Origin: Thermoanaerobacter kivui
GTDB lineage: Bacteria > Bacillota > Thermoanaerobacteria > Thermoanaerobacterales > Thermoanaerobacteraceae
Direction of reading: 5' to 3'
Assembly (NCBI RefSeq): GCF_000763575.1
Contig: NZ_CP009170.1
Location: 2,257,501-2,321,500 of the forward strand
DNA length: 64,000 nucleotides
Shown: positions 1-64,000 of the stretch, in pieces
How the letters are laid out: every line of letters begins with the position of its first letter
Position numbering within the stretch: position 1 is the first letter of the stretch
The notes under the pieces: model-generated
What the model saw: only the letters and a program-made list of their open reading frames with translations
Databases searched by the model: none
What the model was told of the DNA's origin: nothing
Made by a program: the position numbers and the translations under genes

Positions 1-60
1 TTGAAAGTAGCTCATTATGCCCTTTCACACAAGACACCTTTATTTATAATTTAGCATATT

Positions 61-1041
61 TTAGAGGATTTTGAAATATCCATATCCTAATCTTGTCTTT
101 GCACCTATACCAAATTCAGTAAGAGCTTTCTTTACCCAGTTTTCTACCAATTCTTTTAAGAAAGTATCATCTTTTAAAAAATCTATTGCCCCTTTCACTT
201 CTGATGGAATTTCTTTTTTTATGAGTTCTTTAAAACGGATTTTATCAAAAAGCACACTAAAGTTAAAACTGGTGTTTTCCTTCACTGTCAGAAAAGGTAT
301 AGGAATAGGGTTCTCCCAATCGCCTGGTGGCGTTTTCCCTGTATCATCGCTGTAATAACTTTTATAATGTACATTTATTATATCCACATCGAAAAGCGAA
401 ACATTGTTATTGATAACCGGAAAGGCATCAAGGAAAAGAAACAATCCTTTAAAATCTTGGGTACCAAAAAGCAATTTATGTAAAACTCTTTTTGGCGAAT
501 CTTCTTTCCCTTTATCTTTAGAAGAAGATCTATCAAAAATCAAACCTTCATAAAGCTCCTTTTGTAAATTCTCAATTTCCCCTTCTTCTATCTCTTCACC
601 CCTTGCTTCTTCTATTGCTATATCCCAAAAACTTACCATCCTACAAACACCTTTTAAAGCAGTACCAGGAATATAAGGTATTCCAAATAGATGATGTATT
701 GTAAGAGAAGTTTCTAAAGGATGTTCTACACCTAAACCTATTACCAATCTGGAAGCAGTTGTAATCTTGTATTGTCTTAAAATTGGTTGGTAGCCTTGCT
801 TAGAAAGGTCTTCAACTTGAAGATTAACTTTGGAAAGATAAGCATCAAAATCTAAACTCCTCATGGAGTAGCTGGCAAGGCTAGTTAGAAATGCATTTTT
901 GGCTCCTTCTTTCCCGCTTTCGATTAATTCCCTTCTTATTAGCTTTGAAAATGCTAGAGAAAAATTTTCACACTTATCCCAAGCAATCTTAGAATCATCT
1001 TTGTACACAACCCTTACCAAATCCGAAAAACTTTTTATCAT
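61..1041 (-). CDS. cmr6: Type III-B RAMP protein Cmr6 (module A)
   Basis: Last gene of III-B module A. Cmr6 is a RAMP subunit that caps the 3' end of the crRNA filament in the cytoplasmic Cmr effector complex. The 326-residue product has family signatures: a GLGVEHPLE stretch near residue 105, a G-T-A-L-K-G loop near 130, and a glycine-rich C-terminus (GAKTRLGYGYFKI). It aligns by eye with the second Cmr6 in this window (24997-25863), sharing the PGDW and PIPFLTV segments. The start overlaps the end of cmr5 by 4 bp, so the genes are translationally coupled. I am confident of the family; the two copies are divergent paralogues, not a recent duplication. Confidence 0.93.
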   Translation of the reverse strand: MIKSFSDLVRVVYKDDSKIAWDKCENFSLAFSKLIRRELIESGKEGAKNAFLTSLASYSMRSLDFDAYLSKVNLQVEDLSKQGYQPILRQYKITTASRLVIGLGVEHPLETSLTIHHLFGIPYIPGTALKGVCRMVSFWDIAIEEARGEEIEEGEIENLQKELYEGLIFDRSSSKDKGKEDSPKRVLHKLLFGTQDFKGLFLFLDAFPVINNNVSLFDVDIINVHYKSYYSDDTGKTPPGDWENPIPIPFLTVKENTSFNFSVLFDKIRFKELIKKEIPSEVKGAIDFLKDDTFLKELVENWVKKALTEFGIGAKTRLGYGYFKIL

Positions 1042-1445
1042 TGTCCCTCCCTCTCTCCAAGCGAATTAGCTTTTTCTTCCTTTATTTCAATTTCAACTGT
1101 TCTCTTCAGCCAATTTGCTAAGGCTAAAATTTCTGTAGTAGCTAATCGCAGAATTTGAAAATCTTTGTTGACAAATTCTTCAAGAGCATCCTTATCCCTT
1201 GGTATGTATCCTCTTTTTTGCAACCACTTGTTTAGCGTATAATATACTGGCTTAGTTTCCTCTTTGGATTTGTAAAAAGCAAGGGTGGAAATCAAACCAT
1301 TTGAAACGATAAAAGCTGGCAACCTTCTGGCATTTGCCTTGTATTTGTCTCTTTTATCTTTTTCTTTGGGTAAATTTTTTACTTCTTCAAGGCAAAAATT
1401 CGCTCTTTCTTGCTCGAGGGTTTTAACTTTCAAACCTTCAACCAT
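1038..1445 (-). CDS. cmr5: Type III-B small subunit Cmr5 (module A)
   Basis: A small helical protein of 135 residues between cmr4 and cmr6, the standard position of Cmr5, which forms the inner filament of the Cmr complex beside Cmr4. It starts with a typical Q-E-R-A segment and contains the R-R-L-P-A-F-I-x-x-N-G-L helix also seen in the module B copy (LPATILANGL). It has no catalytic residues, as expected. It overlaps cmr6 by 4 bp and follows cmr4 after 25 bp. Sequence conservation in this family is weak, so the call rests on position, size and this shared helix. Confidence 0.9.
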   Translation of the reverse strand: MVEGLKVKTLEQERANFCLEEVKNLPKEKDKRDKYKANARRLPAFIVSNGLISTLAFYKSKEETKPVYYTLNKWLQKRGYIPRDKDALEEFVNKDFQILRLATTEILALANWLKRTVEIEIKEEKANSLGEREGQ

Positions 1446-1470
1446 CTTTCTTATCCTCCCTTTTAGAGAT

Positions 1471-2520
1471 TTATGGATAAATCTTTACTCTCATAAACCC
1501 TTTTCCCGTAGTTTCATCTCCTCCAAGCTGGAGAATAGTTCCATTTAATATTTCATGCAAATTATCTAAAACTTCTGCAGAGTTAAAATAATTCCCTTCC
1601 CAAGCTTTTTTAAGATAAAATTCTTTATTTTTTACCTTTTCCAGCCATTCTTTTTTCTCAATCTTATTCTTTGCTTCTTCCCAGTTAAGTTTTCCCTGGG
1701 TCTTTTCTTTCACTTCAAGAAGGCAGCTATAAAATTCATCATCTATTCCAAAATAAGGGTCACTAATAAATAAAAGTGAATAAAATACGCTCTCAGAGGG
1801 TATGAGTTCTTCAGTAAACAATGCTCCCTCCTTCACCGTCCCTGTCTTTTGGTCAATTCTCACTCTTGTCCTCACCTCAACGGCATAATTTACAAAATCT
1901 CTGAAGGTATCATCTGACACAATGGCAAAATGTTTTTCAATATCTGTTGTAAGGAAAGTTTTAGGAAGCAAATTCTTTATAAACTTGACAACTTCTGAAA
2001 TATTTTGCGACGTGTTTTTTATAGAAAATACAAATTCTTCAAAAGCCACTTGTTTATCATTTATCTCTAAAACTGAAATACTTTCTTTTGGAATCACTGC
2101 CTCTCCATCTTTTAAGTGTAAATTATCAATCACTTCGAAATTTTTATTAACTTCATTTATTCCTGCACTTTCCAATTCATCTTTAAATCTCTTCAATACA
2201 AAAGGACAGGTAATCCATGCAAACACGCCTCTGACAGAACGAACTGGATAGAGTAAAATCTTTGCATCTGTAATGCTTATACAACTAGAAAAATCGGAAT
2301 CTTCCTCTGGACCAAAAATAAGATTTACTTTGTCTCTATCCCTCCAAATCCTATAGCAAGTATCCCTTATAACTCCTTTGATTCCGCTGGACCAGAAAAT
2401 TGGGAAAGCAGTATGTCTTTCCCTCTGGACTGGCAGGTCCACATAAGATACGCTCTGCCCTGCGCCCATATGAACAGGCGTTTCAGCGTAAAACGTTATT
2501 AAAGCGCTCTCTTTATACAT
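1471..2520 (-). CDS. cmr4: Type III-B backbone nuclease Cmr4 (module A)
   Basis: Cmr4 is the repeated backbone subunit of the Cmr complex that cuts target RNA every six nucleotides. The N-terminus shows the RAMP beginning (ITFYAETPVHMGAG) and the segment VDLPVQRERHTAFP, in which Asp28 corresponds to the catalytic aspartate known in the family. G-I-K-G-V-I-R-D near residue 50 is the glycine-rich loop. The C-terminus has L-Q-L-G-G-D-E-T-T-G-K-G, also typical. At 349 residues it is somewhat longer than the module B copy (277 from the chosen start). The catalytic Asp is kept, so RNA cleavage should be possible. Its start overlaps the cmr3 end by 8 bp. Confidence 0.94.
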   Translation of the reverse strand: MYKESALITFYAETPVHMGAGQSVSYVDLPVQRERHTAFPIFWSSGIKGVIRDTCYRIWRDRDKVNLIFGPEEDSDFSSCISITDAKILLYPVRSVRGVFAWITCPFVLKRFKDELESAGINEVNKNFEVIDNLHLKDGEAVIPKESISVLEINDKQVAFEEFVFSIKNTSQNISEVVKFIKNLLPKTFLTTDIEKHFAIVSDDTFRDFVNYAVEVRTRVRIDQKTGTVKEGALFTEELIPSESVFYSLLFISDPYFGIDDEFYSCLLEVKEKTQGKLNWEEAKNKIEKKEWLEKVKNKEFYLKKAWEGNYFNSAEVLDNLHEILNGTILQLGGDETTGKGFMRVKIYP

Positions 2521-3646
2521 TTTTTACCTCCTCCTTGCCAATGAGAATTAGATTAGATCCAATAAAGTCCTGCTCACCATTCGGAATTTTAAAAGAGTAA
2601 CCACCATCTTCATGTAATATGAAAGCTGGATTCACCAAAAGCATATCCCTCTTTGCTTCAAACCACATCACTGTGCCACTTGGAAAAGCCCTCACAGTCT
2701 TCCTTATTTTTAATTTGGGTGAGTACCTCCCTACAATTGTGTATTTATCTAGAGCCAGTGAAAACACTTCAAATCCTTCCACGGAAAATTTAAAATCAGG
2801 AAAAACTCCAGGGGTCAGAAATAAAACTTTTACAATATCTCCAGCTCTTACTTTTACCATTTGTGAAACTCCTAAATTTTCTCTCAAAAATTCCAGAAAA
2901 TTTTCCCTCCCCACTTCATAAAAGGCGTTTCTCATCTCACCTCCTATTTTTAAAGCTCTTGGCGGTTGATTAAAAATTTCCATCAATTTATTTTCATCTG
3001 AAAAACCTGTTTTCCTAATCTCTTCAGCTTCAAAATCAAATTCTATCCATACAACAAGACTTACATCTTCCTTTAATCTCATAAATTCTATTCTATAAAG
3101 TGCGTCTTCTTCTCCCCCTACTGCATTCACTGTGCTATCCATTTTGATTCCAACTCTTTCTTCTTTTGTGAAAATTTCTTTATACTGAAGTATTTCATGT
3201 ATTTCTATTTTCTCTCCTTTAAGCCACTTCCTGAGCCCTTCTATAGAAATAAAAGCCGGAAAAGTTCCTATATCCTCTTTACCCATATACAGCGGAAATG
3301 TTTTAATGTTAGAATCAGCATTAGTATTTTCTTTCCTAAAAAGTTTAGTGTTTAATTCATAAGGGCGAGCATGAAATATATTTTCGATTTTTTCTTTTTT
3401 TCTCTCCCCCAAAATACTGCTGGGTTTAGGGAAATAGAGCTTTCCGCCTTTTTCAATAAAAGGACCATAAACATTTTTCAAAATTTTTGATGTGTCAATT
3501 TTTGTATGTGCATGGATTTTTGCACAAATAGCTCCTGCTAGTGTGTGAGGATGAGGAAAAATGGAGTACACCACATCGCCCACATTAAAAGGCCGTCCTG
3601 AGCCAAAGAAAACCACATCGTAAGGGGTAATTTTAAACTTTATCAT
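2513..3646 (-). CDS. cmr3: Type III-B RAMP protein Cmr3 (module A)
   Basis: Cmr3 binds the 5' tag of the crRNA and contacts Cas10. The frame is open up to 3745, but the upstream part would overlap cmr1 by more than 90 bp; the ATG at 3646 starts the conserved MIKFKITPYDVVFFGSGRPF and has a GGAG site 10 bp upstream, so I chose it. The product is 377 residues. F-G-S-G-R-P-F-N near residue 15 and the P-H-P-H-T-L-A-G-A segment match the family opening; the module B copy has FFFRGG and PPFITTLQGA in the same places. It lies 5 bp after cmr1. Confidence 0.92.
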   Translation of the reverse strand: MIKFKITPYDVVFFGSGRPFNVGDVVYSIFPHPHTLAGAICAKIHAHTKIDTSKILKNVYGPFIEKGGKLYFPKPSSILGERKKEKIENIFHARPYELNTKLFRKENTNADSNIKTFPLYMGKEDIGTFPAFISIEGLRKWLKGEKIEIHEILQYKEIFTKEERVGIKMDSTVNAVGGEEDALYRIEFMRLKEDVSLVVWIEFDFEAEEIRKTGFSDENKLMEIFNQPPRALKIGGEMRNAFYEVGRENFLEFLRENLGVSQMVKVRAGDIVKVLFLTPGVFPDFKFSVEGFEVFSLALDKYTIVGRYSPKLKIRKTVRAFPSGTVMWFEAKRDMLLVNPAFILHEDGGYSFKIPNGEQDFIGSNLILIGKEEVKNV

Positions 3647-3651
3647 ACACT

Positions 3652-4575
3652 TCACTCTCCTGGGGGATTGATTTCTATAAATTCGTATTTTTTTAATTTT
3701 GTTAAAAAATCTTCCACTGGTTTCTTCTGAGGCCACTCTTGCCATACCAAAATTACTCCAAAGTAATGATTTTTTGCATTTTTCTTGATTTGTATTATTA
3801 AAGGCGAAGTTTTTCTTTTGCTTCCTTTAGGAGAATAAGAGACCTCTGAAGTTTTTAGCTCATGTTTTAGAGCTCTATAGAGATTATCACGCAAGTCATT
3901 CATAGCACTTTCATAAGAATTCCAAAATTCATTTTTGGGTTTAATTAGAAATATCTTTGTATTGGTAAAATTAATAAATTCTTGTAAAGGCTTTATTTTT
4001 GAAACATCTCTTTGTATATTCAACTCCATCAATTTTTCGTTTATCTCTTTTTTAATCTCTTCTAATTCTTCACCACAAAGGATAAACTCTTCAACAACTA
4101 TACTCCCAAATCCTCTTCTCCACCTGGCACCAATGCCACCAAATAAGCTTAAGCACAATATTGAATTTTTGAAATCTTTTTCATATTCTTTTAGAAAATG
4201 TGGCATAAATCTAAAATTTAAAATAAACTCTTGATTAGGAGCATAAGAAATTCTCACCCTTTCATTGTAATTTGCTACAGCGCCATTTTCCCCCTTTTTT
4301 CTTCTATCATTCATACACAAATATGCCTTTTCAGTACTTTGGGGCTTTTGAAGTATCCTTATATAAAATCTTTTGGCTCTGTTCGTGGAACCAAAAACTT
4401 CACTTTCCCTTTTTTGCAGGTCCTGAAGATCTTGATATTTTAAGCCCCCATAAAATCTGAACCACCACCTCAGAATACCGTTAATAGATTGCTCTCTCAG
4501 TTCAAGCGAATTTTTTCTTGCGCCACCCATTATTATTGGCGTCACTATTTGCAATTTACACTCATAATTCCTCAT
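3652..4575 (-). CDS. cmr1: Type III-B RAMP protein Cmr1 (module A)
   Basis: Cmr1 is the distal RAMP subunit of the Cmr complex, near the 3' side of the crRNA. The N-terminus has the typical CKLQIVTPIIMGGARKNSLE opening, followed by R-E-Q-S-I-N-G-I-L-R-W-W-F-R, the diagnostic Cmr1 motif, and V-F-G-S-T near residue 60. L-S-L-F-G-G-I-G-A-R-W-R-R-G-F-G-S near the middle is the RAMP glycine-rich loop. The product is 307 residues, shorter than module B Cmr1 (378). Placed between the csx1 HEPN piece and cmr3, with 5 bp to the next start. Confidence 0.94.
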   Translation of the reverse strand: MRNYECKLQIVTPIIMGGARKNSLELREQSINGILRWWFRFYGGLKYQDLQDLQKRESEVFGSTNRAKRFYIRILQKPQSTEKAYLCMNDRRKKGENGAVANYNERVRISYAPNQEFILNFRFMPHFLKEYEKDFKNSILCLSLFGGIGARWRRGFGSIVVEEFILCGEELEEIKKEINEKLMELNIQRDVSKIKPLQEFINFTNTKIFLIKPKNEFWNSYESAMNDLRDNLYRALKHELKTSEVSYSPKGSKRKTSPLIIQIKKNAKNHYFGVILVWQEWPQKKPVEDFLTKLKKYEFIEINPPGE

Positions 4576-4598
4576 ATTTTCACCTTCTCACATAAAAC

Positions 4599-5153
4599 TT
4601 ACACATGTTTTTTTAAACAATCTAAAAATTTTTTTTCGAGATTTTTATCATATCTTAGATACAATTTCCCCTCTTTTTTCCTTACTTCTGTGACATTTCT
4701 TTCAAAGCCTGCATGAGCCAAAAAATTTCTATCCTCAAAAAAGCTGGGTTCCCCTTCATCTATAAAGTTATAAACTTTATTCCACTCTTCTGTAGCTTGA
4801 TTTAAAATAGATTTCTCTTTTCCTCCGTAACATAAATTGCGAATTTCCTTTCCTAAAATTGAAACATGTGTTCCCAGCTCAAACAGTTCATAAATAGAAT
4901 TCTCTTCAGAGGCAAAGAACTGCTTTATCTCCTCTAGTGCAATTCCCTTTTCACAGTCATATTTTGATATACCCCTAGCCTCTAAAACCTTTAAAATTCC
5001 CGCATAAAATCCCAAAGACAGAATTGTATTTAAATAATCGGCTTTTGAAAGACCTGGTGAACTATTCCATGACCTTGAAAGTTTTTGCTTTAACATTTCC
5101 AAAAAATTTTTTAAAAACGAAATTACATCTTCCCGAACATTCCTTTTCCCCAT
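4599..5153 (-). pseudogene. csx1: HEPN half of a split Csx1-type ancillary RNase
   Basis: A 184-residue frame that reads as the C-terminal part of a Csx1 protein. Near residue 145 it carries R-N-F-L-A-H, a Rx4-6H motif that forms the RNase site in HEPN domains. Its first 30 codons overlap, in another frame, the end of the CARF frame (5062-5928). Removing one base from the run GGGGAAAA (minus strand, 5144-5151) would join the two into a single protein reading MANGKRNVRED across the junction, about the size of known Csx1. Seen: the split and the two domains. Inferred: the gene was one ORF. Alternatives are a sequencing error, or two coupled proteins, because an ATG at 5153 could restart translation. 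Confidence 0.75.
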
Positions 5154-5928
5154 TTGCCATTCTTCGCGCTAAGTTGAAATCCTCAATCTCTTTTTTCTTT
5201 ATAGGAGAAGAAAAGAAAGTTTTAAAGCGCAATTCCTCGATATGTATTTTATAAGTTTTTTCTAACTCTGATAAAATGGGATCTGAAAACGCTAAAAATA
5301 TTTTGGGTCTTTTTTCTTTTTTAAGCCAATTTAAAAGGCCAGAAAATACTGAAAAATGCCTCACTGCTTCCAACAATGCTGAAATATACATATTTTGTCC
5401 GCTAGATATGTCAATATAAAACTCTATTGCTCCATTATCTTTGTTGTATTCATTTAAATACCTTATAGCCATGTCACTAAAAATTTGTAAAACTATATCA
5501 TCATAGGAACAATTAAACTTTATAGGTTTACCAAAAAGTTTATATTCTCCAATAGAGTAAATAACTAGAAAATCCTCCGCAATTTTGGAATAGGGATGCA
5601 TTCTAAAAAAATCATAAGGACTTAAAAGATATTCTTCCAACGCGTTCGAAGTTATACCACTAATTTTTTCTTTAAATTCGTTTAATTCCCTATACTGGTT
5701 GCCTTTTTTATCCTTCAAAAGCCAATCGATGACCGTTTCATTAAGCAAAAGACTCGTAGGATAGATTAAAACAACTTTTGCAGTTTCAGTTTGAAAGCCC
5801 TCTTCTTCAAACGCTCTTTTTATGGCAAAGCTTGAAAGTAATTCTTTATAACTTTTGTCTTTAAAGTTAAACTCCCTCATTTCCATAAAATCTCTTGCGA
5901 ATCTCCCTATTTGATATATAAGTTTCAT
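5062..5928 (-). pseudogene. csx1: CARF half of a split Csx1-type ancillary RNase
   Basis: A 288-residue frame with the CARF (cyclic oligoadenylate sensing) domain of Csx1, MJ1666 type. F-Y-I-D-I-S-S-G-Q-N-M-Y-I near residue 175 matches the D-x-x-x-G-x-N ligand-pocket motif, and an N-terminal Rossmann strand (AKVVLIYPTS) is visible. The last 31 residues, after MANGE, have no similarity to HEPN linkers and are probably out of frame. The HEPN half lies in the other frame (4599-5153). It overlaps the end of cas10 by 4 bp, so it is co-translated with Cas10. As it stands the protein would bind cyclic oligoadenylate without a nuclease, which could make it a sink; this is inference. Confidence 0.75.
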
Positions 5929-8639
5929 ATTCTCGCCTCCATTGCAATTGACCTTGCTATAATCAACATATTAGCAAAATTCATCACTCCATTTGGCGTT
6001 TTTGAAACTATTTCATCAAATTTAGGAAGCAGTATTTCATCAGCATACTTTTCTAAATCATCTCTGTTTCTACTCTGTCGAATAAATATTCTTTTCAATT
6101 CATTTCTCAAAATCCCGAGAACCTGCTCTTTATTTTTATCATCATACAGTCTGTCCACTACCTCAAAAAATTGATAAGGAAATGTGGATGAAAATTCTTC
6201 TTTCTTGAAATGCTCTATAAGTTCTTTCAAAAAATCTATCAACTCCCATTTGCCCCCGCATTCTTTCGGTGCCCCACTTCCTTTTATAAACTTAAGGCAA
6301 AATGCATTTCTATTATACTGTCTTTCATCCTTTGCTTTCTTCTGAGCCAGTTGAACCTCTTTTAAGGCAAGATAAAGAGGGTATTTATGATGAACTATCA
6401 CAATCCCTGCACTCATGGAGGCCTCAGAACTTAAAACTTCTTTAAAAGCGTTCTGCAATTCATAAGCACATCCCAACACCTCTTCTACAGGAAGTAATGC
6501 TAGAACGTCATCCCCTCCTGTATAAACCAATTTTCCGTAATGTTTTTCTTCTACAATTTTTCGCACTTCTTGAAGAGCAAATGTAGAAATTTTTCTGCTT
6601 AGGGTCTGGTGAAGAGAAGGAGTAGTAGGGTGTTTCTTGTAAAGTATCAAAGATAGGTTATCTTTTGCATGTTGTTTTATATGTTCTCCTACTTTGGGGT
6701 GTAAAGTTTCCATTATAGATGGACTATTCTCTCCTTTTAACCATTTCCCCATGTGATCTCCATCCATTTGAAGAATAGCATAATACCTGGAAGGGTTGAT
6801 TTTGTAAGTCTCCAGAAGCTTTCTTATTTTCTGAGCCATGTTCTGAAAGTCCTCTATTTCGAAGTTCTCTGCATATTCGCTTTTAATATATTCTTCTCTA
6901 TAACTCTCTTTCATTAGCCATTGACCATCTATCTCAAAAAGCTGGTTATCCTTTAATTTTGGAACAGAAACAGTATTGGGAAGCATAAATTTCTGCTTAA
7001 ATTCTTTAAATAATTCCTTAAACTCTGCAATAAACTCTTTGTTCTCAGCAATTCTCCTTTTTTCTCCAATAGCTGCCATTTCAGAAGTTGAGGGAAATTT
7101 CAGTTCTTCGGAAAGATTTAGCTCTTCCTTCATTCTCTTTGGGAACAATCGCTTCGCAAGACACACCCCACAAAGTTGTTCTTTTTCTTTTACTAAACCT
7201 TTTTCCTTACTCCTTAATTTCTCCCAATCCAATGGCAAAACTTCAAATTCTCCGCACAAACTGCATTTACGCCCTTTTTGCTCTAACTGTTCAAATTCTC
7301 TTATGCTTTTCCTTGTTCCAAGCAGTTTTTCGGTTAGTTCAAGAAGCAGTGAATAGGCTATGCTAAAATCTCTATATTTTTTACTTTTTTCTTGATTTTT
7401 ACCTAATATTTTATTAACATGTTTCGTAAACTCACTTATCGTGTGATAAAGCTCTGTCTCCCCTATTATTTCTCTATAACCAGCCAAAGCCTCTTCTGGA
7501 GATTCTTCTTCTTCAAACCATGGCATAACTGCCCAATAAACCTGAAAATATTTTAATAGCTGATTTTCAATCTGCAACTGAATTTTTTCTAAATCTCTAT
7601 CCCGATTTAAAATGCCTTCTAATCTTTGCGCTGTCTTTTTGGCTAACCTCTTTAGTTGCTCTTTAAAGTTTTTCTCACATTCTTCGCCCAGTTTCAAAGC
7701 TTCTCCTTCATTAACCGGCACAATTGCAAGAAACTTATTAGGCATATTAGCAATAGTCAATTTTCCTTCTAAACTTTCAGACCTCGGCACTCTATTCCAT
7801 TCTTTAAACCATTCATCAAACTCTGTTTGCGCTAGATCCGTGAATGAATTACCAAATACCTTTGAACTAAGCCATAAATCTACAAGAGGTTGACCTAAAA
7901 GATTCGGGTACACAATTACATCTGGCCCATAATGTTCAACTACAAACTTCATACTTTCCCATATGAAGTAAGAAAGCATATAACTGCCTGCCCATAAATC
8001 AGAAGTTTTTCTAGCGGTAGCAATAAAGCTTTGAACAGGACCAATTGTAAAAAGCAAAAATGCTGGTTTGGGAAGAGCTGAAACCAGAGTGGACGTTTGA
8101 ACAAGGTGATCATAAATAGAATGATTGGGTGCCCTTGTATCTGCAGGATGAATTTTAATCCAGTGAAAAATTTTTTGATAGAATCTCCATAGAAATAAAA
8201 ACAAGATTTTTGCTTTTTCTTCTTTATTTATCTGAGAAAGCTTATAATTCGTTGCAAGTTTCTCTATTAATTCTAAAAAACGCTTATTCTCAGTTTCATA
8301 ATCTGTTTCTGCCAGTATATCGTAATATATTTTTTTATTAAATATGTCAAAAAATATCACATCTTCTCCTCTTATTTTAACAGCCACTGGGGGAAGTATT
8401 CTATTTACAGGATAAGCTTGTGTATCTGCTTTTTCAATAAGTTTCTCTTCTTCCTCCGTTAAATCTTCTCCAAGAAGTGGTTCAATTACTTTAGATTTAA
8501 TTAAAATCTCATGGCATCGACCTTTTTCCTGAAGCTGGAACTTTTTTATACATTCTTCATTGTCCATAGAAATTATCCAATGCTTATGAGGAGGGTCATG
8601 AAGAAAAGCTTTAAGTTTCAGAAGCCATACTTTTTCCAT
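5925..8639 (-). CDS. cmr2: Type III-B Cas10/Cmr2 with HD and GGDD motifs (module A)
   Basis: Large subunit of the Cmr complex, which cuts ssDNA and makes cyclic oligoadenylate on target binding. The ATG at 8639 has a good GAGGGAG site; a GTG at 8654 is also open. From the chosen start the protein has 904 residues. H14-D15 in FLHDPPHKHW is the HD nuclease motif. G-P-V-Q-S-F-I-A-T-A-R-K-T is the family signature near 200. A zinc finger (CSLCGEF ... CGVC) lies near 455-505. L-Q-M-D-G-D-H-M-G and, near 708, T-G-G-D-D-V-L-A form the Palm/cyclase site. All key motifs are present, so this copy looks active, unlike the one in module B. Confidence 0.95.
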   Translation of the reverse strand: MEKVWLLKLKAFLHDPPHKHWIISMDNEECIKKFQLQEKGRCHEILIKSKVIEPLLGEDLTEEEEKLIEKADTQAYPVNRILPPVAVKIRGEDVIFFDIFNKKIYYDILAETDYETENKRFLELIEKLATNYKLSQINKEEKAKILFLFLWRFYQKIFHWIKIHPADTRAPNHSIYDHLVQTSTLVSALPKPAFLLFTIGPVQSFIATARKTSDLWAGSYMLSYFIWESMKFVVEHYGPDVIVYPNLLGQPLVDLWLSSKVFGNSFTDLAQTEFDEWFKEWNRVPRSESLEGKLTIANMPNKFLAIVPVNEGEALKLGEECEKNFKEQLKRLAKKTAQRLEGILNRDRDLEKIQLQIENQLLKYFQVYWAVMPWFEEEESPEEALAGYREIIGETELYHTISEFTKHVNKILGKNQEKSKKYRDFSIAYSLLLELTEKLLGTRKSIREFEQLEQKGRKCSLCGEFEVLPLDWEKLRSKEKGLVKEKEQLCGVCLAKRLFPKRMKEELNLSEELKFPSTSEMAAIGEKRRIAENKEFIAEFKELFKEFKQKFMLPNTVSVPKLKDNQLFEIDGQWLMKESYREEYIKSEYAENFEIEDFQNMAQKIRKLLETYKINPSRYYAILQMDGDHMGKWLKGENSPSIMETLHPKVGEHIKQHAKDNLSLILYKKHPTTPSLHQTLSRKISTFALQEVRKIVEEKHYGKLVYTGGDDVLALLPVEEVLGCAYELQNAFKEVLSSEASMSAGIVIVHHKYPLYLALKEVQLAQKKAKDERQYNRNAFCLKFIKGSGAPKECGGKWELIDFLKELIEHFKKEEFSSTFPYQFFEVVDRLYDDKNKEQVLGILRNELKRIFIRQSRNRDDLEKYADEILLPKFDEIVSKTPNGVMNFANMLIIARSIAMEARI

Positions 8640-8720
8640 CTTTTTCTCCCTCACTTTTTCTAAACTTCAAAAAAGAAAATTTTGTATAATTATCATCTAA
8701 CAGTTCTGCTTTTTACTATG

Positions 8721-8753
8721 TATAATTCTACATCAATTGCCAATTTCCTTCTT
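8721..8753 (-). promoter_or_regulatory. Conserved upstream element of the module A operon
   Basis: A 33-bp stretch 82 bp before the chosen cas10 start (67 bp before the alternative GTG) that is nearly repeated at 36499-36532, 58 bp upstream of cas6. On the minus strand both read AAGAAGGAAA, then a short variable part, then AATTRATGTAGAATTATA. One small gap and about four mismatches separate the copies. TAGAAT or TATACA could be the -10 box; no TTGACA-like -35 is visible at the right distance. The rest of the two upstream regions differs, so this is a kept element and not a duplication of the region. A shared activator or repressor site is the likely reading. Confidence 0.6.
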
Positions 8754-8835
8754 GAAATTATAAAAATTTCAACTTTTTTAACAAACACTCATCTTTCTTC
8801 TGTAAAAAATTAGGGAATAGTACAAAAAGCGGGAA

Positions 8836-9239
8836 TTGCGGGAATTAATAAGATATAGGCGGAGTTTAATAGAAGAACGTGCCAGAGAAATAAACCGGAT
8901 GCAAAAAGTATTAGAGGGAGCAAATATTAAACTTGCTTCTGTGACTACAGATATACTGGGTAAATCATCACGTGCGATAATTGAAGCTATAATTAATGGA
9001 GAAGAAGATCCAGCCATTTTATCCGAATTGGCCCAGAAACGATTAAAGAATAAGAAAGAAGAACTAAAGAAAGCTTTAAATGGTTTGATAGGACCACATC
9101 AAAGATTAATGTTAAAGACACAGCTGGCACATATAGATTTTCTTGATGAACAAATAGCCTTATTGAAGAGGACCTGGAGAGTTTAGACACTATTCCAGGA
9201 GGGGGCAGACGCACAGCTGAACACATAATAACTGAAAGC
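8836..9239 (+). pseudogene. IS110-family transposase remnant
   Basis: An open stretch (TTG at 8836, stop at 9184) translates to the helical middle segment of an IS110 transposase, with R-E-L-I-R-Y-R-R and L-I-G-P-H-Q-R-L-M-L-K motifs. Just before the stop the frame shifts: in another frame the next bases read L-D-T-I-P-G-G-G-R-R-T-A-E-H-I-I-T-E, the start of the C-terminal Transposase_20 domain, which then breaks off near 9239. Both the N-terminal DEDD catalytic part and the rest of the C-terminus are missing. It is a dead fragment lying at the edge of a GC-rich block. Confidence 0.8.
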
Positions 9240-9317
9240 GAGGGTGTTGTGAATCGCCACATTCGCGGGAGAAGGAACCTTTAAAACGTAACATCGACAT
9301 TCGCGAACGTCGCAAGA

Positions 9318-9596
9318 CTATCGCTTCCGGAAGAAAATGGTCCCAACGAGAGCGCCGGCGATGGCGCCTGCTGCGACGCTCGCGCCAAGCGGTAAGGCGG
9401 TACCCCAGAAGCCATGAACAGCCCAGTTACCGAAAATAGGTGCCACCCAGAGAGATGGCAAAAATAGGAGCAGATACTTCATACCGTATCCCAGGTAATC
9501 GTGGATGGTTTCTCTAATCTCGGGTACTACAAGGATGACATAACTCAAAGCACCCCAGAGTGCCCCAATCAAGCTTCCCCAGTAGAGGGGCAACAC
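9318..9596 (-). CDS. Small GC-rich membrane protein, unknown function
   Basis: Not recognised. The frame is open from 9635, but a perfect ribosome site GGAGGTGAT (9609-9601) lies 4 bp before a GTG at 9596, which gives a 92-residue protein. An ATG at 9602 is too close to that site. The product has three hydrophobic stretches (about residues 3-25, 38-60 and 65-88), rich in Gly and Ala, ending in positively charged FFRKR, so it is probably a small integral membrane protein. It lies in the foreign block with codon use unlike the neighbours. Expression in this host is uncertain. Confidence 0.55.
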   Translation of the reverse strand: MLPLYWGSLIGALWGALSYVILVVPEIRETIHDYLGYGMKYLLLFLPSLWVAPIFGNWAVHGFWGTALPLGASVAAGAIAGALVGTIFFRKR

Positions 9597-9622
9597 GTCC
9601 ATCACCTCCCTCCAATGACCAC

Positions 9623-9666
9623 GGGGGCCTGCCACGAAAGCGCAAGCCGACCAGCGGCAGGCCCCC
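9623..9666. repeat. Perfect 11-bp inverted repeat in the GC-rich block
   Basis: GGGGGCCTGCC at 9623-9633 and GGCAGGCCCCC at 9656-9666 form a perfect 11-bp stem with a 22-nt loop, between the PHP-type fragment and the membrane protein gene. No run of T follows on either strand, so it is not a standard intrinsic terminator. It may be a relic of donor regulation or of a mobile element end. Confidence 0.6.
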
Positions 9667-9790
9667 GAATTCTATCGTTCAAAACCCGAGCGCGGCCGGA
9701 CCGGACCAGCGCCGGCTCAGGAAGACTGGGTAACCCTGAGCGCACAGAGAGCTCCTGGAACCGCGCCCGTATGGAGAGACGCATTCCGCG

Positions 9791-10602
9791 TTACGGCACG
9801 TTAATGAACACCGGATTCGCCCATACCTCGCTGAGGTCCGAGCCGTCCGTCTTAGTGAATTCGAACTTTACGACATAAAAGCCGTCGGTCGATGGGGCTA
9901 TAGTGTTCCAATATATCACCGATGTAGACGGATTGGTCACGGTATAGACGGCTACCTGGTCCTTGTTGAATACCGTGATCTTCGTGCACTTCCGGCCGGT
10001 TACCGGGGTCTGTACCAGCTTGAACTGCAGACTCGAGCCGGGTGTCACGTTCAGGACGCTTCCTTGAACGGCCCCGTTGACGGTAAAGTATCCGAGGTCC
10101 TTCCGCCCGGAGGCGCTGACCCTACCGGACTTGATCGCATCCCAGATAGCAGCCCTGTTTGTCGACGAATACGAAGTCGCGTACGCCCAGGTGAACCCCG
10201 CGAACCCCGGCGCCTGGAAGTTGTGGCAATCCGACGTCCCGATGCCCACCATAAACCTACCGCTGGACATCGTTGAAGAAAGCCCGCTGCGCAACAGCGT
10301 AAACCAGCGAGAGATAGTATCGGGTTTGACAACGGTCTCCTGACTTAAAAGCTCCATCCCGCAAAAACCCGTTGCATTCCAGTCACTCCACGGATGAGCT
10401 CCGTAAGGATGGGCGATGACCGCATAGGAGTACGGATAGTTATGCCCGTTTATCCGGTTGATGAGCTCTTGCGCTGGATAGGTTTGGTTATTGGGCACCG
10501 TGGCAGCTGTTTCACTCATCCAGTAAGCTAGGGCATCCCCTTGGGAGTTTGCCGTAGTGATCTCTACACCTGGTAGCGCGGGGATAAGGTACTTGGACTG
10601 AG
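9791..10602 (-). pseudogene. 5'-truncated PHP-type metallohydrolase (CehA/McbA-like)
   Basis: The C-terminal part, about 270 residues, of a PHP-fold phosphoesterase-like protein. Visible motifs are I-P-A-L-P-G-V-E-I-T-T, A-V-I-A-H-P-Y-G-A-H-P and I-G-T-S-D-C-H-N-F, the middle and late metal-binding motifs of the family, followed by a beta-rich C-terminal domain. The first motif (usually H-x-H near the N-terminus) is absent. Reading upstream, the frame runs directly into the trailer-end CRISPR repeat, whose first base on the plus strand is 10603; the only start there is a TTG inside the repeat. So the 5' part was lost, with the breakpoint at a repeat boundary. Function is inferred from motifs only. 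Confidence 0.75.
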
Positions 10603-13325
10603 GTTTCAATCCCTCTTAGGTAGGCTAAAAACCTGTAATTGTTTTTGTGTATCTTATGCGCTTTCCTGGTTTCAATCCCTCTTAGGTAGGCTAAAAACGG
10701 TTGTAGGAGACAGCAAGCGTGGCGAATACCCTGTGTTTCAATCCCTCTTAGGTAGGCTAAAAACGTATCCGGTGTGTCAGTAGGAAGCACCGCTGTCACC
10801 TGTTTCAATCCCTCTTAGGTAGGCTAAAAACAACAGCTGATTGACAAGCAGCTGATTGACAAACAGCGTTTCAATCCCTCTTAGGTAGGCTAAAAACGCT
10901 CCAGAAAAATCAAGGCTTCCGGGCATTTGAATATAGTTTCAATCCCTCTTAGGTAGGCTAAAAACAACTACACGAGAGACTGAAAAAATACAGCAACGAA
11001 GTTTCAATCCCTCTTAGGTAGGCTAAAAACCTATCCTCCGCCAAGAAGGTGCTTTCTTAGCTGCTTGTTTCAATCCCTCTTAGGTAGGCTAAAAACTAGT
11101 GCCCTATAACGGTGCAAATATCCTGCGTAGTGTTTCAATCCCTCTTAGGTAGGCTAAAAACTTATTTCTGTTTTAAAGGGTAGCAAAAGGGTTGCATTGT
11201 TTCAATCCCTCTTAGGTAGGCTAAAAACGGTTCTCCGCCTGCCGGAGGTTGCCACTCCGGCAGGGTTTCAATCCCTCTTAGGTAGGCTAAAAACTCTAGT
11301 AAAACTAGAAGATGGAGAGAGGAGGTTGTCCTGTTTCAATCCCTCTTAGGTAGGCTAAAAACCTGCTCTTTTGTAAGTTCTTCTACATTACTTGTACTGG
11401 TTTCAATCCCTCTTAGGTAGGCTAAAAACGAGGGAACCGCCAAGGTTCTCTCGGAAATATTAGGAATGTTTCAATCCCTCTTAGGTAGGCTAAAAACTAG
11501 CAACGCCTATGATTGAAAGCCCGACTATAACCGGTTTCAATCCCTCTTAGGTAGGCTAAAAACTGGAAAATCGTGATTTAGAAAAAATCATTGAAACATT
11601 GTTTCAATCCCTCTTAGGTAGGCTAAAAACATGCAAAAATTCAAATCGACTACACAGACCCTTTCATGTTTCAATCCCTCTTAGGTAGGCTAAAAACTGC
11701 CGGTTTTCCAAGTATTTCTGATATTTTATTAATGTTTCAATCCCTCTTAGGTCGGCTAAAAACCCCATGTCGCCATTTTTATTCATCCTCCTTTTTTGTG
11801 TTTCAATCCCTCTTAGGTAGGCTAAAAACAACGCTGTCCGAGATTGACGCTGCCTTGGCACAGGTGTTTCAATCCCTCTTAGGTAGGCTAAAAACACAGG
11901 ATAGCCTGCAAAGGTATTCGGTCTGCCAGCTGTTTCAATCCCTCTTAGGTAGGCTAAAAACGAAGAAGGCCAAACAAAAAATGCAATCGTATGGTTTGTT
12001 TCAATCCCTCTTAGGTAGGCTAAAAACCTCCATACCCTTCTTCATGTCAGCGAGTATCTCGCGTTTCAATCCCTCTTAGGTAGGCTAAAAACGAGGTGAA
12101 GTAGTAAAGGTTTGGCTTACAGCGCATGAGTTTCAATCCCTCTTAGGTAGGCTAAAAACTTTCCACCTTCCCATCATCCCCTTTCAGAAGGTCGCGTTTC
12201 AATCCCTCTTAGGTAGGCTAAAAACGGGCTTGAGTACGATATACCGGAACCGGATGATTTGTTTCAATCCCTCTTAGGTAGGCTAAAAACAGCGGGGTAT
12301 GGGGGAGGGGAATACTAGCATATTCCGTTTCAATCCCTCTTAGGTAGGCTAAAAACGAAAAACGAATGCTTCAGGACTTTCATGAACGGGGAGTTTCAAT
12401 CCCTCTTAGGTAGGCTAAAAACTCGATGACTTGGGTAAAGAAAACGTGTCTGAATACAGTTTCAATCCCTCTTAGGTAGGCTAAAAACCAGTATGCACAC
12501 GTTGTAATGGAAGCGGTTGGATAAGTTTCAATCCCTCTTAGGTAGGCTAAAAACCTGACGAGATAAAAAATCCGCGGGGCGATTAGGCCTTGTTTCAATC
12601 CCTCTTAGGTAGGCTAAAAACGCGGTGCGGATAAAGGGTTTCCCACGCTGGAAACCTCGTTTCAATCCCTCTTAGGTAGGCTAAAAACAGCTATACTAAG
12701 GGCACGATGTTTTCCGCTAAAAATGTTTCAATCCCTCTTAGGTAGGCTAAAAACTGGTACCGGGTTCCCGTACTCTCAGTAGCAAACGAGGTTTCAATCC
12801 CTCTTAGGTAGGCTAAAAACGCCTACCGGCGGGAAAATATTTTTCGGCAGTGCAGAGTTTCAATCCCTCTTAGGTAGGCTAAAAACGAGTATTTCTAAAC
12901 CCGCCGGTGGCCGGGGCGGGATAGTTTCAATCCCTCTTAGGTAGGCTAAAAACATCACTAGCTAATTTTTTTATTTGTCTTCTAATGCGGTTTCAATCCC
13001 TCTTAGGTAGGCTAAAAACTTTTGTTATCAGGTCTAATCTGCCTTCAGTCCACGCATGTTTCAATCCCTCTTAGGTAGGCTAAAAACAATATTTAAAAGA
13101 GGGTAAAAATGTTATATATGATGGTTTCAATCCCTCTTAGGTAGGCTAAAAACTAAGGGCAGTATAGAATATTTTAAAGTTGCATACACGTTTCAATCCC
13201 TCTTAGGTAGGCTAAAAACTCAGGATGGCAGTCGCTGGGGGAAATGCTTACCTCAGCGTTTCAATCCCTCTTAGGTAGGCTAAAAACAACAAGCATGATA
13301 GCAGCACTAATGCCCCTTGGGATTT

Positions 13326-14899
13326 ATTTCAATCCCTCTTAGGTAGGCTAAAAACGATATTAAGAAAACGGCTGAAGATTACTACATCGGATTTCAATCC
13401 CTCTTAGGTAGGCTAAAAACAAGACGAAAAGGGGCTAAAAATTAGGGCTAAATTGGCGATTTCAATCCCTCTTAGGTAGGCTAAAAACAAGACGAAAAGG
13501 GGCTAAAAATTAGGGCTAAATTGGCGATTTCAATCCCTCTTAGGTAGGCTAAAAACATCATATGCAGAGTTTTGCAGATTATTATTTTGTACCATTTCAA
13601 TCCCTCTTAGGTAGGCTAAAAACCTGCTGGTGGCTGTTCCTGGCAGTAGCTCTAGCAGTAGTAAATTTCAATCCCTCTTAGGTAGGCTAAAAACTAAGAT
13701 ACTCTATTTCTTCTTCCGTTAGCTCAGGAATTTCAATCCCTCTTAGGTAGGCTAAAAACTCTTTTGTATCCATTCTTATCCTCTCCATTCTTCGATTTCA
13801 ATCCCTCTTAGGTAGGCTAAAAACGGATAAAAATATCCTTATAAGGACTGCATCAAGTGAATTTCAATCCCTCTTAGGTAGGCTAAAAACAGGATGGCCT
13901 CTATATAGGCCAGATTTCTTTTGTTATTTCATTTCAATCCCTCTTAGGTAGGCTAAAAACAAGAGTGAGTAATTATGAAGAGTCCATATTCAAGAATGCT
14001 ATTTCAATCCCTCTTAGGTAGGCTAAAAACCTGGGCGTGCAATGGGTTTTGAGTCGTATACGCATTATTTCAATCCCTCTTAGGTAGGCTAAAAACTACG
14101 ATGAAGAGAAGAAAAACGAAAGATTGTATGTACATTTCAATCCCTCTTAGGTAGGCTAAAAACTAGCAGTTCCGCCAGTATGGGAAAATTGCCAAGGTTC
14201 ATTTCAATCCCTCTTAGGTAGGCTAAAAACAATATGGAAAGAGTCAGGTGTAGACGTTGCAGAAGAATTTCAATCCCTCTTAGGTAGGCTAAAAACTAAG
14301 TCAACCAACTGCTTAATCACTCCGGAATAGTTCTATTTCAATCCCTCTTAGGTAGGCTAAAAACAAGAAAAGGCAATAAATATGTGTATTTCTCTACTCC
14401 ATTTCAATCCCTCTTAGGTAGGCTAAAAACAGCATTATCCTCATCTTCACCTCCTTCATCTACTTCATTTCAATCCCTCTTAGGTAGGCTAAAAACAGCA
14501 TTATCCTCATCTTCACCTCCTTCATCTACTTCATTTCAATCCCTCTTAGGTAGGCTAAAAACAAGAACTAATCAGGCTAGAAGAAGCAGTAAAAACATCA
14601 TATTTCAATCCCTCTTAGGTAGGCTAAAAACGTAGAGCACTGCTAAGTAAAGGTTTTGTTTTGTATGGATTTCAATCCCTCTTAGGTAGGCTAAAAACTT
14701 CCAGCATACTTACAAACATCTCAGCAAACTTCTTATTTCAATCCCTCTTAGGTAGGCTAAAAACACGGGATACCAAACTCTCCAAATTGGTATCCCGCTT
14801 TTGATTTCAATCCCTCTTAGGTAGGCTAAAAACACGTACTTTTACCTCACTAGCATTTAGAGTTACTGCATTTCAATCCCTCTTAGGTAGGCTAAAAAC
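13326..14899 (-). repeat. Block of 24 variant CRISPR repeats
   Basis: Repeats 42 to 65 all begin ATTTCAATC on the plus strand, whereas all repeats on both sides begin GTTTCAATC. In the crRNA sense the last repeat base changes from C to T, that is the base next to the spacer. The block is unbroken, with both tandem-duplicated spacers inside it. Confidence 0.9.
14765..14803 (-). repeat. Hairpin-forming spacer
   Basis: The spacer contains CGGGATACCAA and TTGGTATCCCG, a perfect 11-bp stem with a loop of about 10 nt. On the transcribed strand the stem is followed within two bases by GTTTTT of the next repeat, which resembles an intrinsic terminator. On the plus strand it is followed by CTTTT, so the protospacer was probably a phage or plasmid terminator. 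Confidence 0.7.
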
Positions 14900-16371
14900 T
14901 ATAAATGCGTCACTCTCTTTAAATTGTGCTTCTAAAGTTTCAATCCCTCTTAGGTAGGCTAAAAACTTACCCGGGAGTACAACGGCTAGGAGGTGGTCTG
15001 TGTTTCAATCCCTCTTAGGTAGGCTAAAAACTTGGGTATAAAAATATGAGTGCCCTCACAAATTTATGTTTCAATCCCTCTTAGGTAGGCTAAAAACAGG
15101 ACGGAGAAAAGTATTTTTTGCTTCGCGTAAAAGGGTTTCAATCCCTCTTAGGTAGGCTAAAAACAAATGAATTTGTGGCAACTCATCTACTGTGTTATTT
15201 TGTTTCAATCCCTCTTAGGTAGGCTAAAAACAATAGGCGCTTGTCCTGATAGCCGTTCAGCTTTCTTATGTTTCAATCCCTCTTAGGTAGGCTAAAAACA
15301 TCTGTGCGCAAAAAAATAAAGCTGTTCACAGGTTTGTTTCAATCCCTCTTAGGTAGGCTAAAAACAAAAGATACCTTTATGTGCAGGGAGGTTGCAGAGG
15401 TGTTTCAATCCCTCTTAGGTAGGCTAAAAACAATAATCCCCCAAATGGATACACTCGTTATCAACAATGTTTCAATCCCTCTTAGGTAGGCTAAAAACCT
15501 TTTTCTCTTGTTCTCAGCAGCTGCAGATAGTCTAGTTTCAATCCCTCTTAGGTAGGCTAAAAACAGTGTTATTATAGAGAATACAAATGCTTTTGCATCA
15601 GTTTCAATCCCTCTTAGGTAGGCTAAAAACTATAGAAGAATGGATTGAACAGCATTATAAAGATTTGTTTCAATCCCTCTTAGGTAGGCTAAAAACTTGC
15701 AAGCTTCCATTTTGTTTTGACTGCCACTCTTGTTTCAATCCCTCTTAGGTAGGCTAAAAACCTATGTCCAATATGAGAACAGGTGTATCTGCTTATGTTG
15801 TTTCAATCCCTCTTAGGTAGGCTAAAAACTTTTTCATGCGAAAAGAAGTACTTGTTCGGATTGTGCGGTTTCAATCCCTCTTAGGTAGGCTAAAAACAAG
15901 GCATAAATTTGGCTCAGAATCGTTTCTAAAATGGTTTCAATCCCTCTTAGGTAGGCTAAAAACAAGGCACAAATTTGGCTCAGAATCGTTTCTAAAATGG
16001 TTTCAATCCCTCTTAGGTAGGCTAAAAACAATTACAAGAAGATATGCGCATCTGGGAAGTATCCGGGTTTCAATCCCTCTTAGGTAGGCTAAAAACATGG
16101 CTACTTCCATTCCGCATCCTATATCTACTCCAAGTTTCAATCCCTCTTAGGTAGGCTAAAAACGCACAATAGGACAGGCGCAAGAGGAAGGAAAAGAAAA
16201 GGGTTTCAATCCCTCTTAGGTAGGCTAAAAACAGGACATTTGGAACATGAGGGGAATATTTTTTCTAACGTTTCAATCCCTCTTAGGTAGGCTAAAAACA
16301 CGTTCAAAAAACCATAAAAAGCGAATAAAAATTTTGCCTCTCATAATGGCTTTGTCAAGTATCTTGCCTTT

Positions 16372-16399
16372 ATTATATCACATTATTCGATAAAATCAA
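16372..16399 (-). promoter_or_regulatory. Predicted pre-crRNA promoter
   Basis: On the minus strand TTGATT (16399-16394) and TATAAT (16377-16372) are separated by 16 bp. A start near 16365 would give about 65 nt of leader RNA before the first repeat. This is the best promoter match in the leader. Confidence 0.7.
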
Positions 16400-16427
16400 T
16401 TACCTTAATGAAAACAAAAAATAAAAA

Positions 16428-16473
16428 TGTCGTCGATCTCCAGTGATTTTTGCATTATTAGGGATCGACGACA
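16428..16473. repeat. 11-bp dyad in the CRISPR leader
   Basis: TGTCGTCGATC at 16428-16438 and GATCGACGACA at 16463-16473 are perfect inverted copies, 24 nt apart, lying about 30 bp upstream of the predicted -35 box. Candidate roles are a regulator site for pre-crRNA transcription or a site that helps spacer integration at the leader end. Confidence 0.75.
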
Positions 16474-16801
16474 AATATTTTGTTATCAGACGTACTTTAT
16501 AAAATTGGTATCAATAAATTATTTGCCAAAAGTATAGCAAAATGTAATAATCATTTAAACCAAAGTTGCCCCAGGAAAATACCTTATAGAAAATAGAATT
16601 GCCTAAAGATAACTATGGAAAACTATAGGATTTATATAGACAGATAATAGTGAGTTTGGGAAAACTTGAAGAATTTATTTTCGGAAAATATTTCTGATAG
16701 TCTAAAGTTTTGTAAAAAACAACCCCAAGGTAAAGTCAAAAAATTGGAAATTACCCACCAGGTTTTAATTTTTATATTTTATTGAAAATGGTTTGGAATA
16801 T

Positions 16802-17065
16802 TCAATATATCCATTCTTCTCCTCCCTTTTTTATCCCTAAAAGCTCTCTTTTAGTATATTTAGTATTGCCTAAAATATAAAATAGAACAGAATCTTCTTC
16901 AGGGTCAATAATGCGTGTAAGGTCATTTTTTAAAGCTCGATAGGTAGCTTCTGTGAGTTCTCCTTCCAATACAGAATTCTGCACCCAAGTGAGATAACGC
17001 CGGGCGGTTTTTAGAACTTTATTTACTCTATTTACATTTACATCATATACCAAAATCACATACAT
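16802..17065 (-). CDS. cas2: CRISPR adaptation protein Cas2
   Basis: An 87-residue ferredoxin-fold protein that bridges two Cas1 dimers in the spacer integration complex. It opens with MYVILVYDVNVNRVNKVLKTARRY: the VYD aspartate is typical of Cas2. The motif W-V-Q-N-S-V-L-E-G and the end I-L-G-N-T-K-Y-T are also typical. It is the last gene of the long cas operon, directly before the leader, 36 bp after cas1. Confidence 0.95.
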   Translation of the reverse strand: MYVILVYDVNVNRVNKVLKTARRYLTWVQNSVLEGELTEATYRALKNDLTRIIDPEEDSVLFYILGNTKYTKRELLGIKKGGEEWIY

Positions 17066-17101
17066 AATTTCTCTACTCCTGCAGAAAGAATAGTTTTAAT
17101 T

Positions 17102-18094
17102 TCACCATCTACTCACAAAAGGTTCATATAATTCTTCCCCAATAAGATGTTTTTCTATCTTATATAGTTCCAATCGAATCAAAGTCTGATAACTTACATT
17201 GCGTTTAAGACGGCGATGATAAAACGTGGTTCGTAGTTTATCTTCAAATTCTTGCACATAAAGACGCCTCCCTCTTTCTTTTAGTAAAAACACTCCTCCC
17301 TGGTTTTCGAAATCATCTTCTTTTATAACGTTCTTATTCAAAAGTGTAAAAAGCACTCTATCAGCATAAATAGGTTTAAAAATTTCTGCTACATCTAAAT
17401 TCAGTGTAAAACGCCTGAAATTAGTAGTGTGGAAATAACCAATCCTTGGATCTAAATGTGTCTTATAAATTTCAGTCAAAATCTTAGTATAAACTAATGA
17501 ATTGCCAAAACTAATAAGAGCATTCAGTGGATCAGTAGGCGGGCGTTTACTTCTATTTTTCAAAATAAAAGGAGTATCATCGAGTATCGTGTTAAAACTT
17601 TCATAATAATAACGACGAATATTTCCTTCTAAAGCCATTAATTCTTCCACTGAAGAAACCGAAGATACACTCTCTTCTAATAAGGAAATTGCATACAAAT
17701 AGCTTTCTAAATCTTTACCGCGATTCTGATAATACTTTAATACCTGTACAATATTGGCTACTGCACCTTGAACAAATCTTTTTGCTAAGTCTAAACGTTT
17801 AGTAGAGTCTAAGTAATGTTCTGCTTGTCTTAAAATTATATAGCCTGAATTATAATGTTCCCTAGGGTAAAAAGTTCCTACATAGTTACCATAGTAACCA
17901 AAAAAATGCAAGATTATTTCTTTATCTTCGGCGAATTCTATAAACTTTTTATTCAAATCAACTTCTCCAAAAACATATATATCCCTTATACTTTCTACGG
18001 GAAAATATTTTCTCTCCTTTTCTCCCTCCACGCAAATGGTATTATCTTTTCTATACAATCTGCCATTGGCAAAAAGATAAAGTGTTTTCTGCAA
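17102..18094 (-). CDS. cas1: CRISPR integrase Cas1 (I-B type)
   Basis: The 330-residue integrase that inserts new spacers at the leader end. The three metal-binding positions are visible: Glu in M-A-L-E-G-N, His in G-Y-F-H-T-T-N near residue 220, and Asp in L-N-L-D-V-A-E-I-F near 233. The N-terminal beta domain begins LYLFANGRLYRKDN. Length and motifs match Cas1 of subtype I-B. It sits between cas4 and cas2, the usual I-B order, and all catalytic residues are kept, so adaptation is likely active; the array size agrees. Confidence 0.96.
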   Translation of the reverse strand: MQKTLYLFANGRLYRKDNTICVEGEKERKYFPVESIRDIYVFGEVDLNKKFIEFAEDKEIILHFFGYYGNYVGTFYPREHYNSGYIILRQAEHYLDSTKRLDLAKRFVQGAVANIVQVLKYYQNRGKDLESYLYAISLLEESVSSVSSVEELMALEGNIRRYYYESFNTILDDTPFILKNRSKRPPTDPLNALISFGNSLVYTKILTEIYKTHLDPRIGYFHTTNFRRFTLNLDVAEIFKPIYADRVLFTLLNKNVIKEDDFENQGGVFLLKERGRRLYVQEFEDKLRTTFYHRRLKRNVSYQTLIRLELYKIEKHLIGEELYEPFVSRW

Positions 18095-18136
18095 ATATTT
18101 TTCACCTCACTTTTATTACTATTTCATTAATCATAC

Positions 18137-18670
18137 CTATGCCCAGCAAAATTCGGCATAGGCACATTTGGAACAATAACGTCCTCTGTGAGGAGATGGA
18201 GGAAGTGGTTGGTTTATCAATTCTAAAATTTCCTGCTTTACCTTTTCTACTTTTCCTTCCCATTCTGGGGTTAAAATCAAAATCTCTTTTTTTCTCTCCT
18301 CTGGAAATAAAAGTTCTCCTTCAGCCTCTATCCCCATATTTTTTAATTCATAAAGATAAAAAGCTAACTGCATTCGTGCAGCCTCTATAGCTTTAGAAGT
18401 TTTCTTAACTTCAGCTATCACTAAAGTTTTTTCGCCCCTTTTAATCATATCTAAAGCCAAATGTTCTATGTGCACTTCTTTTCTTTCCCTACTATAGGCT
18501 TGTTTTTGAATTAATCTACCTATCTGTAAAAATATATTATCTTCGTCTGGACATACCTGTCGAGACATAAGCCATACCTGACGTGGACATATAAAAAAGG
18601 CCTGTACATAACTACCTATAACCTTAGATAGTTCTTCTTCCAAAGAAAATAAAGTACTCAATAGATCCAC
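18137..18670 (-). CDS. cas4: Cas4 nuclease, [4Fe-4S] type
   Basis: A 177-residue RecB-like nuclease that trims prespacers and selects the PAM side. Cys28 (FFICPRQVWL) and the C-terminal cysteines 166, 169 and 175 (YCSKCAYAEFCWA) form the iron-sulphur cluster site. V-I-A-E-V-K-K-T-S-K supplies the nuclease E-x-K motif. The start overlaps the end of cas3 by 13 bp. Confidence 0.95.
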   Translation of the reverse strand: MDLLSTLFSLEEELSKVIGSYVQAFFICPRQVWLMSRQVCPDEDNIFLQIGRLIQKQAYSRERKEVHIEHLALDMIKRGEKTLVIAEVKKTSKAIEAARMQLAFYLYELKNMGIEAEGELLFPEERKKEILILTPEWEGKVEKVKQEILELINQPLPPSPHRGRYCSKCAYAEFCWA

Positions 18671-21126
18671 GTCCCTTCTTCCTTAAGCTTAAATCCAGTA
18701 TTTGGGTCATAAAACTCATCTACTAAATCTCTGGAAAGATAGGGTATGGTTTTGCCTATATCTACTTTGTTTATCAAGACTTTAGCTGGTACAGAAATAA
18801 TGTAACGTCCAAAATCCTTTTTTATTTTGTAAAAGGCTTCCCATCGGGCTTTACGATTAGAGGCTTTAATTACTTCTCTTTGATAAAAATTCCAAACTTC
18901 TTCTGCCTTATCATCTAACGCAACATATACACTTACAAGGTCCCACCGATTTTTAATCAATTGAAAATCGCTAACACCATAAGTATCATTTTGTGCTTTA
19001 GTAAACCGGCAGTAAGACATAGCCTCCAATAGCCCTATACTTTTACTCTGGTCTTTTTTCTCCCTGACCATTTCAAAAAATTGTTCCACTAAAACAGGGA
19101 ATTCTTTTTCATCAAATTCTCGCCTTTCTGAAAAAACTTGCTTGGCGCAATGAATATGAACTGCCCCATAAACTGATGGAGCCATAATTTCGCCGTTTTC
19201 ATTTACCAATTCAAAAAGCCTTACTATACCCTTCCCATGCTTAAAATTGCGATTACATCTCCCCGCCGCTTGTATGACCGAATCGATAGGTCCAATATCT
19301 CTCCAAACCTCATCAAAATCCAAATCCACACCAGCTTCCACTACTTGGGTAGATATTACAATGGGTTTCTCTCCTCTCCTCAGTATCTCCTTGATTTTCT
19401 TTATCCTCTCCTCTCTTTGCAAAGGTATTATATTAGTAGATAAATAATAAACATCTGCTTCAGGCATAAGCATAGTTAGTTTCTCATAAAATTCTATTGA
19501 GCTTCTGATAGTATTAGATATCACGAGATAAGACTTGTCTTTCTTATAATTATTGACAAAAATTTTAACCGCATCTTCTATACTTTTTTCCCCACCTTCA
19601 ATTTTTAATCGAACTCGAGAAAGTTCATTAAAGTATCCGATAATATCTTGGGCTTCCCCTGCTAACTCTATAGCTTCCCCAGGACCAAACCACTCTGGTC
19701 TGGTAGCAGTCATAAGAATCAACCTTAAATCAAAATATTCTGCTGCTTCCTTCAATACTTTTATCACAAGAGGCCAATACTCAACTGGTATATTTTGTAC
19801 TTCGTCCATTATTAAAATGGAAAGGTTAAGCTGGGAAAACTTTTTAAGCATTCTATTTCTATTCCCTATTAAAGTATGAAGTAACTGTACAAAAGTAGTA
19901 ACTACCACCTCACTTTTCCAGCTTTCTATAAGGAGCATAGCTTCGTCAAAAGCTCGCATATCTTCTTCCTCTCTATCTTGATAAAAAATTTCACTCAAGT
20001 GATGGTGTTTAAGTAAATAAGGCGAAGGAGTGGAGGAAAACTGATCTACAGTTTTAGAAAAAATCTGATGCATTACTTCATAAGTTTGATCTATTATGCT
20101 TGTAAAAGGCAGCGCATATATGATTTTAGGAGCCGTGCCATAGATTTCTTTTAAGCGCTCTCTTAAAATGAACGCTGCGTTTATAACAGCAAGAGTCTTA
20201 CCACTGCCAGTAGGAGCTGTGAGAGTAAAAAAGCGTTGTTCAAGAGGTGCGTTTTTTATTCGTTCAGCCGCCTGTTCAAAAACTTTTTGCCGTATGTCAA
20301 CAATTTTAGGTTCTCCACTAGGAGTAAAATGTTTTTCTTTATATATGACTACCAAATTAGGAGGAAAATCCACCCGTTTAACTTCTCTGACCCGTCCACT
20401 GTGAAGTTTGTCATTGTTTATTAGAACAGAAAAGAGAGACACCATTTTGAAATATTCGTTTAACTCCCCGCTTTTTGCCCTTTTTTCTCGATAAAATTTT
20501 CTCCATTTTTTATGAAGAGAAGTATAAACATTTTTCCAATCGTCAAAAAATTCATTTAAAAGCTCTTCACAGTTTTGCTTCAAAACAGAAAGGACAGGAA
20601 GGTCTTTCGCACTTAACATTTTTATTAACCACTGCCGGGCTTTATTCAAAGAAAAAGAAACAGCTTTTGCATGTTTTTTTAAGTCTTTTATTTGCTGTTC
20701 TATAATTTCTAACCGTCTGGCTTTATTGGGATCCAGAGTTTTTTCATAATAATCTTCCATCTCTAAAGGAGATACCAAGTACTCTTCTATATTCCCCAAA
20801 TCTCTGTGATGCCATAGAACTGACATAAAAACCATTAATTCATCCCAATCTTTTAATCCTTCTTTACCTACTAAAAATGTACTCCATATGGCTGAAATAA
20901 AAGCATGATCTTTATAGGGATTAGTTTGCTCTTTAAGTAAATAATCTTGAAAATAACTAGTATATTTACCAAAATCATGACCAAACCCAGCAATAGTAGC
21001 GGGAAAAACCAGTTCTTTCCCATTGGGTAGTTTGATTATGTCTTCTGCAGATTTGAGTGCAACGAAAACTAAATGAGCACCTAAGCGATAGAGGGCTTTT
21101 TGTTCTCTGTGGGCATAGTAAACCAT
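18658..21126 (-). CDS. cas3: Cas3 HD nuclease-helicase (type I-B)
   Basis: Target-degrading enzyme of type I-B interference, 822 residues. The N-terminal HD domain shows A-G-F-G-H-D-F-G-K-Y near residue 48 and L-W-H-H-R-D near 105. The helicase part has Walker A (TAPTGSGKT, about 303), the DEVQ box (about 438), an M-T-A-T-R motif III, and near the end V-V-E-A-G-V-D-L-D-F and Q-A-A-G-R-C-N-R (motifs V and VI). All motifs look intact. Its start overlaps the end of cas5 by 46 bp; the N-terminal Y-Y-A-H-R-E supports this start. Confidence 0.96.
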   Translation of the reverse strand: MVYYAHREQKALYRLGAHLVFVALKSAEDIIKLPNGKELVFPATIAGFGHDFGKYTSYFQDYLLKEQTNPYKDHAFISAIWSTFLVGKEGLKDWDELMVFMSVLWHHRDLGNIEEYLVSPLEMEDYYEKTLDPNKARRLEIIEQQIKDLKKHAKAVSFSLNKARQWLIKMLSAKDLPVLSVLKQNCEELLNEFFDDWKNVYTSLHKKWRKFYREKRAKSGELNEYFKMVSLFSVLINNDKLHSGRVREVKRVDFPPNLVVIYKEKHFTPSGEPKIVDIRQKVFEQAAERIKNAPLEQRFFTLTAPTGSGKTLAVINAAFILRERLKEIYGTAPKIIYALPFTSIIDQTYEVMHQIFSKTVDQFSSTPSPYLLKHHHLSEIFYQDREEEDMRAFDEAMLLIESWKSEVVVTTFVQLLHTLIGNRNRMLKKFSQLNLSILIMDEVQNIPVEYWPLVIKVLKEAAEYFDLRLILMTATRPEWFGPGEAIELAGEAQDIIGYFNELSRVRLKIEGGEKSIEDAVKIFVNNYKKDKSYLVISNTIRSSIEFYEKLTMLMPEADVYYLSTNIIPLQREERIKKIKEILRRGEKPIVISTQVVEAGVDLDFDEVWRDIGPIDSVIQAAGRCNRNFKHGKGIVRLFELVNENGEIMAPSVYGAVHIHCAKQVFSERREFDEKEFPVLVEQFFEMVREKKDQSKSIGLLEAMSYCRFTKAQNDTYGVSDFQLIKNRWDLVSVYVALDDKAEEVWNFYQREVIKASNRKARWEAFYKIKKDFGRYIISVPAKVLINKVDIGKTIPYLSRDLVDEFYDPNTGFKLKEEGTWIY

Positions 21127-21881
21127 AATTCCCCCTCCATAAAAGCTACATTTTCTTCCCCTGAAGGCAGAGAAAAACTATACGCATCAATTGAGAGTAT
21201 AGCTTTCCAAGGCTGCCCCTTGGTCTCATAGATATAACTTCTAGGGGGTAAAAGATTTCTGCCTTCAGAAAAAGCTTCAGGAGCTTTTTCTCTGTTTAAT
21301 GTAATCCCATTAGTTAAAAAGGGCTTTTTTAAAAAATCAACCGTTAAAACAGAATGGAGCATGACCTCTTCCCCTGCAGGGATTACTTTTGAAGGTTCAC
21401 CAAAATATACTAATTGAGTCTGAGCAATAAATTCTGTCAAACCCAGGTAAAGAGGAAAATACGGCTTATTCTGTTTTAGCCTTTTTGCAACTTCCTCTGT
21501 TATTCCTTCTTCTTTATGCCCAAAATAGATACGGTAATTTAGCATAGGAGCTCCTCCTCCGGGGAGGAGAAGCTCCAGAGGTACCTGGGTTCCTTTCATG
21601 AAACCTAATTTTTTCATCATATTTAGATCCTCTTCCTTAGTTCTAATATAATTTACTGTTTGAAAGAGACTTCGCACTGGAACTTTTATAACTACTCCAA
21701 ATCTCGCATTGTCGGGATTTAATTTTTCATAATAGCTATCCCTTTCCCACCCCAAAATAGCCGCTATTATCCCCATGAGCACTGTCCTTGGGGGAAAAGG
21801 ATAAGACAAAGAAGAAGTATTAGTATAATATTTGCGGAAATGGGCGAAAGGCCCCCGCAAATCAAATACAGCTATCTTCAT
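21081..21881 (-). CDS. cas5: Cas5, I-B Cascade subunit
   Basis: A RAMP-fold protein of 266 residues that binds the 5' handle of the crRNA in the I-B Cascade. It starts MKIAVFDLRGPFAHFRKYYT, typical of Cas5h, then has F-P-P-R-T-V-L-M-G-I-I-A-A-I-L-G, the glycine-containing helix of the family. It lies 16 bp after cas7. Confidence 0.94.
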   Translation of the reverse strand: MKIAVFDLRGPFAHFRKYYTNTSSLSYPFPPRTVLMGIIAAILGWERDSYYEKLNPDNARFGVVIKVPVRSLFQTVNYIRTKEEDLNMMKKLGFMKGTQVPLELLLPGGGAPMLNYRIYFGHKEEGITEEVAKRLKQNKPYFPLYLGLTEFIAQTQLVYFGEPSKVIPAGEEVMLHSVLTVDFLKKPFLTNGITLNREKAPEAFSEGRNLLPPRSYIYETKGQPWKAILSIDAYSFSLPSGEENVAFMEGELWFTMPTENKKPSIA

Positions 21882-21897
21882 ATCTTCTTCTCCCTTC

Positions 21898-22881
21898 TTA
21901 AACCAGAGATATTACTTTCGAAGATCCCAATATATTTTCCAACATCTCAGAAAATGTTTGTTCTTCTCCATTTACAAGTGTCATCAAATCTACATCTTGC
22001 CATACGAATACCCTGTTAATCTTTTCTTTCATACCTTCCAAATATCTTGTAATTCCTCCAATTTCTAATTTTACATCTTGAATAGAGCGCAATCCTTCCT
22101 CTTCAGAAAGTCGGAGATATTGTCTTAAATCTCCTATGAAGGTCTCATCATCTATATATTCAAATCGGACATAGAGGCGAGGATATTGCCCAATTTTGGA
22201 ACGAGTAGCCAATAAAGGAATGGCTTTAAGCATAGCTTGATCTAAAAGTTCTAAATCCTCATAAGTAGTAGCACCTAAGAGATTTTCTCCTGCCTTTTTG
22301 TACATTTCCCTTGCCCGGCGTGCACTGATAATCCCGTGGAAGGCAATCAAAGAATAATAAAGTCTATAATCCTTGCCAAAAGTGCCCTGACCAGCTTGCT
22401 GTCTGGAGGAAAATTGGGAAGAAATAGTATTAGATTCTACTAATTGAACTCTATTGAGAGAATATCCCCAGTTAAACTGTACTGGTCCAGTAAGAGTTAT
22501 CCCTTCTCCTTCTCCCTTTCGCTCACCTTTTATAGGCATGGTAGCTCCGAAAAGGCGCACATCAATTAGTTTTGTAAGTAAAATTGGCAGGTCAGCTCCA
22601 CTAACGTTATCTTTGCCTAAGATTCTTTTTATTCTATCTTCAGCTTGCCCTATGCCTTCAGCTTTGGTTACATAAATGGTTTGGTCCTCTCCCTTGGCTT
22701 GGAAATAATCATATAAATAGTCCCTTATATAGCGCTTAAGTCTTACATCAGAAACTAAATTACGCTCTCGTTCTAAGTCCATTCTTGGTCTGTTTTCGTC
22801 ATCGGGGTCACCATTGGGATTGCACATCTTTGCATCGTAAATGAACAATATTTCGCCGTTCTTATCAACAAGAGTTCTCAT
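21898..22881 (-). CDS. cas7: Cas7 (Csh2), I-B Cascade backbone
   Basis: A 327-residue backbone subunit that wraps the crRNA spacer. It begins with the Csh2 signature G-E-I-L-F-I-Y-D-A-K-M-C-N-P-N-G-D-P, then E-N-R-P-R-M-D. L-T-G-P-V-Q-F-N-W-G-Y-S near the middle is also characteristic. It lies 4 bp after cas8b, so the two are coupled. Confidence 0.96.
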   Translation of the reverse strand: MRTLVDKNGEILFIYDAKMCNPNGDPDDENRPRMDLERERNLVSDVRLKRYIRDYLYDYFQAKGEDQTIYVTKAEGIGQAEDRIKRILGKDNVSGADLPILLTKLIDVRLFGATMPIKGERKGEGEGITLTGPVQFNWGYSLNRVQLVESNTISSQFSSRQQAGQGTFGKDYRLYYSLIAFHGIISARRAREMYKKAGENLLGATTYEDLELLDQAMLKAIPLLATRSKIGQYPRLYVRFEYIDDETFIGDLRQYLRLSEEEGLRSIQDVKLEIGGITRYLEGMKEKINRVFVWQDVDLMTLVNGEEQTFSEMLENILGSSKVISLV

Positions 22882-22885
22882 ATAA

Positions 22886-24994
22886 TCATTCCTCCTCTTC
22901 TTTTTCTTCTAAATTTTCTTTTTTACCTGACATTCTGGAACCAAAAGCATACCCTGACAGTATATAAAAGACGTTTTCCTCAGATGTCAAAGGCCAATCT
23001 TTTTCACCGCGGTATTTGTCCATGAGCTTTTTCATCTCACTGTAAACCTGCTCATTGAAGCGAAGTTTATCATACTGTCTTAGTTTTTCAAAAATCAAGT
23101 TGGACAATTGCTGAACTTTTTTAAAGCTCATGCCTTGATAGTTGATTTTGTCTAAAATAGGTTTGCTCTTATGCCCTGAAGAGTATTGTCCCTTACCTAC
23201 TTCGCTTATGAGATAGCCCATCAAAAAGAGAGCAGCCTGAGGTTCACTGTATTTCATCTCTAATAAATAGTTTTTTATCTCTGGTTTCACTTCCAGCATT
23301 TCTGATACTTCCGTCAAGTTTTTCACCCCTTTTAATAATTTTTCTTCCTGTAAAAGTTTTATTAAAAATCCAGCTCTTAAAATTTCCTGACTTAAAATCC
23401 AATCCCTATTTTCTTGAGCAATTCTTCTCCTCTCTTGATTAGTACCAGCTAATGAATCTGTTAAATAGAGGCGTGCTAAAGTTACAAATTGAGTTACAAG
23501 AAAATCGTAATCTATAGGTTCTCTTTTAAGCAGTCCATGATAAAGGTAAAGTAACTTTTTGTGCTCTGTCTTATCACCCTCTCTCAAAGGTAGTAGATAA
23601 TAAAGTCGGGTAAGGTCCAACCACCAATCTCTGCAATCACCACCCAATAATTTAGCAGCCAGGTGAGAAAGCTGGTTACTCTTCTTAAAAAGCCCAAAGA
23701 GCCAGCTTGGGGCCACATCTTCAATTAAGCTTAAAACTCTAAATTCACTCTGGGTTTTTTGATAAAATAAGAAAGTTAAAAGAGCTTGATTCTCTATCCC
23801 TTCTTCTTCCATCTCATAAAGTACTCTTCTAAGTTCTTTTTCAAATTCTTTTTCATCCGCTATACTCCTCACCTGACCAGTAAAATCTACAATATTTTGT
23901 GTTTTCTTTCTTAACTTCCCTACTATATTAGAAAAATCCATCTTCCATCCTTCTAAATCATGAGTTAAAAGTAATGAAGGTAAAAGTAAGAAACTAAGAT
24001 TGCCTATTCTAAATCCCAAATTGCTGAGCATATATCTTTCAGCTACCAAAAGAGAATTAAAGCATTCCTCGCAAATGAGAAAATTGCGAGAAAAGCCTTT
24101 TTCATTTAATTCAGAAGCAAAACCAATTTTATCAGTTATATAAGGCTTAAAAAATTCAAGTCGCTTAAAAGCAGTAGGACTGACTCTGTCTTTCTTTTCT
24201 CCGCAAATCGAGCAATATCCTTCAATCACCTCCTTTTCAAATCCTTCTGTACGATATTCAATTATCACATCGTCATAGGGTGATAAATCTATTAAAGGTT
24301 TATTATTTAAAACTATTGTCCACAGGGCTATTTGCCTCTTTTTTACTCCAATTTTTTTAGCAATCTCTTCTGACAACTCTTGCGCTACTAATTTGGCTAA
24401 ATCTTTTTTCTTAATTAGCTCTTTAGCTTTTTTGATAATATCTTTAATTTCTTTTTGCGCCTTTTTATCAGTTTGCTCCTTCTGATATTGGTTTAATTGC
24501 TGTAAAAAATTGTCCAGTTCATTGAGGTTCTCTTTTAACTTATCATCTTTTAAAGGAAAACCAATTTTTCTAATATCAAATAAGCTTTCACCATTTGGTA
24601 GCACAACAAAATATCCTTTTAATATTTTATCTATTGAAAGAGCCAATTCCGAATGTTGTCTGCTGCGGCGTAAAAGTGTCTGATAAAGGTTAGAAAGCGT
24701 AGAACCCATAAGATAATTTAAATTGCTAACAGTAAGAAATATTTGAGGAATATTCCCTGAAGCATTACCTACAAAACGCCAGCGAAATAAAAAATCTTTT
24801 CTGGATTTGTACTCCTCTGGAATCTCTTCCAAATCAAAATTAAATTTTAATTCTTCACCTTCTTCAAAGAATTTAAGTTTAACTAAATATTGTTCCTCCT
24901 CCTGTTTAGGTGAACTCAAATCTTCTATAAGGTAGGAAAGCATTTCTTCATCAACGCCCAAGTTTTTGCCAATAAAAGTTACTGCCTCTAACAT
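22886..24994 (-). CDS. cas8b: Cas8b (Csh1), I-B Cascade large subunit
   Basis: A large protein of 702 residues in the position of Cas8b, which recognises the PAM and recruits Cas3. The middle holds a Cys4 zinc-finger-like set: Y-C-S-I-C-G-E-K and about 55 residues later I-C-E-E-C-F, typical of Csh1. Family conservation is low; the call rests on the finger, size and the gene order before cas7-cas5-cas3. The end is acidic (KEEE). It lies 2 bp after module B cmr6, so the I-B and III-B genes are joined in one transcription unit. Confidence 0.88.
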   Translation of the reverse strand: MLEAVTFIGKNLGVDEEMLSYLIEDLSSPKQEEEQYLVKLKFFEEGEELKFNFDLEEIPEEYKSRKDFLFRWRFVGNASGNIPQIFLTVSNLNYLMGSTLSNLYQTLLRRSRQHSELALSIDKILKGYFVVLPNGESLFDIRKIGFPLKDDKLKENLNELDNFLQQLNQYQKEQTDKKAQKEIKDIIKKAKELIKKKDLAKLVAQELSEEIAKKIGVKKRQIALWTIVLNNKPLIDLSPYDDVIIEYRTEGFEKEVIEGYCSICGEKKDRVSPTAFKRLEFFKPYITDKIGFASELNEKGFSRNFLICEECFNSLLVAERYMLSNLGFRIGNLSFLLLPSLLLTHDLEGWKMDFSNIVGKLRKKTQNIVDFTGQVRSIADEKEFEKELRRVLYEMEEEGIENQALLTFLFYQKTQSEFRVLSLIEDVAPSWLFGLFKKSNQLSHLAAKLLGGDCRDWWLDLTRLYYLLPLREGDKTEHKKLLYLYHGLLKREPIDYDFLVTQFVTLARLYLTDSLAGTNQERRRIAQENRDWILSQEILRAGFLIKLLQEEKLLKGVKNLTEVSEMLEVKPEIKNYLLEMKYSEPQAALFLMGYLISEVGKGQYSSGHKSKPILDKINYQGMSFKKVQQLSNLIFEKLRQYDKLRFNEQVYSEMKKLMDKYRGEKDWPLTSEENVFYILSGYAFGSRMSGKKENLEEKEEEE

Positions 24995-24996
24995 TT

Positions 24997-25863
24997 TTAT
25001 CCCTCTTTCTTTAATGATTGTGCCAATTTCCTCTGAGCCTCTTCGTGTGGTTCAAATCGACCATAGCCTACAGAAGTTTTAGCTCCGGCTCCAGCCCAGC
25101 TAAGAGCTTCTTTTATCCATTCCTGCAATTTAAATATATCTTCTTTTCCTTCTTTAATTCGAGGAGCTATGGCAAAAACAAAAGTTTGGTCTGAAGCTAC
25201 TGTTAAAAAAGGTATGGGCACAGGGTCATACCAATCTCCCGGCGCATACCAATCTCCCGGCGCTTTTTCGATTTTATTTTTCTCTTGCAAATAATAGGGG
25301 CTGTAATGGGGTGTCATTACATCAGCTTCTAATTTAATAGCTTTTATTGGTAACACATCAAAGAAAATGACGCTTCCTGCTTTATCGGATTTTCCCTTGC
25401 CTTTAGGTCCAAATATTTTCTCTATTTCTTTCGGATCTATCTCGCTCCATTCTTCTGCCCAAGAACGCACTAATCCTTTAAAAGAACTTCCCGGAAGATA
25501 AGGCACTCCCAAAGTATGATGCCATACAAAACCATTTTCTATGGGGTGTTTTCTCCCCAAGCCGGTAACAAACCGCCACTGGGTTTTGTAACACATATAA
25601 CTTCCTCCTAAAGTTGTTACAAGAGATAAAAGGCGAGTAAGAGCTTCTTGTATAAGTGATGGGTCGCCTATGTCACCACTAGTCACCGATTGAATCCATT
25701 CTTTTTTCCCATCTTTTTTCCCATCTTTTTTCCCATCTTTCGCTATAGTCCAATCTTTTTCCCACTGGTAGAAAAATTTATCATACCAGAGGCCAGCGTT
25801 AAAATTTTTTTGATATTTCTTCCACATTTCGATATTTTGAGCTTCTTGATAAAGAGGAATCAT
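24997..25863 (-). CDS. cmr6: Type III-B RAMP protein Cmr6 (module B)
   Basis: The Cmr6 of module B, 288 residues, with V-T-G-L-G-R-K-H-P-I-E-N-G, L-P-G-S-S-F-K-G-L-V-R and the C-terminal A-G-A-K-T-S-V-G-Y-G-R-F. Two small tandem repeats are seen: DGKK three times near residue 43, encoded by 12-bp units, and APGDWY twice near residue 210, encoded by an 18-bp direct repeat around 25226-25262. Module A has a single PGDW there. Both are in frame. The insert at PGDW is close to a conserved segment and may affect assembly. Confidence 0.92.
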   Translation of the reverse strand: MIPLYQEAQNIEMWKKYQKNFNAGLWYDKFFYQWEKDWTIAKDGKKDGKKDGKKEWIQSVTSGDIGDPSLIQEALTRLLSLVTTLGGSYMCYKTQWRFVTGLGRKHPIENGFVWHHTLGVPYLPGSSFKGLVRSWAEEWSEIDPKEIEKIFGPKGKGKSDKAGSVIFFDVLPIKAIKLEADVMTPHYSPYYLQEKNKIEKAPGDWYAPGDWYDPVPIPFLTVASDQTFVFAIAPRIKEGKEDIFKLQEWIKEALSWAGAGAKTSVGYGRFEPHEEAQRKLAQSLKKEG

Positions 25864-26288
25864 GATGTTTCCTCCTTCTCAACAACAGTCTCTTTCTTAA
25901 AAAAAGCCACAGCAAATTTTTTAAGCCACTCCAGGTAAGCTAAAGCTTCCATCTGGGCTTGAATATATGTCTCCCTGCTACTGTTGACAATGGCCTCCAT
26001 CAAATCTTCTGCATTGCGATAAGGAGCTTGGGAATGATCTCTGCAAAGCCAGCTCTGTATGGAATTGTATAGGACATAGTGGAGGTCTTCCTTATCACCT
26101 TTGGCCTGTGCTAAAAGAGTAGCCATGGCTTGTCCTAAGCCATTAGCTAAAATTGTTGCAGGCAAACTTTCTACATATGAAGCGTATTTATTCTTATTAT
26201 CAGAAGAGTACCTACCATTGTCGTTATTTATTTTTCTAATTTCGTTCAAGGCATGTTTAGCCCTTTCTTGAGCAATAGAGGGCCTCAT
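25860..26288 (-). CDS. cmr5: Type III-B small subunit Cmr5 (module B)
   Basis: A helical protein of 142 residues between cmr4 and cmr6. A-Q-E-R-A-K-H-A-L near the start and S-L-P-A-T-I-L-A-N-G-L-G-Q match Cmr5 helices and the module A copy. It overlaps cmr4 by 4 bp and cmr6 by 4 bp. Confidence 0.9.
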   Translation of the reverse strand: MRPSIAQERAKHALNEIRKINNDNGRYSSDNKNKYASYVESLPATILANGLGQAMATLLAQAKGDKEDLHYVLYNSIQSWLCRDHSQAPYRNAEDLMEAIVNSSRETYIQAQMEALAYLEWLKKFAVAFFKKETVVEKEETS

Positions 26289-27115
26289 CTGGATTCACCT
26301 CCAGAAAACCACTGTATCCTGCACCAACCCTGACCTATGGTTTCGTTTCCTCCCACTTGGAGATACGGACTATCTTTAAACAAAGACTCAACCTCATATA
26401 AGTCATTTTGATCCTCTGTAAGCTTTCTTTCAAAAATAAGAGAATAGAATAATGTATCAGGAGGAATTACTTCTTCATACCATAGGTTGTCACTGGTCTT
26501 GTTTTTATTCAGTACATTCCGGGCATTAACAGGTAGCCCGTACTGAGCGAAATATTGAAATTCTTTATCATCGATGATCACTAACTGAGTTTCTAGACGC
26601 TTTTTTACTGAATCATGTGGAATGAACTCTTTTAAAGTTTCTACTATTTTATTGAGATCTTTACCTTTGCTTGTGGAAAAAACTATTTCTTCCAGAAAGA
26701 GTTCTCCCATTTCTTCTTGAACTAAGGCTTTATCCCCGGGGTCAGGTATATCGAAATCCCAAGACAGCCCCATCAGCTCTCCATCTCTTTTTAGACGCTC
26801 TAAAATATAGGGACAAGTAACCCACTTAAAGGGGCCTGGTAGAGACCTCACAGGTAAAAGAAGAAGACGAGCATCGGTTATAAGCAAAGATCCCGCTTGG
26901 TTTGATTCGCCAAAAATCCGCTTTAATTTTTCTTCTTTTTCTCCCCATACCTGCTCTGCCTTATCTCTCAAAGCACCTTTTAAGCTAGAACCCACTATAA
27001 CTGGATAACCTGTGGTTTTTTCCCGAGCTACAGGTAAGTCCACTGCTCCTACCACTTGTCCCACCCCAGGGTGCAAACTGGTCTCTGCAAAAAGAGATAA
27101 AATACTACCCTTCAT
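26285..27115 (-). CDS. cmr4: Type III-B backbone nuclease Cmr4 (module B)
   Basis: Cmr4 backbone and target-RNA nuclease, 276 residues from the ATG at 27115, which has a GGGAGGAG site and overlaps the cmr3 stop as ATGA. An in-frame ATG at 27130 is less likely. Asp26 in G-A-V-D-L-P-V-A-R-E corresponds to the catalytic aspartate of the family. S-S-L-K-G-A-L-R-D and L-Q-V-G-G-N-E-T-I-G-Q-G are further signatures. It is intact, even though the cas10 of this module is broken. Confidence 0.94.
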   Translation of the reverse strand: MKGSILSLFAETSLHPGVGQVVGAVDLPVAREKTTGYPVIVGSSLKGALRDKAEQVWGEKEEKLKRIFGESNQAGSLLITDARLLLLPVRSLPGPFKWVTCPYILERLKRDGELMGLSWDFDIPDPGDKALVQEEMGELFLEEIVFSTSKGKDLNKIVETLKEFIPHDSVKKRLETQLVIIDDKEFQYFAQYGLPVNARNVLNKNKTSDNLWYEEVIPPDTLFYSLIFERKLTEDQNDLYEVESLFKDSPYLQVGGNETIGQGWCRIQWFSGGESR

Positions 27116-28212
27116 TTTATCTCCTCCCATCTACCTATAATTATCTGGTTAAAACCATAATCTCCTCTCGGTTCCAAGCATTGCCCGTGAAGTTTACTCA
27201 ACTTTTCTTTTATATCCTCTCTATTTTCCGCTTCATAAAACCATAGGCTGCCAGGAGGAAGAACAGGCACTAAAGGTCTGGGTTCCTGTTTTTTTAAGTC
27301 CCAACCTCCCACATAGAGGCATTTCCCTATGCACGCCGATACCATTGTGCCGGGAATTCCAGGAGGACCTTGAAGTATAGCTGTATCTAACGGCTCGAAC
27401 CATCCAGGTGTAAGAAGTAAAGCAAAAAATCGCAATTTCCCATCTTTGTCAGGATAAATTTTCGGAAATGATGGTAAAACCTCTTCAGGAAAACCTGTAG
27501 CTACTTCAACTCTAGCCAGGCGCCCTTCTCCACCTAGAGGTATTGCTTTGATGCCAGAAGTATCCCAATCATCAGGAATGCCCCCTACATATATGGCCAA
27601 AGATGTTTCTTTTTGAGGTCTTACATGAACTACATAGTAAAGATGACCCTCCTTGGCGGTGCGGGTTTTATCGGACCGCTCCAAACCTATACGGGGTTCA
27701 TTGAAATATACCTTGTCCCTGGGCAATATATCTTCCTCATTGGGAAGGCCGCCTTGTATCACCTCCTGAAGACCTTCTCGAGATATATACTCCCCTTCTA
27801 TTACCTTATACCCTTCTCCACCTTCATCTGCTATAACAGGAAGGCGAACTTCCCCTAAATCGCAACGAACCTTGGAACCGGGCACTAATCTTAAAAAATC
27901 CTTGCCTTTTTTCAGAAGTAAAAGAGGTGCAGGAAAATAAGGCTTATTTTTGTACAAGAGATAAGGACCCTTAAACTGAATTTTGCCTAAATTATCTGAA
28001 TCGCCCAGTTCTTTAGGCCATAAATTAGGCTTTTCAGGAGACCACCCTCTCTTTATGGCTAAACTATATCTTACTGCCCCCTGTAGAGTGGTTATAAAGG
28101 GTGGAAAAAGGCTCTGTACGCTACTGTATCCTCCTTCGCCCGCATGAAATGAGACTCCGCCTCGGAAAAAGAAAGTGTCCAAAGCTTCAAAGGACCACTT
28201 GCTCCAGTTCAT
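27112..28212 (-). CDS. cmr3: Type III-B RAMP protein Cmr3 (module B)
   Basis: Cmr3 of module B, 366 residues, starting MNWSKWSFEALDTFFFRGG with F-P-P-F-I-T-T-L-Q-G-A-V-R shortly after, as in the family. A late G-I-P-G-T-M-V-S segment is also typical. It overlaps the preceding cas10 fragment by 4 bp and cmr4 by 4 bp. Confidence 0.92.
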   Translation of the reverse strand: MNWSKWSFEALDTFFFRGGVSFHAGEGGYSSVQSLFPPFITTLQGAVRYSLAIKRGWSPEKPNLWPKELGDSDNLGKIQFKGPYLLYKNKPYFPAPLLLLKKGKDFLRLVPGSKVRCDLGEVRLPVIADEGGEGYKVIEGEYISREGLQEVIQGGLPNEEDILPRDKVYFNEPRIGLERSDKTRTAKEGHLYYVVHVRPQKETSLAIYVGGIPDDWDTSGIKAIPLGGEGRLARVEVATGFPEEVLPSFPKIYPDKDGKLRFFALLLTPGWFEPLDTAILQGPPGIPGTMVSACIGKCLYVGGWDLKKQEPRPLVPVLPPGSLWFYEAENREDIKEKLSKLHGQCLEPRGDYGFNQIIIGRWEEIK

Positions 28213-28928
28213 GCCTCCACCCCCTTCTGGCTTAGAAATTTCACCAGCATAAGGCCATCGGTTTGAAAACTGGCTTTGTCTACATCCATCAAGTACCCCT
28301 TCCCATCTTCCTTTCCTTTTCTTTTAACCCTCTGGCAAAGCTTTAAAATATGCTTTGCTTTTTCTCTTGCTGTAGGCCAGTCCACTTGACGCTCCCTATT
28401 TTTCCTGTATTCTGCAGCCAAAAGGTCTACTAAATACTCTTCAGATATCCATTGTTCCGGTAGCTTCCCCTCCTGAGAAAACAAAGGTTCTATTCTCTCC
28501 CGCAAATTGTAAAAGAAAGTAAAATTGTATTCTTTAGGCTTGTCTCCTTCGGACAAAGCATTTAAAAACTCATCAAAGATATTGCCGTTATGGGTTTTGA
28601 TGAACTCCCAAGGAGCAGACCAAGTTAAAACTCGCCCCGATCCTTTCCAAACAGTTATAGCTAAGCTATCTCTTCCAGTTTCATCTTTAGCTACTCTATC
28701 CAGTAGGTCATGAGCTTCCTTTATAACTCCGGTTAATGGAACATTGTAGTGGGCATATACTAAAGCTGCCGAAATAGTGCCTTCACCATCTTCCTCCAAA
28801 ACTTCGTAATCATTTCCAAAGGTTTCTCTAAAAGCATTGACGTATGTTTCCCGCAACTTAAGAGCCAGAGATAGCGCTTTTTCCAGAGAAACCATTGCTA
28901 AGACGTCATCTCCTCCAGCATAAACCAA
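28209..28928 (-). pseudogene. cmr2: C-terminal fragment of module B Cas10/Cmr2
   Basis: The 3' part of cas10-B after the IS insertion. It begins just before V-Y-A-G-G-D-D-V-L-A, the cyclase motif, and continues through the D4 region to the normal end. A TTG at 28928 could start translation but has no clear ribosome site. Together with 30502-31737 and minus one copy of the 19-bp target duplication, the original gene would encode about 645 residues. Separated from the N-terminal half, it is unlikely to be active unless the two pieces associate. Confidence 0.92.
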
Positions 28929-28946
28929 AACTCCATTATGGAGTTG
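28928..28946. repeat. Target site duplication, left copy
   Basis: AAACTCCATTATGGAGTTG, a 19-bp direct repeat of 30513-30531. It includes the perfect palindrome ACTCCATTATGGAGT, so the element went into a palindrome within the cas10 coding sequence. Confidence 0.9.
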
Positions 28947-30512
28947 CAGACTGTTGACAAAATATCGGGAACCCGTTATGATGAGAAGGGTTCCTTGTTT
29001 TTTTAACGGTACAAAGCAAAAGAGGAGAGGAGAAGAAAGATGTTATCAAAGAAACAGGATGCCAGACATCAAATAGAATTTGTAAGCATAGATCAGTTAG
29101 TTCCAAAAGATCACCTTTTAAGGAAGATAGAAAGAGTTATAGATTTTAGTTTCATATATGATTTAGTAAAAGAGAAATATTCCGAAGATCACGGCAGACC
29201 AAGCATAGACCCAGTAGTACTCATAAAAATACTTTTCATTCAATATCTTTTTGGTATACCATCGATGAGGAGGACAATAGCAGAAATAAAAACAAATGTA
29301 GCGTATAGATGGTTTTTAGGGTATGGGCTGACAGAAGAAATACCTCATTTTTCAACATTTAGTCAGAACTACATAAGAAGATTCAAGGGGACGGATATAT
29401 TTGAAAAAATATTTACGAAAATTTTAGAAGAAGCAATAAAACATGGGCTAGTAAATGCAGAGGAAGTATTCATAGATTCAACCCATGTAAAAGCAAGTGC
29501 CAACAAGAAGAAATACACCAAAGAAATAGTAGAAAAAGAAGCCAGGACTTATCAAGAAAAACTAGAAGAAGAAATAAACAAGGATAGAGAGGCTCATGGC
29601 AAAAAGCCATTAAAGAAAATCAAGAAGATAAAGACGAAAGAAGTGAAAGTAAGCAAAACAGACCCGGATAGCGGAATGTTAAACAAAAACGGAAAAGAAA
29701 AAATCTTTGCATATTCTTTTCACACAGCCTGCGATAAAAACGGATTTGTATTAGGAGTAAAAGTTGAAGCTGCAAATGTACACGACAGTGTGATGTTTCA
29801 AGAAGTATTAGAAGAAGTTGAAAAGAGGGTAAGAAAACCGAAAGCAATAGCAGTAGACGCAGGCTATAAAAATCCGTACATATTAAAGACAATATTTGAT
29901 AGACAAATAATACCATCAGTGCCGTATACAAGGCCAAAAACAAAAGATGGTTTCATGAAAAAACATGAATTTGTTTATGATGAATACTATGACTGTTACA
30001 TATGCCCGCAGAATGAAATATTAACATATGTTACAACCAACAGAGAAGGATATAGAGAATACAAATCAAACCCAGAAAAATGTAAAAACTGTCCTCTAAG
30101 AGAAAAGTGTACCCAAAGTAAAGACTACACAAAGAGGATATTCAGGCACATATGGGAAGGATATGTAGAAGAAGCAGAACACCTAAGGCATACACCTTAC
30201 TGTAAAGAAGTATATGAGAGAAGGAAAGAGACAATAGAGAGAGTATTTGCAGATTTAAAGGAGAAGCATGGTTTGCGATGGACGACGTTAAGAGGGAAGG
30301 AAAAATTGTCCATGCAAGCGATGCTTGTTTTTGCTGCCATGAATTTAAAGAAAATGGCCTTATGGTTATGGAGGAAGGGCAAAGGGCCCTTTGACATTTC
30401 AAAACTTTATTCATTATTTGGAGTTTTAAAGAAAATTTTATCCAGATATATACAGCCCCTGCTTTCGGTACTAAGAAAACAGGGGCTAAAATTTTGCTTT
30501 GTCAACAAACTG
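28947..30512 (+). mobile_element. IS1182-like insertion sequence in cas10-B
   Basis: An element of 1566 bp with terminal inverted repeats: the left end reads CAGACTGTTGACAAAAT and the right end, reversed, CAGTTTGTTGACAAAGC. It has 19-bp flanking duplications and one transposase gene on the plus strand, opposite to the cas operon. The left end carries a stem GGAACCC/GGGTTCC (28969-28994) followed by TTGTTTTTTT, probably a terminator that blocks read-in from outside. The insertion is recent in appearance, since the duplications are identical and the transposase is open. Confidence 0.92.
28968..29004 (+). terminator. Intrinsic terminator at the IS left end
   Basis: GGGAACCC (28968-28975) and GGGTTCC (28988-28994) form a stem, followed by TTG and seven T. 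It lies upstream of the transposase start, the usual place for IS elements to stop impinging transcripts. Confidence 0.75.
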
Positions 30513-30554
30513 AAACTCCATTATGGAGTTGTACCACATCTTTTACGTTTTTAG
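29040..30554 (+). CDS. IS1182-family transposase
   Basis: A DDE transposase of 504 residues. The N-terminal DUF772 part shows V-P-K-D-H-L-L-R-K-I and G-R-P-S-I-D-P-V-V-L-I-K; the catalytic region shows F-I-D-S-T-H-V-K-A near residue 143 (first Asp), A-V-D-A-G-Y-K-N near 280, and E-R-V-F-A-D-L-K-E-K-H-G-L near 400 (Glu). A Cys cluster (YICPQN, CKNCPLREKC) is typical. It is preceded by GGAGAGGAG. The frame has no stop inside the element and runs 14 codons past the right end at 30512 into cas10 antisense sequence, stopping at 30554. Confidence 0.93.
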   Translation: MLSKKQDARHQIEFVSIDQLVPKDHLLRKIERVIDFSFIYDLVKEKYSEDHGRPSIDPVVLIKILFIQYLFGIPSMRRTIAEIKTNVAYRWFLGYGLTEEIPHFSTFSQNYIRRFKGTDIFEKIFTKILEEAIKHGLVNAEEVFIDSTHVKASANKKKYTKEIVEKEARTYQEKLEEEINKDREAHGKKPLKKIKKIKTKEVKVSKTDPDSGMLNKNGKEKIFAYSFHTACDKNGFVLGVKVEAANVHDSVMFQEVLEEVEKRVRKPKAIAVDAGYKNPYILKTIFDRQIIPSVPYTRPKTKDGFMKKHEFVYDEYYDCYICPQNEILTYVTTNREGYREYKSNPEKCKNCPLREKCTQSKDYTKRIFRHIWEGYVEEAEHLRHTPYCKEVYERRKETIERVFADLKEKHGLRWTTLRGKEKLSMQAMLVFAAMNLKKMALWLWRKGKGPFDISKLYSLFGVLKKILSRYIQPLLSVLRKQGLKFCFVNKLKLHYGVVPHLLRF

Positions 30555-31737
30555 AAAAACTATTCAAGGCAGAACTAATCTTTTTGGCATTGTACCTCCG
30601 CAAAAGAGCACCCATTCTATCTCCATCCATCAAAAGAAGAGCATAGAAGGAAGAAGGCTTTTCTCCTACCTTGTCCGTAAGCTCCTTTAAAGCTTTTTGA
30701 CATTTTTCTCTCTCATCTTTGGGATCTTTCCCACCTTCTTGCACCCAGAGATTGGGATTACTCAAAGCAGCTTGGTGAAAACAATTGCCATTCAGAGAGA
30801 GAAATTCTCTCGTCTGGGCATCGCGGTTTGCGATTTCTCTCAGCGAAGGGAAAAGCTCTAAATCTTCCTTGTGTGTAGCTCCAGGAAGAAAAGAAGCACA
30901 TTCTGCATATTGTCTCACTATTTCTGGAAGATTTTTTGCTGCCTTTATTATCCACGGCAAAGCTGACAAATACGGAGTAGAAGGATAATTTTTCTGCTCA
31001 GGATCCCATCCTATGGCTTCACGAGCTACCAAAGGAAAAAGCCTTTTGATTAACCCTATAGCAGAAAGTCTCTCCCTTTCATCCAGCTCGTACCCGCCTA
31101 CTTGTTTTCTTAAAGATTCCCAAAAAGCATCCTGTTTTTCTCTTTCTTTTATGCGCAAATACCCTGAAAGTTCCTGAAAATGTCCCATCAGGGTGCATTT
31201 ATCACCAGGTTCAGGAAGCAAAATGCGAATTCGCCAGTTTTTCCTGCGATCTAAAAGGTTTACCTGTCCTTCCTCCCCTAAAACCCACATTATTTCCCAG
31301 AAATTTTCCACTTGGCGCTTCCAAATTTCCTCAGTGTTGTTCCCGTCCTTGGCTACAGGCTGAACAAACTTATCCCAAACAGCCTGAGCTATTTTTAGCC
31401 AACCATTTTTTACAGCCTCCACACATTTCTGCGGGTCAAAATCTTCCGGAACCTTTGCCATGAAACGATTGGGCAAAGTGGCAATGCTAGGACCTTTTTT
31501 GACTTTCTCCCCCTCCCTTATCTCGGCAATGGTTTTCAAGAGAGCATCTACCCTTTCTCCCCGGTAATCCACCGCCGGGAACACCATCTCTCCGCCATTC
31601 ATCAAAACCTCAGAAATGGCCAAACCAGAAAGATACGAGAGAAGAAAAGACCCAACCCAGAAGTCCCTGGTTCTTCTCGCTTGGGCCACGAATTCCTGAA
31701 CGGGACCTATAGAGAAATGTAAACTCACTTTACTCAT
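30502..31737 (-). pseudogene. cmr2: N-terminal fragment of module B Cas10/Cmr2 (HD-less)
   Basis: The 5' part of cas10-B, which starts MSKVSLHFSIGPVQEFVAQA, that is directly at the family signature. The HD nuclease domain seen in module A is absent, and this is not caused by the insertion, since the start overlaps cmr1 by 8 bp as expected. L-L-M-D-G-D-R-M-G near residue 375 is the first Palm motif. The frame then passes the insertion point (V-Q-L-H-N-G) and stops in the IS end. The cyclase GGDD is on the other side of the IS. Confidence 0.92.
30513..30531. repeat. Target site duplication, right copy
   Basis: Identical to 28928-28946; marks the right border of the insertion sequence. Confidence 0.9.
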
Positions 31738-32866
31738 TTGGCCACACCACCTTGGCTCCTAAAGTTGGGCGCTTCAGGAAATCAGAAATTACGTCGTAAT
31801 TTACCTGCACGGGGACAATCTTTGATTGCCCACCCCTCTTGATTTCTACCCTTACATTCTGAGGTAAAAACTGAGATGGAATTAAACTAAGTACTCCTAC
31901 ATAATTACCATCAGCTAATTTATGAATATGAATAAACAAAGGGCTCGCTCTTCTCTTTTGTCCTTTTGAATCTGGTTCTATAGAAACTTTACCTTTGCCG
32001 CTAAAAAAGTAATTATGAGGCAAACCAAAAACTACTCGCCGTGGAATCCTGTTAATTCTCTTCCCATTCAAGAAATCAAGCATCAAGTCGTGGTCATCAG
32101 CAAAAATTTGCTCTGCTTTCTCCCCCCAAGGCAATACATGCTTATCTTTTGAAGCTCGTCCATAACTTCGATATCTCAACAACTCCATTCCAACCTCATT
32201 TAAGAGTGCAAGAGGATCTTTATCTCCTTTTTTTACAAATATTCGAGTTTTACTACTAAAAGCCGTGTATGGAGGTAAGGTGTCGTCTCTACTTACTTTG
32301 TTTAGAAATCCTCTAAGGAGGTTTTTTAATTCTTTTACATTACGAGGCTCATTCCACTCTTCATTATTTTCTACTCGCAGAGAAACCAAAGAAAGAGAAC
32401 CAAAACCTCTCCTGGACCTGGCTCCTGCTCCGCCAAAAAGCCCCAGAGCCTGTAAAGATTGTTTCAAAAATTTTAATTCTTCTTCTGATACAGATTTTTT
32501 TAAGAATAAACTGAGAGTAAAACTCCTGCCGTTTTCAATATATGGCCTAATTCCTTTTTCTGTCAAACCATACCCTAAGTAATTTAATCCATAAGTATAT
32601 TTATTGAAAATCTGTTTTTTATTAGGCATAAGCGTATTGTCATCAATTTTTATAAGAAACTTAGCTTGCCCCTCAGTACTGCCAAAAATACTATTTTCTA
32701 CCTCAAAAACTTCTTTTAGAGAACCCAGCTGGGGCCAGGCAACAGCTCGGAACCAAAATCGCAAGAGCCCTTTCAGGCTGGAAGGCCTAAGCTCTGTATT
32801 AGTTCCATTATCAGCCCCACCCATGAACATAGGTGTGCTTATATGATATGTAGCTTCAATTCGCAC
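31730..32866 (-). CDS. cmr1: Type III-B RAMP protein Cmr1 (module B)
   Basis: Cmr1 of module B, 378 residues from the GTG at 32866, which has a GGGGGGTGG site; a TTG at 32890 is open upstream without a good site. E-L-R-P-S-S-L-K-G-L-L-R-F-W-F-R is the diagnostic segment, followed by S-I-F-G-S-T-E-G. G-L-F-G-G-A-G-A-R-S-R-R-G-F-G-S is the RAMP glycine loop. First cmr gene after the accessory block, with about 110 bp of AT-rich sequence before it. Confidence 0.93.
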   Translation of the reverse strand: MRIEATYHISTPMFMGGADNGTNTELRPSSLKGLLRFWFRAVAWPQLGSLKEVFEVENSIFGSTEGQAKFLIKIDDNTLMPNKKQIFNKYTYGLNYLGYGLTEKGIRPYIENGRSFTLSLFLKKSVSEEELKFLKQSLQALGLFGGAGARSRRGFGSLSLVSLRVENNEEWNEPRNVKELKNLLRGFLNKVSRDDTLPPYTAFSSKTRIFVKKGDKDPLALLNEVGMELLRYRSYGRASKDKHVLPWGEKAEQIFADDHDLMLDFLNGKRINRIPRRVVFGLPHNYFFSGKGKVSIEPDSKGQKRRASPLFIHIHKLADGNYVGVLSLIPSQFLPQNVRVEIKRGGQSKIVPVQVNYDVISDFLKRPTLGAKVVWPNE

Positions 32867-32977
32867 TTTCCCACCCCCCTTTTTTGCCAATCTTAAAAAT
32901 AAATTTACCTTCGCTTTCTCGCCTTTACTTTATTGTCTGTATTTGCTAAAACAAATTTTTACTTTTTAGTTTTTTCC

Positions 32978-34255
32978 CTAATCTAAAAGTTTTTCCAACA
33001 TTGAATAAATTTCTTTTAATTGTTTTTCAATGCTGGTTGGTATTTCTTGAGCGCCCTTTGTTTTACCGCAGTGGGCAATGCTATTCCGTAGATCTCTGAT
33101 TTGTCCCCACAGTTTAACTAATTTTTCGCTCTCAGCCAATTGCTCAAACCATTCTGGTACTAAAGCTTCCTCCCCTTTTTTCTTTTTCAAACTACTGTTT
33201 AGGGCTAGCTCTATTGTATTCGTCCTGTAATCCCTATCCAACCATTCTTCTTTCAGATTTTTGTAAGCTACAAAATCCACTATCCATTCTCTAGTTAATA
33301 AAATTCCCTCTGTGTATCGTCCCTTATCTATATAATGTCGAATAATCGCTAATTGGCGTCGTAGATTCTCCCCAGTTAATTTCTGTGAATCGCATTCATA
33401 AGCCAATTCCTTTATTTCCCTTTTTACCTCGTCTAAAACCACCCCAAAGGGTTTAGCCCAAGTCTTTACTTCACCTGAAGCCTGTTCAAACAAAGGCAAT
33501 AATTCTTGAGAAAATTCCATAACTTTTAAAGGGCGGAGTAACTGCAAAGCTTGAGATACCCTTTTGAGCCCTTCTCCTAATTTCTTTAATTTAGTCGGTT
33601 TTTCTCCTGGCTGCTCTTCCTTCCAAATTTTATTCTGGGTTTCGGCTATCCGTTCCGCCAAAAAAGCGGCATCACTTCTTTGTCGCAAAAATTCTACTCC
33701 AATCATCCAATCAAACAAATCTATCAATTTTGTTAAGTCAAAGATAGGAACTATATCTTCCTCTCTTGCTTCATATGCACCGTACAAAATAGCTTTAATT
33801 TTTGCTCCTTTGACCCTTTCTAAATAGACAGCTGCCGTAAATACTATTAAAGGCAAAGATCGAAAGGCATGAGTAATATCCAGAATCACTTCGTCCCCTT
33901 TTTCTACAACTTGAGTACATATATCAAAGATTTCCCAAAGTTCCCCTTCTGATTTTCCCTCAGGAATTTCTCTTTCCTTTAATTTAACTTTATCTTTTAG
34001 ACGTTTTTGTAAAGTTTCCCAATAAGTCTCTTCTTCCAAAGGTTCTGGAAGTCCTTGGTTGCATTCGGGGCACTGCTCTCTTTTGGGAGGTCTATAATTT
34101 TTAGCCGATGGAGTCAGTAAAATTATAACCTCCTCAGGTTGAAAAATTTCAGCAACCGCTTCCGGAAAAAGATGGGTCCTAGCTTGCTTATCTTCCCAGA
34201 CATAAATAACTTCTTTATATTGTCCTTTGCCTAGAAAACTTATTGCTTTTTTCAT
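32978..34255 (-). CDS. csx2: CARF-HEPN ancillary protein, DxTHG/TM1812 (Csx2) family
   Basis: A 425-residue protein expected to be a ribonuclease switched on by cyclic oligoadenylate. The N-terminal CARF part has the TM1812-type opening (MKKAISFLGKGQYKEV) and the family motif D-I-T-H-A-F-R near residue 125, with Ala in place of the usual Gly of DxTHG. A C-P-E-C pair near residue 62 is unusual. The C-terminal HEPN part contains R-D-L-R-N-S-I-A-H near 390, whose R-x4-H can form the RNase site. It is intact, unlike Csx1 in module A. It lies 31 bp after the csx15-like gene. Family is well supported; activity is inferred. Confidence 0.88.
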   Translation of the reverse strand: MKKAISFLGKGQYKEVIYVWEDKQARTHLFPEAVAEIFQPEEVIILLTPSAKNYRPPKREQCPECNQGLPEPLEEETYWETLQKRLKDKVKLKEREIPEGKSEGELWEIFDICTQVVEKGDEVILDITHAFRSLPLIVFTAAVYLERVKGAKIKAILYGAYEAREEDIVPIFDLTKLIDLFDWMIGVEFLRQRSDAAFLAERIAETQNKIWKEEQPGEKPTKLKKLGEGLKRVSQALQLLRPLKVMEFSQELLPLFEQASGEVKTWAKPFGVVLDEVKREIKELAYECDSQKLTGENLRRQLAIIRHYIDKGRYTEGILLTREWIVDFVAYKNLKEEWLDRDYRTNTIELALNSSLKKKKGEEALVPEWFEQLAESEKLVKLWGQIRDLRNSIAHCGKTKGAQEIPTSIEKQLKEIYSMLEKLLD

Positions 34256-34286
34256 TACTTATCCCCTTTCAAATTTAACTTTTTTC

Positions 34287-34673
34287 TTAACTTCCTCTTC
34301 TTTTCCTCGCCTCCTCCCTCACTTGGTGTAGGTTAATAATCTCTGCTACTTCAAACTGGAGGGGAAGGCTTCCTTCTATTGGTCGAAGACGCAATACAGG
34401 AGGAAAATAGCCACACCTTCCGTGTACTTCTGCTAAAAGAGTTACTGCGCTTATGCTGAGAGATGGCGGATTTAGTATAAAAGGTACTGTTTGCCATTCA
34501 TGTGGCGTAAACCCTACTCTATCTACCAACTCAACAATTTGAGGAATTAAGGACTTCTGTTGGTCTATGTAAGCATCTATCTCTACAACGCGTTCTATTT
34601 TTTGCCCCAATTTTTCTTCTAGTTTTTGAATTTGGTTCTCTGTTAGAGGATGTGAGAAATTTATGAGAAACAT
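34287..34673 (-). CDS. csx15: Small CRISPR accessory protein Csx15
   Basis: A 128-residue protein starting MFLINFSHPLTENQIQKLEE, which I recognise as the Csx15 type found beside type III CARF genes. A conserved middle reads G-F-T-P-H-E-W-Q-T-V-P-F-I-L-N-P-P-S-L-S, then L-A-E-V-H-G-R-C-G-Y-F-P and L-R-L-R-P-I-E-G. The family is thought to bind or degrade cyclic oligoadenylate and so tune the type III response; I cannot derive that from sequence alone. It lies between the CARF-HTH gene and the CARF-HEPN gene, a position that fits a control role. Confidence 0.75.
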   Translation of the reverse strand: MFLINFSHPLTENQIQKLEEKLGQKIERVVEIDAYIDQQKSLIPQIVELVDRVGFTPHEWQTVPFILNPPSLSISAVTLLAEVHGRCGYFPPVLRLRPIEGSLPLQFEVAEIINLHQVREEARKRRGS

Positions 34674-34695
34674 TGCAAAAACCCTCCATATGTAG

Positions 34696-35592
34696 TTATT
34701 CTTCTAGATCTTTTAAGGCAAAATAGGGTGCAAATTCTGCAATGAGAAGATTGCGGTCTACTTTCATAGAAGGATAATCCTTCCACTCCTTTAATTTTTC
34801 ATAAATGACTTGCAATTGATTAGCTATAGTCTGCTCTTTTTTATGAAGAATCTTAGATATAGATGCATTGTCGTAACCTTTACATACAAGCTCAACAATC
34901 TCTCTTTCTGCTAGAGTAAGCCAATGATTTAAAAATTCCTTTTTTCTCTTAAACTCCGCTTTTTTAGTCAATTTTCTATACCAAATCTCAACTTCACTAG
35001 GGTCCCCTATCTCCGCTACTGTGCGCATTAAAGTAGAAGCTTCTGACCAACGTATTACAGGTATTTGCACTAACCAGACTTTTTCCTCACTTGAAAGATG
35101 AAGTTTGCGTTCATTCCCCGGTTCCCAACCTTCTGTAATAAGATACCATAAACGATCTTCATCCCCAAATAAAAGCTGAGCTACAAGCATTCCTACCACA
35201 CCCATTATTTTCCGCCCACCTGAAATAAGAAAATGGATTGTGAAATCATTTTGCTTAAGTTCTCGAATCTCTTTATAAATAGTGCTTAGCAAAGCCTTTA
35301 CACTTTCTTCTGTGAGAAAATCCTCTATCACCCCATCACGGGAATAACCCTTTACAGGTACTTTAACAAATTCCATCTTATAGAATTCCTTTAAAAACTC
35401 ATCGTCTAAAATTCTTAGTGCATCAAGTACTTTGGAGCTTTTGGTATATATCACAATTACCTTGCTAAGTGGATACCCTCTTTTTAGCAACTCATCTAAA
35501 GCAATAGTGACTACCTGTGGTTCACTTCCTAAAGTTGCTATTAAAACTTCTTTTCGTTTTTTTAGCCTTTCCTTTTTGTTTGGATTTTTCAT
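34696..35592 (-). CDS. CARF (NE0113-type) protein fused to a LuxR-type HTH
   Basis: A putative cyclic-nucleotide-sensing transcription factor. The ATG at 35592 (298 residues) is preceded by GAGGGCGGA; a TTG at 35643 is also open. Residues about 13-200 form a CARF domain of the NE0113 family: V-L-I-A-T-L-G-S-E-P-Q-V-V-T, then F-L-I-S-G-G-R-K-I-M-G, the motif usually written GGRKTM. Residues about 225-272 read as a GerE/LuxR HTH (LTLAEREIVELVCKGY, then ASISKILHKKEQTIANQLQVI). Known CARF-HTH proteins such as Csa3 use a winged HTH, so this combination is less usual. It is the second gene after cas6 and may control this operon and the module A operon. Confidence 0.85.
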   Translation of the reverse strand: MKNPNKKERLKKRKEVLIATLGSEPQVVTIALDELLKRGYPLSKVIVIYTKSSKVLDALRILDDEFLKEFYKMEFVKVPVKGYSRDGVIEDFLTEESVKALLSTIYKEIRELKQNDFTIHFLISGGRKIMGVVGMLVAQLLFGDEDRLWYLITEGWEPGNERKLHLSSEEKVWLVQIPVIRWSEASTLMRTVAEIGDPSEVEIWYRKLTKKAEFKRKKEFLNHWLTLAEREIVELVCKGYDNASISKILHKKEQTIANQLQVIYEKLKEWKDYPSMKVDRNLLIAEFAPYFALKDLEE

Positions 35593-35685
35593 GATAATTC
35601 CGCCCTCTTCCACCTTGTCAATTATTTTATCCAAATTGCTCAAATTTTTCTATGTAATGTGTTACTATTTTAAATAGTAATTCCT

Positions 35686-36441
35686 TCACCCTATTATCTC
35701 AAAACACCCAAACCCTTGTGAATTTTTGGCACCCAAACCTGTGTAGTAGGCAAGTTCCAGAAGTTCAGGAGTAGTCTCAACATCATATATCCCCATCCAT
35801 CCTTTTACATAAACATTTTTATATTTGATCATCTTTGAATATCTTCTGTCTTCTTTTTCCAATAAGGGATAAAGCTTAAAATATGGATCTTTCGCTTTTA
35901 CTTTATGGACTAATTCATATTTTTTAAGGAGATTGTTAAGTAAAAGGAGAGAAAATTTGTCATCCCATGGAGAATAATAATAAGTGTATTTTATGTCTCC
36001 ATTCCTAAGAGTAGTGTACATAACAACAGGAGAAATAAATTTTATCCTTGCTTTATTTTTAAAAACAGGAGGATTGTCTATATTGAGTGAATTCAAAATA
36101 AATTTTTGACCATTAAAATGGCAATACTCCTTTTTTAACGCATTTTTTGAAATATCAAATATAAATTCATCTAAAGGAGAGGCAACAGTAAATTTAAAAG
36201 GAGGTTTTATGCTTATTTTTTTCTGCCCTTTGGAATCTGTTAAAATCTTGAACTCCCCTTCAATTCTTGAAAAAGTAAATAATTTAAATTTTCTTTTTTC
36301 ATATTGAAACCCTTCATCATGTAAAAAAGCTGCAAACTCACTGTCCCCCATGAGGTCATACAAAAAGCCTTGAACTATATAATTATAATGAATTGGCAAT
36401 ACTAAATTTTTTTCTCCCACAAATTCCAAAGTAATTCTCAT
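35686..36441 (-). CDS. cas6: Cas6 pre-crRNA endoribonuclease
   Basis: A 251-residue double-ferredoxin protein that cuts the pre-crRNA in the repeats, leaving the ATTGAAAC handle. The N-terminus M-R-I-T-L-E-F and H-Y-N-Y-I-V-Q-G-F-L-Y, with a candidate catalytic His in the latter, match the family, and the C-terminus has the glycine-rich loop G-L-G-A-K-N-S-Q-G-F-G-C. It is the only cas6 in the window and first in the operon, so it probably serves I-B and both III-B modules. It is preceded by GAGGTG and by the conserved element at 36499. Confidence 0.94.
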   Translation of the reverse strand: MRITLEFVGEKNLVLPIHYNYIVQGFLYDLMGDSEFAAFLHDEGFQYEKRKFKLFTFSRIEGEFKILTDSKGQKKISIKPPFKFTVASPLDEFIFDISKNALKKEYCHFNGQKFILNSLNIDNPPVFKNKARIKFISPVVMYTTLRNGDIKYTYYYSPWDDKFSLLLLNNLLKKYELVHKVKAKDPYFKLYPLLEKEDRRYSKMIKYKNVYVKGWMGIYDVETTPELLELAYYTGLGAKNSQGFGCFEIIG

Positions 36442-36498
36442 AATAACACCTCATAAATTTATTCCAGTGAAGATATGGATATATTGGTTTTACGTGTA

Positions 36499-36532
36499 TA
36501 TAATTCTACATTAATTCTCATTTTTCCTTCTT
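36499..36532 (-). promoter_or_regulatory. Conserved upstream element of the cas6 operon
   Basis: A 34-bp copy of the element at 8721-8753: on the minus strand AAGAAGGAAA, a short variable part, then AATTAATGTAGAATTATA. It lies 58 bp before the cas6 start, against 82 bp (67 from the GTG) at cas10-A. No standard -35 box is seen, which suggests an activated promoter. Confidence 0.6.
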
Positions 36533-36593
36533 AACTTTTAAAAAATTTTTAATGATTTTGTCTAAATTTATTTAATAAATAGTAAACTATAAA

Positions 36594-36623
36594 ACAAAAA
36601 AGAAAAGCCCATTTTGAGCTTTT
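36594..36623 (-). terminator. Intrinsic terminator after sufU
   Basis: On the minus strand AAAAGCTC pairs with GGGCTTTT (36623-36603), followed by a T-rich tail. It ends the suf operon 7 bp after sufU. Confidence 0.7.
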
Positions 36624-36629
36624 CTCTCT

Positions 36630-37043
36630 TTATAAAATTTCCTGAAGTGTCTTCCAAGCCAGTAGAGCACATTTTACACGGGCAGGAAAGTCAGATACTC
36701 CATGCAGTACTTGGGCATCACCTAATTCATCTAAGTTTACGTCTTTTTTGTGTATCATGTCTATAAATTCTTGAACAAGCCTTAAGGCCTCTTTTTTGTC
36801 TTTCCCTTTTATAAGGTCTATCATCATAGAGGTTGAAGCTTGGCTTATAGCACATCCATGACCTGTAAAAGATGCGTCTTCTATAATGTCACCATTCATT
36901 TTTAGATAAATGGTAATGTCGTCACCGCAAAGAGGATTGTGCCCCCTTTCTTTGTGAGTAGCATCTTTAAGCTCTCTTCTGTGAGGAGAGTTTTCATAGT
37001 GTTCCATTATAACTTCAGAATAAAGCTGATTTAAATCGCTCAT
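36630..37043 (-). CDS. sufU: SufU sulphur acceptor / Fe-S assembly protein
   Basis: A 137-residue SufU that takes persulphide sulphur from SufS. Three conserved cysteines are visible: H-N-P-L-C-G-D-D, G-H-G-C-A-I-S and R-V-K-C-A-L-L, with the Asp of the first motif as zinc ligand. Last gene of sufCBDSU, overlapping sufS by 4 bp. Confidence 0.95.
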   Translation of the reverse strand: MSDLNQLYSEVIMEHYENSPHRRELKDATHKERGHNPLCGDDITIYLKMNGDIIEDASFTGHGCAISQASTSMMIDLIKGKDKKEALRLVQEFIDMIHKKDVNLDELGDAQVLHGVSDFPARVKCALLAWKTLQEIL

Positions 37044-38269
37044 TTAAACCACTTCCTGACTTTTTTTAGTCCTTCCACAAGGGCATCAATATCCTCAAAA
37101 TCGTTGTAGAGATAAAAGCTTGCTCTTACAGTTGCAGGAACGCCTAAGTATCTCATTAAGGGCTGGCAACAGTGATGCCCACTTCTTACAGCAATTCCTT
37201 CTTCGTCTAGTATTGTAGCAACATCGTGAGGATGAACTCCTTCTACATTGAAGGAAATTAAGCCTCCCCTTTCCTTCGCGTCTTTGGGGCCATACAATTT
37301 TACAAAGTCTAATTCTTTCATTTTTTGAAGACCATACTCCAAAAGCTCGCCTTCGTGTTTATATATATTGGTAAGCCCAATTTTTTCTATATAATCTATG
37401 GCAGAAATAAGCACATACGCTCCCTCTATATTAGGAGTACCTGCTTCAAATTTAAGAGGGGAAGGTGCAAATGTGGAATAGTCCTCGTAAACCTCGTCTA
37501 TCATTTCTCCTCCTCTTAAAAATGGCGGTACCTCTTTAAGTAAATCTTCTTTTATATATAAAACCCCAATCCCCATAGGTCCTAACATCTTGTGACCAGA
37601 GAAGGCAAAAAAGTCACAATCTATCTTTTGTACATCAACAGGCATATGAGGTACACTTTGTGCTCCATCTATTAACACTTTTGCCCCGTATTTGTGGGCA
37701 ATATGTGTAATCTCCTCCACAGGATTTATTATTCCTAAGACATTTGACATGTGCTGGATAGCAATTAACTTTACTTTATCAGACATTTTTTCTTTAAAGT
37801 CTTTCATAGAAAGCCTAAAATCGTCATCAAGGTAGACATATTTGAGTTTCGCCTTTTTAGCTTCCGCTACCATTTGCCATGGGAGTATATTGCTGTGGTG
37901 TTCGGCTATTGTCAGTATTATTTCGTCTCCTTCGTTTATATACTTCATTCCCCACGTATATGCTATAAAGTTTATAGATTCTGTAGTATTTCTCGTAAAT
38001 ATTATAGATTCTTCAGTTTTAGCGTTAATAAATTTTTTTACTCTTTCTCTCGCCTCTTCGTAAGCCTGTGTGGAAAGAGCACTTAAATAGTGGGGGCTTC
38101 TATATACATTGGCATTTAACTCTTCATAATATCTATCCATAGCTTTAATGACGCTAATTGGCTTTTGTGTTGTAGCAGCATTGTCTAGGTAAATAAGCTT
38201 TTTACCATGAGGTTTTACATTTAATATAGGAAAGTCTTTTTTAATCTTTTCTACATCAACATATTTCAC
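37040..38269 (-). CDS. sufS: Cysteine desulphurase SufS
   Basis: A 409-residue PLP enzyme that removes sulphur from cysteine for Fe-S assembly. The PLP lysine is in F-A-F-S-G-H-K-M-L-G-P near residue 228, and the persulphide cysteine is in R-S-G-H-H-C-C-Q-P near 365. It overlaps sufD and sufU by 4 bp each. Confidence 0.96.
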   Translation of the reverse strand: MKYVDVEKIKKDFPILNVKPHGKKLIYLDNAATTQKPISVIKAMDRYYEELNANVYRSPHYLSALSTQAYEEARERVKKFINAKTEESIIFTRNTTESINFIAYTWGMKYINEGDEIILTIAEHHSNILPWQMVAEAKKAKLKYVYLDDDFRLSMKDFKEKMSDKVKLIAIQHMSNVLGIINPVEEITHIAHKYGAKVLIDGAQSVPHMPVDVQKIDCDFFAFSGHKMLGPMGIGVLYIKEDLLKEVPPFLRGGEMIDEVYEDYSTFAPSPLKFEAGTPNIEGAYVLISAIDYIEKIGLTNIYKHEGELLEYGLQKMKELDFVKLYGPKDAKERGGLISFNVEGVHPHDVATILDEEGIAVRSGHHCCQPLMRYLGVPATVRASFYLYNDFEDIDALVEGLKKVRKWFK

Positions 38270-39429
38270 CTTAAAATCCTCCTTCCTATATGACCCTTTA
38301 TGATGATTTCTCTTACGGGGTCATAAGGAATTAAGTCTATGACAGGATTCAATACCGCTTGTACCATCAAAAGTTTTGCCTCTTCTAAGCTAAAGCCTCT
38401 ACTCATCACATAATAAAGCTTGTTTTCATCAATTTGCCCCGCACTGGCTGAATGGTTTGCCTGCACGTCATCTTCGCCACAATAAAGAGCAGGAATAGCA
38501 TCGGATTTTACAGTCTTGTCAAGCAAAAGCACTGTTTCATTTTCATCAGCTTTTGCTTTTTTAGCACCTTTTTTTATGTCAATGTTGCCTCTGAATACAG
38601 CTTTTGCGCTACCCTTTAATGCGCCCTTTAAATCTACACTGCTGGTAGTTTTAGGAGCCTGGTGGAAGACTTTATAGGACATGTCATACTTTTGACTATC
38701 TACTCCTAAAAAAATAGATTTAGAGTTAAAAGTTCCACCTATTTCGTCAAGATATACCGTTACGTCAAAAGCGCTTATTTTTGACCCTATTACAACATTT
38801 GACCAGTTTACAGTAGCATCCTTACCTACAAATACAATGTTGTTGTCAAAGTCATTGAAGTCATCGCCTAACCTTTGTATTTTAACTATATTTACAGTAG
38901 AACCCTCGTTTGCAATTACTGCCGTTATGCCATTGTGAAAACCCTTAAGACCTGAATTATAGTCAAAAACAATGGTTATATTTGAATTAGCCTCTGCTTC
39001 TATGATATTGTAATCAATGATAGTGTCATTTCTTTCATCTCCTATAAAGTCAATTACTATAGGCTTTTCTGTCTTTGTATCTGTGGGGGATTTAATGTAA
39101 AATCCACTGTTGTAAAAGGCTTTTGCCATGTTTACAAATTTGTCATCTACGCCAAAAGCTCTGTCAACCAAAGACAATGTTTTGCTTTCTAAGTTTCCTA
39201 AGCTTTTAGTTATATCAGTTATTTTAACTGTTTCTTGTGAAGAATCCCTTAACACTACCAAATTATATTCTTTATAAAAAGGCAATTCTATTTTGTCTAT
39301 ATTAACTCTCTTCCACTTAGGAAAAGGAAGAGAAGAAAAGGCGTCATAAGCTTTTCTTCTGTATTCTTTTGCTATTTCATCTTCCTTTTCAAAAAGAGAC
39401 TGTACTTTTTCATCCAAAAGATTTGACAT
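38266..39429 (-). CDS. sufD: Fe-S cluster assembly protein SufD
   Basis: A 387-residue partner of SufB in the SufBC2D scaffold. The C-terminal beta-helix region has the family segment L-Y-C-G-E-D-D-V-Q-A-N-H-S-A-S, with Y-Y-V-M-S-R-G-F-S after it, matching the equivalent part of SufB. It lies 10 bp after sufB and overlaps sufS by 4 bp. Confidence 0.94.
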   Translation of the reverse strand: MSNLLDEKVQSLFEKEDEIAKEYRRKAYDAFSSLPFPKWKRVNIDKIELPFYKEYNLVVLRDSSQETVKITDITKSLGNLESKTLSLVDRAFGVDDKFVNMAKAFYNSGFYIKSPTDTKTEKPIVIDFIGDERNDTIIDYNIIEAEANSNITIVFDYNSGLKGFHNGITAVIANEGSTVNIVKIQRLGDDFNDFDNNIVFVGKDATVNWSNVVIGSKISAFDVTVYLDEIGGTFNSKSIFLGVDSQKYDMSYKVFHQAPKTTSSVDLKGALKGSAKAVFRGNIDIKKGAKKAKADENETVLLLDKTVKSDAIPALYCGEDDVQANHSASAGQIDENKLYYVMSRGFSLEEAKLLMVQAVLNPVIDLIPYDPVREIIIKGHIGRRILR

Positions 39430-39439
39430 GTTTTCACCC

Positions 39440-40843
39440 CTATCCTATCGCGCCTTCCAGCTCGAGTTTAATGAGCCTGTTCATCTCTACGGCGTATTCT
39501 AACGGTAAAGATTTCGCTATCGGCTCTACAAAGCCTTTTACAATCATAGCCCTTGCATCATCTTCGCTTAAGCCTCTGGACATGAGATAAAATATCTGCT
39601 CTTCGCTTATTCTTCCAACTTTTGCTTCATGGCCAATATCTACATTGTCATTTTCTATTTCTATTACCGGCATTGTGTCAGACCTTGATATGTCGTCTAA
39701 CATGAGGCCTTCACATTGGACAGAAGCCTTTGCCCCTTCTGCTTTAGGTCCTATTTTCAAAAGGCCTCTGTAGCTGGATATTCCACCATCTTTTGATATG
39801 CTCTTTGCCAAAACCTTTGAAGATGTGTGGGGAGCTAAATGTATCATCTTTGAACCTGTGTCTAAGTGCTGTCCCTTTGCTGCAAAAGTCACACCTGTGT
39901 ACTCGGCTTTTGCACCTTTTCCTTTTAATATAGAGGCAGGATAAAGCATCGTCTTGTGGCTTCCAAAAGAGCCGGATATCCACTCTATAATGCCGTCTTT
40001 TTCAACAATAGCTCTTTTTGTGTTGAGATTATAAGTGTTTTTGCTCCAATTTTCTATAGTAGAATAAATTATGCGGGCTCCTTCATTTACAAATAGTTCC
40101 ACACAACCTGCGTGCAGGTTTGACACAGAATACTGGGGCGCAGAACAGCCCTCTATAAAATGGACTTCGCTGCCTTTATCAGCGATTATGAGAGTGTGCT
40201 CAAATTGCCCGCTTCCTGGTGCATTCATTCTCAAATACGCCTGAAGTGGAACTTCTACTTTAACCCCTTCAGGAACATACACAAAGGTGCCTCCACTCCA
40301 TAGGGCAGCATGCAATGCCGCAAATTTGTGGTCATAGGGAGTGACGTTTTTTGTCATGAAATACTCTTTTATTATGTCAGGATATTTTTTTACTGCGGTG
40401 TCCATGTCTTCGAATATGACACCTTGGCGTGTAAGATTTTCTTTGATGTTGTGGTATACAACCTCAGAATCGTATTGTGCACCAACTCCCGCCAAAGCTG
40501 TTCTTTCTGCCTCAGGAATTCCAAGTCTTTCGAAAGTTCTTCTTATTTCCTCTGGCACGTCATCCCACGACCTTTGCATCTTTGCGCTCGGACGTATATA
40601 TGCGATGATAGAATCTATGTCAAGCTTACTTAGGTCAACGCCCCATGTTGGCATAGGCATTTTTTGATATATTTCAAGAGCCTTTAATCGGAAGTCCCTC
40701 ATCCAGGAAGGTTCATTTTTTTGTTCTGAGATTTCCAGAACAACTTCTTTAGAAAGCCCCTTCCCTGTCTGGTACTCGTACTTTATATTGTCTTTAACAT
40801 CGTATATGCTAAAGTCTATGTCTTTTACATCTGTTTTTTTCAT
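39440..40843 (-). CDS. sufB: Fe-S cluster assembly protein SufB
   Basis: A 467-residue scaffold protein. Typical segments are P-S-W-M-R-D-F-R-L-K-A, H-A-A-L-W-S-G-G-T-F-V-Y-V-P, F-I-E-G-C-S-A-P and I-G-H-E-A-K-V-G-R-I-S. Length and order, directly after sufC, agree with the Firmicute suf operon. Confidence 0.97.
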   Translation of the reverse strand: MKKTDVKDIDFSIYDVKDNIKYEYQTGKGLSKEVVLEISEQKNEPSWMRDFRLKALEIYQKMPMPTWGVDLSKLDIDSIIAYIRPSAKMQRSWDDVPEEIRRTFERLGIPEAERTALAGVGAQYDSEVVYHNIKENLTRQGVIFEDMDTAVKKYPDIIKEYFMTKNVTPYDHKFAALHAALWSGGTFVYVPEGVKVEVPLQAYLRMNAPGSGQFEHTLIIADKGSEVHFIEGCSAPQYSVSNLHAGCVELFVNEGARIIYSTIENWSKNTYNLNTKRAIVEKDGIIEWISGSFGSHKTMLYPASILKGKGAKAEYTGVTFAAKGQHLDTGSKMIHLAPHTSSKVLAKSISKDGGISSYRGLLKIGPKAEGAKASVQCEGLMLDDISRSDTMPVIEIENDNVDIGHEAKVGRISEEQIFYLMSRGLSEDDARAMIVKGFVEPIAKSLPLEYAVEMNRLIKLELEGAIG

Positions 40844-40861
40844 TTTTCCGCCTCCTACGCA

Positions 40862-41608
40862 CTAAGCGCCATTTCTCACAAAATCGTAACCCTTTTCTTC
40901 AAGAATTTTTGCAAGGTCTTTGTCACCGCTTTTTACAATTTTCCCATCCATCAGGACAGATATTACATCTGGTTCAAGGTAATCCAGTATTCTGTTATAG
41001 TGGGTGACAATTAAGATAGACATGTCTTCTGTCTTTAATTTTTTAACCGCTTCTGCAACAATCTTCAATGCATCTATGTCAAGGCCTGAGTCAATCTCAT
41101 CCAGCATTACAAGCTTTGGTTTCAAAAAAGCCATCTGGAGTATTTCAGTTTTTTTCTTTTCTCCTCCCGAAAAACCCACATTTAAATACCTATTTCTGTA
41201 CTCGGATTTCATATCTAAAAGTTCTAACGTATTTTTCATATCTTTTGCAAATTGAAGCATTGATATATTTTGGCCTGTTACAATATTAACAGAGGTTCTT
41301 ATAAAATTATCAACTGTTATGCCAGGTATCTCTTCAGGGTATTGGAAGGACAAAAATATTCCCTTTTTAGCCCTTTCGTTCACTTTCATGTTTGTTATAT
41401 CTTCGCCTTCAAATAAAATCTGCCCCTCTGTTATTCTATACTTAGGGTTTCCCATAATGGAATTGCACAAGGTGCTTTTTCCTCCACCGTTGGGTCCCAT
41501 TATTGCATGTATTTCTCCTTTTTTTATCGTCAAGTTAAGGCCTTTAAGGATGTGTTTATCCTCAACCTCTACATGCAAATCCTTTATTTCCAATAGTGTT
41601 TCCCTCAT
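40862..41608 (-). CDS. sufC: Suf ATPase SufC
   Basis: A 248-residue ABC-type ATPase that drives SufB-SufD. Walker A is G-P-N-G-G-G-K-S-T, the signature is F-S-G-G-E-K-K-K and Walker B is L-V-M-L-D-E-I-D. First gene of the operon, with a GGAG site. Confidence 0.97.
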   Translation of the reverse strand: MRETLLEIKDLHVEVEDKHILKGLNLTIKKGEIHAIMGPNGGGKSTLCNSIMGNPKYRITEGQILFEGEDITNMKVNERAKKGIFLSFQYPEEIPGITVDNFIRTSVNIVTGQNISMLQFAKDMKNTLELLDMKSEYRNRYLNVGFSGGEKKKTEILQMAFLKPKLVMLDEIDSGLDIDALKIVAEAVKKLKTEDMSILIVTHYNRILDYLEPDVISVLMDGKIVKSGDKDLAKILEEKGYDFVRNGA

Positions 41609-41627
41609 TTTTTACAACTCCTTTTTA

Positions 41628-41650
41628 ATTCCGACTATTTTAATAGGAAT
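41628..41650. promoter_or_regulatory. Rrf2/IscR-like operator of the suf operon
   Basis: A 23-bp dyad beginning ATTCCGACTAT and ending TAATAGGAAT lies between the predicted -10 box (TATAAT, 41670-41665, minus strand) and the sufC start. Its half sites (ATTCC and GGAAT) and an A/T core fit Rrf2-family operators known to control Fe-S genes in Firmicutes. Its place downstream of the -10 box suggests repression. The regulator gene is not in the window. Confidence 0.6.
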
Positions 41651-41765
41651 GCTCAAGCAATATTATTATACACCACTTATACAACCAAAATCAATAGAAA
41701 GAGTCATAAGATTAATAATTATTTTCATTTAATAAACATATGTCAATAACCTTGTATAAAATATA

Positions 41766-41796
41766 AAAAGTCGGGACTTAAATTTCCCCGACTTTT
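41766..41796. terminator. Terminator after the groES-like gene
   Basis: AAAAGTCGGG and CCCGACTTTT form a perfect 10-bp stem with an 11-nt loop and T-rich flanks on both strands. It stops the groES-like transcript just before the suf promoter region. Confidence 0.8.
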
Positions 41797-42079
41797 ATAT
41801 CTCATCAACTTCCACAAATTTTGCCAGTATGTCATCTACAGGAATTATGAGATATTCCTCTCCCTCATGCTTTATTCTAGTTCCTGAAAATTCTTTGTAT
41901 ATAACCCTATCTCCTACAGCAAGTTCGTCTGTAGCACCAGCTGCAAGACCAGCTATTATTCCTTGATTTAATTTTTCTTCAGCAGTCTTAGGAATTATTA
42001 TTCCTCCCACTTTTTTCTCCTCTGTATCTTTTTCAAGCTTAATAAGGGCATGGCCATTGACAGGCTGTATTTTAGTCAT
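41795..42079 (-). CDS. GroES-like co-chaperonin (isolated)
   Basis: A 94-residue Cpn10-family protein: the N-terminal I-Q-P-V-N-G-H-A-L-I-K, the mobile-loop end G-G-I-I-I-P, the G-D-R-V-I-Y motif and the C-terminal Y-L-I-I-P-V-D-D-I-L-A match GroES. No groEL lies beside it, so it may be a second, diverged GroES. It is a single-gene unit with its own terminator. Confidence 0.88.
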   Translation of the reverse strand: MTKIQPVNGHALIKLEKDTEEKKVGGIIIPKTAEEKLNQGIIAGLAAGATDELAVGDRVIYKEFSGTRIKHEGEEYLIIPVDDILAKFVEVDEI

Positions 42080-42177
42080 GATTTCTTCCCCTTTCTTTAT
42101 AAATTTTGGTTTAAAATTTAAAAATAGAACAATATCTATTATACATCAGCTGTATCTTAGGGTACAAGTATTAAAAC

Positions 42178-42761
42178 TTATTGTTCCACAATTCCCAATA
42201 ATTTGTTGAGCTTTGGTTTGTCAAATCCTACCACGATTGTACCGTCAATATCTGTCTGTGGCACGCCTCTTTGACCACTGCGCCTTACCAATTCTGCTGC
42301 TGCGCTTGGATTTTTGCTTACATCTATTTCTCTAAAAGGAATATTGTGCTGCCTCAAATAAGCCTTTGTAGCATTGCACCATGGACAGGAAGGAGTAGTG
42401 TAAATTGTCACTCTGTGAGTTTTTTGTCCTTTGCCATCTGATACCTTTGGCGGAGCTGTAACTAACAACTTCTTATAATATTCATTGCTTTGAACGCCAA
42501 AAATAAACTGCCACGGCTCACCATTTTTAAATAGTATAACCGCTGGTACTACATTAATACCGTATTGGGGGTGTATATCTCTAATGTTTGAAACATTTAC
42601 TGCATAAACTGGTACTTTGGGGTTGTCTTCGCTGAATTTTTTCATTATTTCAAACGCTTCAAGACTTTTTGGGAGGAATTAGAATAGAACATCAGCATAA
42701 AAAACTCTTCTTTACTTTTTACATCCTCGAAGTGCTGTACATCCTTTATAAATTCTAACAT
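42178..42761 (-). pseudogene. Thioredoxin-glutaredoxin fusion, frameshifted
   Basis: The 3' frame (42178-42645) codes for 155 residues: the rest of a thioredoxin-like domain (V-V-P-A-V-I-L-F-K-N-G-E-P) and a glutaredoxin with the active site T-P-S-C-P-W-C. The start of the thioredoxin part is in another frame (ATG at 42761, good ribosome site AGAGGTGAT) and stops at 42645. One added A in the run AAAAA (42666-42670) would join them and give the natural sequence S-S-Q-K-S-L-E-A-F. The thioredoxin part has S-N-S-S in place of CxxC, so only the glutaredoxin part was redox-active. The ATG at 42645 may still allow expression of the 3' part. Confidence 0.75.
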
Positions 42762-42964
42762 CAAATCACCTCTTTAAATATTTATGTTGCCCAAATCCAC
42801 ATTTATATAATCATAACCTAATTATAATTTATTCTTCCTCATGTCCTATTTCTACCCCCCATAAGTATTGGGTTCGCAACTTATATTATATGAAAATATC
42901 ATTTAAAAATCAAGATATTTTTAACAATATTATTTTAATGAAACGATTGCACATATTGCAAAAA

Positions 42965-42995
42965 ATTATCTCCCGTCAATTTTGCGGGAGATAAT
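42965..42995 (-). terminator. Terminator after the SPL-family gene
   Basis: ATTATCTCCCG and CGGGAGATAAT form a perfect 11-bp stem overlapping the stop codon, followed on the minus strand by six T. Confidence 0.85.
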
Positions 42996-43974
42996 TTAAT
43001 ATATACACTTTTTCTTTTTCAATGTATTTTATCACTTCGTTGTAAACAAATCTTTCAAAATACTCGGCATCTTTATAAGTAAAAACTCCGCCTTTTAAAA
43101 CAGTGTCATAGCAAAATATTGGAGAATGTTCTTTTAGTTTTTCTATTTTTTTCGCCTGTTCTTTTACCATTCTGAAGGCACCAATGTTCACATCTTTTAT
43201 TCCCTCTACAGGTATTTTTAAGAAAAACTCTTTGACGAAATTTTTATAGATATTTTCAAAGTCATCAATGTACATCACCGGCTCAATAGAAATTCGAATC
43301 TTTAGTCCTTTTGATATGGCTTTTTTTATGCTTTTTATTCTGTCTTCAAGAGAAGGAGTAAACCTTTCGTATTTATCTATAACAGGCTGTGGCAATAGTG
43401 TCCATGCAAAAATGACGTTGTCTAATACCTTAAGTGAATAGACGGCTGAAAAATTACTGCTTTTTGTTCTTATTTCTATTGTGACATTTTTATTTTTTGT
43501 GGCATAGTCAACCCACATCCTCACAAAGTCTGTTAGGTATTCAAGGGCGAGTAAATCTGTTTCATAGGATATGCTCAAATACACTTTTTTGTCTTGTGTC
43601 AATTTATCCACTTCTTTAAAATAGTCTTCAATATTTACAAATATTACAAGATGACCCGAAGGATACATCCCTTGCAAATAGCAGTAATCACAGTCGTATA
43701 TACAGTTTAATATATTAGAGGTGTGGTAAAAATTAATATTCCCAAAGTTTTCACAAAGCTTAGAACCTCTATATATAAAATCGTATCTTTTTTTGGCTAT
43801 GATTAGATTTTGATGGTCTTTTTGGACAACGTAGTTTTGATTAGGCCTGTTAAAGACTTCATTGTATCTGTCAATGATGACAACCTTACTTTTAGTAAAT
43901 TTTTTTATGATGTTTTGTGTTAGGGGACTATCTAATACCTCCTTTTCAACGTAAATGTGCGAGAATTTGCGCAA
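42976..43974 (-). CDS. Radical SAM protein of the spore photoproduct lyase family
   Basis: A 332-residue protein with the radical SAM motif C-I-Y-D-C-D-Y-C (CxxxCxxC) near residue 92, after H-T-S-N-I-L-N, as in SplB-type proteins. Y-L-S-I-S-Y-E-T-D-L-L-A-L-E and I-E-I-R-T-K-S follow. It is close to spore photoproduct lyase, which repairs thymine dimers in spore DNA, but the equivalent Cys near the C-terminus is not obvious, so the exact substrate is open. The start overlaps the upstream nucleosidase-like gene by 29 bp, so the two may work together. Confidence 0.85.
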   Translation of the reverse strand: MRKFSHIYVEKEVLDSPLTQNIIKKFTKSKVVIIDRYNEVFNRPNQNYVVQKDHQNLIIAKKRYDFIYRGSKLCENFGNINFYHTSNILNCIYDCDYCYLQGMYPSGHLVIFVNIEDYFKEVDKLTQDKKVYLSISYETDLLALEYLTDFVRMWVDYATKNKNVTIEIRTKSSNFSAVYSLKVLDNVIFAWTLLPQPVIDKYERFTPSLEDRIKSIKKAISKGLKIRISIEPVMYIDDFENIYKNFVKEFFLKIPVEGIKDVNIGAFRMVKEQAKKIEKLKEHSPIFCYDTVLKGGVFTYKDAEYFERFVYNEVIKYIEKEKVYILNYLPQN

Positions 43975-44764
43975 AAGCCCTCTTCCTTTCTTCTTTATTA
44001 TTCACACTGATGTCATAAAAATCTTTCAAAAAGGTTATGTTTTCGCCTTTTCTCACTTTATAATGAAGGCAAGCTTTGTAAAAAATTTGCCTTTGGCTTG
44101 CAGTAAGTTTTAATGTCTGCGAAAGAAAATCAATTATATCTTTTTCTTGAGGGGAAAATATCTCTGTTTTTTTAAAAGAAGTTTTTACAATTTCAATAAA
44201 TTTGCTTATTTCCTCTATTGTATTCTTTATCAAATTATATACCGTTTCTTTAGATACAGCGCTTAGGCTTACATTGTCAGAAACTATTTTTAAAAGATAA
44301 ATTCTGTGAGTTTCAAAATATTTAGAAGCTGCTTGATAAAAACCACTGGCTTCCATATCACAAAGTTTCGCTGACATCAATGTAGCGTCATTGACGACAT
44401 AGTTAAAAGTTTCTATATCGCTTTCTTCAAAAAAGTGGTTTATAAGTACATCCGGTATATAGTTTTTCTTTGTTTCATTATCTATAATCTTGTTAATGAG
44501 ATATATACTCCCCAACTTGTCGTTAGAATCTTTAGAACCACATATTCCAATGTTTATTATATAATCATCAAAATCACATGAATATTTTGTAGCAGCATGA
44601 GAAACGGCTATACTGCTGTTTATTTTACCAATTCCTGTAACTATAAGAGTTATTTCTTCATTTTTAAAGACTTGAAAATATCTATTTTCTACATCCTTTT
44701 TTAAATCGTAATATTCAATTATAGGTTTTGCCTCAATATATAAAGCGGTTGCGATAAAGACCAT
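43946..44764 (-). CDS. Nucleoside phosphorylase-like (MTAN-type) protein
   Basis: A 272-residue protein from the ATG at 44764, which has GAGGTG upstream; a longer frame is open to 44821. The N-terminal 200 residues look like the PNP/UDP phosphorylase fold: F-I-A-T-A-L-Y-I-E-A-K-P-I, V-T-G-I-G-K-I-N-S-S, I-N-I-G-I-C-G-S, and C-D-M-E-A-S-G-F-Y, where Met-Glu matches the ribose-binding residues of MTA/SAH nucleosidase. The C-terminal 70 residues are helical and not recognised. Paired with the SPL-family gene it might act on a nucleoside product, but this is inference. Confidence 0.75.
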   Translation of the reverse strand: MVFIATALYIEAKPIIEYYDLKKDVENRYFQVFKNEEITLIVTGIGKINSSIAVSHAATKYSCDFDDYIINIGICGSKDSNDKLGSIYLINKIIDNETKKNYIPDVLINHFFEESDIETFNYVVNDATLMSAKLCDMEASGFYQAASKYFETHRIYLLKIVSDNVSLSAVSKETVYNLIKNTIEEISKFIEIVKTSFKKTEIFSPQEKDIIDFLSQTLKLTASQRQIFYKACLHYKVRKGENITFLKDFYDISVNNKEERKRAFAQILAHLR

Positions 44765-44793
44765 CTTAGCACCTCTTTCAAGGTCACATAAAA

Positions 44794-44826
44794 TTTGTGC
44801 CAAGAGAAATTCTCTTGACACAAAAA
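44794..44826 (-). terminator. Possible terminator after tyrS
   Basis: Inverted repeat with arms of about 11 bp (TGCCAAGAGAA and TTCTCTTGACA on the plus strand). The T tail on the minus strand is weak, so it may only attenuate transcription into the next gene. Confidence 0.5.
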
Positions 44827-44835
44827 GTTCCCCCT

Positions 44836-46056
44836 TTATTCTTTAATGACAAGCCTGTGATACTCTTTTTTGCCCTTTCTTATTAAAATGCTATTATCTT
44901 TTATCATATCATCTTTTATATATTCATCAATACTTTCAACTTTTTCATTGTTTATATAAAGTCCGCCTTGTTGAATGAGCCTTCTACCTTCGCTCTTTGA
45001 AGGTATTATCTTTGCTTCAAAAAGCACATCCAAAACTTTTTTACCCAAAACATCGTGAGAGACGGTAACAGTAGGCACATTTTCTAAATCTCCGCCACCT
45101 TCAAACAATGCTTCTGCCGCTTTTTGAGCTTTTATAGCTTCCTCTTCTCCGTGTATGAGTTTTGTGACCTCGTATGCCAGTACTTTCTTCGCTTCATTTA
45201 TCTCTTTGTCCTTTAAAGAACCTAATCTTCTAACCTCATCCATGGACAAGAAAGTCAAAAGTGCAAGAGCTTTCTCTACATCCGCATCGGCTATGTTTCT
45301 CCAATACTGATAAAACTCATAAGGGGAAGTTTTGTTAGGGTCAAGCCACACAGCACCTTTTTCTGTTTTACCCATCTTCTTGCCTTCACTGGTGGTAAGC
45401 AAAGTGAATGTCATGCCATATGCTTTTTTGCCTTCTTTTTTGCGGATAAGCTCTACCCCTGCAATAATGTTAGACCACTGGTCGTCTCCACCCATTTGCA
45501 TTACACAATTGTACCTTCTGTTTAATTCAAGAAAATCATAAGCTTGCATCAACATGTAGTTAAATTCTAAAAATGAAAGTCCTCTTTCTAAGCGAGACTT
45601 AAAACACTCCGCTGTAAGCATTCTATTTACAGAAAAATGAACCCCAATATCTCTCAAAAATTCTATATAGTTTAAGTTGAGAAGCCAATCGGCATTATTC
45701 GCCATAATAGCTTTACCATCAGAAAAATCAATGAGCCTTTGCATCTGCTTTTTAAAAGCCTCGGCATTTCTGTTTATTTCTTCTATTGTAAGCATCTTTC
45801 TCATATCTGTTCTGCCGCTAGGGTCACCCACCATCGCCGTTCCGCCGCCAATCAAGACGATAGGCCTGTGGCCTGCTTTTTGCATATGGGACATTACCAT
45901 AATTTGCAGAAAATGCCCCACATGCAAACTGTCAGCAGTAGGGTCAAAACCTATGTAAAAGGTGATTTTTTCTTTTTCTAAAAGCTCTTTTATTTCATCT
46001 TCATGAGTCATTTGCTGAATATATCCTCTTTCTTGTAAAACATCAAGTACCGACAC
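44836..46056 (-). CDS. tyrS: Tyrosyl-tRNA synthetase
   Basis: A class I synthetase of 406 residues from the GTG at 46056, which has GGAGG seven bases upstream; a longer frame open to 46107 lacks a site. It shows [12 protein letters not shown] (HIGH motif), the KMSKS-like G-K-K-M-G-K-T, and a C-terminal S4 domain ([12 protein letters not shown]). No T-box fits in the short upstream region. Its promoter (TTGAAA at 46117-46112, TACAAT at 46094-46089, spacing 17) faces that of the divergent rlmH-like gene. Confidence 0.95.
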
Positions 46057-46088
46057 AATAATACCTCCATCGCTTTTATTTTTTGTAT

Positions 46089-46117
46089 ATTGTATCAAAT
46101 GAAACACACATTTTCAA
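46089..46117 (-). promoter_or_regulatory. Predicted tyrS promoter
   Basis: Minus-strand TTGAAA and TACAAT with 17 bp spacing, the latter preceded by TGA as in extended -10 boxes. About 33 bp upstream of the tyrS GTG. Confidence 0.6.
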
Positions 46118-46123
46118 ATATTT

Positions 46124-46152
46124 TTGACAATATAATTTTATCATTTTATAAT
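46124..46152 (+). promoter_or_regulatory. Predicted promoter of the plus-strand rlmH-like gene
   Basis: TTGACA (46124-46129) and TATAAT (46147-46152) with 17 bp spacing, a consensus housekeeping promoter. Confidence 0.75.
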
Positions 46153-46188
46153 ATTGACTATCAACAAACTTTAAAGAGAAGTGATAAT

Positions 46189-46590
46189 ATGAACTACAAG
46201 GTGTATGCCATCGGCAACAAAATAGAAAAGTTTTATTCCGACGCTATAAAAGAATATCAAAAGAGGTTAAGCCGCTTTTGTAATATTTCCTTTACAAACT
46301 ACAAAAATCCTCAACAGTTGCCCAAGCAACAATTAGACAAATATTATAAAATCGGAATATCACCTTCGGGAAAATCGCTGTCTTCTGAAGAATTAGCAGA
46401 AAAAATAAAAGAGCTTGAACTTTCAGCAAAGTCAGATATATTAATAGTCATAGGAAATGAGGAAATTTCCTTAAATGAAAGCATTAGCATAAGTCCTATG
46501 GAAATGAGTTTAGGCCTTGCATCTACTATTCTTTTTGAACAATTGTATCGCGCTTATAAAATTTTAAACAATGAACCTTATCACAAGTGA
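46189..46590 (+). CDS. RlmH-like SPOUT protein, diverged copy
   Basis: A 133-residue protein from the ATG at 46189. [16 protein letters not shown] and Y-Q-K-R-L follow RlmH, and the end [18 protein letters not shown] is the canonical RlmH tail. However, the SAM-loop motif, normally I-G-G-x-x-G, is I-V-I-G-N-E-E-I-S here. The true rlmH (next entry) is convergent and the two genes overlap by 10 bp at TCACAAGTGA. It may be an inactive partner or have another role; it has a near-consensus promoter and is open, so it is probably expressed. Confidence 0.75.
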
Positions 46591-47048
46591 ATTTTACCAT
46601 CAAATGCTAAATAAAGCTGTTCTAAAAGTATGAGCCGCATCAATTGATGAGGAAATGTCATTTTAGAAAAAGAAAGATTAAAATGGGATTGGTCCTTTAT
46701 ACTTTCCCATAATCCTAAAGAACCACCTATTATGAAAGTCATCTCTTTATACCCTGATTGAAAAGTATCTTTTATAAATTTAGAAAACTTATGAGAATCC
46801 ATGCCCCTTCCTTCAATAGCAAGAGAAACAGCAAAACTTCCTTTTTTTATTTTTGAAAAAATCCTCTCCCCTTCTTTTTTTAAAATTTCTTCTCTTTCTT
46901 TTTCACTTAAATTTTGTGGCGCTTTTTCCTCTTCTACTTCTATAATTTCTATATTGCAATAGGGGCGCAATTTTTTCAAATAAAAATTTATTCCATCGTT
47001 TATATATTTCTCCTTTATTCTTCCAACAACTATTATGCGTATATTCAT
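46581..47048 (-). CDS. rlmH: 23S rRNA (pseudouridine1915-N3)-methyltransferase RlmH
   Basis: A 155-residue SPOUT methyltransferase from the ATG at 47048 (frame open to 47063). It keeps the N-terminus [15 protein letters not shown], the SAM knot F-I-I-G-G-S-L-G and [15 protein letters not shown]. The family tail (x-E-P-Y-H-K), which closes over the active site of the partner subunit, is replaced by L-A-F-D-G-K-I-H-L. So catalysis by a homodimer is doubtful. It lies in the common Firmicute order htrA, CxxH/CxxC protein, rlmH. Confidence 0.88.
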
Positions 47049-47065
47049 CTCTATGCTCCCCATTT

Positions 47066-47233
47066 TTAAACGACAAGATATTTAGGCACATCATCACAAA
47101 AATCGCATTTATGAGGTACCAGCCAATCCGTAAAAGAAACCTCATCTAATTTGTAAATATCTGGTGGTTGCTCGTACACTTCTACAAATTCCTCAATAGC
47201 ATCCTCTAAATGCTTTTCACACACAACAAACAT
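47066..47233 (-). CDS. Small CxxH/CxxC protein
   Basis: A 55-residue frame between htrA and rlmH, too short for most ORF calls. It starts [12 protein letters not shown] and carries a later K-C-D-F-C-D-D, so it has one CxxH and one CxxC, a likely zinc site. This matches the CxxH/CxxC family known next to rlmH in Bacillus. Function unknown. It sits 10 bp downstream of htrA and 17 bp before the rlmH start. Confidence 0.85.
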
Positions 47234-47243
47234 AAAACCTCTC

Positions 47244-48350
47244 CTATTCTCCGAGGGTTATAGTCGCATAGCCTGTCTTAAGAGTAAAAGTTTTGTAACG
47301 GACTTTTATTTTGTCTCCCGGGTTTTTTTCATAAATAATGCATTTCAAACTCGCCATAGTATTTACTGGTTTGCCGTCAACCTCTAAAAGGACATAACCC
47401 TTTCGTATACCAGCTTTGTAGGCAGGACCTTTTGGGTCAATATCTGCCACATAGATTCCCTCATAAATATAAACATCGGCAGAAATGTAGCTGGCAATTT
47501 CTTTGTCATAAGCAACTATGCCAATATAAGGAGCTTTGAAGGTACCTGTTTCTATAACTTTTTTTAGTATTGGCTTTACAATATTTATAGGAATAGCAAA
47601 GCCTAACCCCTCTGCTGTTGTAACTTTTGCAGTGTTTATTCCTATAGCCTTTCCTTGAGAGTCTACTAAAGGTCCCCCGCTATTTCCTGGATTTATAGAA
47701 GCATCTGTCTGTATAAGGTCTTCCATAATGCGAGGTTTCCCATCTTCTGTAATAGGAAGGCTTCTGTTTAAAGCACTTATTATCCCCGAAGTAACAGTTC
47801 TTTGGAAACGAAGCCCCAATGGATTTCCTATCGCTATTGCAGTTTGACCTACTGCAATTTTATCAGAATCACCTAAGGAAATAACAGGCAAACCTTTCGC
47901 GTCGATTTTTAATATGGTAAGGTCTAAAACAGGGTCAGTCCACAAAACTTTTCCTGGAAGTATACTACCATTGCTTAAATAGACTCGGATGTTTTTTGAT
48001 GCTTTATTCGCCACATGGTTGTTTGTCAAAATATAACCGTTAGGGTTAACGATGAATCCTGAACCTACTCCTTCAACAGCTTTTTCTAAAAAATAATACT
48101 CCCTTTTAAATTCTATCGTAGATATTCCCACAACTGCAGGAGTATCCTTTTTAGCTACAGCTTCAGCTATTGTAGGAGGTTCCTCTTTTGGTATAATTAC
48201 TTCCGTCCTTGTGCCTGACGGTGACATATAAGGTATTGGTATGACTTTTCCCCAAAGATATTTTGGTGCAATGTAGACAAAAACTAAAGAAGTAATCAAA
48301 GAAGCTACAATCGCAATAGCCCAAGAAGAATTTTTAATTTGCCGCTGCAT
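47244..48350 (-). CDS. htrA: Membrane-anchored HtrA-type serine protease with PDZ
   Basis: A 368-residue envelope quality-control protease. One N-terminal membrane segment (about residues 9-29), then a trypsin-like domain with the triad His in L-T-N-N-H-V-A, Asp in P-V-L-D-L-T-I-L and Ser in N-P-G-N-S-G-G-P. A C-terminal PDZ domain follows (G-P-A-Y-K-A-G-I-R-K-G-Y-V). Position near walRK and rlmH is as in Bacillus (yycK). Confidence 0.94.
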   Translation of the reverse strand: MQRQIKNSSWAIAIVASLITSLVFVYIAPKYLWGKVIPIPYMSPSGTRTEVIIPKEEPPTIAEAVAKKDTPAVVGISTIEFKREYYFLEKAVEGVGSGFIVNPNGYILTNNHVANKASKNIRVYLSNGSILPGKVLWTDPVLDLTILKIDAKGLPVISLGDSDKIAVGQTAIAIGNPLGLRFQRTVTSGIISALNRSLPITEDGKPRIMEDLIQTDASINPGNSGGPLVDSQGKAIGINTAKVTTAEGLGFAIPINIVKPILKKVIETGTFKAPYIGIVAYDKEIASYISADVYIYEGIYVADIDPKGPAYKAGIRKGYVLLEVDGKPVNTMASLKCIIYEKNPGDKIKVRYKTFTLKTGYATITLGE

Positions 48351-48411
48351 AATACCACCCCATTAATAGGATGTATCTTATGCAGCGTATTATACTCAAA
48401 AAAATTACAAT

Positions 48412-49665
48412 TTATTCTTTTACTCTTATTATATCTGCTGCTAAAGCTTGAAGCTTTACTTCCATGGCTTCATAGCCTCTGTCTATGTGATAAACCTCCA
48501 TAACTTCAGTTATACCTTCAGCAGCAAGACCTGCTATAACCATTGCCGCTCCTGCCCTTAAGTCTGTGGCGTATACAGGAGCGCCTGTCAATTTTTCTAC
48601 CCCTTCTATTATAGCAGTTCTCCCTTCTACTCTCACTCTTGCACCCATTTTTTTCAGTTCATCTAAATATTTAAATCTGTTTTCATAAATATTTTCAGTA
48701 ATGACACTTATGCCATCAGCCAGTGCCAAAAGAACTGCCATTGGTTGTTGCATGTCCGTTGGAAAACCCGGATAAGGCAAAGTCTTTATGTCAACGTGTT
48801 TTAAAGGCCCTTCTCTTCTGACTCTTATAACATCATCATGTTCTTCAATTATAACTCCCATTTCAGTAAGCTTCGCAATAATCGCTTCTAAGTGATTGGG
48901 AATTACTCCTTTTATATACACGTCTCCTTTCGTCGCAGCAGCTACCACCATGTAAGTGCCTGCTTCTATCTGGTCAGGGATGATGGTGTAATGACAGCCA
49001 TGGAGCTTGTCTACCCCTGTTATTTTTATGGTATCAGTACCTGCCCCTTTTATATTGGCACCCATAGCATTTAGAAAATTTGCCACATCTACCACATGAG
49101 GTTCTTTGGCACAGTTTTCTAATATGGTCACACCTTCGGCTTTGCAAGCAGCCAACATCAAATTTATAGTAGCTCCCACACTTACAACATCAAAATATAT
49201 ATGATTCCCTACTAATTTCTTTGCTTTAATTCTTATAAGACCGTGTTCTATAGTAGTCTCTGCCCCTAAGGCTTCAAACCCTTTAATATGCTGGTCAATA
49301 GGCCTTACGCCAATATTACAGCCTCCGGGCATAGCTATTACTGCCTCGTTAAACTTACTTAAAAGTGCTCCGATAAGATAATAAGAAGCCCTCATTTGAC
49401 TCGCCAAATCCCGAGGAGGGTAAAAAGAATTAAGCCCTTCAGGGTCAATCACTATTTCGTGTTTTTTCTTTTCCACTTTCCCTCCCAGATGGCGTATCAT
49501 CTGGGCTAATAATTCTATATCTTTTATATCAGGCAAATTATCTATCACACTCGGAGTATCAGCCAACAATGCCGCGGGAAGGATTGCAACAGCGGAGTTT
49601 TTAGCACCACTAATCTGTACACTCCCTCTAAGAGGCTTTCCTCCTTTGATTATAAACTTTTCCAC
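48412..49665 (-). CDS. murA: UDP-GlcNAc enolpyruvyl transferase MurA
   Basis: First committed step of peptidoglycan synthesis. The GTG at 49665 has AAGGGAAG upstream and gives 417 residues, the normal length; a TTG at 49683 is less likely. [13 protein letters not shown] contains the catalytic cysteine. [10 protein letters not shown] near the start and D-L-R-A-G-A-A-M-V near the end are family motifs. Confidence 0.95.
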
Positions 49666-49779
49666 TTTCAATCTTCCCTTCAAATCAAATTAAATTAAAA
49701 TAAATCGAATATCATCACAATATATACTTTAATACAATTTAAAATATTTTACAAGTATTTTACGGTAAAAAAGAAAAAA

Positions 49780-49807
49780 GAAGAAGGCGGTATTATTTAC
49801 CTTCTTC
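49780..49807 (-). terminator. Terminator after yycI
   Basis: GAAGAAGG and CCTTCTTC form an 8-bp stem overlapping the end of yycI, followed by a T-rich tail on the minus strand. It separates the wal operon from murA. Confidence 0.7.
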
Positions 49808-50623
49808 GAAATTTCCTGTATAAGCATTTATGTAATACTTATCCCCTTCTTCTGTAGTTATCCTCCAAACAGGGACTGCTTCTCCTTTTGTGGCATTGCT
49901 CCAGTTAAAATAATAACCTAATTTTATCTCCTTTATCACCATAGGCTTTTTGTCCCTCTTTATTTCCACAAGCTTCAAGAGAGCGTAAACCGCATCTATC
50001 ACATCTTTTTTTGCATTTTCCATTGCAACAGAACCAAACCAGCACTTCGAAAATTCAAAGCTTTTATCATCTATTTTCCCTTCTATCCATCCGCCATCTA
50101 TGAAGTAATCTTTATAGGTTTGAAAATACTTTATCTTTACCTCTTTACCTTGAGAAATTTTTTCAACTTGCACATTTATTTCTTTAAAATGATAATTATT
50201 TATAAAATCCTGTATATACTCTTCCTTTTGAAAAGAAGACATGTGTTCAAATTTATCACTTTTTTCAGAGTAATAAAAACTGATGCCATCCACTTTGATA
50301 GTCTTATTCTCAAATTTAAAAATTGTATATTTGTTTTCTTTGTATTTTTCATATTTCTGCCCTTTGATAAAATTTTCTAATACAAAATTTTCATCAAATA
50401 TCTCTCTTTTCACCTTAATAAGTGGCATTGGCTCTGTATTTTGCGGTATTGCAGTTTTTAAAATTATGTTGTTTTGTGACAAAACCTCCTCTAAAGAATG
50501 CAAATCCTCTCCAGATAAAATATGAGGTTCTGGTTTATTCATTTTAGCAATAGTTAGATATAAAAGAACATTTAAAATCGCAAAAGTGATTATCATCACT
50601 GTTTTTGCTTTAGACCAGTTCAT
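49793..50623 (-). CDS. yycI: WalRK regulatory protein YycI
   Basis: A 276-residue membrane-anchored protein: M-N-W-S-K-A-K-T-V-M-I-I-T-F-A-I-L-N, the typical YycI opening with one membrane helix, then an extracellular part ending in W-R-I-T-T-E-E-G-D-K-Y-Y-I-N-A-Y-T-G. In Bacillus, YycI and YycH bind WalK in the membrane and restrain it. It lies 3 bp after yycH. Confidence 0.9.
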   Translation of the reverse strand: MNWSKAKTVMIITFAILNVLLYLTIAKMNKPEPHILSGEDLHSLEEVLSQNNIILKTAIPQNTEPMPLIKVKREIFDENFVLENFIKGQKYEKYKENKYTIFKFENKTIKVDGISFYYSEKSDKFEHMSSFQKEEYIQDFINNYHFKEINVQVEKISQGKEVKIKYFQTYKDYFIDGGWIEGKIDDKSFEFSKCWFGSVAMENAKKDVIDAVYALLKLVEIKRDKKPMVIKEIKLGYYFNWSNATKGEAVPVWRITTEEGDKYYINAYTGNFEEGK

Positions 50624-50626
50624 AAT

Positions 50627-51913
50627 CTATACCCCATTGTAAATCAACTTTCCATTAAATATGTTTATGAAAAACACTCTATTTTTACCTTCCCCAATCC
50701 AAACAGGGATAAATTGTCCTTCATAATACACATAACCTATTTTTAAATCAGAAAGTGGCTGTTGCCAGTTTATATGCTTTAATCCCATTACAAGAGATTG
50801 TTTCAATTTTCCATGAGAAATTAAATAACTTCCATTACTCATCAAATCTAAATACAAAACTCGTGCATATTTAATATTCCCATTTGAGATATTTACCTCG
50901 ATTGGAAAATCCAGCATTTCTTTTTGCAAAATTCGAAGAGGATAATCAAATATATAATTAAAATAAAAAGTATACTGCCCTTTTTCTTCTTTGACATCCC
51001 ACAAGTAAATATTGTCAACTTTTATCCCTATTTCCTCTAAAAAGATGACAGATTTTCTCAGTGCAAAAATTTTATCAGTGGGAGAAGCTTCAGAAACAGT
51101 GTCATAAAATTCTATATACCCATTTTGATATAAGCGCAGACTTTTTAAACCGTCGGTATAAACAGTACATCCGTTATTCTCGGTAATTTTTCTTACAACA
51201 GAGATATTCGTAAAAAATTTTTCTAGAAAATGGGTGTCAGATTCAAAATTTATTTCTTTATTATATATCTTCTTAATCGAAAAAGTGAGAGAAGGTATGT
51301 ACACGTTTTTTGTAAAGTATGTATTGCTTTCTTGATACACCGACTCACAAACAGTAATATCATTTTTGTTCAAATTTTCTATAAAACTCTTTAAGCTCTC
51401 CAAACTTTGATAATTGATAATATAAAATTTCTCATTAACTGCATCTTTCACAAAAATTTGACTTTTGCCTATATTAATAATAATTTCTTTTACATATATA
51501 TCACTATTTATCTTTTTAAACCAGCCCTCTTTATTGCTAAAAACCTCTCTCAAAAATTCACCATTTACACTTTTCCCCATTAAAAACCGTATAAATGTAC
51601 CTTTTTGTGCATCCTCCCAGCTATTTTTATCCACTACATTTATTTTTTCTTCTTTATTTGAATTAATAAAATCTGTTGTTTTTTTCCACAGAGAGGAGGA
51701 AAGATTGTCATCTGAAATCAAATACACTTTATCTTGCAAACCCACAAAAGTGTATTCTGGCCTAATTATACGAAAAATGTCCACTTTTATATTTGTGGAC
51801 TTTTTATTAGAAAATAGTTCATTTTGCGGAAAGGATATCCACAAGGTATAAGTTAAATACATACTGGTTAAAACAAGAAAAAACAATAGCAGTGATTTAA
51901 CCTTCTCCTTCAT
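50627..51913 (-). CDS. yycH: WalRK regulatory protein YycH
   Basis: A 428-residue protein with one N-terminal membrane helix (about residues 7-27, LLLFFLVLTSMYLTYTLW) and a long extracellular part, between yycI and the secreted protein gene. Sequence conservation is low; size, topology and position identify it. Y-Y-E-G-Q-F-I-P-V-W-I-G near the end is typical of the YycH/YycI fold. Confidence 0.88.
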   Translation of the reverse strand: MKEKVKSLLLFFLVLTSMYLTYTLWISFPQNELFSNKKSTNIKVDIFRIIRPEYTFVGLQDKVYLISDDNLSSSLWKKTTDFINSNKEEKINVVDKNSWEDAQKGTFIRFLMGKSVNGEFLREVFSNKEGWFKKINSDIYVKEIIINIGKSQIFVKDAVNEKFYIINYQSLESLKSFIENLNKNDITVCESVYQESNTYFTKNVYIPSLTFSIKKIYNKEINFESDTHFLEKFFTNISVVRKITENNGCTVYTDGLKSLRLYQNGYIEFYDTVSEASPTDKIFALRKSVIFLEEIGIKVDNIYLWDVKEEKGQYTFYFNYIFDYPLRILQKEMLDFPIEVNISNGNIKYARVLYLDLMSNGSYLISHGKLKQSLVMGLKHINWQQPLSDLKIGYVYYEGQFIPVWIGEGKNRVFFINIFNGKLIYNGV

Positions 51914-51925
51914 CCTTCAAAACCT

Positions 51926-52321
51926 CTATCTCAAAAGGGATTTTATTATATCTTCAATGGCAGTAATTGTTATTTGTAAAATTCCATCCTTTTTTGTAAG
52001 TATCACGTGTCCTTTTATTATTTGCAATTGATCACCTTTATAAGCCTTTATGACAATGCAATTATCTCCATAGCTTAAAGTCAGCAATTTTGCAAAAAGC
52101 ATTGTATCGCCAATTACCCATTTGTCGTTTAAACTGTCATTTAGGATAAGCTCTACTGTAGTATTAGGTTGACCACTACCAGAAATTATAAAATATTTGT
52201 TAGCTGTCTTTACATCGTTTATATTAGTTTTAACTTTTATGAGATCTTGTGCGTATCCGTATGACATAAAAAGGGCCATCAACATAATCACTGCTACAAA
52301 TAAAGCAATTATTTTTTTCAA
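51926..52321 (-). CDS. Secreted protein of unknown function, WalR-controlled
   Basis: Not recognised. A 131-residue protein with a clear signal peptide (MKKIIALFVAVIMLMALFM, cleavage probably after G-Y-A-Q) and a beta-rich body (Y-F-I-I-S-G-S-G-Q-P-N-T-T-V-E-L-I-L), which may be a small Ig-like or bacterial surface fold. It is the first gene after a promoter with a perfect WalR box and precedes yycH, so a role at the cell wall is likely. Confidence 0.7.
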   Translation of the reverse strand: MKKIIALFVAVIMLMALFMSYGYAQDLIKVKTNINDVKTANKYFIISGSGQPNTTVELILNDSLNDKWVIGDTMLFAKLLTLSYGDNCIVIKAYKGDQLQIIKGHVILTKKDGILQITITAIEDIIKSLLR

Positions 52322-52350
52322 GGATATCCCTCCTTCTCTTTTATGACTTT

Positions 52351-52383
52351 ATTATACAGTACTATTATTACAGTATTGTTACA
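52351..52383 (-). promoter_or_regulatory. WalR box and promoter
   Basis: On the minus strand TGTAAC-AATAC-TGTAAT (52383-52367) fits the WalR consensus TGTWAH-N5-TGTWAH exactly. It ends 10 bp upstream of a TATAAT (52356-52351) and covers the place of the -35 box, as expected of an activator site. A third partial TGTA half lies between them. The promoter drives the secreted protein gene and yycHI. Confidence 0.8.
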
Positions 52384-52408
52384 GTAATATTAAACTATTA
52401 TTACAAAT

Positions 52409-54115
52409 TTACTGGTATGGCAGTTTAACCCTCACTATAGTGCCTTTTCCTACTTCGCTTTCTATGTTTACTTCTCCTTTGTGAAGTTCTACAATTTGTT
52501 TTACAATAGAAAGCCCCAAACCTGTACCTCCAAGCTCTCTGGATCTGGCTTTATCTACTCTGTAAAACCTTTCAAAGATTCGAGGCAGGTCTTCTTTAGG
52601 AATTCCTATACCGTTGTCTTCCACAATGAAGGTTGCAAAATTTTCATCGTATTCTGTGATAACTTTTATCATTCCGTTTTCTGGAGTGTATTTTATAGCA
52701 TTGGTTACTAGGTTCAGTATAACTTGTTCCATTTTATCTTTGTCAATATACACATGCCTTGGCGTTTCTTGAAGGTCTACGATAAGTTTCTGATTTTTTT
52801 TATGAGCTTCAATAGAAAGTCTATTTATTACGTCAATTATTACTTCATTTAAATTTTTATGCTCAAATTTGAGGTTTTTGTCTTCAGAATCCATTTTAGA
52901 TAAAAGAAGCAAATCTTTTACAAGACGTGTCATTCTGTCAGTTTCTGAATCTATTATTTTTAAAAATCTCTTTAAATATTCAGCATCTACGTCGCTGTAA
53001 AGAAGAGTTTCAACATAGCTTTTTATGGTAGCAAGAGGAGTTCTAAGTTCATGAGAGACATTTGCCACAAACTCCTTCCTCATGGCATCCAATTTGTGTT
53101 GCTCCGTGATATCGTGAAGTACATAAACATATCCTTCTATTTGTTGATTGCTTTTTAGCGGAGCTATGTTAACTGTTAAAACCTTGTTTCCGCAATTCAT
53201 TGTCGCTACTGCATCTTCTTTTTCTAAATTTAGTATTCCCTCTATTGGCATTCCTAATTCCAGCTTCACATTTAACATTTTCTCGGCAGCCTCATTATAG
53301 TGGATTATGTTGCCTTTTGCATCTGTTGCCACAACACCATCGGTCATAAATTGTATAATAGCTTCTATTTTGTTTTTTTCACCTTGAATATCATTTAAAG
53401 TCTGTTTTAACCGCAAAGATAAAAAATTAAACATTTCACCTAATTTTCCTATTTCGTCATTAGATTTTATCTTTATCGTCACATCAAAATTACCTTCTGC
53501 CATCTTTTGAGCATATTTTGTCACTTCTTTGATGGGATCTGTTATAGTCTTGGACAAAATATATCCAAGCACCATAGTAATTCCAACAGCAAAAAGAGTA
53601 GCACTCGAAAGAATCAAATTGACATCCCATAAAGTCTCATATATTCCATTTAAAGAACCGCTAATATACACAACTCCATTTATTTTACCATCGCTATTAT
53701 AAACTGGCATGGCAAAGCTTTTTATTTTTCCAGTAGAATTATAATCATCAGTCACTTCACTTCCGATTTCTCCTGATAGGGCTTTGACAATAGCAGGAGT
53801 CATCATTTTTCCCCTATCCCCAGTTGAACTAGCTAAAATATTTCCTTTATTATCCAAAATATACACATACTTTACGTTTGAATTAGGACCCAGGTACATA
53901 TTTATCACATTTTTTAAGCTTTTTGCATCCATGTTGTCTTTAAGGGTAAAAGAAATACCTCGCGCTTGCGCTTCAAGGTAATTGTCAAAGTTATTCATGT
54001 GGTAATTTTCAAGAGATTTATAAAGATATACCCATATGATTTCCATTGCTACAAGTATTAGCAAAGTATATATGAGAATTATTTTCCATTGAATGCTTTT
54101 AAATCTGCTTCTCAT
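52409..54115 (-). CDS. walK: Sensor histidine kinase WalK
   Basis: A 568-residue kinase from the ATG at 54115 (frame open to 54181). Two membrane helices flank an extracellular sensor domain (about residues 12-32 and 165-190), then HAMP (K-T-I-T-D-P-I-K-E-V-T), PAS, HisKA with the H-box V-S-H-E-L-R-T-P, and HATPase with the N, G1 (D-N-G-I-G-I) and G2 (G-T-G-L-G-L-S) boxes. It overlaps walR by 17 bp. WalK is the essential cell-wall sensor of Firmicutes. Confidence 0.95.
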   Translation of the reverse strand: MRSRFKSIQWKIILIYTLLILVAMEIIWVYLYKSLENYHMNNFDNYLEAQARGISFTLKDNMDAKSLKNVINMYLGPNSNVKYVYILDNKGNILASSTGDRGKMMTPAIVKALSGEIGSEVTDDYNSTGKIKSFAMPVYNSDGKINGVVYISGSLNGIYETLWDVNLILSSATLFAVGITMVLGYILSKTITDPIKEVTKYAQKMAEGNFDVTIKIKSNDEIGKLGEMFNFLSLRLKQTLNDIQGEKNKIEAIIQFMTDGVVATDAKGNIIHYNEAAEKMLNVKLELGMPIEGILNLEKEDAVATMNCGNKVLTVNIAPLKSNQQIEGYVYVLHDITEQHKLDAMRKEFVANVSHELRTPLATIKSYVETLLYSDVDAEYLKRFLKIIDSETDRMTRLVKDLLLLSKMDSEDKNLKFEHKNLNEVIIDVINRLSIEAHKKNQKLIVDLQETPRHVYIDKDKMEQVILNLVTNAIKYTPENGMIKVITEYDENFATFIVEDNGIGIPKEDLPRIFERFYRVDKARSRELGGTGLGLSIVKQIVELHKGEVNIESEVGKGTIVRVKLPYQ

Positions 54116-54794
54116 CGCTAAAATAGTAACCAACCCCTCTTTTTGTGTGAATAAGCTTAGGGTTACTGGGGTCATCTTCAATTTTTTCTCTCAGTCTTCT
54201 TATGGTGACATCTACTGTTCTAATATCACCCAGATATTCATAACCCCATACCTTTTCCAATAGCATTTCGCGTGAAAAAATAAGCCCCTTGTTTAAAATG
54301 AGAAATCTCAAAAGTTCAAATTCTCTAGAGGTAAGTTCTATCTCTTTATTGTTTTTCTCTACTTTATATTTTGACATGTCAATTTTTAAATTTTTTACGT
54401 AAATGATATTCCCAGACTCGTTTCCATTTAAACTAATTCTCCTTAAATTAGCTTTTACCCTTGCTATGAGTTCTCTTACAGAAAAAGGTTTCGTTATGTA
54501 GTCATCAGCTCCCAATTCTAAGCCCAACACTTTGTCTACTTCTTCCTCTTTAGCCGTCAACATCAAAATAGGTATAGTCATTGATTGCCTTAGAGTTCTT
54601 AGCACTGAAAAGCCGTCCAACTTAGGCAACATCACATCAAGTATTATCAAATCTGGATTTTGCTCTTTTGCTATTTTTAAAGCCTCTTCCCCATCATAAG
54701 CTTCATAAGTTATGTATCCCTCTTTTTCCAGATTGTATTTGATTATCTCAACTATAGGCTTTTCATCATCAACTATCAGTATTCTGTAACTCAT
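54099..54794 (-). CDS. walR: Response regulator WalR
   Basis: A 231-residue OmpR-type regulator: receiver with D-D-E near residue 10, phosphorylated Asp in L-I-I-L-D-V-M-L-P near 53 and Lys in T-K-P-F-S; C-terminal winged HTH with R-T-V-D-V-T-I-R-R-L-R. Start preceded by a GGGG-rich site. First gene of the walRK pair. Confidence 0.95.
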   Translation of the reverse strand: MSYRILIVDDEKPIVEIIKYNLEKEGYITYEAYDGEEALKIAKEQNPDLIILDVMLPKLDGFSVLRTLRQSMTIPILMLTAKEEEVDKVLGLELGADDYITKPFSVRELIARVKANLRRISLNGNESGNIIYVKNLKIDMSKYKVEKNNKEIELTSREFELLRFLILNKGLIFSREMLLEKVWGYEYLGDIRTVDVTIRRLREKIEDDPSNPKLIHTKRGVGYYFSDEKQI

Positions 54795-54824
54795 TTTACT
54801 TCCCCCTTGTCTTTTTATAGGGTT

Positions 54825-54855
54825 AAAGCAAGAAGAGCAATACTCTCCTTGCTTT
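54825..54855 (-). terminator. Stem-loop after the peptidase MA-like gene
   Basis: AAAGCAAG and CTTGCTTT arms with an inner AGAG/CTCT, overlapping the stop codon. The minus-strand T tail is short (TTTAA), so termination may be partial. Confidence 0.5.
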
Positions 54856-55660
54856 ATTTCAATGAATCTACAAATTTCTCTAAATCTACTCCTGTGATTT
54901 TGTAAAAACTGTCATTTAAACTTAATCCTTTCCCCAAACATTTTAAAATATCTCTTATACTTTGCATTCCATATTTATCAGTTATGGCTTTTACTATTTC
55001 AAAAGACCTTTTATAGGCCAATGTCTCATCTAATTGGTTAAAATTATAAGTCAACTCTTTGAGAGAATAGGGTTTATCAGCTGTTACACCTTCGCCCCAG
55101 ACAAAGCTATTTTCTCGATATTCTTCAAGAAGGGCTATGCCTTCTGTAAACCATACGGGGTAATTGCCTCTTGCAACATCATCCACAATGAGATGGGCAA
55201 ACTCGTGTACAATCGGTCCATCATGTTCAAAGACTCTTTCTAAATCTTGTCCAGGGCTAATCCACAATTCGGGTGATACTATGCTTATGGCTCCATTTAG
55301 ATAAAGGCCCATAGCAGTATCCCCTTTTGCAAGTGAAAAGTCCCTGTTCATTTTCTCAGGGTCATGGTACATTATAATAACAGTTTTATTATGGGGCTTA
55401 TAACCTAAATCGTCAGTAACATTCGCATAATGCTTCTCTGCAATTTTTAAAACAAGAGGAACGTATTTTTCATCCTGTGGTGTATATCGCACTATAAAGT
55501 GTTCACTTTGTGTTGTTTTGTAATCTTTTGCATTATCTGTTAAACTCTTCTCTTTTATTTCTCTCACATAAGGATAGGAAGCCACCACAATTTTGTTGGC
55601 GTAATAAAGAGAAATGAACAAAATAAGCGCACTAACAAAAGCGATAATTTTCCTTTTCAT
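54854..55660 (-). CDS. Peptidase MA-like zinc metalloprotease, membrane-anchored or secreted
   Basis: A 268-residue protein with an N-terminal hydrophobic segment (residues 5-25). The zinc site is I-V-H-E-F-A-H-L-I near residue 152 with the third ligand in W-F-T-E-G-I-A-L-L-E-E, a gluzincin arrangement (HExxH...E) as in peptidase MA. It acts outside the membrane; the substrate is unknown. It lies upstream of walR and may be co-regulated. Confidence 0.82.
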   Translation of the reverse strand: MKRKIIAFVSALILFISLYYANKIVVASYPYVREIKEKSLTDNAKDYKTTQSEHFIVRYTPQDEKYVPLVLKIAEKHYANVTDDLGYKPHNKTVIIMYHDPEKMNRDFSLAKGDTAMGLYLNGAISIVSPELWISPGQDLERVFEHDGPIVHEFAHLIVDDVARGNYPVWFTEGIALLEEYRENSFVWGEGVTADKPYSLKELTYNFNQLDETLAYKRSFEIVKAITDKYGMQSIRDILKCLGKGLSLNDSFYKITGVDLEKFVDSLK

Positions 55661-55811
55661 CCTGTATCACCTCACACATATTTTAAAAAACCCCGTATGT
55701 ATTATATGTGCATGCTTTTATATGTATGAAGTAATACAGGTTTTTTAACAAATATAACTACAACTGTATTATAACATTCATAAATGCTTGTAGCAACCCT
55801 ATAAAAATAAA

Positions 55812-55828
55812 AAGCCCTCTTAGGGCTT
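55812..55828 (-). terminator. Terminator after the M23 peptidase gene
   Basis: AAGCCCT and AGGGCTT with a 3-nt loop, followed on the minus strand by a T-rich tail (55811-55801). Confidence 0.85.
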
Positions 55829-55835
55829 GTAGCAA

Positions 55836-57194
55836 TTATTTATTTAAATAGGTCAAAGGATTAACTGGAACACCATTTTTTCTCACTTCAAAGTGCAAAT
55901 GAGGTCCCGTTGCATGGCCTGTCGAACCTACCAAAGCAATTTTTTGTCCTTTCGCCACTTTATCTCCCTTCTTAACAAGGAGTTTGCTGGCATGGCCGTA
56001 ATAAGTGACATAGCCGTTTTTGTGGTCAATTTTAACCACATAGCCATATCCACTTTCCCAACCAGAAAATATAACAGTACCCCCATCTGCCACATAAATA
56101 GGTGAACCTTGTGGTGCCGCTATGTCAACTCCTGTGTGAAGTCTCCCCCACCTTTGTCCAAACCTTGAAGTGATAGTACCTCTAAGGGGATAACTAAAAG
56201 ACCCTGTAGCAACAGTCAAAGGTAATCTCTTTGAACCTACTGCAACTATTTTGTTGACAGGCTTTTCAAGTACATTTTCGCTCTTTATCTTTTTGGAAAC
56301 CTCAATGCCGTTGTAACTTATGACAACAGCGGTTACTTCTTTTAAACCTTTTTTGCCCTCAACTAAAACTTTTGATTGGTTTGTGTATAAACTTTCATCC
56401 TTTGCTAGTTTTGTATCAAAAGGTATTTCTTCTTTGTAGCCCACTTGTCTTTCAGTAACAACTGTAACATGAGGTTCAGCAGAGGATAAATATATCACTT
56501 GTCCTGGTTTTAAATTTTCTGTAAGACCGGGATTTAATTTTAAAATATCTTCAATGTACATGTCGTGGTCTCTTGCAATAGACCACAAACTATCGTTTTC
56601 TTTGACAGTATATGTAACAACTTTTTTTACAGGTTGTTCCAATATTTTTAATGCTTCTTCTACATTTGTTAAATACTTTGGAGGTATGTACTTCTCTTCA
56701 ATTTTGACATCTTCTTTAAAATATACTCTTTTAGAACTTTTAGCGTATTTGCCTTTCAAAAGCTCAAGTGCTTTTTCAGCCTCTTCCTGATTTTTTAACG
56801 CAGTGACAAATTTGTTGTCTACTATTATAGCAGCAGCTTTGCAGCTAAAGCTCATGGCATTTTTCAAATTGTCATAAATTTTATGTACATCTGTCAGCTT
56901 TTTATTTGCTACTCTTACCCTTTCAAATTTTATTTCTTGATTTAAAACTATATCCGTCCCCGTCTTTTTCCTTTCTTTTTTATGTAATTCTTCTATAAAG
57001 CTTTTTACCTCATCTATATTCTTGGTAATTCCGACAATTTCCCCGTCTACTGTTATTTTGTAGGCAAATCCTTCTTCATACACAATAAAAGATAGCCCTA
57101 TGGACAGTGCTACCGCAAAAGCTATAAGATTGTTCTTGTAAGTCTTTAATAAACCAAGAAAAAACTTATAGCTTTTATCCCCCACATTACCCAT
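55836..57194 (-). CDS. M23 cell-wall endopeptidase with LysM and G5 domains
   Basis: A 452-residue envelope protein. One membrane helix near residues 20-40; a LysM domain at about 195-242 (Y-T-V-K-E-N-D-S-L-W-S-I-A); a G5 domain at about 250-325; and an M23 lysostaphin-like domain at the end, with the zinc ligands in H-T-G-V-D and G-P-H-L-H-F-E. It should bind and cut peptidoglycan crosslinks. Such hydrolases are typical WalR targets, but I saw no perfect WalR box upstream; two AGGATTAACA direct repeats lie just before the ribosome site. Confidence 0.92.
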   Translation of the reverse strand: MGNVGDKSYKFFLGLLKTYKNNLIAFAVALSIGLSFIVYEEGFAYKITVDGEIVGITKNIDEVKSFIEELHKKERKKTGTDIVLNQEIKFERVRVANKKLTDVHKIYDNLKNAMSFSCKAAAIIVDNKFVTALKNQEEAEKALELLKGKYAKSSKRVYFKEDVKIEEKYIPPKYLTNVEEALKILEQPVKKVVTYTVKENDSLWSIARDHDMYIEDILKLNPGLTENLKPGQVIYLSSAEPHVTVVTERQVGYKEEIPFDTKLAKDESLYTNQSKVLVEGKKGLKEVTAVVISYNGIEVSKKIKSENVLEKPVNKIVAVGSKRLPLTVATGSFSYPLRGTITSRFGQRWGRLHTGVDIAAPQGSPIYVADGGTVIFSGWESGYGYVVKIDHKNGYVTYYGHASKLLVKKGDKVAKGQKIALVGSTGHATGPHLHFEVRKNGVPVNPLTYLNK

Positions 57195-57405
57195 AGTATT
57201 CTCCTTTCATTTGTTAATCCTATGTTAATCCTTTTTAATTATACCATACTTTTTACAAAAACCAAATTTTGATTTATGAAATATTTGTCATTCTTCTATA
57301 TTTTATGCTATACTCACTTACAATATTCATGTATATATTTTCTTCACTAAAAGTTTCTTAACAATAGGACAAATATTCCGATAATTATGTTAAAATCTTT
57401 TTCAA

Positions 57406-57434
57406 TTGAAGGGCATAATCCACTGTGCTATAAT
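57406..57434 (+). promoter_or_regulatory. Predicted dnaD-dnaC promoter
   Basis: TTGAAG (57406-57411) and TATAAT (57429-57434), 17 bp apart, 19 bp before the start codon region and its GGGGAGG site. Confidence 0.75.
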
Positions 57435-57452
57435 ATATTCGAGGTGGGGAGG

Positions 57453-58427
57453 ATGAGCGTTTTTAAATTTTTAAACGAAAATGACGATTGGGGAAGCACA
57501 CCTGTTAGCAATTATTTTATAAATCATTTTATGTTGGATGCTCCTGGAGAATACGTTAAGGTATATATTTTAGGGTTAAAATATTGTTATTATGGCAATG
57601 AAATATCTTTAAGCGCTCTAGCAGATAAGCTATTTATGTCAGATATAGAAGTTGATAGAGCGTTGAAATATTGGGAAAAATCCGGCCTTGTCAAATTAAA
57701 ATATGTCGACGGCGAATACACAGTAGAATATCTCCCTGTAATACCGCAAAACATCTCAAACCACAGCTTATCTTTGCAGGATAGCCAAGTAAAGCAGATG
57801 TTTGAAGCAATTGAGCTGACATTAGGAAGGCCTTTAACTCCCACTGAAATGGATACATATTTGAGTTGGATAGATGAATACGGCTTTTCCTTGGAAATAA
57901 TAACGATGCTGGTAAGTTACTGCGCTTCTAAGAATAAAACATCTTTGAGATATATGGAAAAGGTAGCAATAGCCTGGCATGACGCCGGTCTTAAAACTGC
58001 ACTGGATGTAGAAGAATACCTCAAAGCCGAAAACAAAAGGTGGCAAAATTATAAGAGGATTTTAAACGCCCTTGGCCTTAAAGAAGACGAACTGATGGAA
58101 TCTCATAAAGAAATGATGGACCGTTGGATGGACGATTTGGGCTTTGATGTAGATGTGATAATAAAAGCCTGCAACGAATGTACTCTTAAACTAAACGAAC
58201 CCAGTTTCCCTTACATTAACAAAATACTAATAAACTGGTTTAACGAAGGAATAAGGACAGTAGAAGACTTAGAAGCTAAAAAAGCCTCAACAAAGAAAAA
58301 GTCCCCTGTCACAACAGGTTTTAAAGCACCAAAAAATTACTTTAACAGCTATTCCCAAAGAAATTACGACATAGAAGATTTGGAAAAGAAGCTTTTAGCC
58401 CATTCAAGGGGTGAATTAAATGAATGA
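57453..58427 (+). CDS. dnaD: DnaD/DnaB-family primosomal protein
   Basis: A 324-residue protein from the ATG at 57453, which has GAGGTGGGGAGG upstream; a longer frame open to 57387 includes the promoter. The N-terminal part has a winged-helix look (L-S-A-L-A-D-K-L-F-M-S-D-I-E-V), and two DnaD-type helical repeats follow (P-L-T-P-T-E-M-D-T-Y-L-S-W-I and a second near 245). It helps load the replicative helicase. It overlaps the next gene by 8 bp. Confidence 0.88.
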   Translation: MSVFKFLNENDDWGSTPVSNYFINHFMLDAPGEYVKVYILGLKYCYYGNEISLSALADKLFMSDIEVDRALKYWEKSGLVKLKYVDGEYTVEYLPVIPQNISNHSLSLQDSQVKQMFEAIELTLGRPLTPTEMDTYLSWIDEYGFSLEIITMLVSYCASKNKTSLRYMEKVAIAWHDAGLKTALDVEEYLKAENKRWQNYKRILNALGLKEDELMESHKEMMDRWMDDLGFDVDVIIKACNECTLKLNEPSFPYINKILINWFNEGIRTVEDLEAKKASTKKKSPVTTGFKAPKNYFNSYSQRNYDIEDLEKKLLAHSRGELNE

Positions 58428-59403
58428 TAACATCATACATGAAATTCTTAAAGAATATGAAATGAAAAGAGATACTTCTTTAAAAGAAGCTCTTCGCCGC
58501 AAAAACCGATTATATAAAGAAATTCCTGAACTTGAAAAAATTGACGAATCCATTAAAAATATAGGCATAGAAATAACACAGGCTATTTTCAAAGAGCCCG
58601 ACAAAGCGAAAGATCTTTTAAATTCTTTAAAAGAGCGTTTGAACAATCTAAAAAAACAAAAAGCTTCCCTTTTAATTTCCCACGGTTATTCAGAAGACTA
58701 TCTTGAGCCCAAATATGAATGCAATATTTGCAAAGACACGGGATACGTAAACGGAAAGCGATGCAAATGCTTTGACCAAAAGCTCATAAATATCTACTAC
58801 AAGCAATCCAGCATAGAAGAAATACTAAAAAGAGAAAATTTCTCTAACTTTAATTTTGAGTATTATTCTGACAAACCTTACGGAGACAAGCCCTCTCCCA
58901 GAAGTAATATGCGAGAAATCGTGGAGTTTTCCCTTAATTTTATAAAAAACTTTGATACATATACAGAAAGCCTTTTTTTCTATGGGGATTCTGGGTTGGG
59001 AAAAACTTTCCTTGCCAATTGCATTGCAAAAGAGTTGTTAGATAGAGGTAAAAGTGTGATATATCGAACAGCATCCGATTTAATAGAAGGGTTGAGAATA
59101 AACAAGCTCAATCCTGACAGCAGCACTTACAGCGAATATTTAGACCTTTTAAAAAACTGTGACTTGCTCATAATCGATGATTTGGGAACAGAGCCCATAA
59201 CAGCCTTTAGCCTTCAAGAATTTTTTAATCTTTTAAATACAAGATTGCTGGCCGATAAAAAGTTTATCATTTCTACAAACTTACCTCTATCTGAAATAAT
59301 GGCCATATACCCCGAAAGAATTTATTCAAGAATATTTGGCCATTTCAAATTGCTCAATTTCTATGGTGAAGACATAAGGCTTAAAAGGAAAATGATAATT
59401 TAG
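58420..59403 (+). CDS. dnaC: Helicase loader DnaC/DnaI-type AAA+ ATPase
   Basis: A 327-residue AAA+ protein. Zinc ligands C-N-I-C-K-D-T-G-Y and K-R-C-K-C-F near residue 105, Walker A G-D-S-G-L-G-K-T near 195, Walker B L-L-I-I-D-D-L-G near 253, and a sensor motif I-I-S-T-N-L-P. Coupled with dnaD in a two-gene unit. It ends convergent with the M1 peptidase gene, overlapping by 4 bp. Confidence 0.93.
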   Translation: MNDNIIHEILKEYEMKRDTSLKEALRRKNRLYKEIPELEKIDESIKNIGIEITQAIFKEPDKAKDLLNSLKERLNNLKKQKASLLISHGYSEDYLEPKYECNICKDTGYVNGKRCKCFDQKLINIYYKQSSIEEILKRENFSNFNFEYYSDKPYGDKPSPRSNMREIVEFSLNFIKNFDTYTESLFFYGDSGLGKTFLANCIAKELLDRGKSVIYRTASDLIEGLRINKLNPDSSTYSEYLDLLKNCDLLIIDDLGTEPITAFSLQEFFNLLNTRLLADKKFIISTNLPLSEIMAIYPERIYSRIFGHFKLLNFYGEDIRLKRKMII

Positions 59404-60845
59404 TAAAACCACTCTTGGAAAAATCCACCTGTATCTTTGCCTGTAACACTGTCCACTACGTCAATTAGGTCTTGCGTAGTGGCAATTTTATATTTGTATT
59501 TTTTATAATAACTCTGTAATACTTTTTTAAACGCTTCGTCACCTATTAAGCCTCTTAAATCATGGAAGACCATCGCTCCTTTATTATATGCAATATTTGT
59601 ATATTGTTTCCACTCTTTGAAATCAGCGAGGGTTTTCGCAAAAGAAGTATCAGAACTTGTTTTTAGATATTTGTCAAACTCGCCTTCTATTACGTGTCTG
59701 TAAATCTCATCTGCAGTAGCTTTTCCGTAATACCTTTCTATATACAGTATTGTTGTGTACTCTGTCAATCCTTCATCCAACCAAGACTCCTTTATTTGAT
59801 TATTCCCTACAGCACCGTACCACCATTGGTGAGCAGTTTCATGGGCAATAACGTATTCCAAGTTAAATAAATTGCTATTAGTGTACAAATCTTTAGATAT
59901 CATCACAAGGTTTGGATATTCCATCCCCCCTATGTAAAAATCGCTTTGAACCACAGAATATTGCTTATAAGGATATTTCCCAATGTAGTCGTTGTAAAAT
60001 TTAATAGCATCAACCGCAAATTTGAGGGCTTTTTTCCCGTAGTCTTTGGTAAAATAATAGGATTTTACTTTTATTCCATCTACCTCTTGTTCTGCTACTT
60101 TAAATTTGGGGCTCATCACCATAGCAAAATCTCTAACTTTTTGAGCTTCAATATTTAATTCCTTGAAATCATAAGAGACTTTTTCATCTTTGATTACTCC
60201 AGTAGTAGCCACTATCATATTTTTAGGCACTGTTAACTTAACTTTGTAATTTGCTATGTCGCTGTAGAAAGGATCGCCAAAAACATAATAGAGGTCATTA
60301 TTCCAACCATTTTTGTCGTAAACGGAAAGTATGGGATACCAATTGGCAACTTGCACAGTATTGGTGCCATACCCAAATCTACCTCTACAAGGAGGAAGCT
60401 GAACTTTATATGTCATTTTAATCTGTATTCCTTCTCCTTTTTTCAATTCTTTAGGTAATATCACCTTTAAAATTTCACCATTCGGTTCTTCAAACTTATA
60501 AGTAGCTGGAATGTCATTGCGGTACGCAATTTTCTCAAACTCTATAAACCCCAGTTTAAATCCATCAGGATATGCAAAAGGAAGTTCTTCTTTGGTAAAA
60601 GGCAAATTCTCTTGTGTTTTAAAAGCATTGGGATATAAATGGAAGTACACTTCTCGAAGGGAAATATCATGAGTATTTACATAATCCACCTTTTGTGTAG
60701 CATAAATCACTTTGTTTTCGTCATCATACTTTGCTTCAATAGTATATAAAGTAATGTTACTATCTTTCGTTGGCAAAAGATATATAATTAGCCCAATAAT
60801 TATAATTATTGTTAACGCCCATAATGTTTTTCGCTTTAATCTCAT
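59400..60845 (-). CDS. M1-family zinc aminopeptidase, membrane-anchored
   Basis: A 481-residue protein with an N-terminal membrane segment (TLWALTIIIIIGLIIYLL) and an extracellular gluzincin domain. The zinc site is V-I-A-H-E-T-A-H-Q-W-W-Y near residue 330 and, 18 residues on, W-L-D-E-G-L-T-E-Y. G-G-M-E-Y-P-N-L-V is the M1 GxMEN-like substrate motif. Single-gene unit. Confidence 0.9.
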   Translation of the reverse strand: MRLKRKTLWALTIIIIIGLIIYLLPTKDSNITLYTIEAKYDDENKVIYATQKVDYVNTHDISLREVYFHLYPNAFKTQENLPFTKEELPFAYPDGFKLGFIEFEKIAYRNDIPATYKFEEPNGEILKVILPKELKKGEGIQIKMTYKVQLPPCRGRFGYGTNTVQVANWYPILSVYDKNGWNNDLYYVFGDPFYSDIANYKVKLTVPKNMIVATTGVIKDEKVSYDFKELNIEAQKVRDFAMVMSPKFKVAEQEVDGIKVKSYYFTKDYGKKALKFAVDAIKFYNDYIGKYPYKQYSVVQSDFYIGGMEYPNLVMISKDLYTNSNLFNLEYVIAHETAHQWWYGAVGNNQIKESWLDEGLTEYTTILYIERYYGKATADEIYRHVIEGEFDKYLKTSSDTSFAKTLADFKEWKQYTNIAYNKGAMVFHDLRGLIGDEAFKKVLQSYYKKYKYKIATTQDLIDVVDSVTGKDTGGFFQEWFY

Positions 60846-60981
60846 ATAACCAGCTCCCCCAAATTATCCTTCAATATATATTAGTACAAATCATTGAATA
60901 ATAGAACTTTTATGTTAAAAAAATTATTTACCAAATCTCGTTTTGATAAAAAAGCAAACATTGGATATTATTAAAAAGTAT

Positions 60982-61012
60982 AAAAGCACCTTTTGCTTCA
61001 AAAGGTGCTTTT
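60982..61012. terminator. Bidirectional terminator after the DUF1015 gene
   Basis: AAAAGCACCTTTTG and CAAAAGGTGCTTTT form a perfect 14-bp stem with a 3-nt loop. Confidence 0.9.
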
Positions 61013-61027
61013 ATACTTTATTCTTTT

Positions 61028-62275
61028 TTATTTTAATTCATGAACAAATAAACCGCTTCTCAATTTTGGTTCAAACCAAGTAGATTTAGGAGGCATTATC
61101 TTACCTGCATCTGCAACAGCAATTAAATCGTCAACAGTGGTAGGAAATATAGAAAAAGCTACTTTCATATTCGTTTTAACTCTTCTTTCTAATTCTTCAA
61201 GTCCTCTAATACCTCCTACAAAGTCAATTCTTTTATCTCTTCTGGGATCTTTTATTCCAAGAATAGGGTCTAAAAGATTTTTTTGAAGTATGCTTACATC
61301 TAACCTGTCTATCGGGTCAGTAGAGTCAAAAGTGCTTTCTTTGGCAGTAAGTTTATACCATCTTCCTGATAAATACATGCCAAAAGTGTGTTTTTCTGTG
61401 GGGTTAAAAGGCCCTTTATTCTCATAATTTTCTACTATGAATTTTTCCTTTACTTTATCAATAAACTCTTCTTCAGAATATCCATTTAAATCTTTGACAA
61501 CCCTATTATAAGCCATAATATGCACTTCATCATGTGGGACAAGTACTGATAAAAAATAATTAAACTCTTCACTTCCGTCATAGGAAGGATGCTGCTGTCT
61601 CCTTTTCAACCCTATTTTTACAGAGGCAGCCGACCTGTGGTGTCCATCTGCAATGTAAAGATAATCTATCCCCTTAAAAATAGAAGTAATCCTATCTATC
61701 AAAGATCTGTCATTTATAACCCATACTGTATGCCTTATTCCGTCATCAGACACAAAATCGTATATGGGGTTTTTTCCCCTTACCCAACTGCTTAATAAAT
61801 CCTTAATCTCTTGGTTAGCTTTGTAAGTTAAAAATACAGGACTGGTGTGGGCATCACAGTAGTCCATGTGATTTATTCTGTCTTCTTCCTTTTCAGGTAA
61901 AGTAAGTTCATGCTTTTTAATTATACCATTTAAATAATCATCCACACAAGCAGTAGCCACTAAACCGACTTGGATTCTTCCATCCATTATCTCTCTATAT
62001 ATATAATAATAGTCTTCAGTGTCCTTTATTAACACACCTTCTTTAAGCATTTTATCAAAATTTTCTTTCGCTTTTTGATATACTATTTTGTCATACAAAT
62101 TTATAGAAGGATCTAAATCTACTTCTGACCTATCTACGTGAAGAAATGAATAAGAATTCCCTTTCACCAATTCTCTCGCTTCTTCGCTATTTACAACGTC
62201 ATAAGGCAGCGATGCTACTTTATCCGCTAAATGCGGTGCAGGCCTTATCGCTTTAAAGGGTTTTATTGTAGCCAT
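61028..62275 (-). CDS. DUF1015 family protein
   Basis: A 415-residue protein of unknown function, starting M-A-T-I-K-P-F-K-A-I-R-P, the fixed DUF1015 opening, with S-L-P-Y-D-V-V next and I-A-D-G-H-H-R-S-A-A in the middle. The frame is open to 62428, but that part is IS110 remnant sequence. An IS110 remnant lies directly before the ATG, and the native AGGAGG site is now about 1 kb away at 63284-63289. Only a weak GGATGTGGG is left, so translation is probably reduced. Confidence 0.92.
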   Translation of the reverse strand: MATIKPFKAIRPAPHLADKVASLPYDVVNSEEARELVKGNSYSFLHVDRSEVDLDPSINLYDKIVYQKAKENFDKMLKEGVLIKDTEDYYYIYREIMDGRIQVGLVATACVDDYLNGIIKKHELTLPEKEEDRINHMDYCDAHTSPVFLTYKANQEIKDLLSSWVRGKNPIYDFVSDDGIRHTVWVINDRSLIDRITSIFKGIDYLYIADGHHRSAASVKIGLKRRQQHPSYDGSEEFNYFLSVLVPHDEVHIMAYNRVVKDLNGYSEEEFIDKVKEKFIVENYENKGPFNPTEKHTFGMYLSGRWYKLTAKESTFDSTDPIDRLDVSILQKNLLDPILGIKDPRRDKRIDFVGGIRGLEELERRVKTNMKVAFSIFPTTVDDLIAVADAGKIMPPKSTWFEPKLRSGLFVHELK

Positions 62276-62281
62276 ATTAAC

Positions 62282-63278
62282 CCACATCCTTTCGCTTTGC
62301 TCAAGCACAAATTGTAATGAAAGTGTGCTATTGAGCGATATTTTTGATATAATTTCTTTAAAATATATAGATATACTACAAAGCACGGAGGAGGGAGTGG
62401 AATTATTTCTACCACTCATTGGACTCAAGTCCGCATTTTAACATGTGTAGAATATCTTCTCAAGCACAAATAAGTGTGACTTTGATCACGTACACTAATC
62501 ATTGTATAAGCAATTCCTTAGTGTTCATGTGCTGGATATTCAGTCAATGTCTATATATTTTAATTTTTATCTCTAGGGTTGATCAATCAGTCAAGATGAA
62601 GGTTTGCGGAAAACACTATGACTTTATCAATCTTTGTGTTTCTGATTTGGATAAAGCCATTTCTCAATTAGCCAAACCTTATCAAGACTTGATTGATATC
62701 TCTGTTACTCTTCCTGGCATAACCGAAAAATCGGCAACTTATATCATCGCTGAAATCGGCACGGATATGACAGTTTTTAAATCTGACAAGCACCTTTGCT
62801 CTTGGGCTGGTCTTACTCCTCAAAACAACGAAAGTGCAGGTAAGAAAAAATCTGTCCATGTCTCAAGAGCAGGTGTTTACTTAAAACTTCTCTTAATACA
62901 GTGTGCCAATGCAGCAATTAGGGATAAAAAGAATCCTTATTTTAGGATTAAATATGAACGTATTAAAAAGCGCCGCGGTCATAAACGTGCAATTGTTGCT
63001 ATTGCTCGTATGATCCTCACTTGTCTCTATCATATGCTTTTGAAAAGGGAACCTTTTAATCCTTCTGACTCCGATTACACTAATATGCCAGAAAAACTTT
63101 ATCAAAAGCATAGGCAACAATATATTAAGAAAGCTATTAAACTTTTAGAAAAAGAAGGTTGTACTATTATCCCTCCAAAAATTACTTAAACATTATATGT
63201 TACCATTATTTGGCTTTGGGCAGCTTCATTTGGTGCCCTTTTTGTCATGCCCAAATTTAACTATTTTACTTTCACACT
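62282..63278 (+). mobile_element. IS110-family remnant inserted in the DUF1015 ribosome site
   Basis: About 1 kb between two ATTAAC copies (62276-62281 and 63279-63284). It holds the C-terminal third of an IS110 transposase and about 300 bp of non-coding sequence at the left. Full elements are about 1.3-1.5 kb, so the 5' part of the transposase is deleted. Joining the outer flanks restores AGGAGG-TTAAT-ATG of the DUF1015 gene. The left non-coding part might include a bridge RNA region as in other IS110 elements; I cannot confirm this. Confidence 0.8.
62590..63189 (+). pseudogene. IS110 transposase, C-terminal part
   Basis: About 200 residues with the Transposase_20 domain: T-L-P-G-I-T-E-K-S-A-T-Y-I-I-A-E-I-G, C-S-W-A-G-L-T-P-Q-N-N-E-S-A-G and A-A-I-R-D-K-K-N-P-Y-F. 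The frame is open from 62419, but the part before about 62590 has no family likeness. The DEDD catalytic domain is missing. It is a different IS110 from the remnant at 8836. Confidence 0.85.
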
Positions 63279-63283
63279 ATTAA

Positions 63284-63289
63284 CCTCCT
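63284..63289 (-). promoter_or_regulatory. Native ribosome binding site of the DUF1015 gene, now detached
   Basis: AGGAGG on the minus strand, followed by TTAAT and then the IS110 remnant. Without the insert it lies 5 bp before the ATG at 62275. Confidence 0.8.
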
Positions 63290-63333
63290 AAAAATTTATT
63301 TGTTACTTTAAATCTTCAAGATGGTACGTTTTT

Positions 63334-63361
63334 ATTATATCATATCACTTTATAAATGCAA
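63334..63361 (-). promoter_or_regulatory. Native promoter of the DUF1015 gene
   Basis: Minus-strand TTGCAT (63361-63356) and TATAAT (63339-63334), 16 bp apart, about 45 bp before the detached ribosome site. Confidence 0.6.
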
Positions 63362-63539
63362 TGTAGTAAAGCGAGGCAACCGATGGCTTTTAAAGCATAA
63401 AAAACAAGCTCAACAACAGTTGTTGAATCTTTACCACCACTGTAACCGGCAAAGAGTTGGCTTGATACAGTTTTTTAATAAGTTCTATCTTTTCCCTGAC
63501 AACTGTTTTTAAACCATGTGTTGCAATTAATCCAGTGAT
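63345..63539 (-). pseudogene. Decayed dndC-like (PAPS reductase family) 5' fragment
   Basis: On the minus strand one frame reads T-H-G-L-K-T-V-V-R-E-K-I-E-L-I-K-K-L-Y and, after a frameshift near 63455, another reads G-Y-S-G-G-K-D-S-T-T-V-V-E-L-V-F, the PP-loop motif and surroundings of DndC, the sulphur-transfer protein of DNA phosphorothioation. The fragment then stops near 63345. AAGGAG is found at the right place before an ATC (63539), perhaps a mutated start. Only the first 60 or so codons remain. Confidence 0.65.
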
Positions 63540-63724
63540 TTTAATTACTCCTTATTAACTTAAATATATTGCTATTAAAATTATAACACATAATTTCGCA
63601 AAGCCTATCAAAAAAGTGCTTTAAATAATTATATACGACAAAAAATAACTATTTCCTTCTAAATAAGTACCATATTTATTTTCAAAACCCTTTACTCATT
63701 CATTGGATTATTCTTTTGATTTTT
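63540..63724. other. AT-rich intergenic region
   Basis: No gene, repeat or clear promoter seen apart from the detached AAGGAG of the dndC-like fragment at the left end. Confidence 0.6.
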
Positions 63725-64000
63725 CTATTTGACTTTATTTCCCGGCAAATAATCTCCCAGGCTGACGTTAAAACTTATCATTTTACCATCGGTTACTGCA
63801 ATTACAGTTCCACATTCATCTGTCCTGTATACTGTTATCCCTAATGTTTTAAGTTTTTTCATTGTCTCTCTATGAGGATGTCCGTAGTCGTTGCCTCTCC
63901 CACAGGAAATTACAGCATATTTGGGCCTTACAGCCTTTAAAAATTCTAAAGTAGATGCTGATGAACTTCCGTGATGACCGACTTTTAATACTTCTGCTCT
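63725..64000 (-). CDS. ComEC-like metallo-beta-lactamase-fold protein, 3' end
   Basis: The last 91 codons of a gene cut by the window edge. V-L-K-V-G-H-H-G-S-S-S-A-S-T is the late metal-binding motif of ComEC/Rec2-type MBL domains, followed by Y-A-V-I-S-C-G, Y-G-H-P-H-R-E-T and V-Y-R-T-D-E-C-G-T-V. It may be a free-standing MBL hydrolase or the end of a full ComEC DNA-uptake channel; the upstream sequence is needed to tell. The stop (TAG) is at 63725-63727. Confidence 0.85.
   Translation of the reverse strand, partial: RAEVLKVGHHGSSSASTLEFLKAVRPKYAVISCGRGNDYGHPHRETMKKLKTLGITVYRTDECGTVIAVTDGKMISFNVSLGDYLPGNKVK

Follow-up and report, generated by a model that had tools for sequence, protein, structure and literature searches.

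A returning block of 24 repeats with one changed terminal base in a type I-B CRISPR array of Thermoanaerobacter kivui, and repeat ends written by incoming spacers in its relatives

Background

If each new repeat of a CRISPR array is copied from the leader-proximal one, a base changed in that repeat should pass to all later repeats; how, then, can an array carry a changed base through 24 consecutive repeats and afterwards return cleanly to the original? The question is raised by array 1 of the thermophilic, acetogenic bacterium Thermoanaerobacter kivui DSM 2030, which lies in the window analysed here, a stretch of 64,000 nucleotides of a genome assembled as a single contig of 2,397,824 bases. 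Coordinates without a prefix are those of the window. A sequence-only reading of the window had named three ways back, namely reversion, a base given by an incoming spacer, and recombination with another array, and this list proved to be the right one. We weigh these ways against each other using a survey of arrays from T. kivui and its relatives.

Results and discussion

The array and its locus

Array 1, which gives 86 matches to Rfam CRISPR-DR2 and corresponds to 2,268,103-2,273,799 of T. kivui DSM 2030 in PMC12044746, belongs to a type I-B CRISPR-Cas locus in which a leader-bearing repeat array is adjoined by type I-B cas genes:

10603..16299, minus strand: type I-B CRISPR array 1 of T. kivui, 86 repeats, leader at right
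16300..16420, minus strand: leader, extent approximate, ending GAACGT directly at the repeat
16802..17065, minus strand: small ORF of 87 aa in place of cas2
17102..18094, minus strand: cas1, type I-B (TIGR03641)
18137..18670, minus strand: cas4 (TIGR00372)
18658..24994, minus strand: cas3, cas5b, cas7b and cas8b

We take the ORF at 16802..17065 to be Cas2 from its position. As the leader, cas1, cas4 and this ORF all lie at the right, the crRNA sense is that of the minus strand and the repeats become younger rightward; the variable base is therefore the last base of the repeat (position 30, hereafter r30), which abuts the PAM-side end of the spacer. The GAACGT of the leader abuts the repeat as in C. 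subterraneus, with nothing inserted between the two. The type I-B genes are directly followed by a Cmr6-like type III-B gene (24997-25863), and by this adjacency array 1 may also serve a type III system. At the opposite end a gene for a CehA/McbA-type metallohydrolase (9791-10609), apparently without its first part, abuts the first, perfect repeat, and the old end of the array may have been cut or moved at this gene.

The block of repeats 42-65

In crRNA sense the repeat of array 1 is GTTTTTAGCCTACCTAAGAGGGATTGAAA followed by C or, in the block, by T, and the array divides into the following parts:

10603..13287, minus strand: older segment, repeats 1-41, last crRNA-sense base C
11734..11763, minus strand: repeat 18, the only other repeat variant, its change not inherited by the neighbours
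13288..13325, minus strand: spacer 41, taken up at the switch from C to T; it ends 3' in T, as does the leader
13326..14899, minus strand: the block, repeats 42-65, last crRNA-sense base T (A on the plus strand)
13421..13526, minus strand: spacers 43 and 44, duplicates in tandem, separated by repeat 44
14431..14532, minus strand: spacers 58 and 59, duplicates in tandem, separated by repeat 59
14900..14936, minus strand: spacer 65, taken up at the return from T to C; it ends 3' in A, whereas the leader ends in T
14937..16299, minus strand: youngest segment, repeats 66-86, last crRNA-sense base C

The block is as sharp-edged and unmixed as the sequence-only reading had described it: the first plus-strand base is A in 24/24 repeats from 42 to 65 and G in 62/62 others. 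The 29-base core is the same in 85 of the 86 repeats, repeat 18 with its one internal change being the exception. Were 24 A-type repeats placed at random among 86, a single unbroken run of 24 would arise with a chance of 5e-20, so the run reflects inheritance along the array, and copying from the leader-proximal repeat, as had been proposed, accounts for its one-way course. Each repeat is flanked by a spacer of its own, bar the tandem duplicates 43/44 and 58/59; the adjacent spacers 80 and 81 (15898-15999) differ by one base. The predicted crRNA start should be AUUGAAAU for spacers 41-64 and AUUGAAAC for the other spacers.

Heritable switches and return blocks among 76 arrays

The survey comprised 76 arrays with 4598 repeats from T. 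kivui and its relatives; 4274 repeats were counted after trimming, which removed the two oldest repeats of each array, all repeats after a first slide (defined below) and the repeats of array L192 past repeat 36. What had looked like a slide at repeat 36 of L192 is an internal change, the spacer end there matching the leader by chance. Heritable switches occurred at positions 5 (one), 6 (two), 16 (three), 18 (five) and 30 (four), and two of the four at r30 are array 1's own. The last base is thus among the three most switched positions, and an early notion that such switching is unique to the repeat end was discarded, as positions 16 and 18 switch equally often. Single mid-array changes were found at positions 1 (five), 2 (one), 9 (three), 11 (two), 13 (one), 18 (one), 21 (two), 22 (one), 26 (three) and 30 (two); an apparent block at position 9 in C. 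subterraneus DSM 13054 (G008) is a mere stretch between two single variants. The five changes at position 1 (L111 repeat 32, L183 repeat 54, L191 repeats 9 and 19, and G018 repeat 5) are all single and none is inherited, whereas changes of the last base are often inherited, a difference that fits fill-in errors at the two joints.

A return block was defined as one in which the original base is regained, with at least two repeats on either side. At r30 the survey yielded two of these and no others, the 24 repeats of array 1 and a block of two (repeats 3-4) in L060. Return blocks also occur at internal positions, namely position 6 of L183 (repeats 5-9) and position 5 of L096 (repeats 4-5), and in L200 (G121:C27) positions 16 and 18 change and return together over repeats 10-14; internal blocks in L058, L202 and G149 have one flanking repeat each on the old side and are hence weak. 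A sharp, returning block is accordingly not tied to the repeat end. The joint return of two linked sites in L200 argues for recombination or conversion rather than back-mutation, a spacer-supplied base being impossible there, and repeats 10-14 of that array are likely a recombination tract.

Repeat ends rewritten by incoming spacers in two relatives

Two arrays of the survey establish that an incoming spacer can supply the end of a repeat:

G001:C1:203000-222900: slid array L098 of a member of T. kivui's family, 59 repeats, with slides within repeats 33-59
G083:C1:1916000-1935900: slid array L115 of a member of T. kivui's phylum, 59 repeats, with slides at repeats 47-59

In the former the last 4-5 repeat bases switch nine times, and in the latter 13 events in a row, which made the 13 youngest units, altered the last 3-4 bases. 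At every one of these 22 switches (9/9 and 13/13) the spacer carries 3-5 leader bases at its 3' end, GGGG or AGGGG in G001 and GTT in G083, a remnant found at none of the 94 other spacers of these arrays (0/49 and 0/45). The mean visible length of spacers with and without a slide is 36.67 against 36.63 in one array and 36.38 against 36.36 in the other. The leader remnants, taken with the unchanged spacer length, mean that the whole duplicated stretch of 30 bp moved into the leader. In such a slide the copied stretch consists of k leader bases and 30-k bases of the repeat, and the prespacer contributes its first k bases as the new repeat end. The first event in G083 changed one base more, on the inner side, than a three-base remnant accounts for.

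Protospacers were found for four of the 22 switch spacers, and in the best-matching copies the rewritten bases agree at 15 of 15 positions: TTAC (spacer identity 33/33), TAGA (29/31), TTTC (33/34) and GCT (33/35). In all four TTA stands directly upstream of the rewritten bases. Other copies of these protospacers agree less, at 3/4, 2/3 and 2/3 rewritten bases. We set aside matches of 77-79% identity in L135, L171, L130 and L173, which agree at 1/4, 1/4, 3/5 and 2/5 rewritten bases and look unrelated; in a further case, GCTA, the match (25/33) lies inside a spacer of another species' array. Spacer-supplied repeat ends are thus real, and proven, in G001 and G083.

Both leaders carry extra bases at the junction with the repeat, GGGG in G001 and GTT in G083. 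A second G083 array (69 repeats, without variation or slide) has the same leader with ATGG directly at the repeat and no GTT, an array of G121 likewise has this leader ending in ATGG at the repeat without GTT, and the G001 leader minus its GGGG resembles that of G017 (18/24). Since its first slide (repeats 33-59) G001 used the shifted site in 9/27 events, and G083 did so in 13/13. On the simplest reading, the end of the leader would set the first cut and the second would fall 30 bp further on. The extra junction bases are accompanied by cuts where the leader would normally end, and viral bases rewrite the repeat ends and are then inherited. These type I-B-like arrays amount to a natural experiment on how the two cuts of CRISPR integration are placed, and through their cut placement what determines the length of type I-B repeats becomes a directly testable question.

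Recombination as the proposed cause of the return

For the block of array 1, our best account, held with middling confidence, is that the array is a mosaic, an inherited substitution having been followed by recombination or conversion that restored a C-ending leader end. A single-base C to T change (crRNA sense), presumably a substitution, would have arisen in the leader-proximal repeat when repeat 42 was made, and T would then have been copied into the next 23 repeats, each templated by the leader-proximal one. At repeat 66 the leader end would have been replaced by, or converted from, a C-ending repeat, either of a sister strain's array or among the array's own 41 older C-type repeats. As ways back to C we would place recombination first, albeit with restrained conviction, double substitution second and a spacer-supplied base third. 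The sequence-only reading had offered recombination as one of its three ways; it is favoured as the general way back by the clean internal return blocks, including the one in L200 with two linked sites.

Rearrangement is visible in the arrays of T. kivui themselves: in array 3 spacers 13-14 repeat spacers 7-8, and array 1 holds the duplicates 43/44 and 58/59. Spacers of at least 39 nt are more frequent in the block (5/24) than outside it (1/61; Fisher 0.006, Levene 0.0016), as if they had been acquired in another background, a signal that is a hint only, since P rises to 0.078 when any stretch of 24 spacers is allowed. The thought that the state of r30 itself broadens spacer length was dropped, the T-ending L096 and the G-ending L057 and L066 being narrow in length. 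Only r30 varies in the block, linked-site switching being seen in L200 instead.

Against the mosaic stands the absence of a donor among 43 other arrays and 20 family genomes, and the shift in spacer G+C, which lies near spacer 35, away from the block edges. The A-only array that the sequence-only reading had proposed to look for did not turn up. In the own genome 155 repeat matches (at most 3 mismatches) all belong to arrays 1 and 2 and one solo repeat, and a block of the array 1 core ending in T in crRNA sense was seen in 0/19 other family genomes; the genome collections used yielded no second T. kivui strain. No spacer of array 1 is identical to any spacer of the 43 other arrays; two spacers of C. 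subterraneus show 91% similarity to spacer 63. The exact array 1 core is abundant in C. subterraneus DSM 13054, with 501 exact matches in which r30 is C, and in the stretches of its record that were analysed every r30 reads C but for one N. The 69 repeats of T. kivui array 2, whose core is different, all end in C; array 3 has 37 repeats ending C, C, C, T and then 33 times G, with no other variation; and in the sister species G002 41/41 repeats of the array end in G, its leader being that of T. kivui array 2 (45/45 printed bases). Among the young spacers of array 1 no old ones are repeated, which argues against reciprocal exchange within the array, as this would duplicate them.

Two independent substitutions as a possible alternative

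We consider as a tentative second choice that the leader-proximal r30 underwent two independent substitutions, forward and back, at a mutable and weakly constrained fill-in joint. The high rank of r30 among switched positions agrees with this, as do the recurrent terminal switches in T. kivui array 3, G017 (repeats 3-6) and L060 (repeats 3-4). The changes at position 1 are always single, as expected if errors in filling that joint fall in the copy that does not template the next repeat. However, four heritable r30 switches in 4274 repeats lead one to expect only about 0.02 in 24 acquisitions, so a return to the same base within the block would be a rare event, and double substitution cannot be the reason for the return at two linked sites in L200.

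A base possibly supplied by the spacer

That an incoming spacer supplied the base, through a one-base shift of the cut or a retained PAM-side base that was then inherited, with a second event restoring C, seems to us unlikely. On this account the end base of the block would be viral: the spacer would have overwritten the end of repeat 42, 23 repeats would have inherited the base, and a second spacer would have overwritten it at repeat 66, a course of events that we would not bet on. If true, the repeat itself would record integrations that were wrongly placed, as is demonstrably the case in G001 and G083. The proposal of the sequence-only reading that a spacer can give the base is borne out for ends of 3-5 bases by the 22/22 leader remnants and 15/15 rewritten bases of these relatives, and in E. 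coli type I-E the PAM provides the last repeat base (PMC3338789). The final T of spacer 41 is also that of the leader and is what a one-base slide would produce (40% of array 1 spacers end this way); spacer 65, however, ends in A, and the return event thus lacks the leader mark seen in the relatives. Over 14 one-base r30 changes the leader base was found in 4, against 3.7 expected; this test leaves aside arrays truncated at the end of a region, such as L058, and events in which an internal base changed at the same time, such as repeat 3 of L060. In the four one-base switches with a candidate protospacer the upstream base is the right one in a single case. The best of the four candidates, for repeat 5 of array 3 in T. 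kivui (T to G; 34/36 identity, with the PAM CCA that PMC12044746 reports for T. kivui), has A there instead of G.

For spacers 41 and 65 no protospacers were found in phages and plasmids (blastn), in 37 genomes of the class or in viral contigs (exact patterns). Candidates in L093 and L207 were rejected, as only 18-21 bases match, the sequences diverging beyond, and the matches are put down to chance. Given a leader without extra junction bases and a return event without a leader mark, a register slide is unlikely in array 1, and one of the G001/G083 type probably does not explain the block. As a variant of spacer supply, a one-sided slip leaving no leader remnant may have acted at repeats 42 and 66.

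Very improbable, in our estimate, is that each acquisition takes the last repeat base from the PAM, as happens in E. coli type I-E, and that the block marks a period of different PAM use. TTG or TCA stands upstream of array 1 protospacers, so the last PAM base does vary. Six array 1 spacers or spacer pairs have matches outside arrays (37, 47, 72, 79, 80/81 and 83; spacers 63, 69 and 77, whose matches lie in other arrays, are excluded), but r30 equals the upstream base in only one of the six, the weak match of spacer 47 (29/35), and spacers 37, 72 and 83 contradict the idea. Since r30 rarely equals the upstream base and is passed on, it is inherited rather than read from the PAM. In the accessible text of PMC3338789 the type I-E change is not passed on, as opposed to the inheritance seen here.

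An assembly or polishing error, for which we found no supporting point, is hardly credible with 24 separate places, nearly all with distinct flanks, forming one sharp block in a single-contig genome, with terminal switching also in array 3 and a sister species; the spacers of their own that flank nearly all repeats make a collapsed-repeat error in particular unlikely.

Relation to known systems

The block is fairly ordinary, a further instance of inherited repeat variation, and the slid arrays of G001 and G083 are the more interesting discovery. The block serves as a clean marker of array assembly and suggests that the order of an array is maybe not one unbroken line of descent. A study of Haloarcula type I-B reportedly dealt with repeat duplication and repeat-length rulers in adaptation. 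The available portion of PMC6895254 describes such rulers in type II-A, and G001 and G083 bear on the same question of where the second cut is placed; in contrast to those rulers, the cuts of the slid arrays move together, the second staying 30 bp off rather than at a fixed place within the repeat. The E. coli type I-E case resembles array 1 in that, as given in the part of PMC3338789 at hand, variation sits at the last repeat base beside the spacer. It differs in that the base there is reset at each event and not passed on, whereas in array 1 it is handed down through 24 repeats and does not track the PAM. Array rearrangement through recombination or replication misalignment between repeats is treated in the accessible sections of the review PMC8047081, and the duplicated spacer units or segments that it describes are likewise visible in T. 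kivui arrays 1 and 3. The topics of these sections are loss and duplication of spacers and polymorphism of the terminal (oldest) repeats; a block of variant ends in mid-array, like that of array 1, is not among them. Natural slid arrays with leader remnants and prespacer-written ends are undescribed in the literature searched, and the accessible parts of PMC3338789, PMC6895254, PMC8047081, PMC4466440 and PMC8406132 describe no natural slid arrays; most subscription papers lay outside this search and we claim no priority.

At a distance of about 2 kb from array 2 we noted a solo unit of a full repeat, a spacer of 35-37 nt and a degenerate second repeat, both in T. kivui (L036 7460-7547, about 1405460-1405546 of its genome) and in G002 (L057, about 7310-7392), the spacers differing. 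No target was found near either unit. Both resemble a minimal array or a CreA-like gene.

Follow-up and report, generated by a model that had tools for sequence, protein, structure and literature searches.

The stretch of DNA that we analysed, a window of 64,000 nt from Thermoanaerobacter kivui (NZ_CP009170.1; all coordinates are window positions), carries behind cas6 a gene whose product joins a CARF domain to a helix-turn-helix (HTH). This raises the question of whether a type III CRISPR system can pass its cyclic oligoadenylate (cOA) signal on to transcription, and to which genes. We consider it probable that the fusion protein is a ligand-controlled transcription factor, with a cOA-sensing CARF domain and LuxR/NarL-class HTHs that act at CRISPR-Cas promoters, probably as an activator. 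According to this model, the CARF domain, dimeric by analogy, would sense the cOA that Cas10 produces, most probably cA4, and the bound ligand would set the DNA binding of the paired HTHs at TRGTA/TACYA half-sites. In Bacillota these sites precede the type III operon of the protein itself and often, too, the type I-B operon, cas4-cas1, csx15 or cmr1 of the same genome. Type III detection of viral RNA would in this way control how strongly several CRISPR arms are expressed.

The gene and its two domains are placed as follows:

34696..35592, minus strand: CARF-LuxR HTH protein (Csx14-type CARF plus GerE/LuxR HTH), an open reading frame of 298 aa
35044..35553, minus strand: CARF domain, residues 14-183, from Pfam NE0113 and fold comparison
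34699..34980, minus strand: LuxR/NarL-class DNA-binding domain, residues 205-298 (core HTH 225-268), from the GerE match, PDB profile matches and a model of the HTH alone

The gene is single-copy in the genome and starts with an ATG at 35592; an in-frame TTG at 35643 would give a longer reading frame. The first-pass annotation had recognized an NE0113-type CARF domain by its SGGRKIMG motif, and the profiles agree with it. Pfam Cas_NE0113 (PF09623) covers residues 24-210 (E 1.8e-65; 221.1 bits vs a cut-off of 23), the N-terminus matches the NCBIfam model for Csx14 (TIGR03642; 151.6 vs 90.35 bits), and the motif lies at residues 124-131, with GGRK at 125-128. A single PADLOC profile labelled plain CARF spans residues 14-294 with 407 bits. 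The GerE/LuxR match at residues 225-268 is barely past its Pfam cut-off (25.0 vs 23.5 bits). It should nevertheless not be dismissed as chance, because a profile built from 23 homologues (A1) and searched against PDB chains matches solved LuxR-class HTHs at residues 221-266 (DegU, NarL, VpsT, GerE and VraR; E 9e-5 to 2e-3), and because comparison of the isolated HTH fold leads to the same class. In the full-length AlphaFold2 model (mean pLDDT 87), most of the HTH reaches 96-98. Modelled alone (pLDDT 87), the HTH is all helical and has no wing strands. The top Foldseek matches of this smaller model are VraR, EL222, VpsT, DegU, LiaR, NarL and DosR, with E-values that are weak, as is usual at such a small size, and fold comparison gave Z-scores of 11.1 to EL222, 10.5 to FixJ and 9.6 to NarL on DNA, with VpsT within 9.6-11. 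On the grounds of the PDB profile matches, the isolated model and these Z-scores, the C-terminal domain is of the tetrahelical LuxR class and not a winged HTH of the Csa3 type. Structure prediction and profile comparison, which had been suggested as a check, thus uphold both the presence of a LuxR-type HTH joined to the CARF domain and its difference from the HTH of Csa3.

The CARF domain raises a different possibility. Its nearest solved folds are Cad1-CARF, Sis0455 and Sso2081 (Z 18-19), and profile A1 matches the ring nuclease Sso2081 over residues 15-136 (E 1.3e-10). The Crn1 enzymes Sso2081 and Sis0455 show 25-26% identity to the fusion CARF and have the GGRK motif II in common with it, the G-R-K of Crn1 being present at residues 125-128; among homologues, GGRK is invariant in alignment A1 and nearly invariant in alignment A2. 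A 2025 survey places Csx14 among the ring nucleases of the Crn1 group (PMC12409355), and auto-inhibition by a winged HTH has been described (PMC10018336) and proposed for Sso1393/Sis0811. The protein might therefore be mainly a ring nuclease of the Crn1 type, in which the HTH serves dimerisation or auto-inhibition rather than the switching of genes. We find this unlikely. Motif I, tied as G-T-S to cA4 cleavage in ring nucleases (PMC10018336), reads G-S-E in the window and mostly G-V-E in homologues, and the HTH is strongly conserved and accompanied by a DNA motif of the matching class at its own and at other cas promoters (see below). The score of the fusion against the Crn1 model NF040581 is 20.8 bits, below the cut-off of 125, and with 298 aa and a C-terminal LuxR-class HTH the fusion exceeds the 250 aa that the survey of ring nucleases set as its limit (PMC12409355). 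Ring nuclease activity of the fusion CARF is uncertain. Since proven cA4 ring nucleases have a different motif I, the ligand could also be another nucleotide, although for a transcription factor of this kind we infer it to be cOA.

The combination of domains is widespread. A Csx14-type match is found in 26 of 398 Bacillota genomes and the full-length fusion in 21; within Bacillota the architecture is kept at about 50-57% identity, and it recurs in other phyla. A profile search of genome contigs gave 80 loci, in Bacillota, Chloroflexota, Pseudothermotoga, Armatimonadota, Rhodothermus, Caldatribacterium, Latescibacterota, Poribacteria and others. Conservation among the homologues extends to the HTH, including a TVANQL segment. 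When the same fusion was sought at other type III loci, as had been suggested, 36 of the 45 fusion loci that have at least 6 kb of downstream sequence were seen to carry a co-directional cas10 there, and GGDD is kept in 47 of 48 full-length Cas10s downstream of fusion genes. The homologue in R. marinus is the first gene of a csm operon. A presence/absence search with the PADLOC profile was of no use, as it matched every genome through ordinary LuxR HTHs.

In the window, the fusion gene stands among the following genes:

35686..36441, minus strand: cas6, upstream of the fusion gene (Pfam and NCBIfam Cas6)
34287..34673, minus strand: csx15, the gene after the fusion (NF040560, 1.5e-50)
32978..34255, minus strand: csx1 (CARF2-HEPN), from profile matches
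24997..32890, minus strand: III-B genes cmr1, cas10 (split), cmr3, cmr4, cmr5 and cmr6
17102..24994, minus strand: type I-B and adaptation genes cas8b, cas7, cas5, cas3, cas4 and cas1
5925..8654, minus strand: intact Cas10 of a second III-B locus, with GGDD (from the translated reading frame, the motif being read directly)

The window's cas8b was named by NCBIfam, and cas7, cas5, cas3, cas4 and cas1 by sequence resemblance and as search seeds. The type I-B and adaptation genes are continuous and co-directional with the III-B genes, and a single run extends from the fusion gene to cas1. The neighbours are as first described, with cas6, csx15 and a CARF2-HEPN Csx1 recognized by Pfam, NCBIfam and PADLOC. 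The gene, at first placed at the head of the cas operon, is the second gene, behind cas6, and has a predicted promoter of its own. The neighbouring III-B cas10 is interrupted by a transposase-bearing insertion of ∼1.57 kb, at about 28947-30512. Because this local cas10 is split, the cOA signal would have to come from the Cas10 of the other III-B locus, which is the likely source in this strain. Caldanaerobacter locus L091 keeps cas10 intact, and the flanks of the window's insertion overlap there by up to 19 bp, a possible target duplication.

The first-pass annotation had placed the binding site of the protein in an element shared by the two III-B operons. The element exists in both places:

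36503..36529, minus strand: sigma-H-type promoter ahead of cas6 (element noted earlier at 36499-36532)
8725..8750, minus strand: sigma-H-type promoter ahead of the second III-B operon (element noted earlier at 8721-8753)

Its core, TRTATAATTCTACATYAATT, occurs exactly only twice in 2.4 Mb, both times at the head of a III-B operon, and the next best copy has 3 mismatches. The longer pattern AAGAAGGAAANTG..TGTAGAAT, allowing up to 3 mismatches, is by comparison common: several copies were found in each of 20 of 20 genomes of the family, of which only two have the fusion, and a reversed control gave 0. Within the T. kivui genome, further copies stand ahead of genes that we take from their sequences to be spo0A and minC, among others. 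The form AGGA-N17-GAAT is that of sigma-H promoters, following the B. subtilis consensus. Sigma-H is known to transcribe spo0A in C. difficile and B. subtilis (PMC3485338). Judging from this form, both III-B operons appear to be driven by sigma-H. An element of sigma-H form that has further copies upstream of spo0A, minC and other genes, and that is present even in genomes lacking the fusion, is probably not the operator of the fusion protein; that the protein acts through it, as its confinement in exact form to the two III-B operons had suggested, is in our view very unlikely. Starts of the sigma-H type would tie type III CRISPR expression to the stationary-phase transition or to sporulation. 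Two other readings of the element were discarded. One took a TGTA-N6/8-TACA palindrome in it for an operator, but the spacing varies between copies and the element is of sigma-H type; the other took it to encode a conserved leader peptide (M-x-I-x-V-E), but differences between the window and L091 mostly change amino acids.

A better candidate operator was found ahead of the fusion genes. Among 77 de-duplicated upstream regions, the 5-bp dyad TAGTA-N6-TACTA occurs in 10, and shuffled sequences gave at most 2-3 for any 5-bp dyad. The aligned sites read TRGTA-N6-TACYA-N7-TRGTA, a candidate operator of 28 bp. A search of 1.1 Mb of loci with this pattern, allowing up to 1 mismatch, gave 28 matches, every one of them on the operon strand, and 0 in the reversed control; about 20 of the 28 precede the fusion gene, in Bacillota loci, and the others precede csx15, cas4-cas1 or reading frames in the cas8b position. 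The TACY core resembles the heptamer of NarL, TACYYMT (PMC4886647), and the fusion would thereby have both the HTH fold and the TACY-type half-site of NarL, VraR, EL222 and VpsT, with a CARF domain as its sensor in place of a receiver, LOV or autoinducer domain; VpsT likewise couples a cyclic nucleotide to a LuxR-class HTH. We infer that the protein binds the TRGTA/TACYA motif. Upstream of Chloroflexota and other distant homologues, the dyad search found nothing above shuffles and no common dyad.

The motif stands in a fixed register to predicted promoters. The best sigma-A -35/-10 pair begins exactly 10 bp past the motif at 26 of 34 sites, and at a distance of 9-11 bp at 32 of 34, a register that none of 300 shuffles reproduced; most of these promoters have a 17-bp spacer, and their -35 boxes are weak. 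A site at a fixed distance upstream of a weak -35 box has activator-type geometry, in which the regulator sits directly upstream of RNA polymerase. Conservation resembling AAGAT on the 3' side of the motif had been considered as a ribosome-binding site only, a reading that was abandoned when the paired -35/-10 test gave the fixed register. In L071, L076, L088 and L189, whose motifs come closest to the start codon, the predicted -10 box falls partly within the ribosome-binding region, and the transcripts would then be leaderless or have very short leaders.

In the window, the corresponding site lies between cas6 and the fusion gene:

35662..35680, minus strand: candidate operator, a 19-bp palindrome TTACTATTT-A-AAATAGTAA (TTACTATTTAAAATAGTAA), one exact copy in the genome
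35647..35652, minus strand: predicted weak -35 box TAGAAA, 10 bp past the last half-site
35624..35629, minus strand: predicted -10 box TAAAAT, after a 17-bp spacer

Its half-sites are TACTA (35679-35675) and TAGTA (35667-35663), and the first TRGTA half-site of its relatives is missing. With a matrix trained without the window, the palindrome region ranks first in the 64 kb; its score of 14 compares with a training range of 19.6-39.9, and one of 8 shuffled windows matched it, reaching 15. Because the genes from the fusion to cas1 form a single co-directional run, this one site could serve them all.

The same domains, motif and linkage would also be expected of a repressor that occupies the TRGTA/TACYA sites and is released from DNA by cOA, so that infection derepresses the cas operons. 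Regulation of the own promoter is moreover common among repressors. We hold such a mechanism possible, if on balance doubtful, as the motif keeps the same distance upstream of weak -35 boxes and does not cover the -10 box or the start site. Because the site is 10 bp upstream of weak -35 boxes, we lean towards activation as the main effect of the fusion protein.

The predicted targets extend beyond the protein's own operon. Across 22 whole genomes with the fusion there are 37 sites with up to 1 mismatch, 24 of which, as read from their positions, lie in CRISPR-cas clusters. The genes downstream of sites were identified by NCBIfam as Cas8b (TM1802/Csh1; four sites tested), Cmr1, Cas4 and Csx15, and two large reading frames in a similar position matched no NCBIfam family. 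A matrix trained on fusion-gene promoters alone, when run upstream of cas8b, scored at least 23.5 in 5 of 11 genomes with the fusion. A sixth site (L195, L261) came from the pattern search, as the longest-ORF rule had misplaced the cas8b of L261. The count is thus 6 of 11, leaving out the unconfirmed reading frame of L182, vs 0 of 27 genomes without the fusion, in which no score exceeded 10.8. In the remaining five fusion genomes another gene may precede cas8b in its operon. Of the proposed feedback loop between target detection and cas expression, the link to cas expression gains from this conserved motif at cas promoters, and the sites ahead of type I-B and adaptation genes extend the loop beyond III-B.

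It is conceivable that a different, co-occurring regulator binds the motif and that the fusion protein has its own sites elsewhere. Genomes carrying the fusion have many other LuxR-class proteins, and one such protein, in a genome without it (G011), is encoded between two exact sites. Against this, the motif is commonest at the promoter of the fusion gene itself, it is absent ahead of cas8b in the 27 genomes without the fusion, and no further DNA-binding regulator was found among ten neighbouring reading frames tested at four loci; we therefore judge another binder to be improbable. The TRGTA/TACYA half-site may also serve other LuxR-class regulators. Exact sites in fusion-negative genomes were also considered as a CRISPR signal and rejected, as none is near cas genes. 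The two sites in G011 (L212; 3968-3995 and 5731-5758) are identical and flank their LuxR-type HTH gene far from cas.

The fusion is strictly accompanied by csx15, which is present in 21 of 21 genomes with an intact fusion vs 34 of all 398 (Fisher 2e-26); it is missing from two genomes whose fusion gene is truncated or split. This co-occurrence suggests that the fusion protein and Csx15 are a functional pair, and it gives Csx15 a strict genetic partner. In L078 and L089 the candidate motif directly precedes csx15.

Among known systems, archaeal Csa3 likewise joins a CARF sensor to a DNA-binding domain, and its CRISPR-associated palindrome (CAPPa) likewise stands just upstream of the core promoter, 12 bp upstream of BRE/TATA (PMC8699464). 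According to a 2022 review, no CARF transcription regulator other than Csa3 had been characterised experimentally (PMC9704534), and even the binding of Csa3 to the palindrome was not specific in vitro (PMC8699464). Csa3 has a winged HTH and the palindrome TCCC-N8-GGGA, whereas the bacterial fusion has a LuxR/NarL HTH and TRGTA/TACYA; its CARF domain is nearer to Crn1 and Cad1 than to that of Csa3, and it scores 25.5 bits against the Csa3 model TIGR01884, below the cut-off of 60.2. By analogy, the best reading is that the fusion works like Csa3 with a different DNA-binding domain. By sequence it is a member of Csx14/NE0113 (TIGR03642, PF09623; PADLOC CARF3--CARF), past the curated cut-offs, but these models cover the CARF part or label the whole protein simply CARF. 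Transcription regulation by NE0113-type CARF proteins was predicted in 2014 (Makarova; PMC4012209). In the openly accessible papers searched we found no published CARF-LuxR regulator, and no LuxR-type output, operator or regulon described for Csx14/NE0113. What appears to be new is the LuxR-type HTH output, the candidate operator, the promoter register and a predicted regulon in which type I-B and adaptation genes are linked to type III. The fusion would represent a bacterial CARF family with a distinct DNA-binding domain, a defined candidate site and predicted targets that join type III detection to I-B interference and spacer acquisition, and the route from a type III alarm to the other parts of CRISPR becomes a directly testable question.

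With this in mind, one may speculate further, and only tentatively, that the CARF-LuxR protein reads cOA, turns on a CRISPR-wide regulon (III, I-B, cas4-cas1 and csx15), limits its own signal through cleavage in its CARF domain or through its partner Csx15, and arose apart from archaeal Csa3. If this were true, it would constitute a self-timed immune switch.

The surroundings of the fusion vary. At some homologue loci, Card1-like or APE2256 CARF effectors replace the HEPN protein Csx1. In the window, the second III-B locus has a CARF-HEPN-like protein in two overlapping frames (4599-5928, minus strand; CARF 5062-5928, helical part 4599-5153), and this broken gene may be frameshifted. A CRISPR array lies between the two III-B loci, at about 10603-16299, with ∼85 repeats containing TTTCAATCCCTCTTAGGTAGGCTAAAAA.
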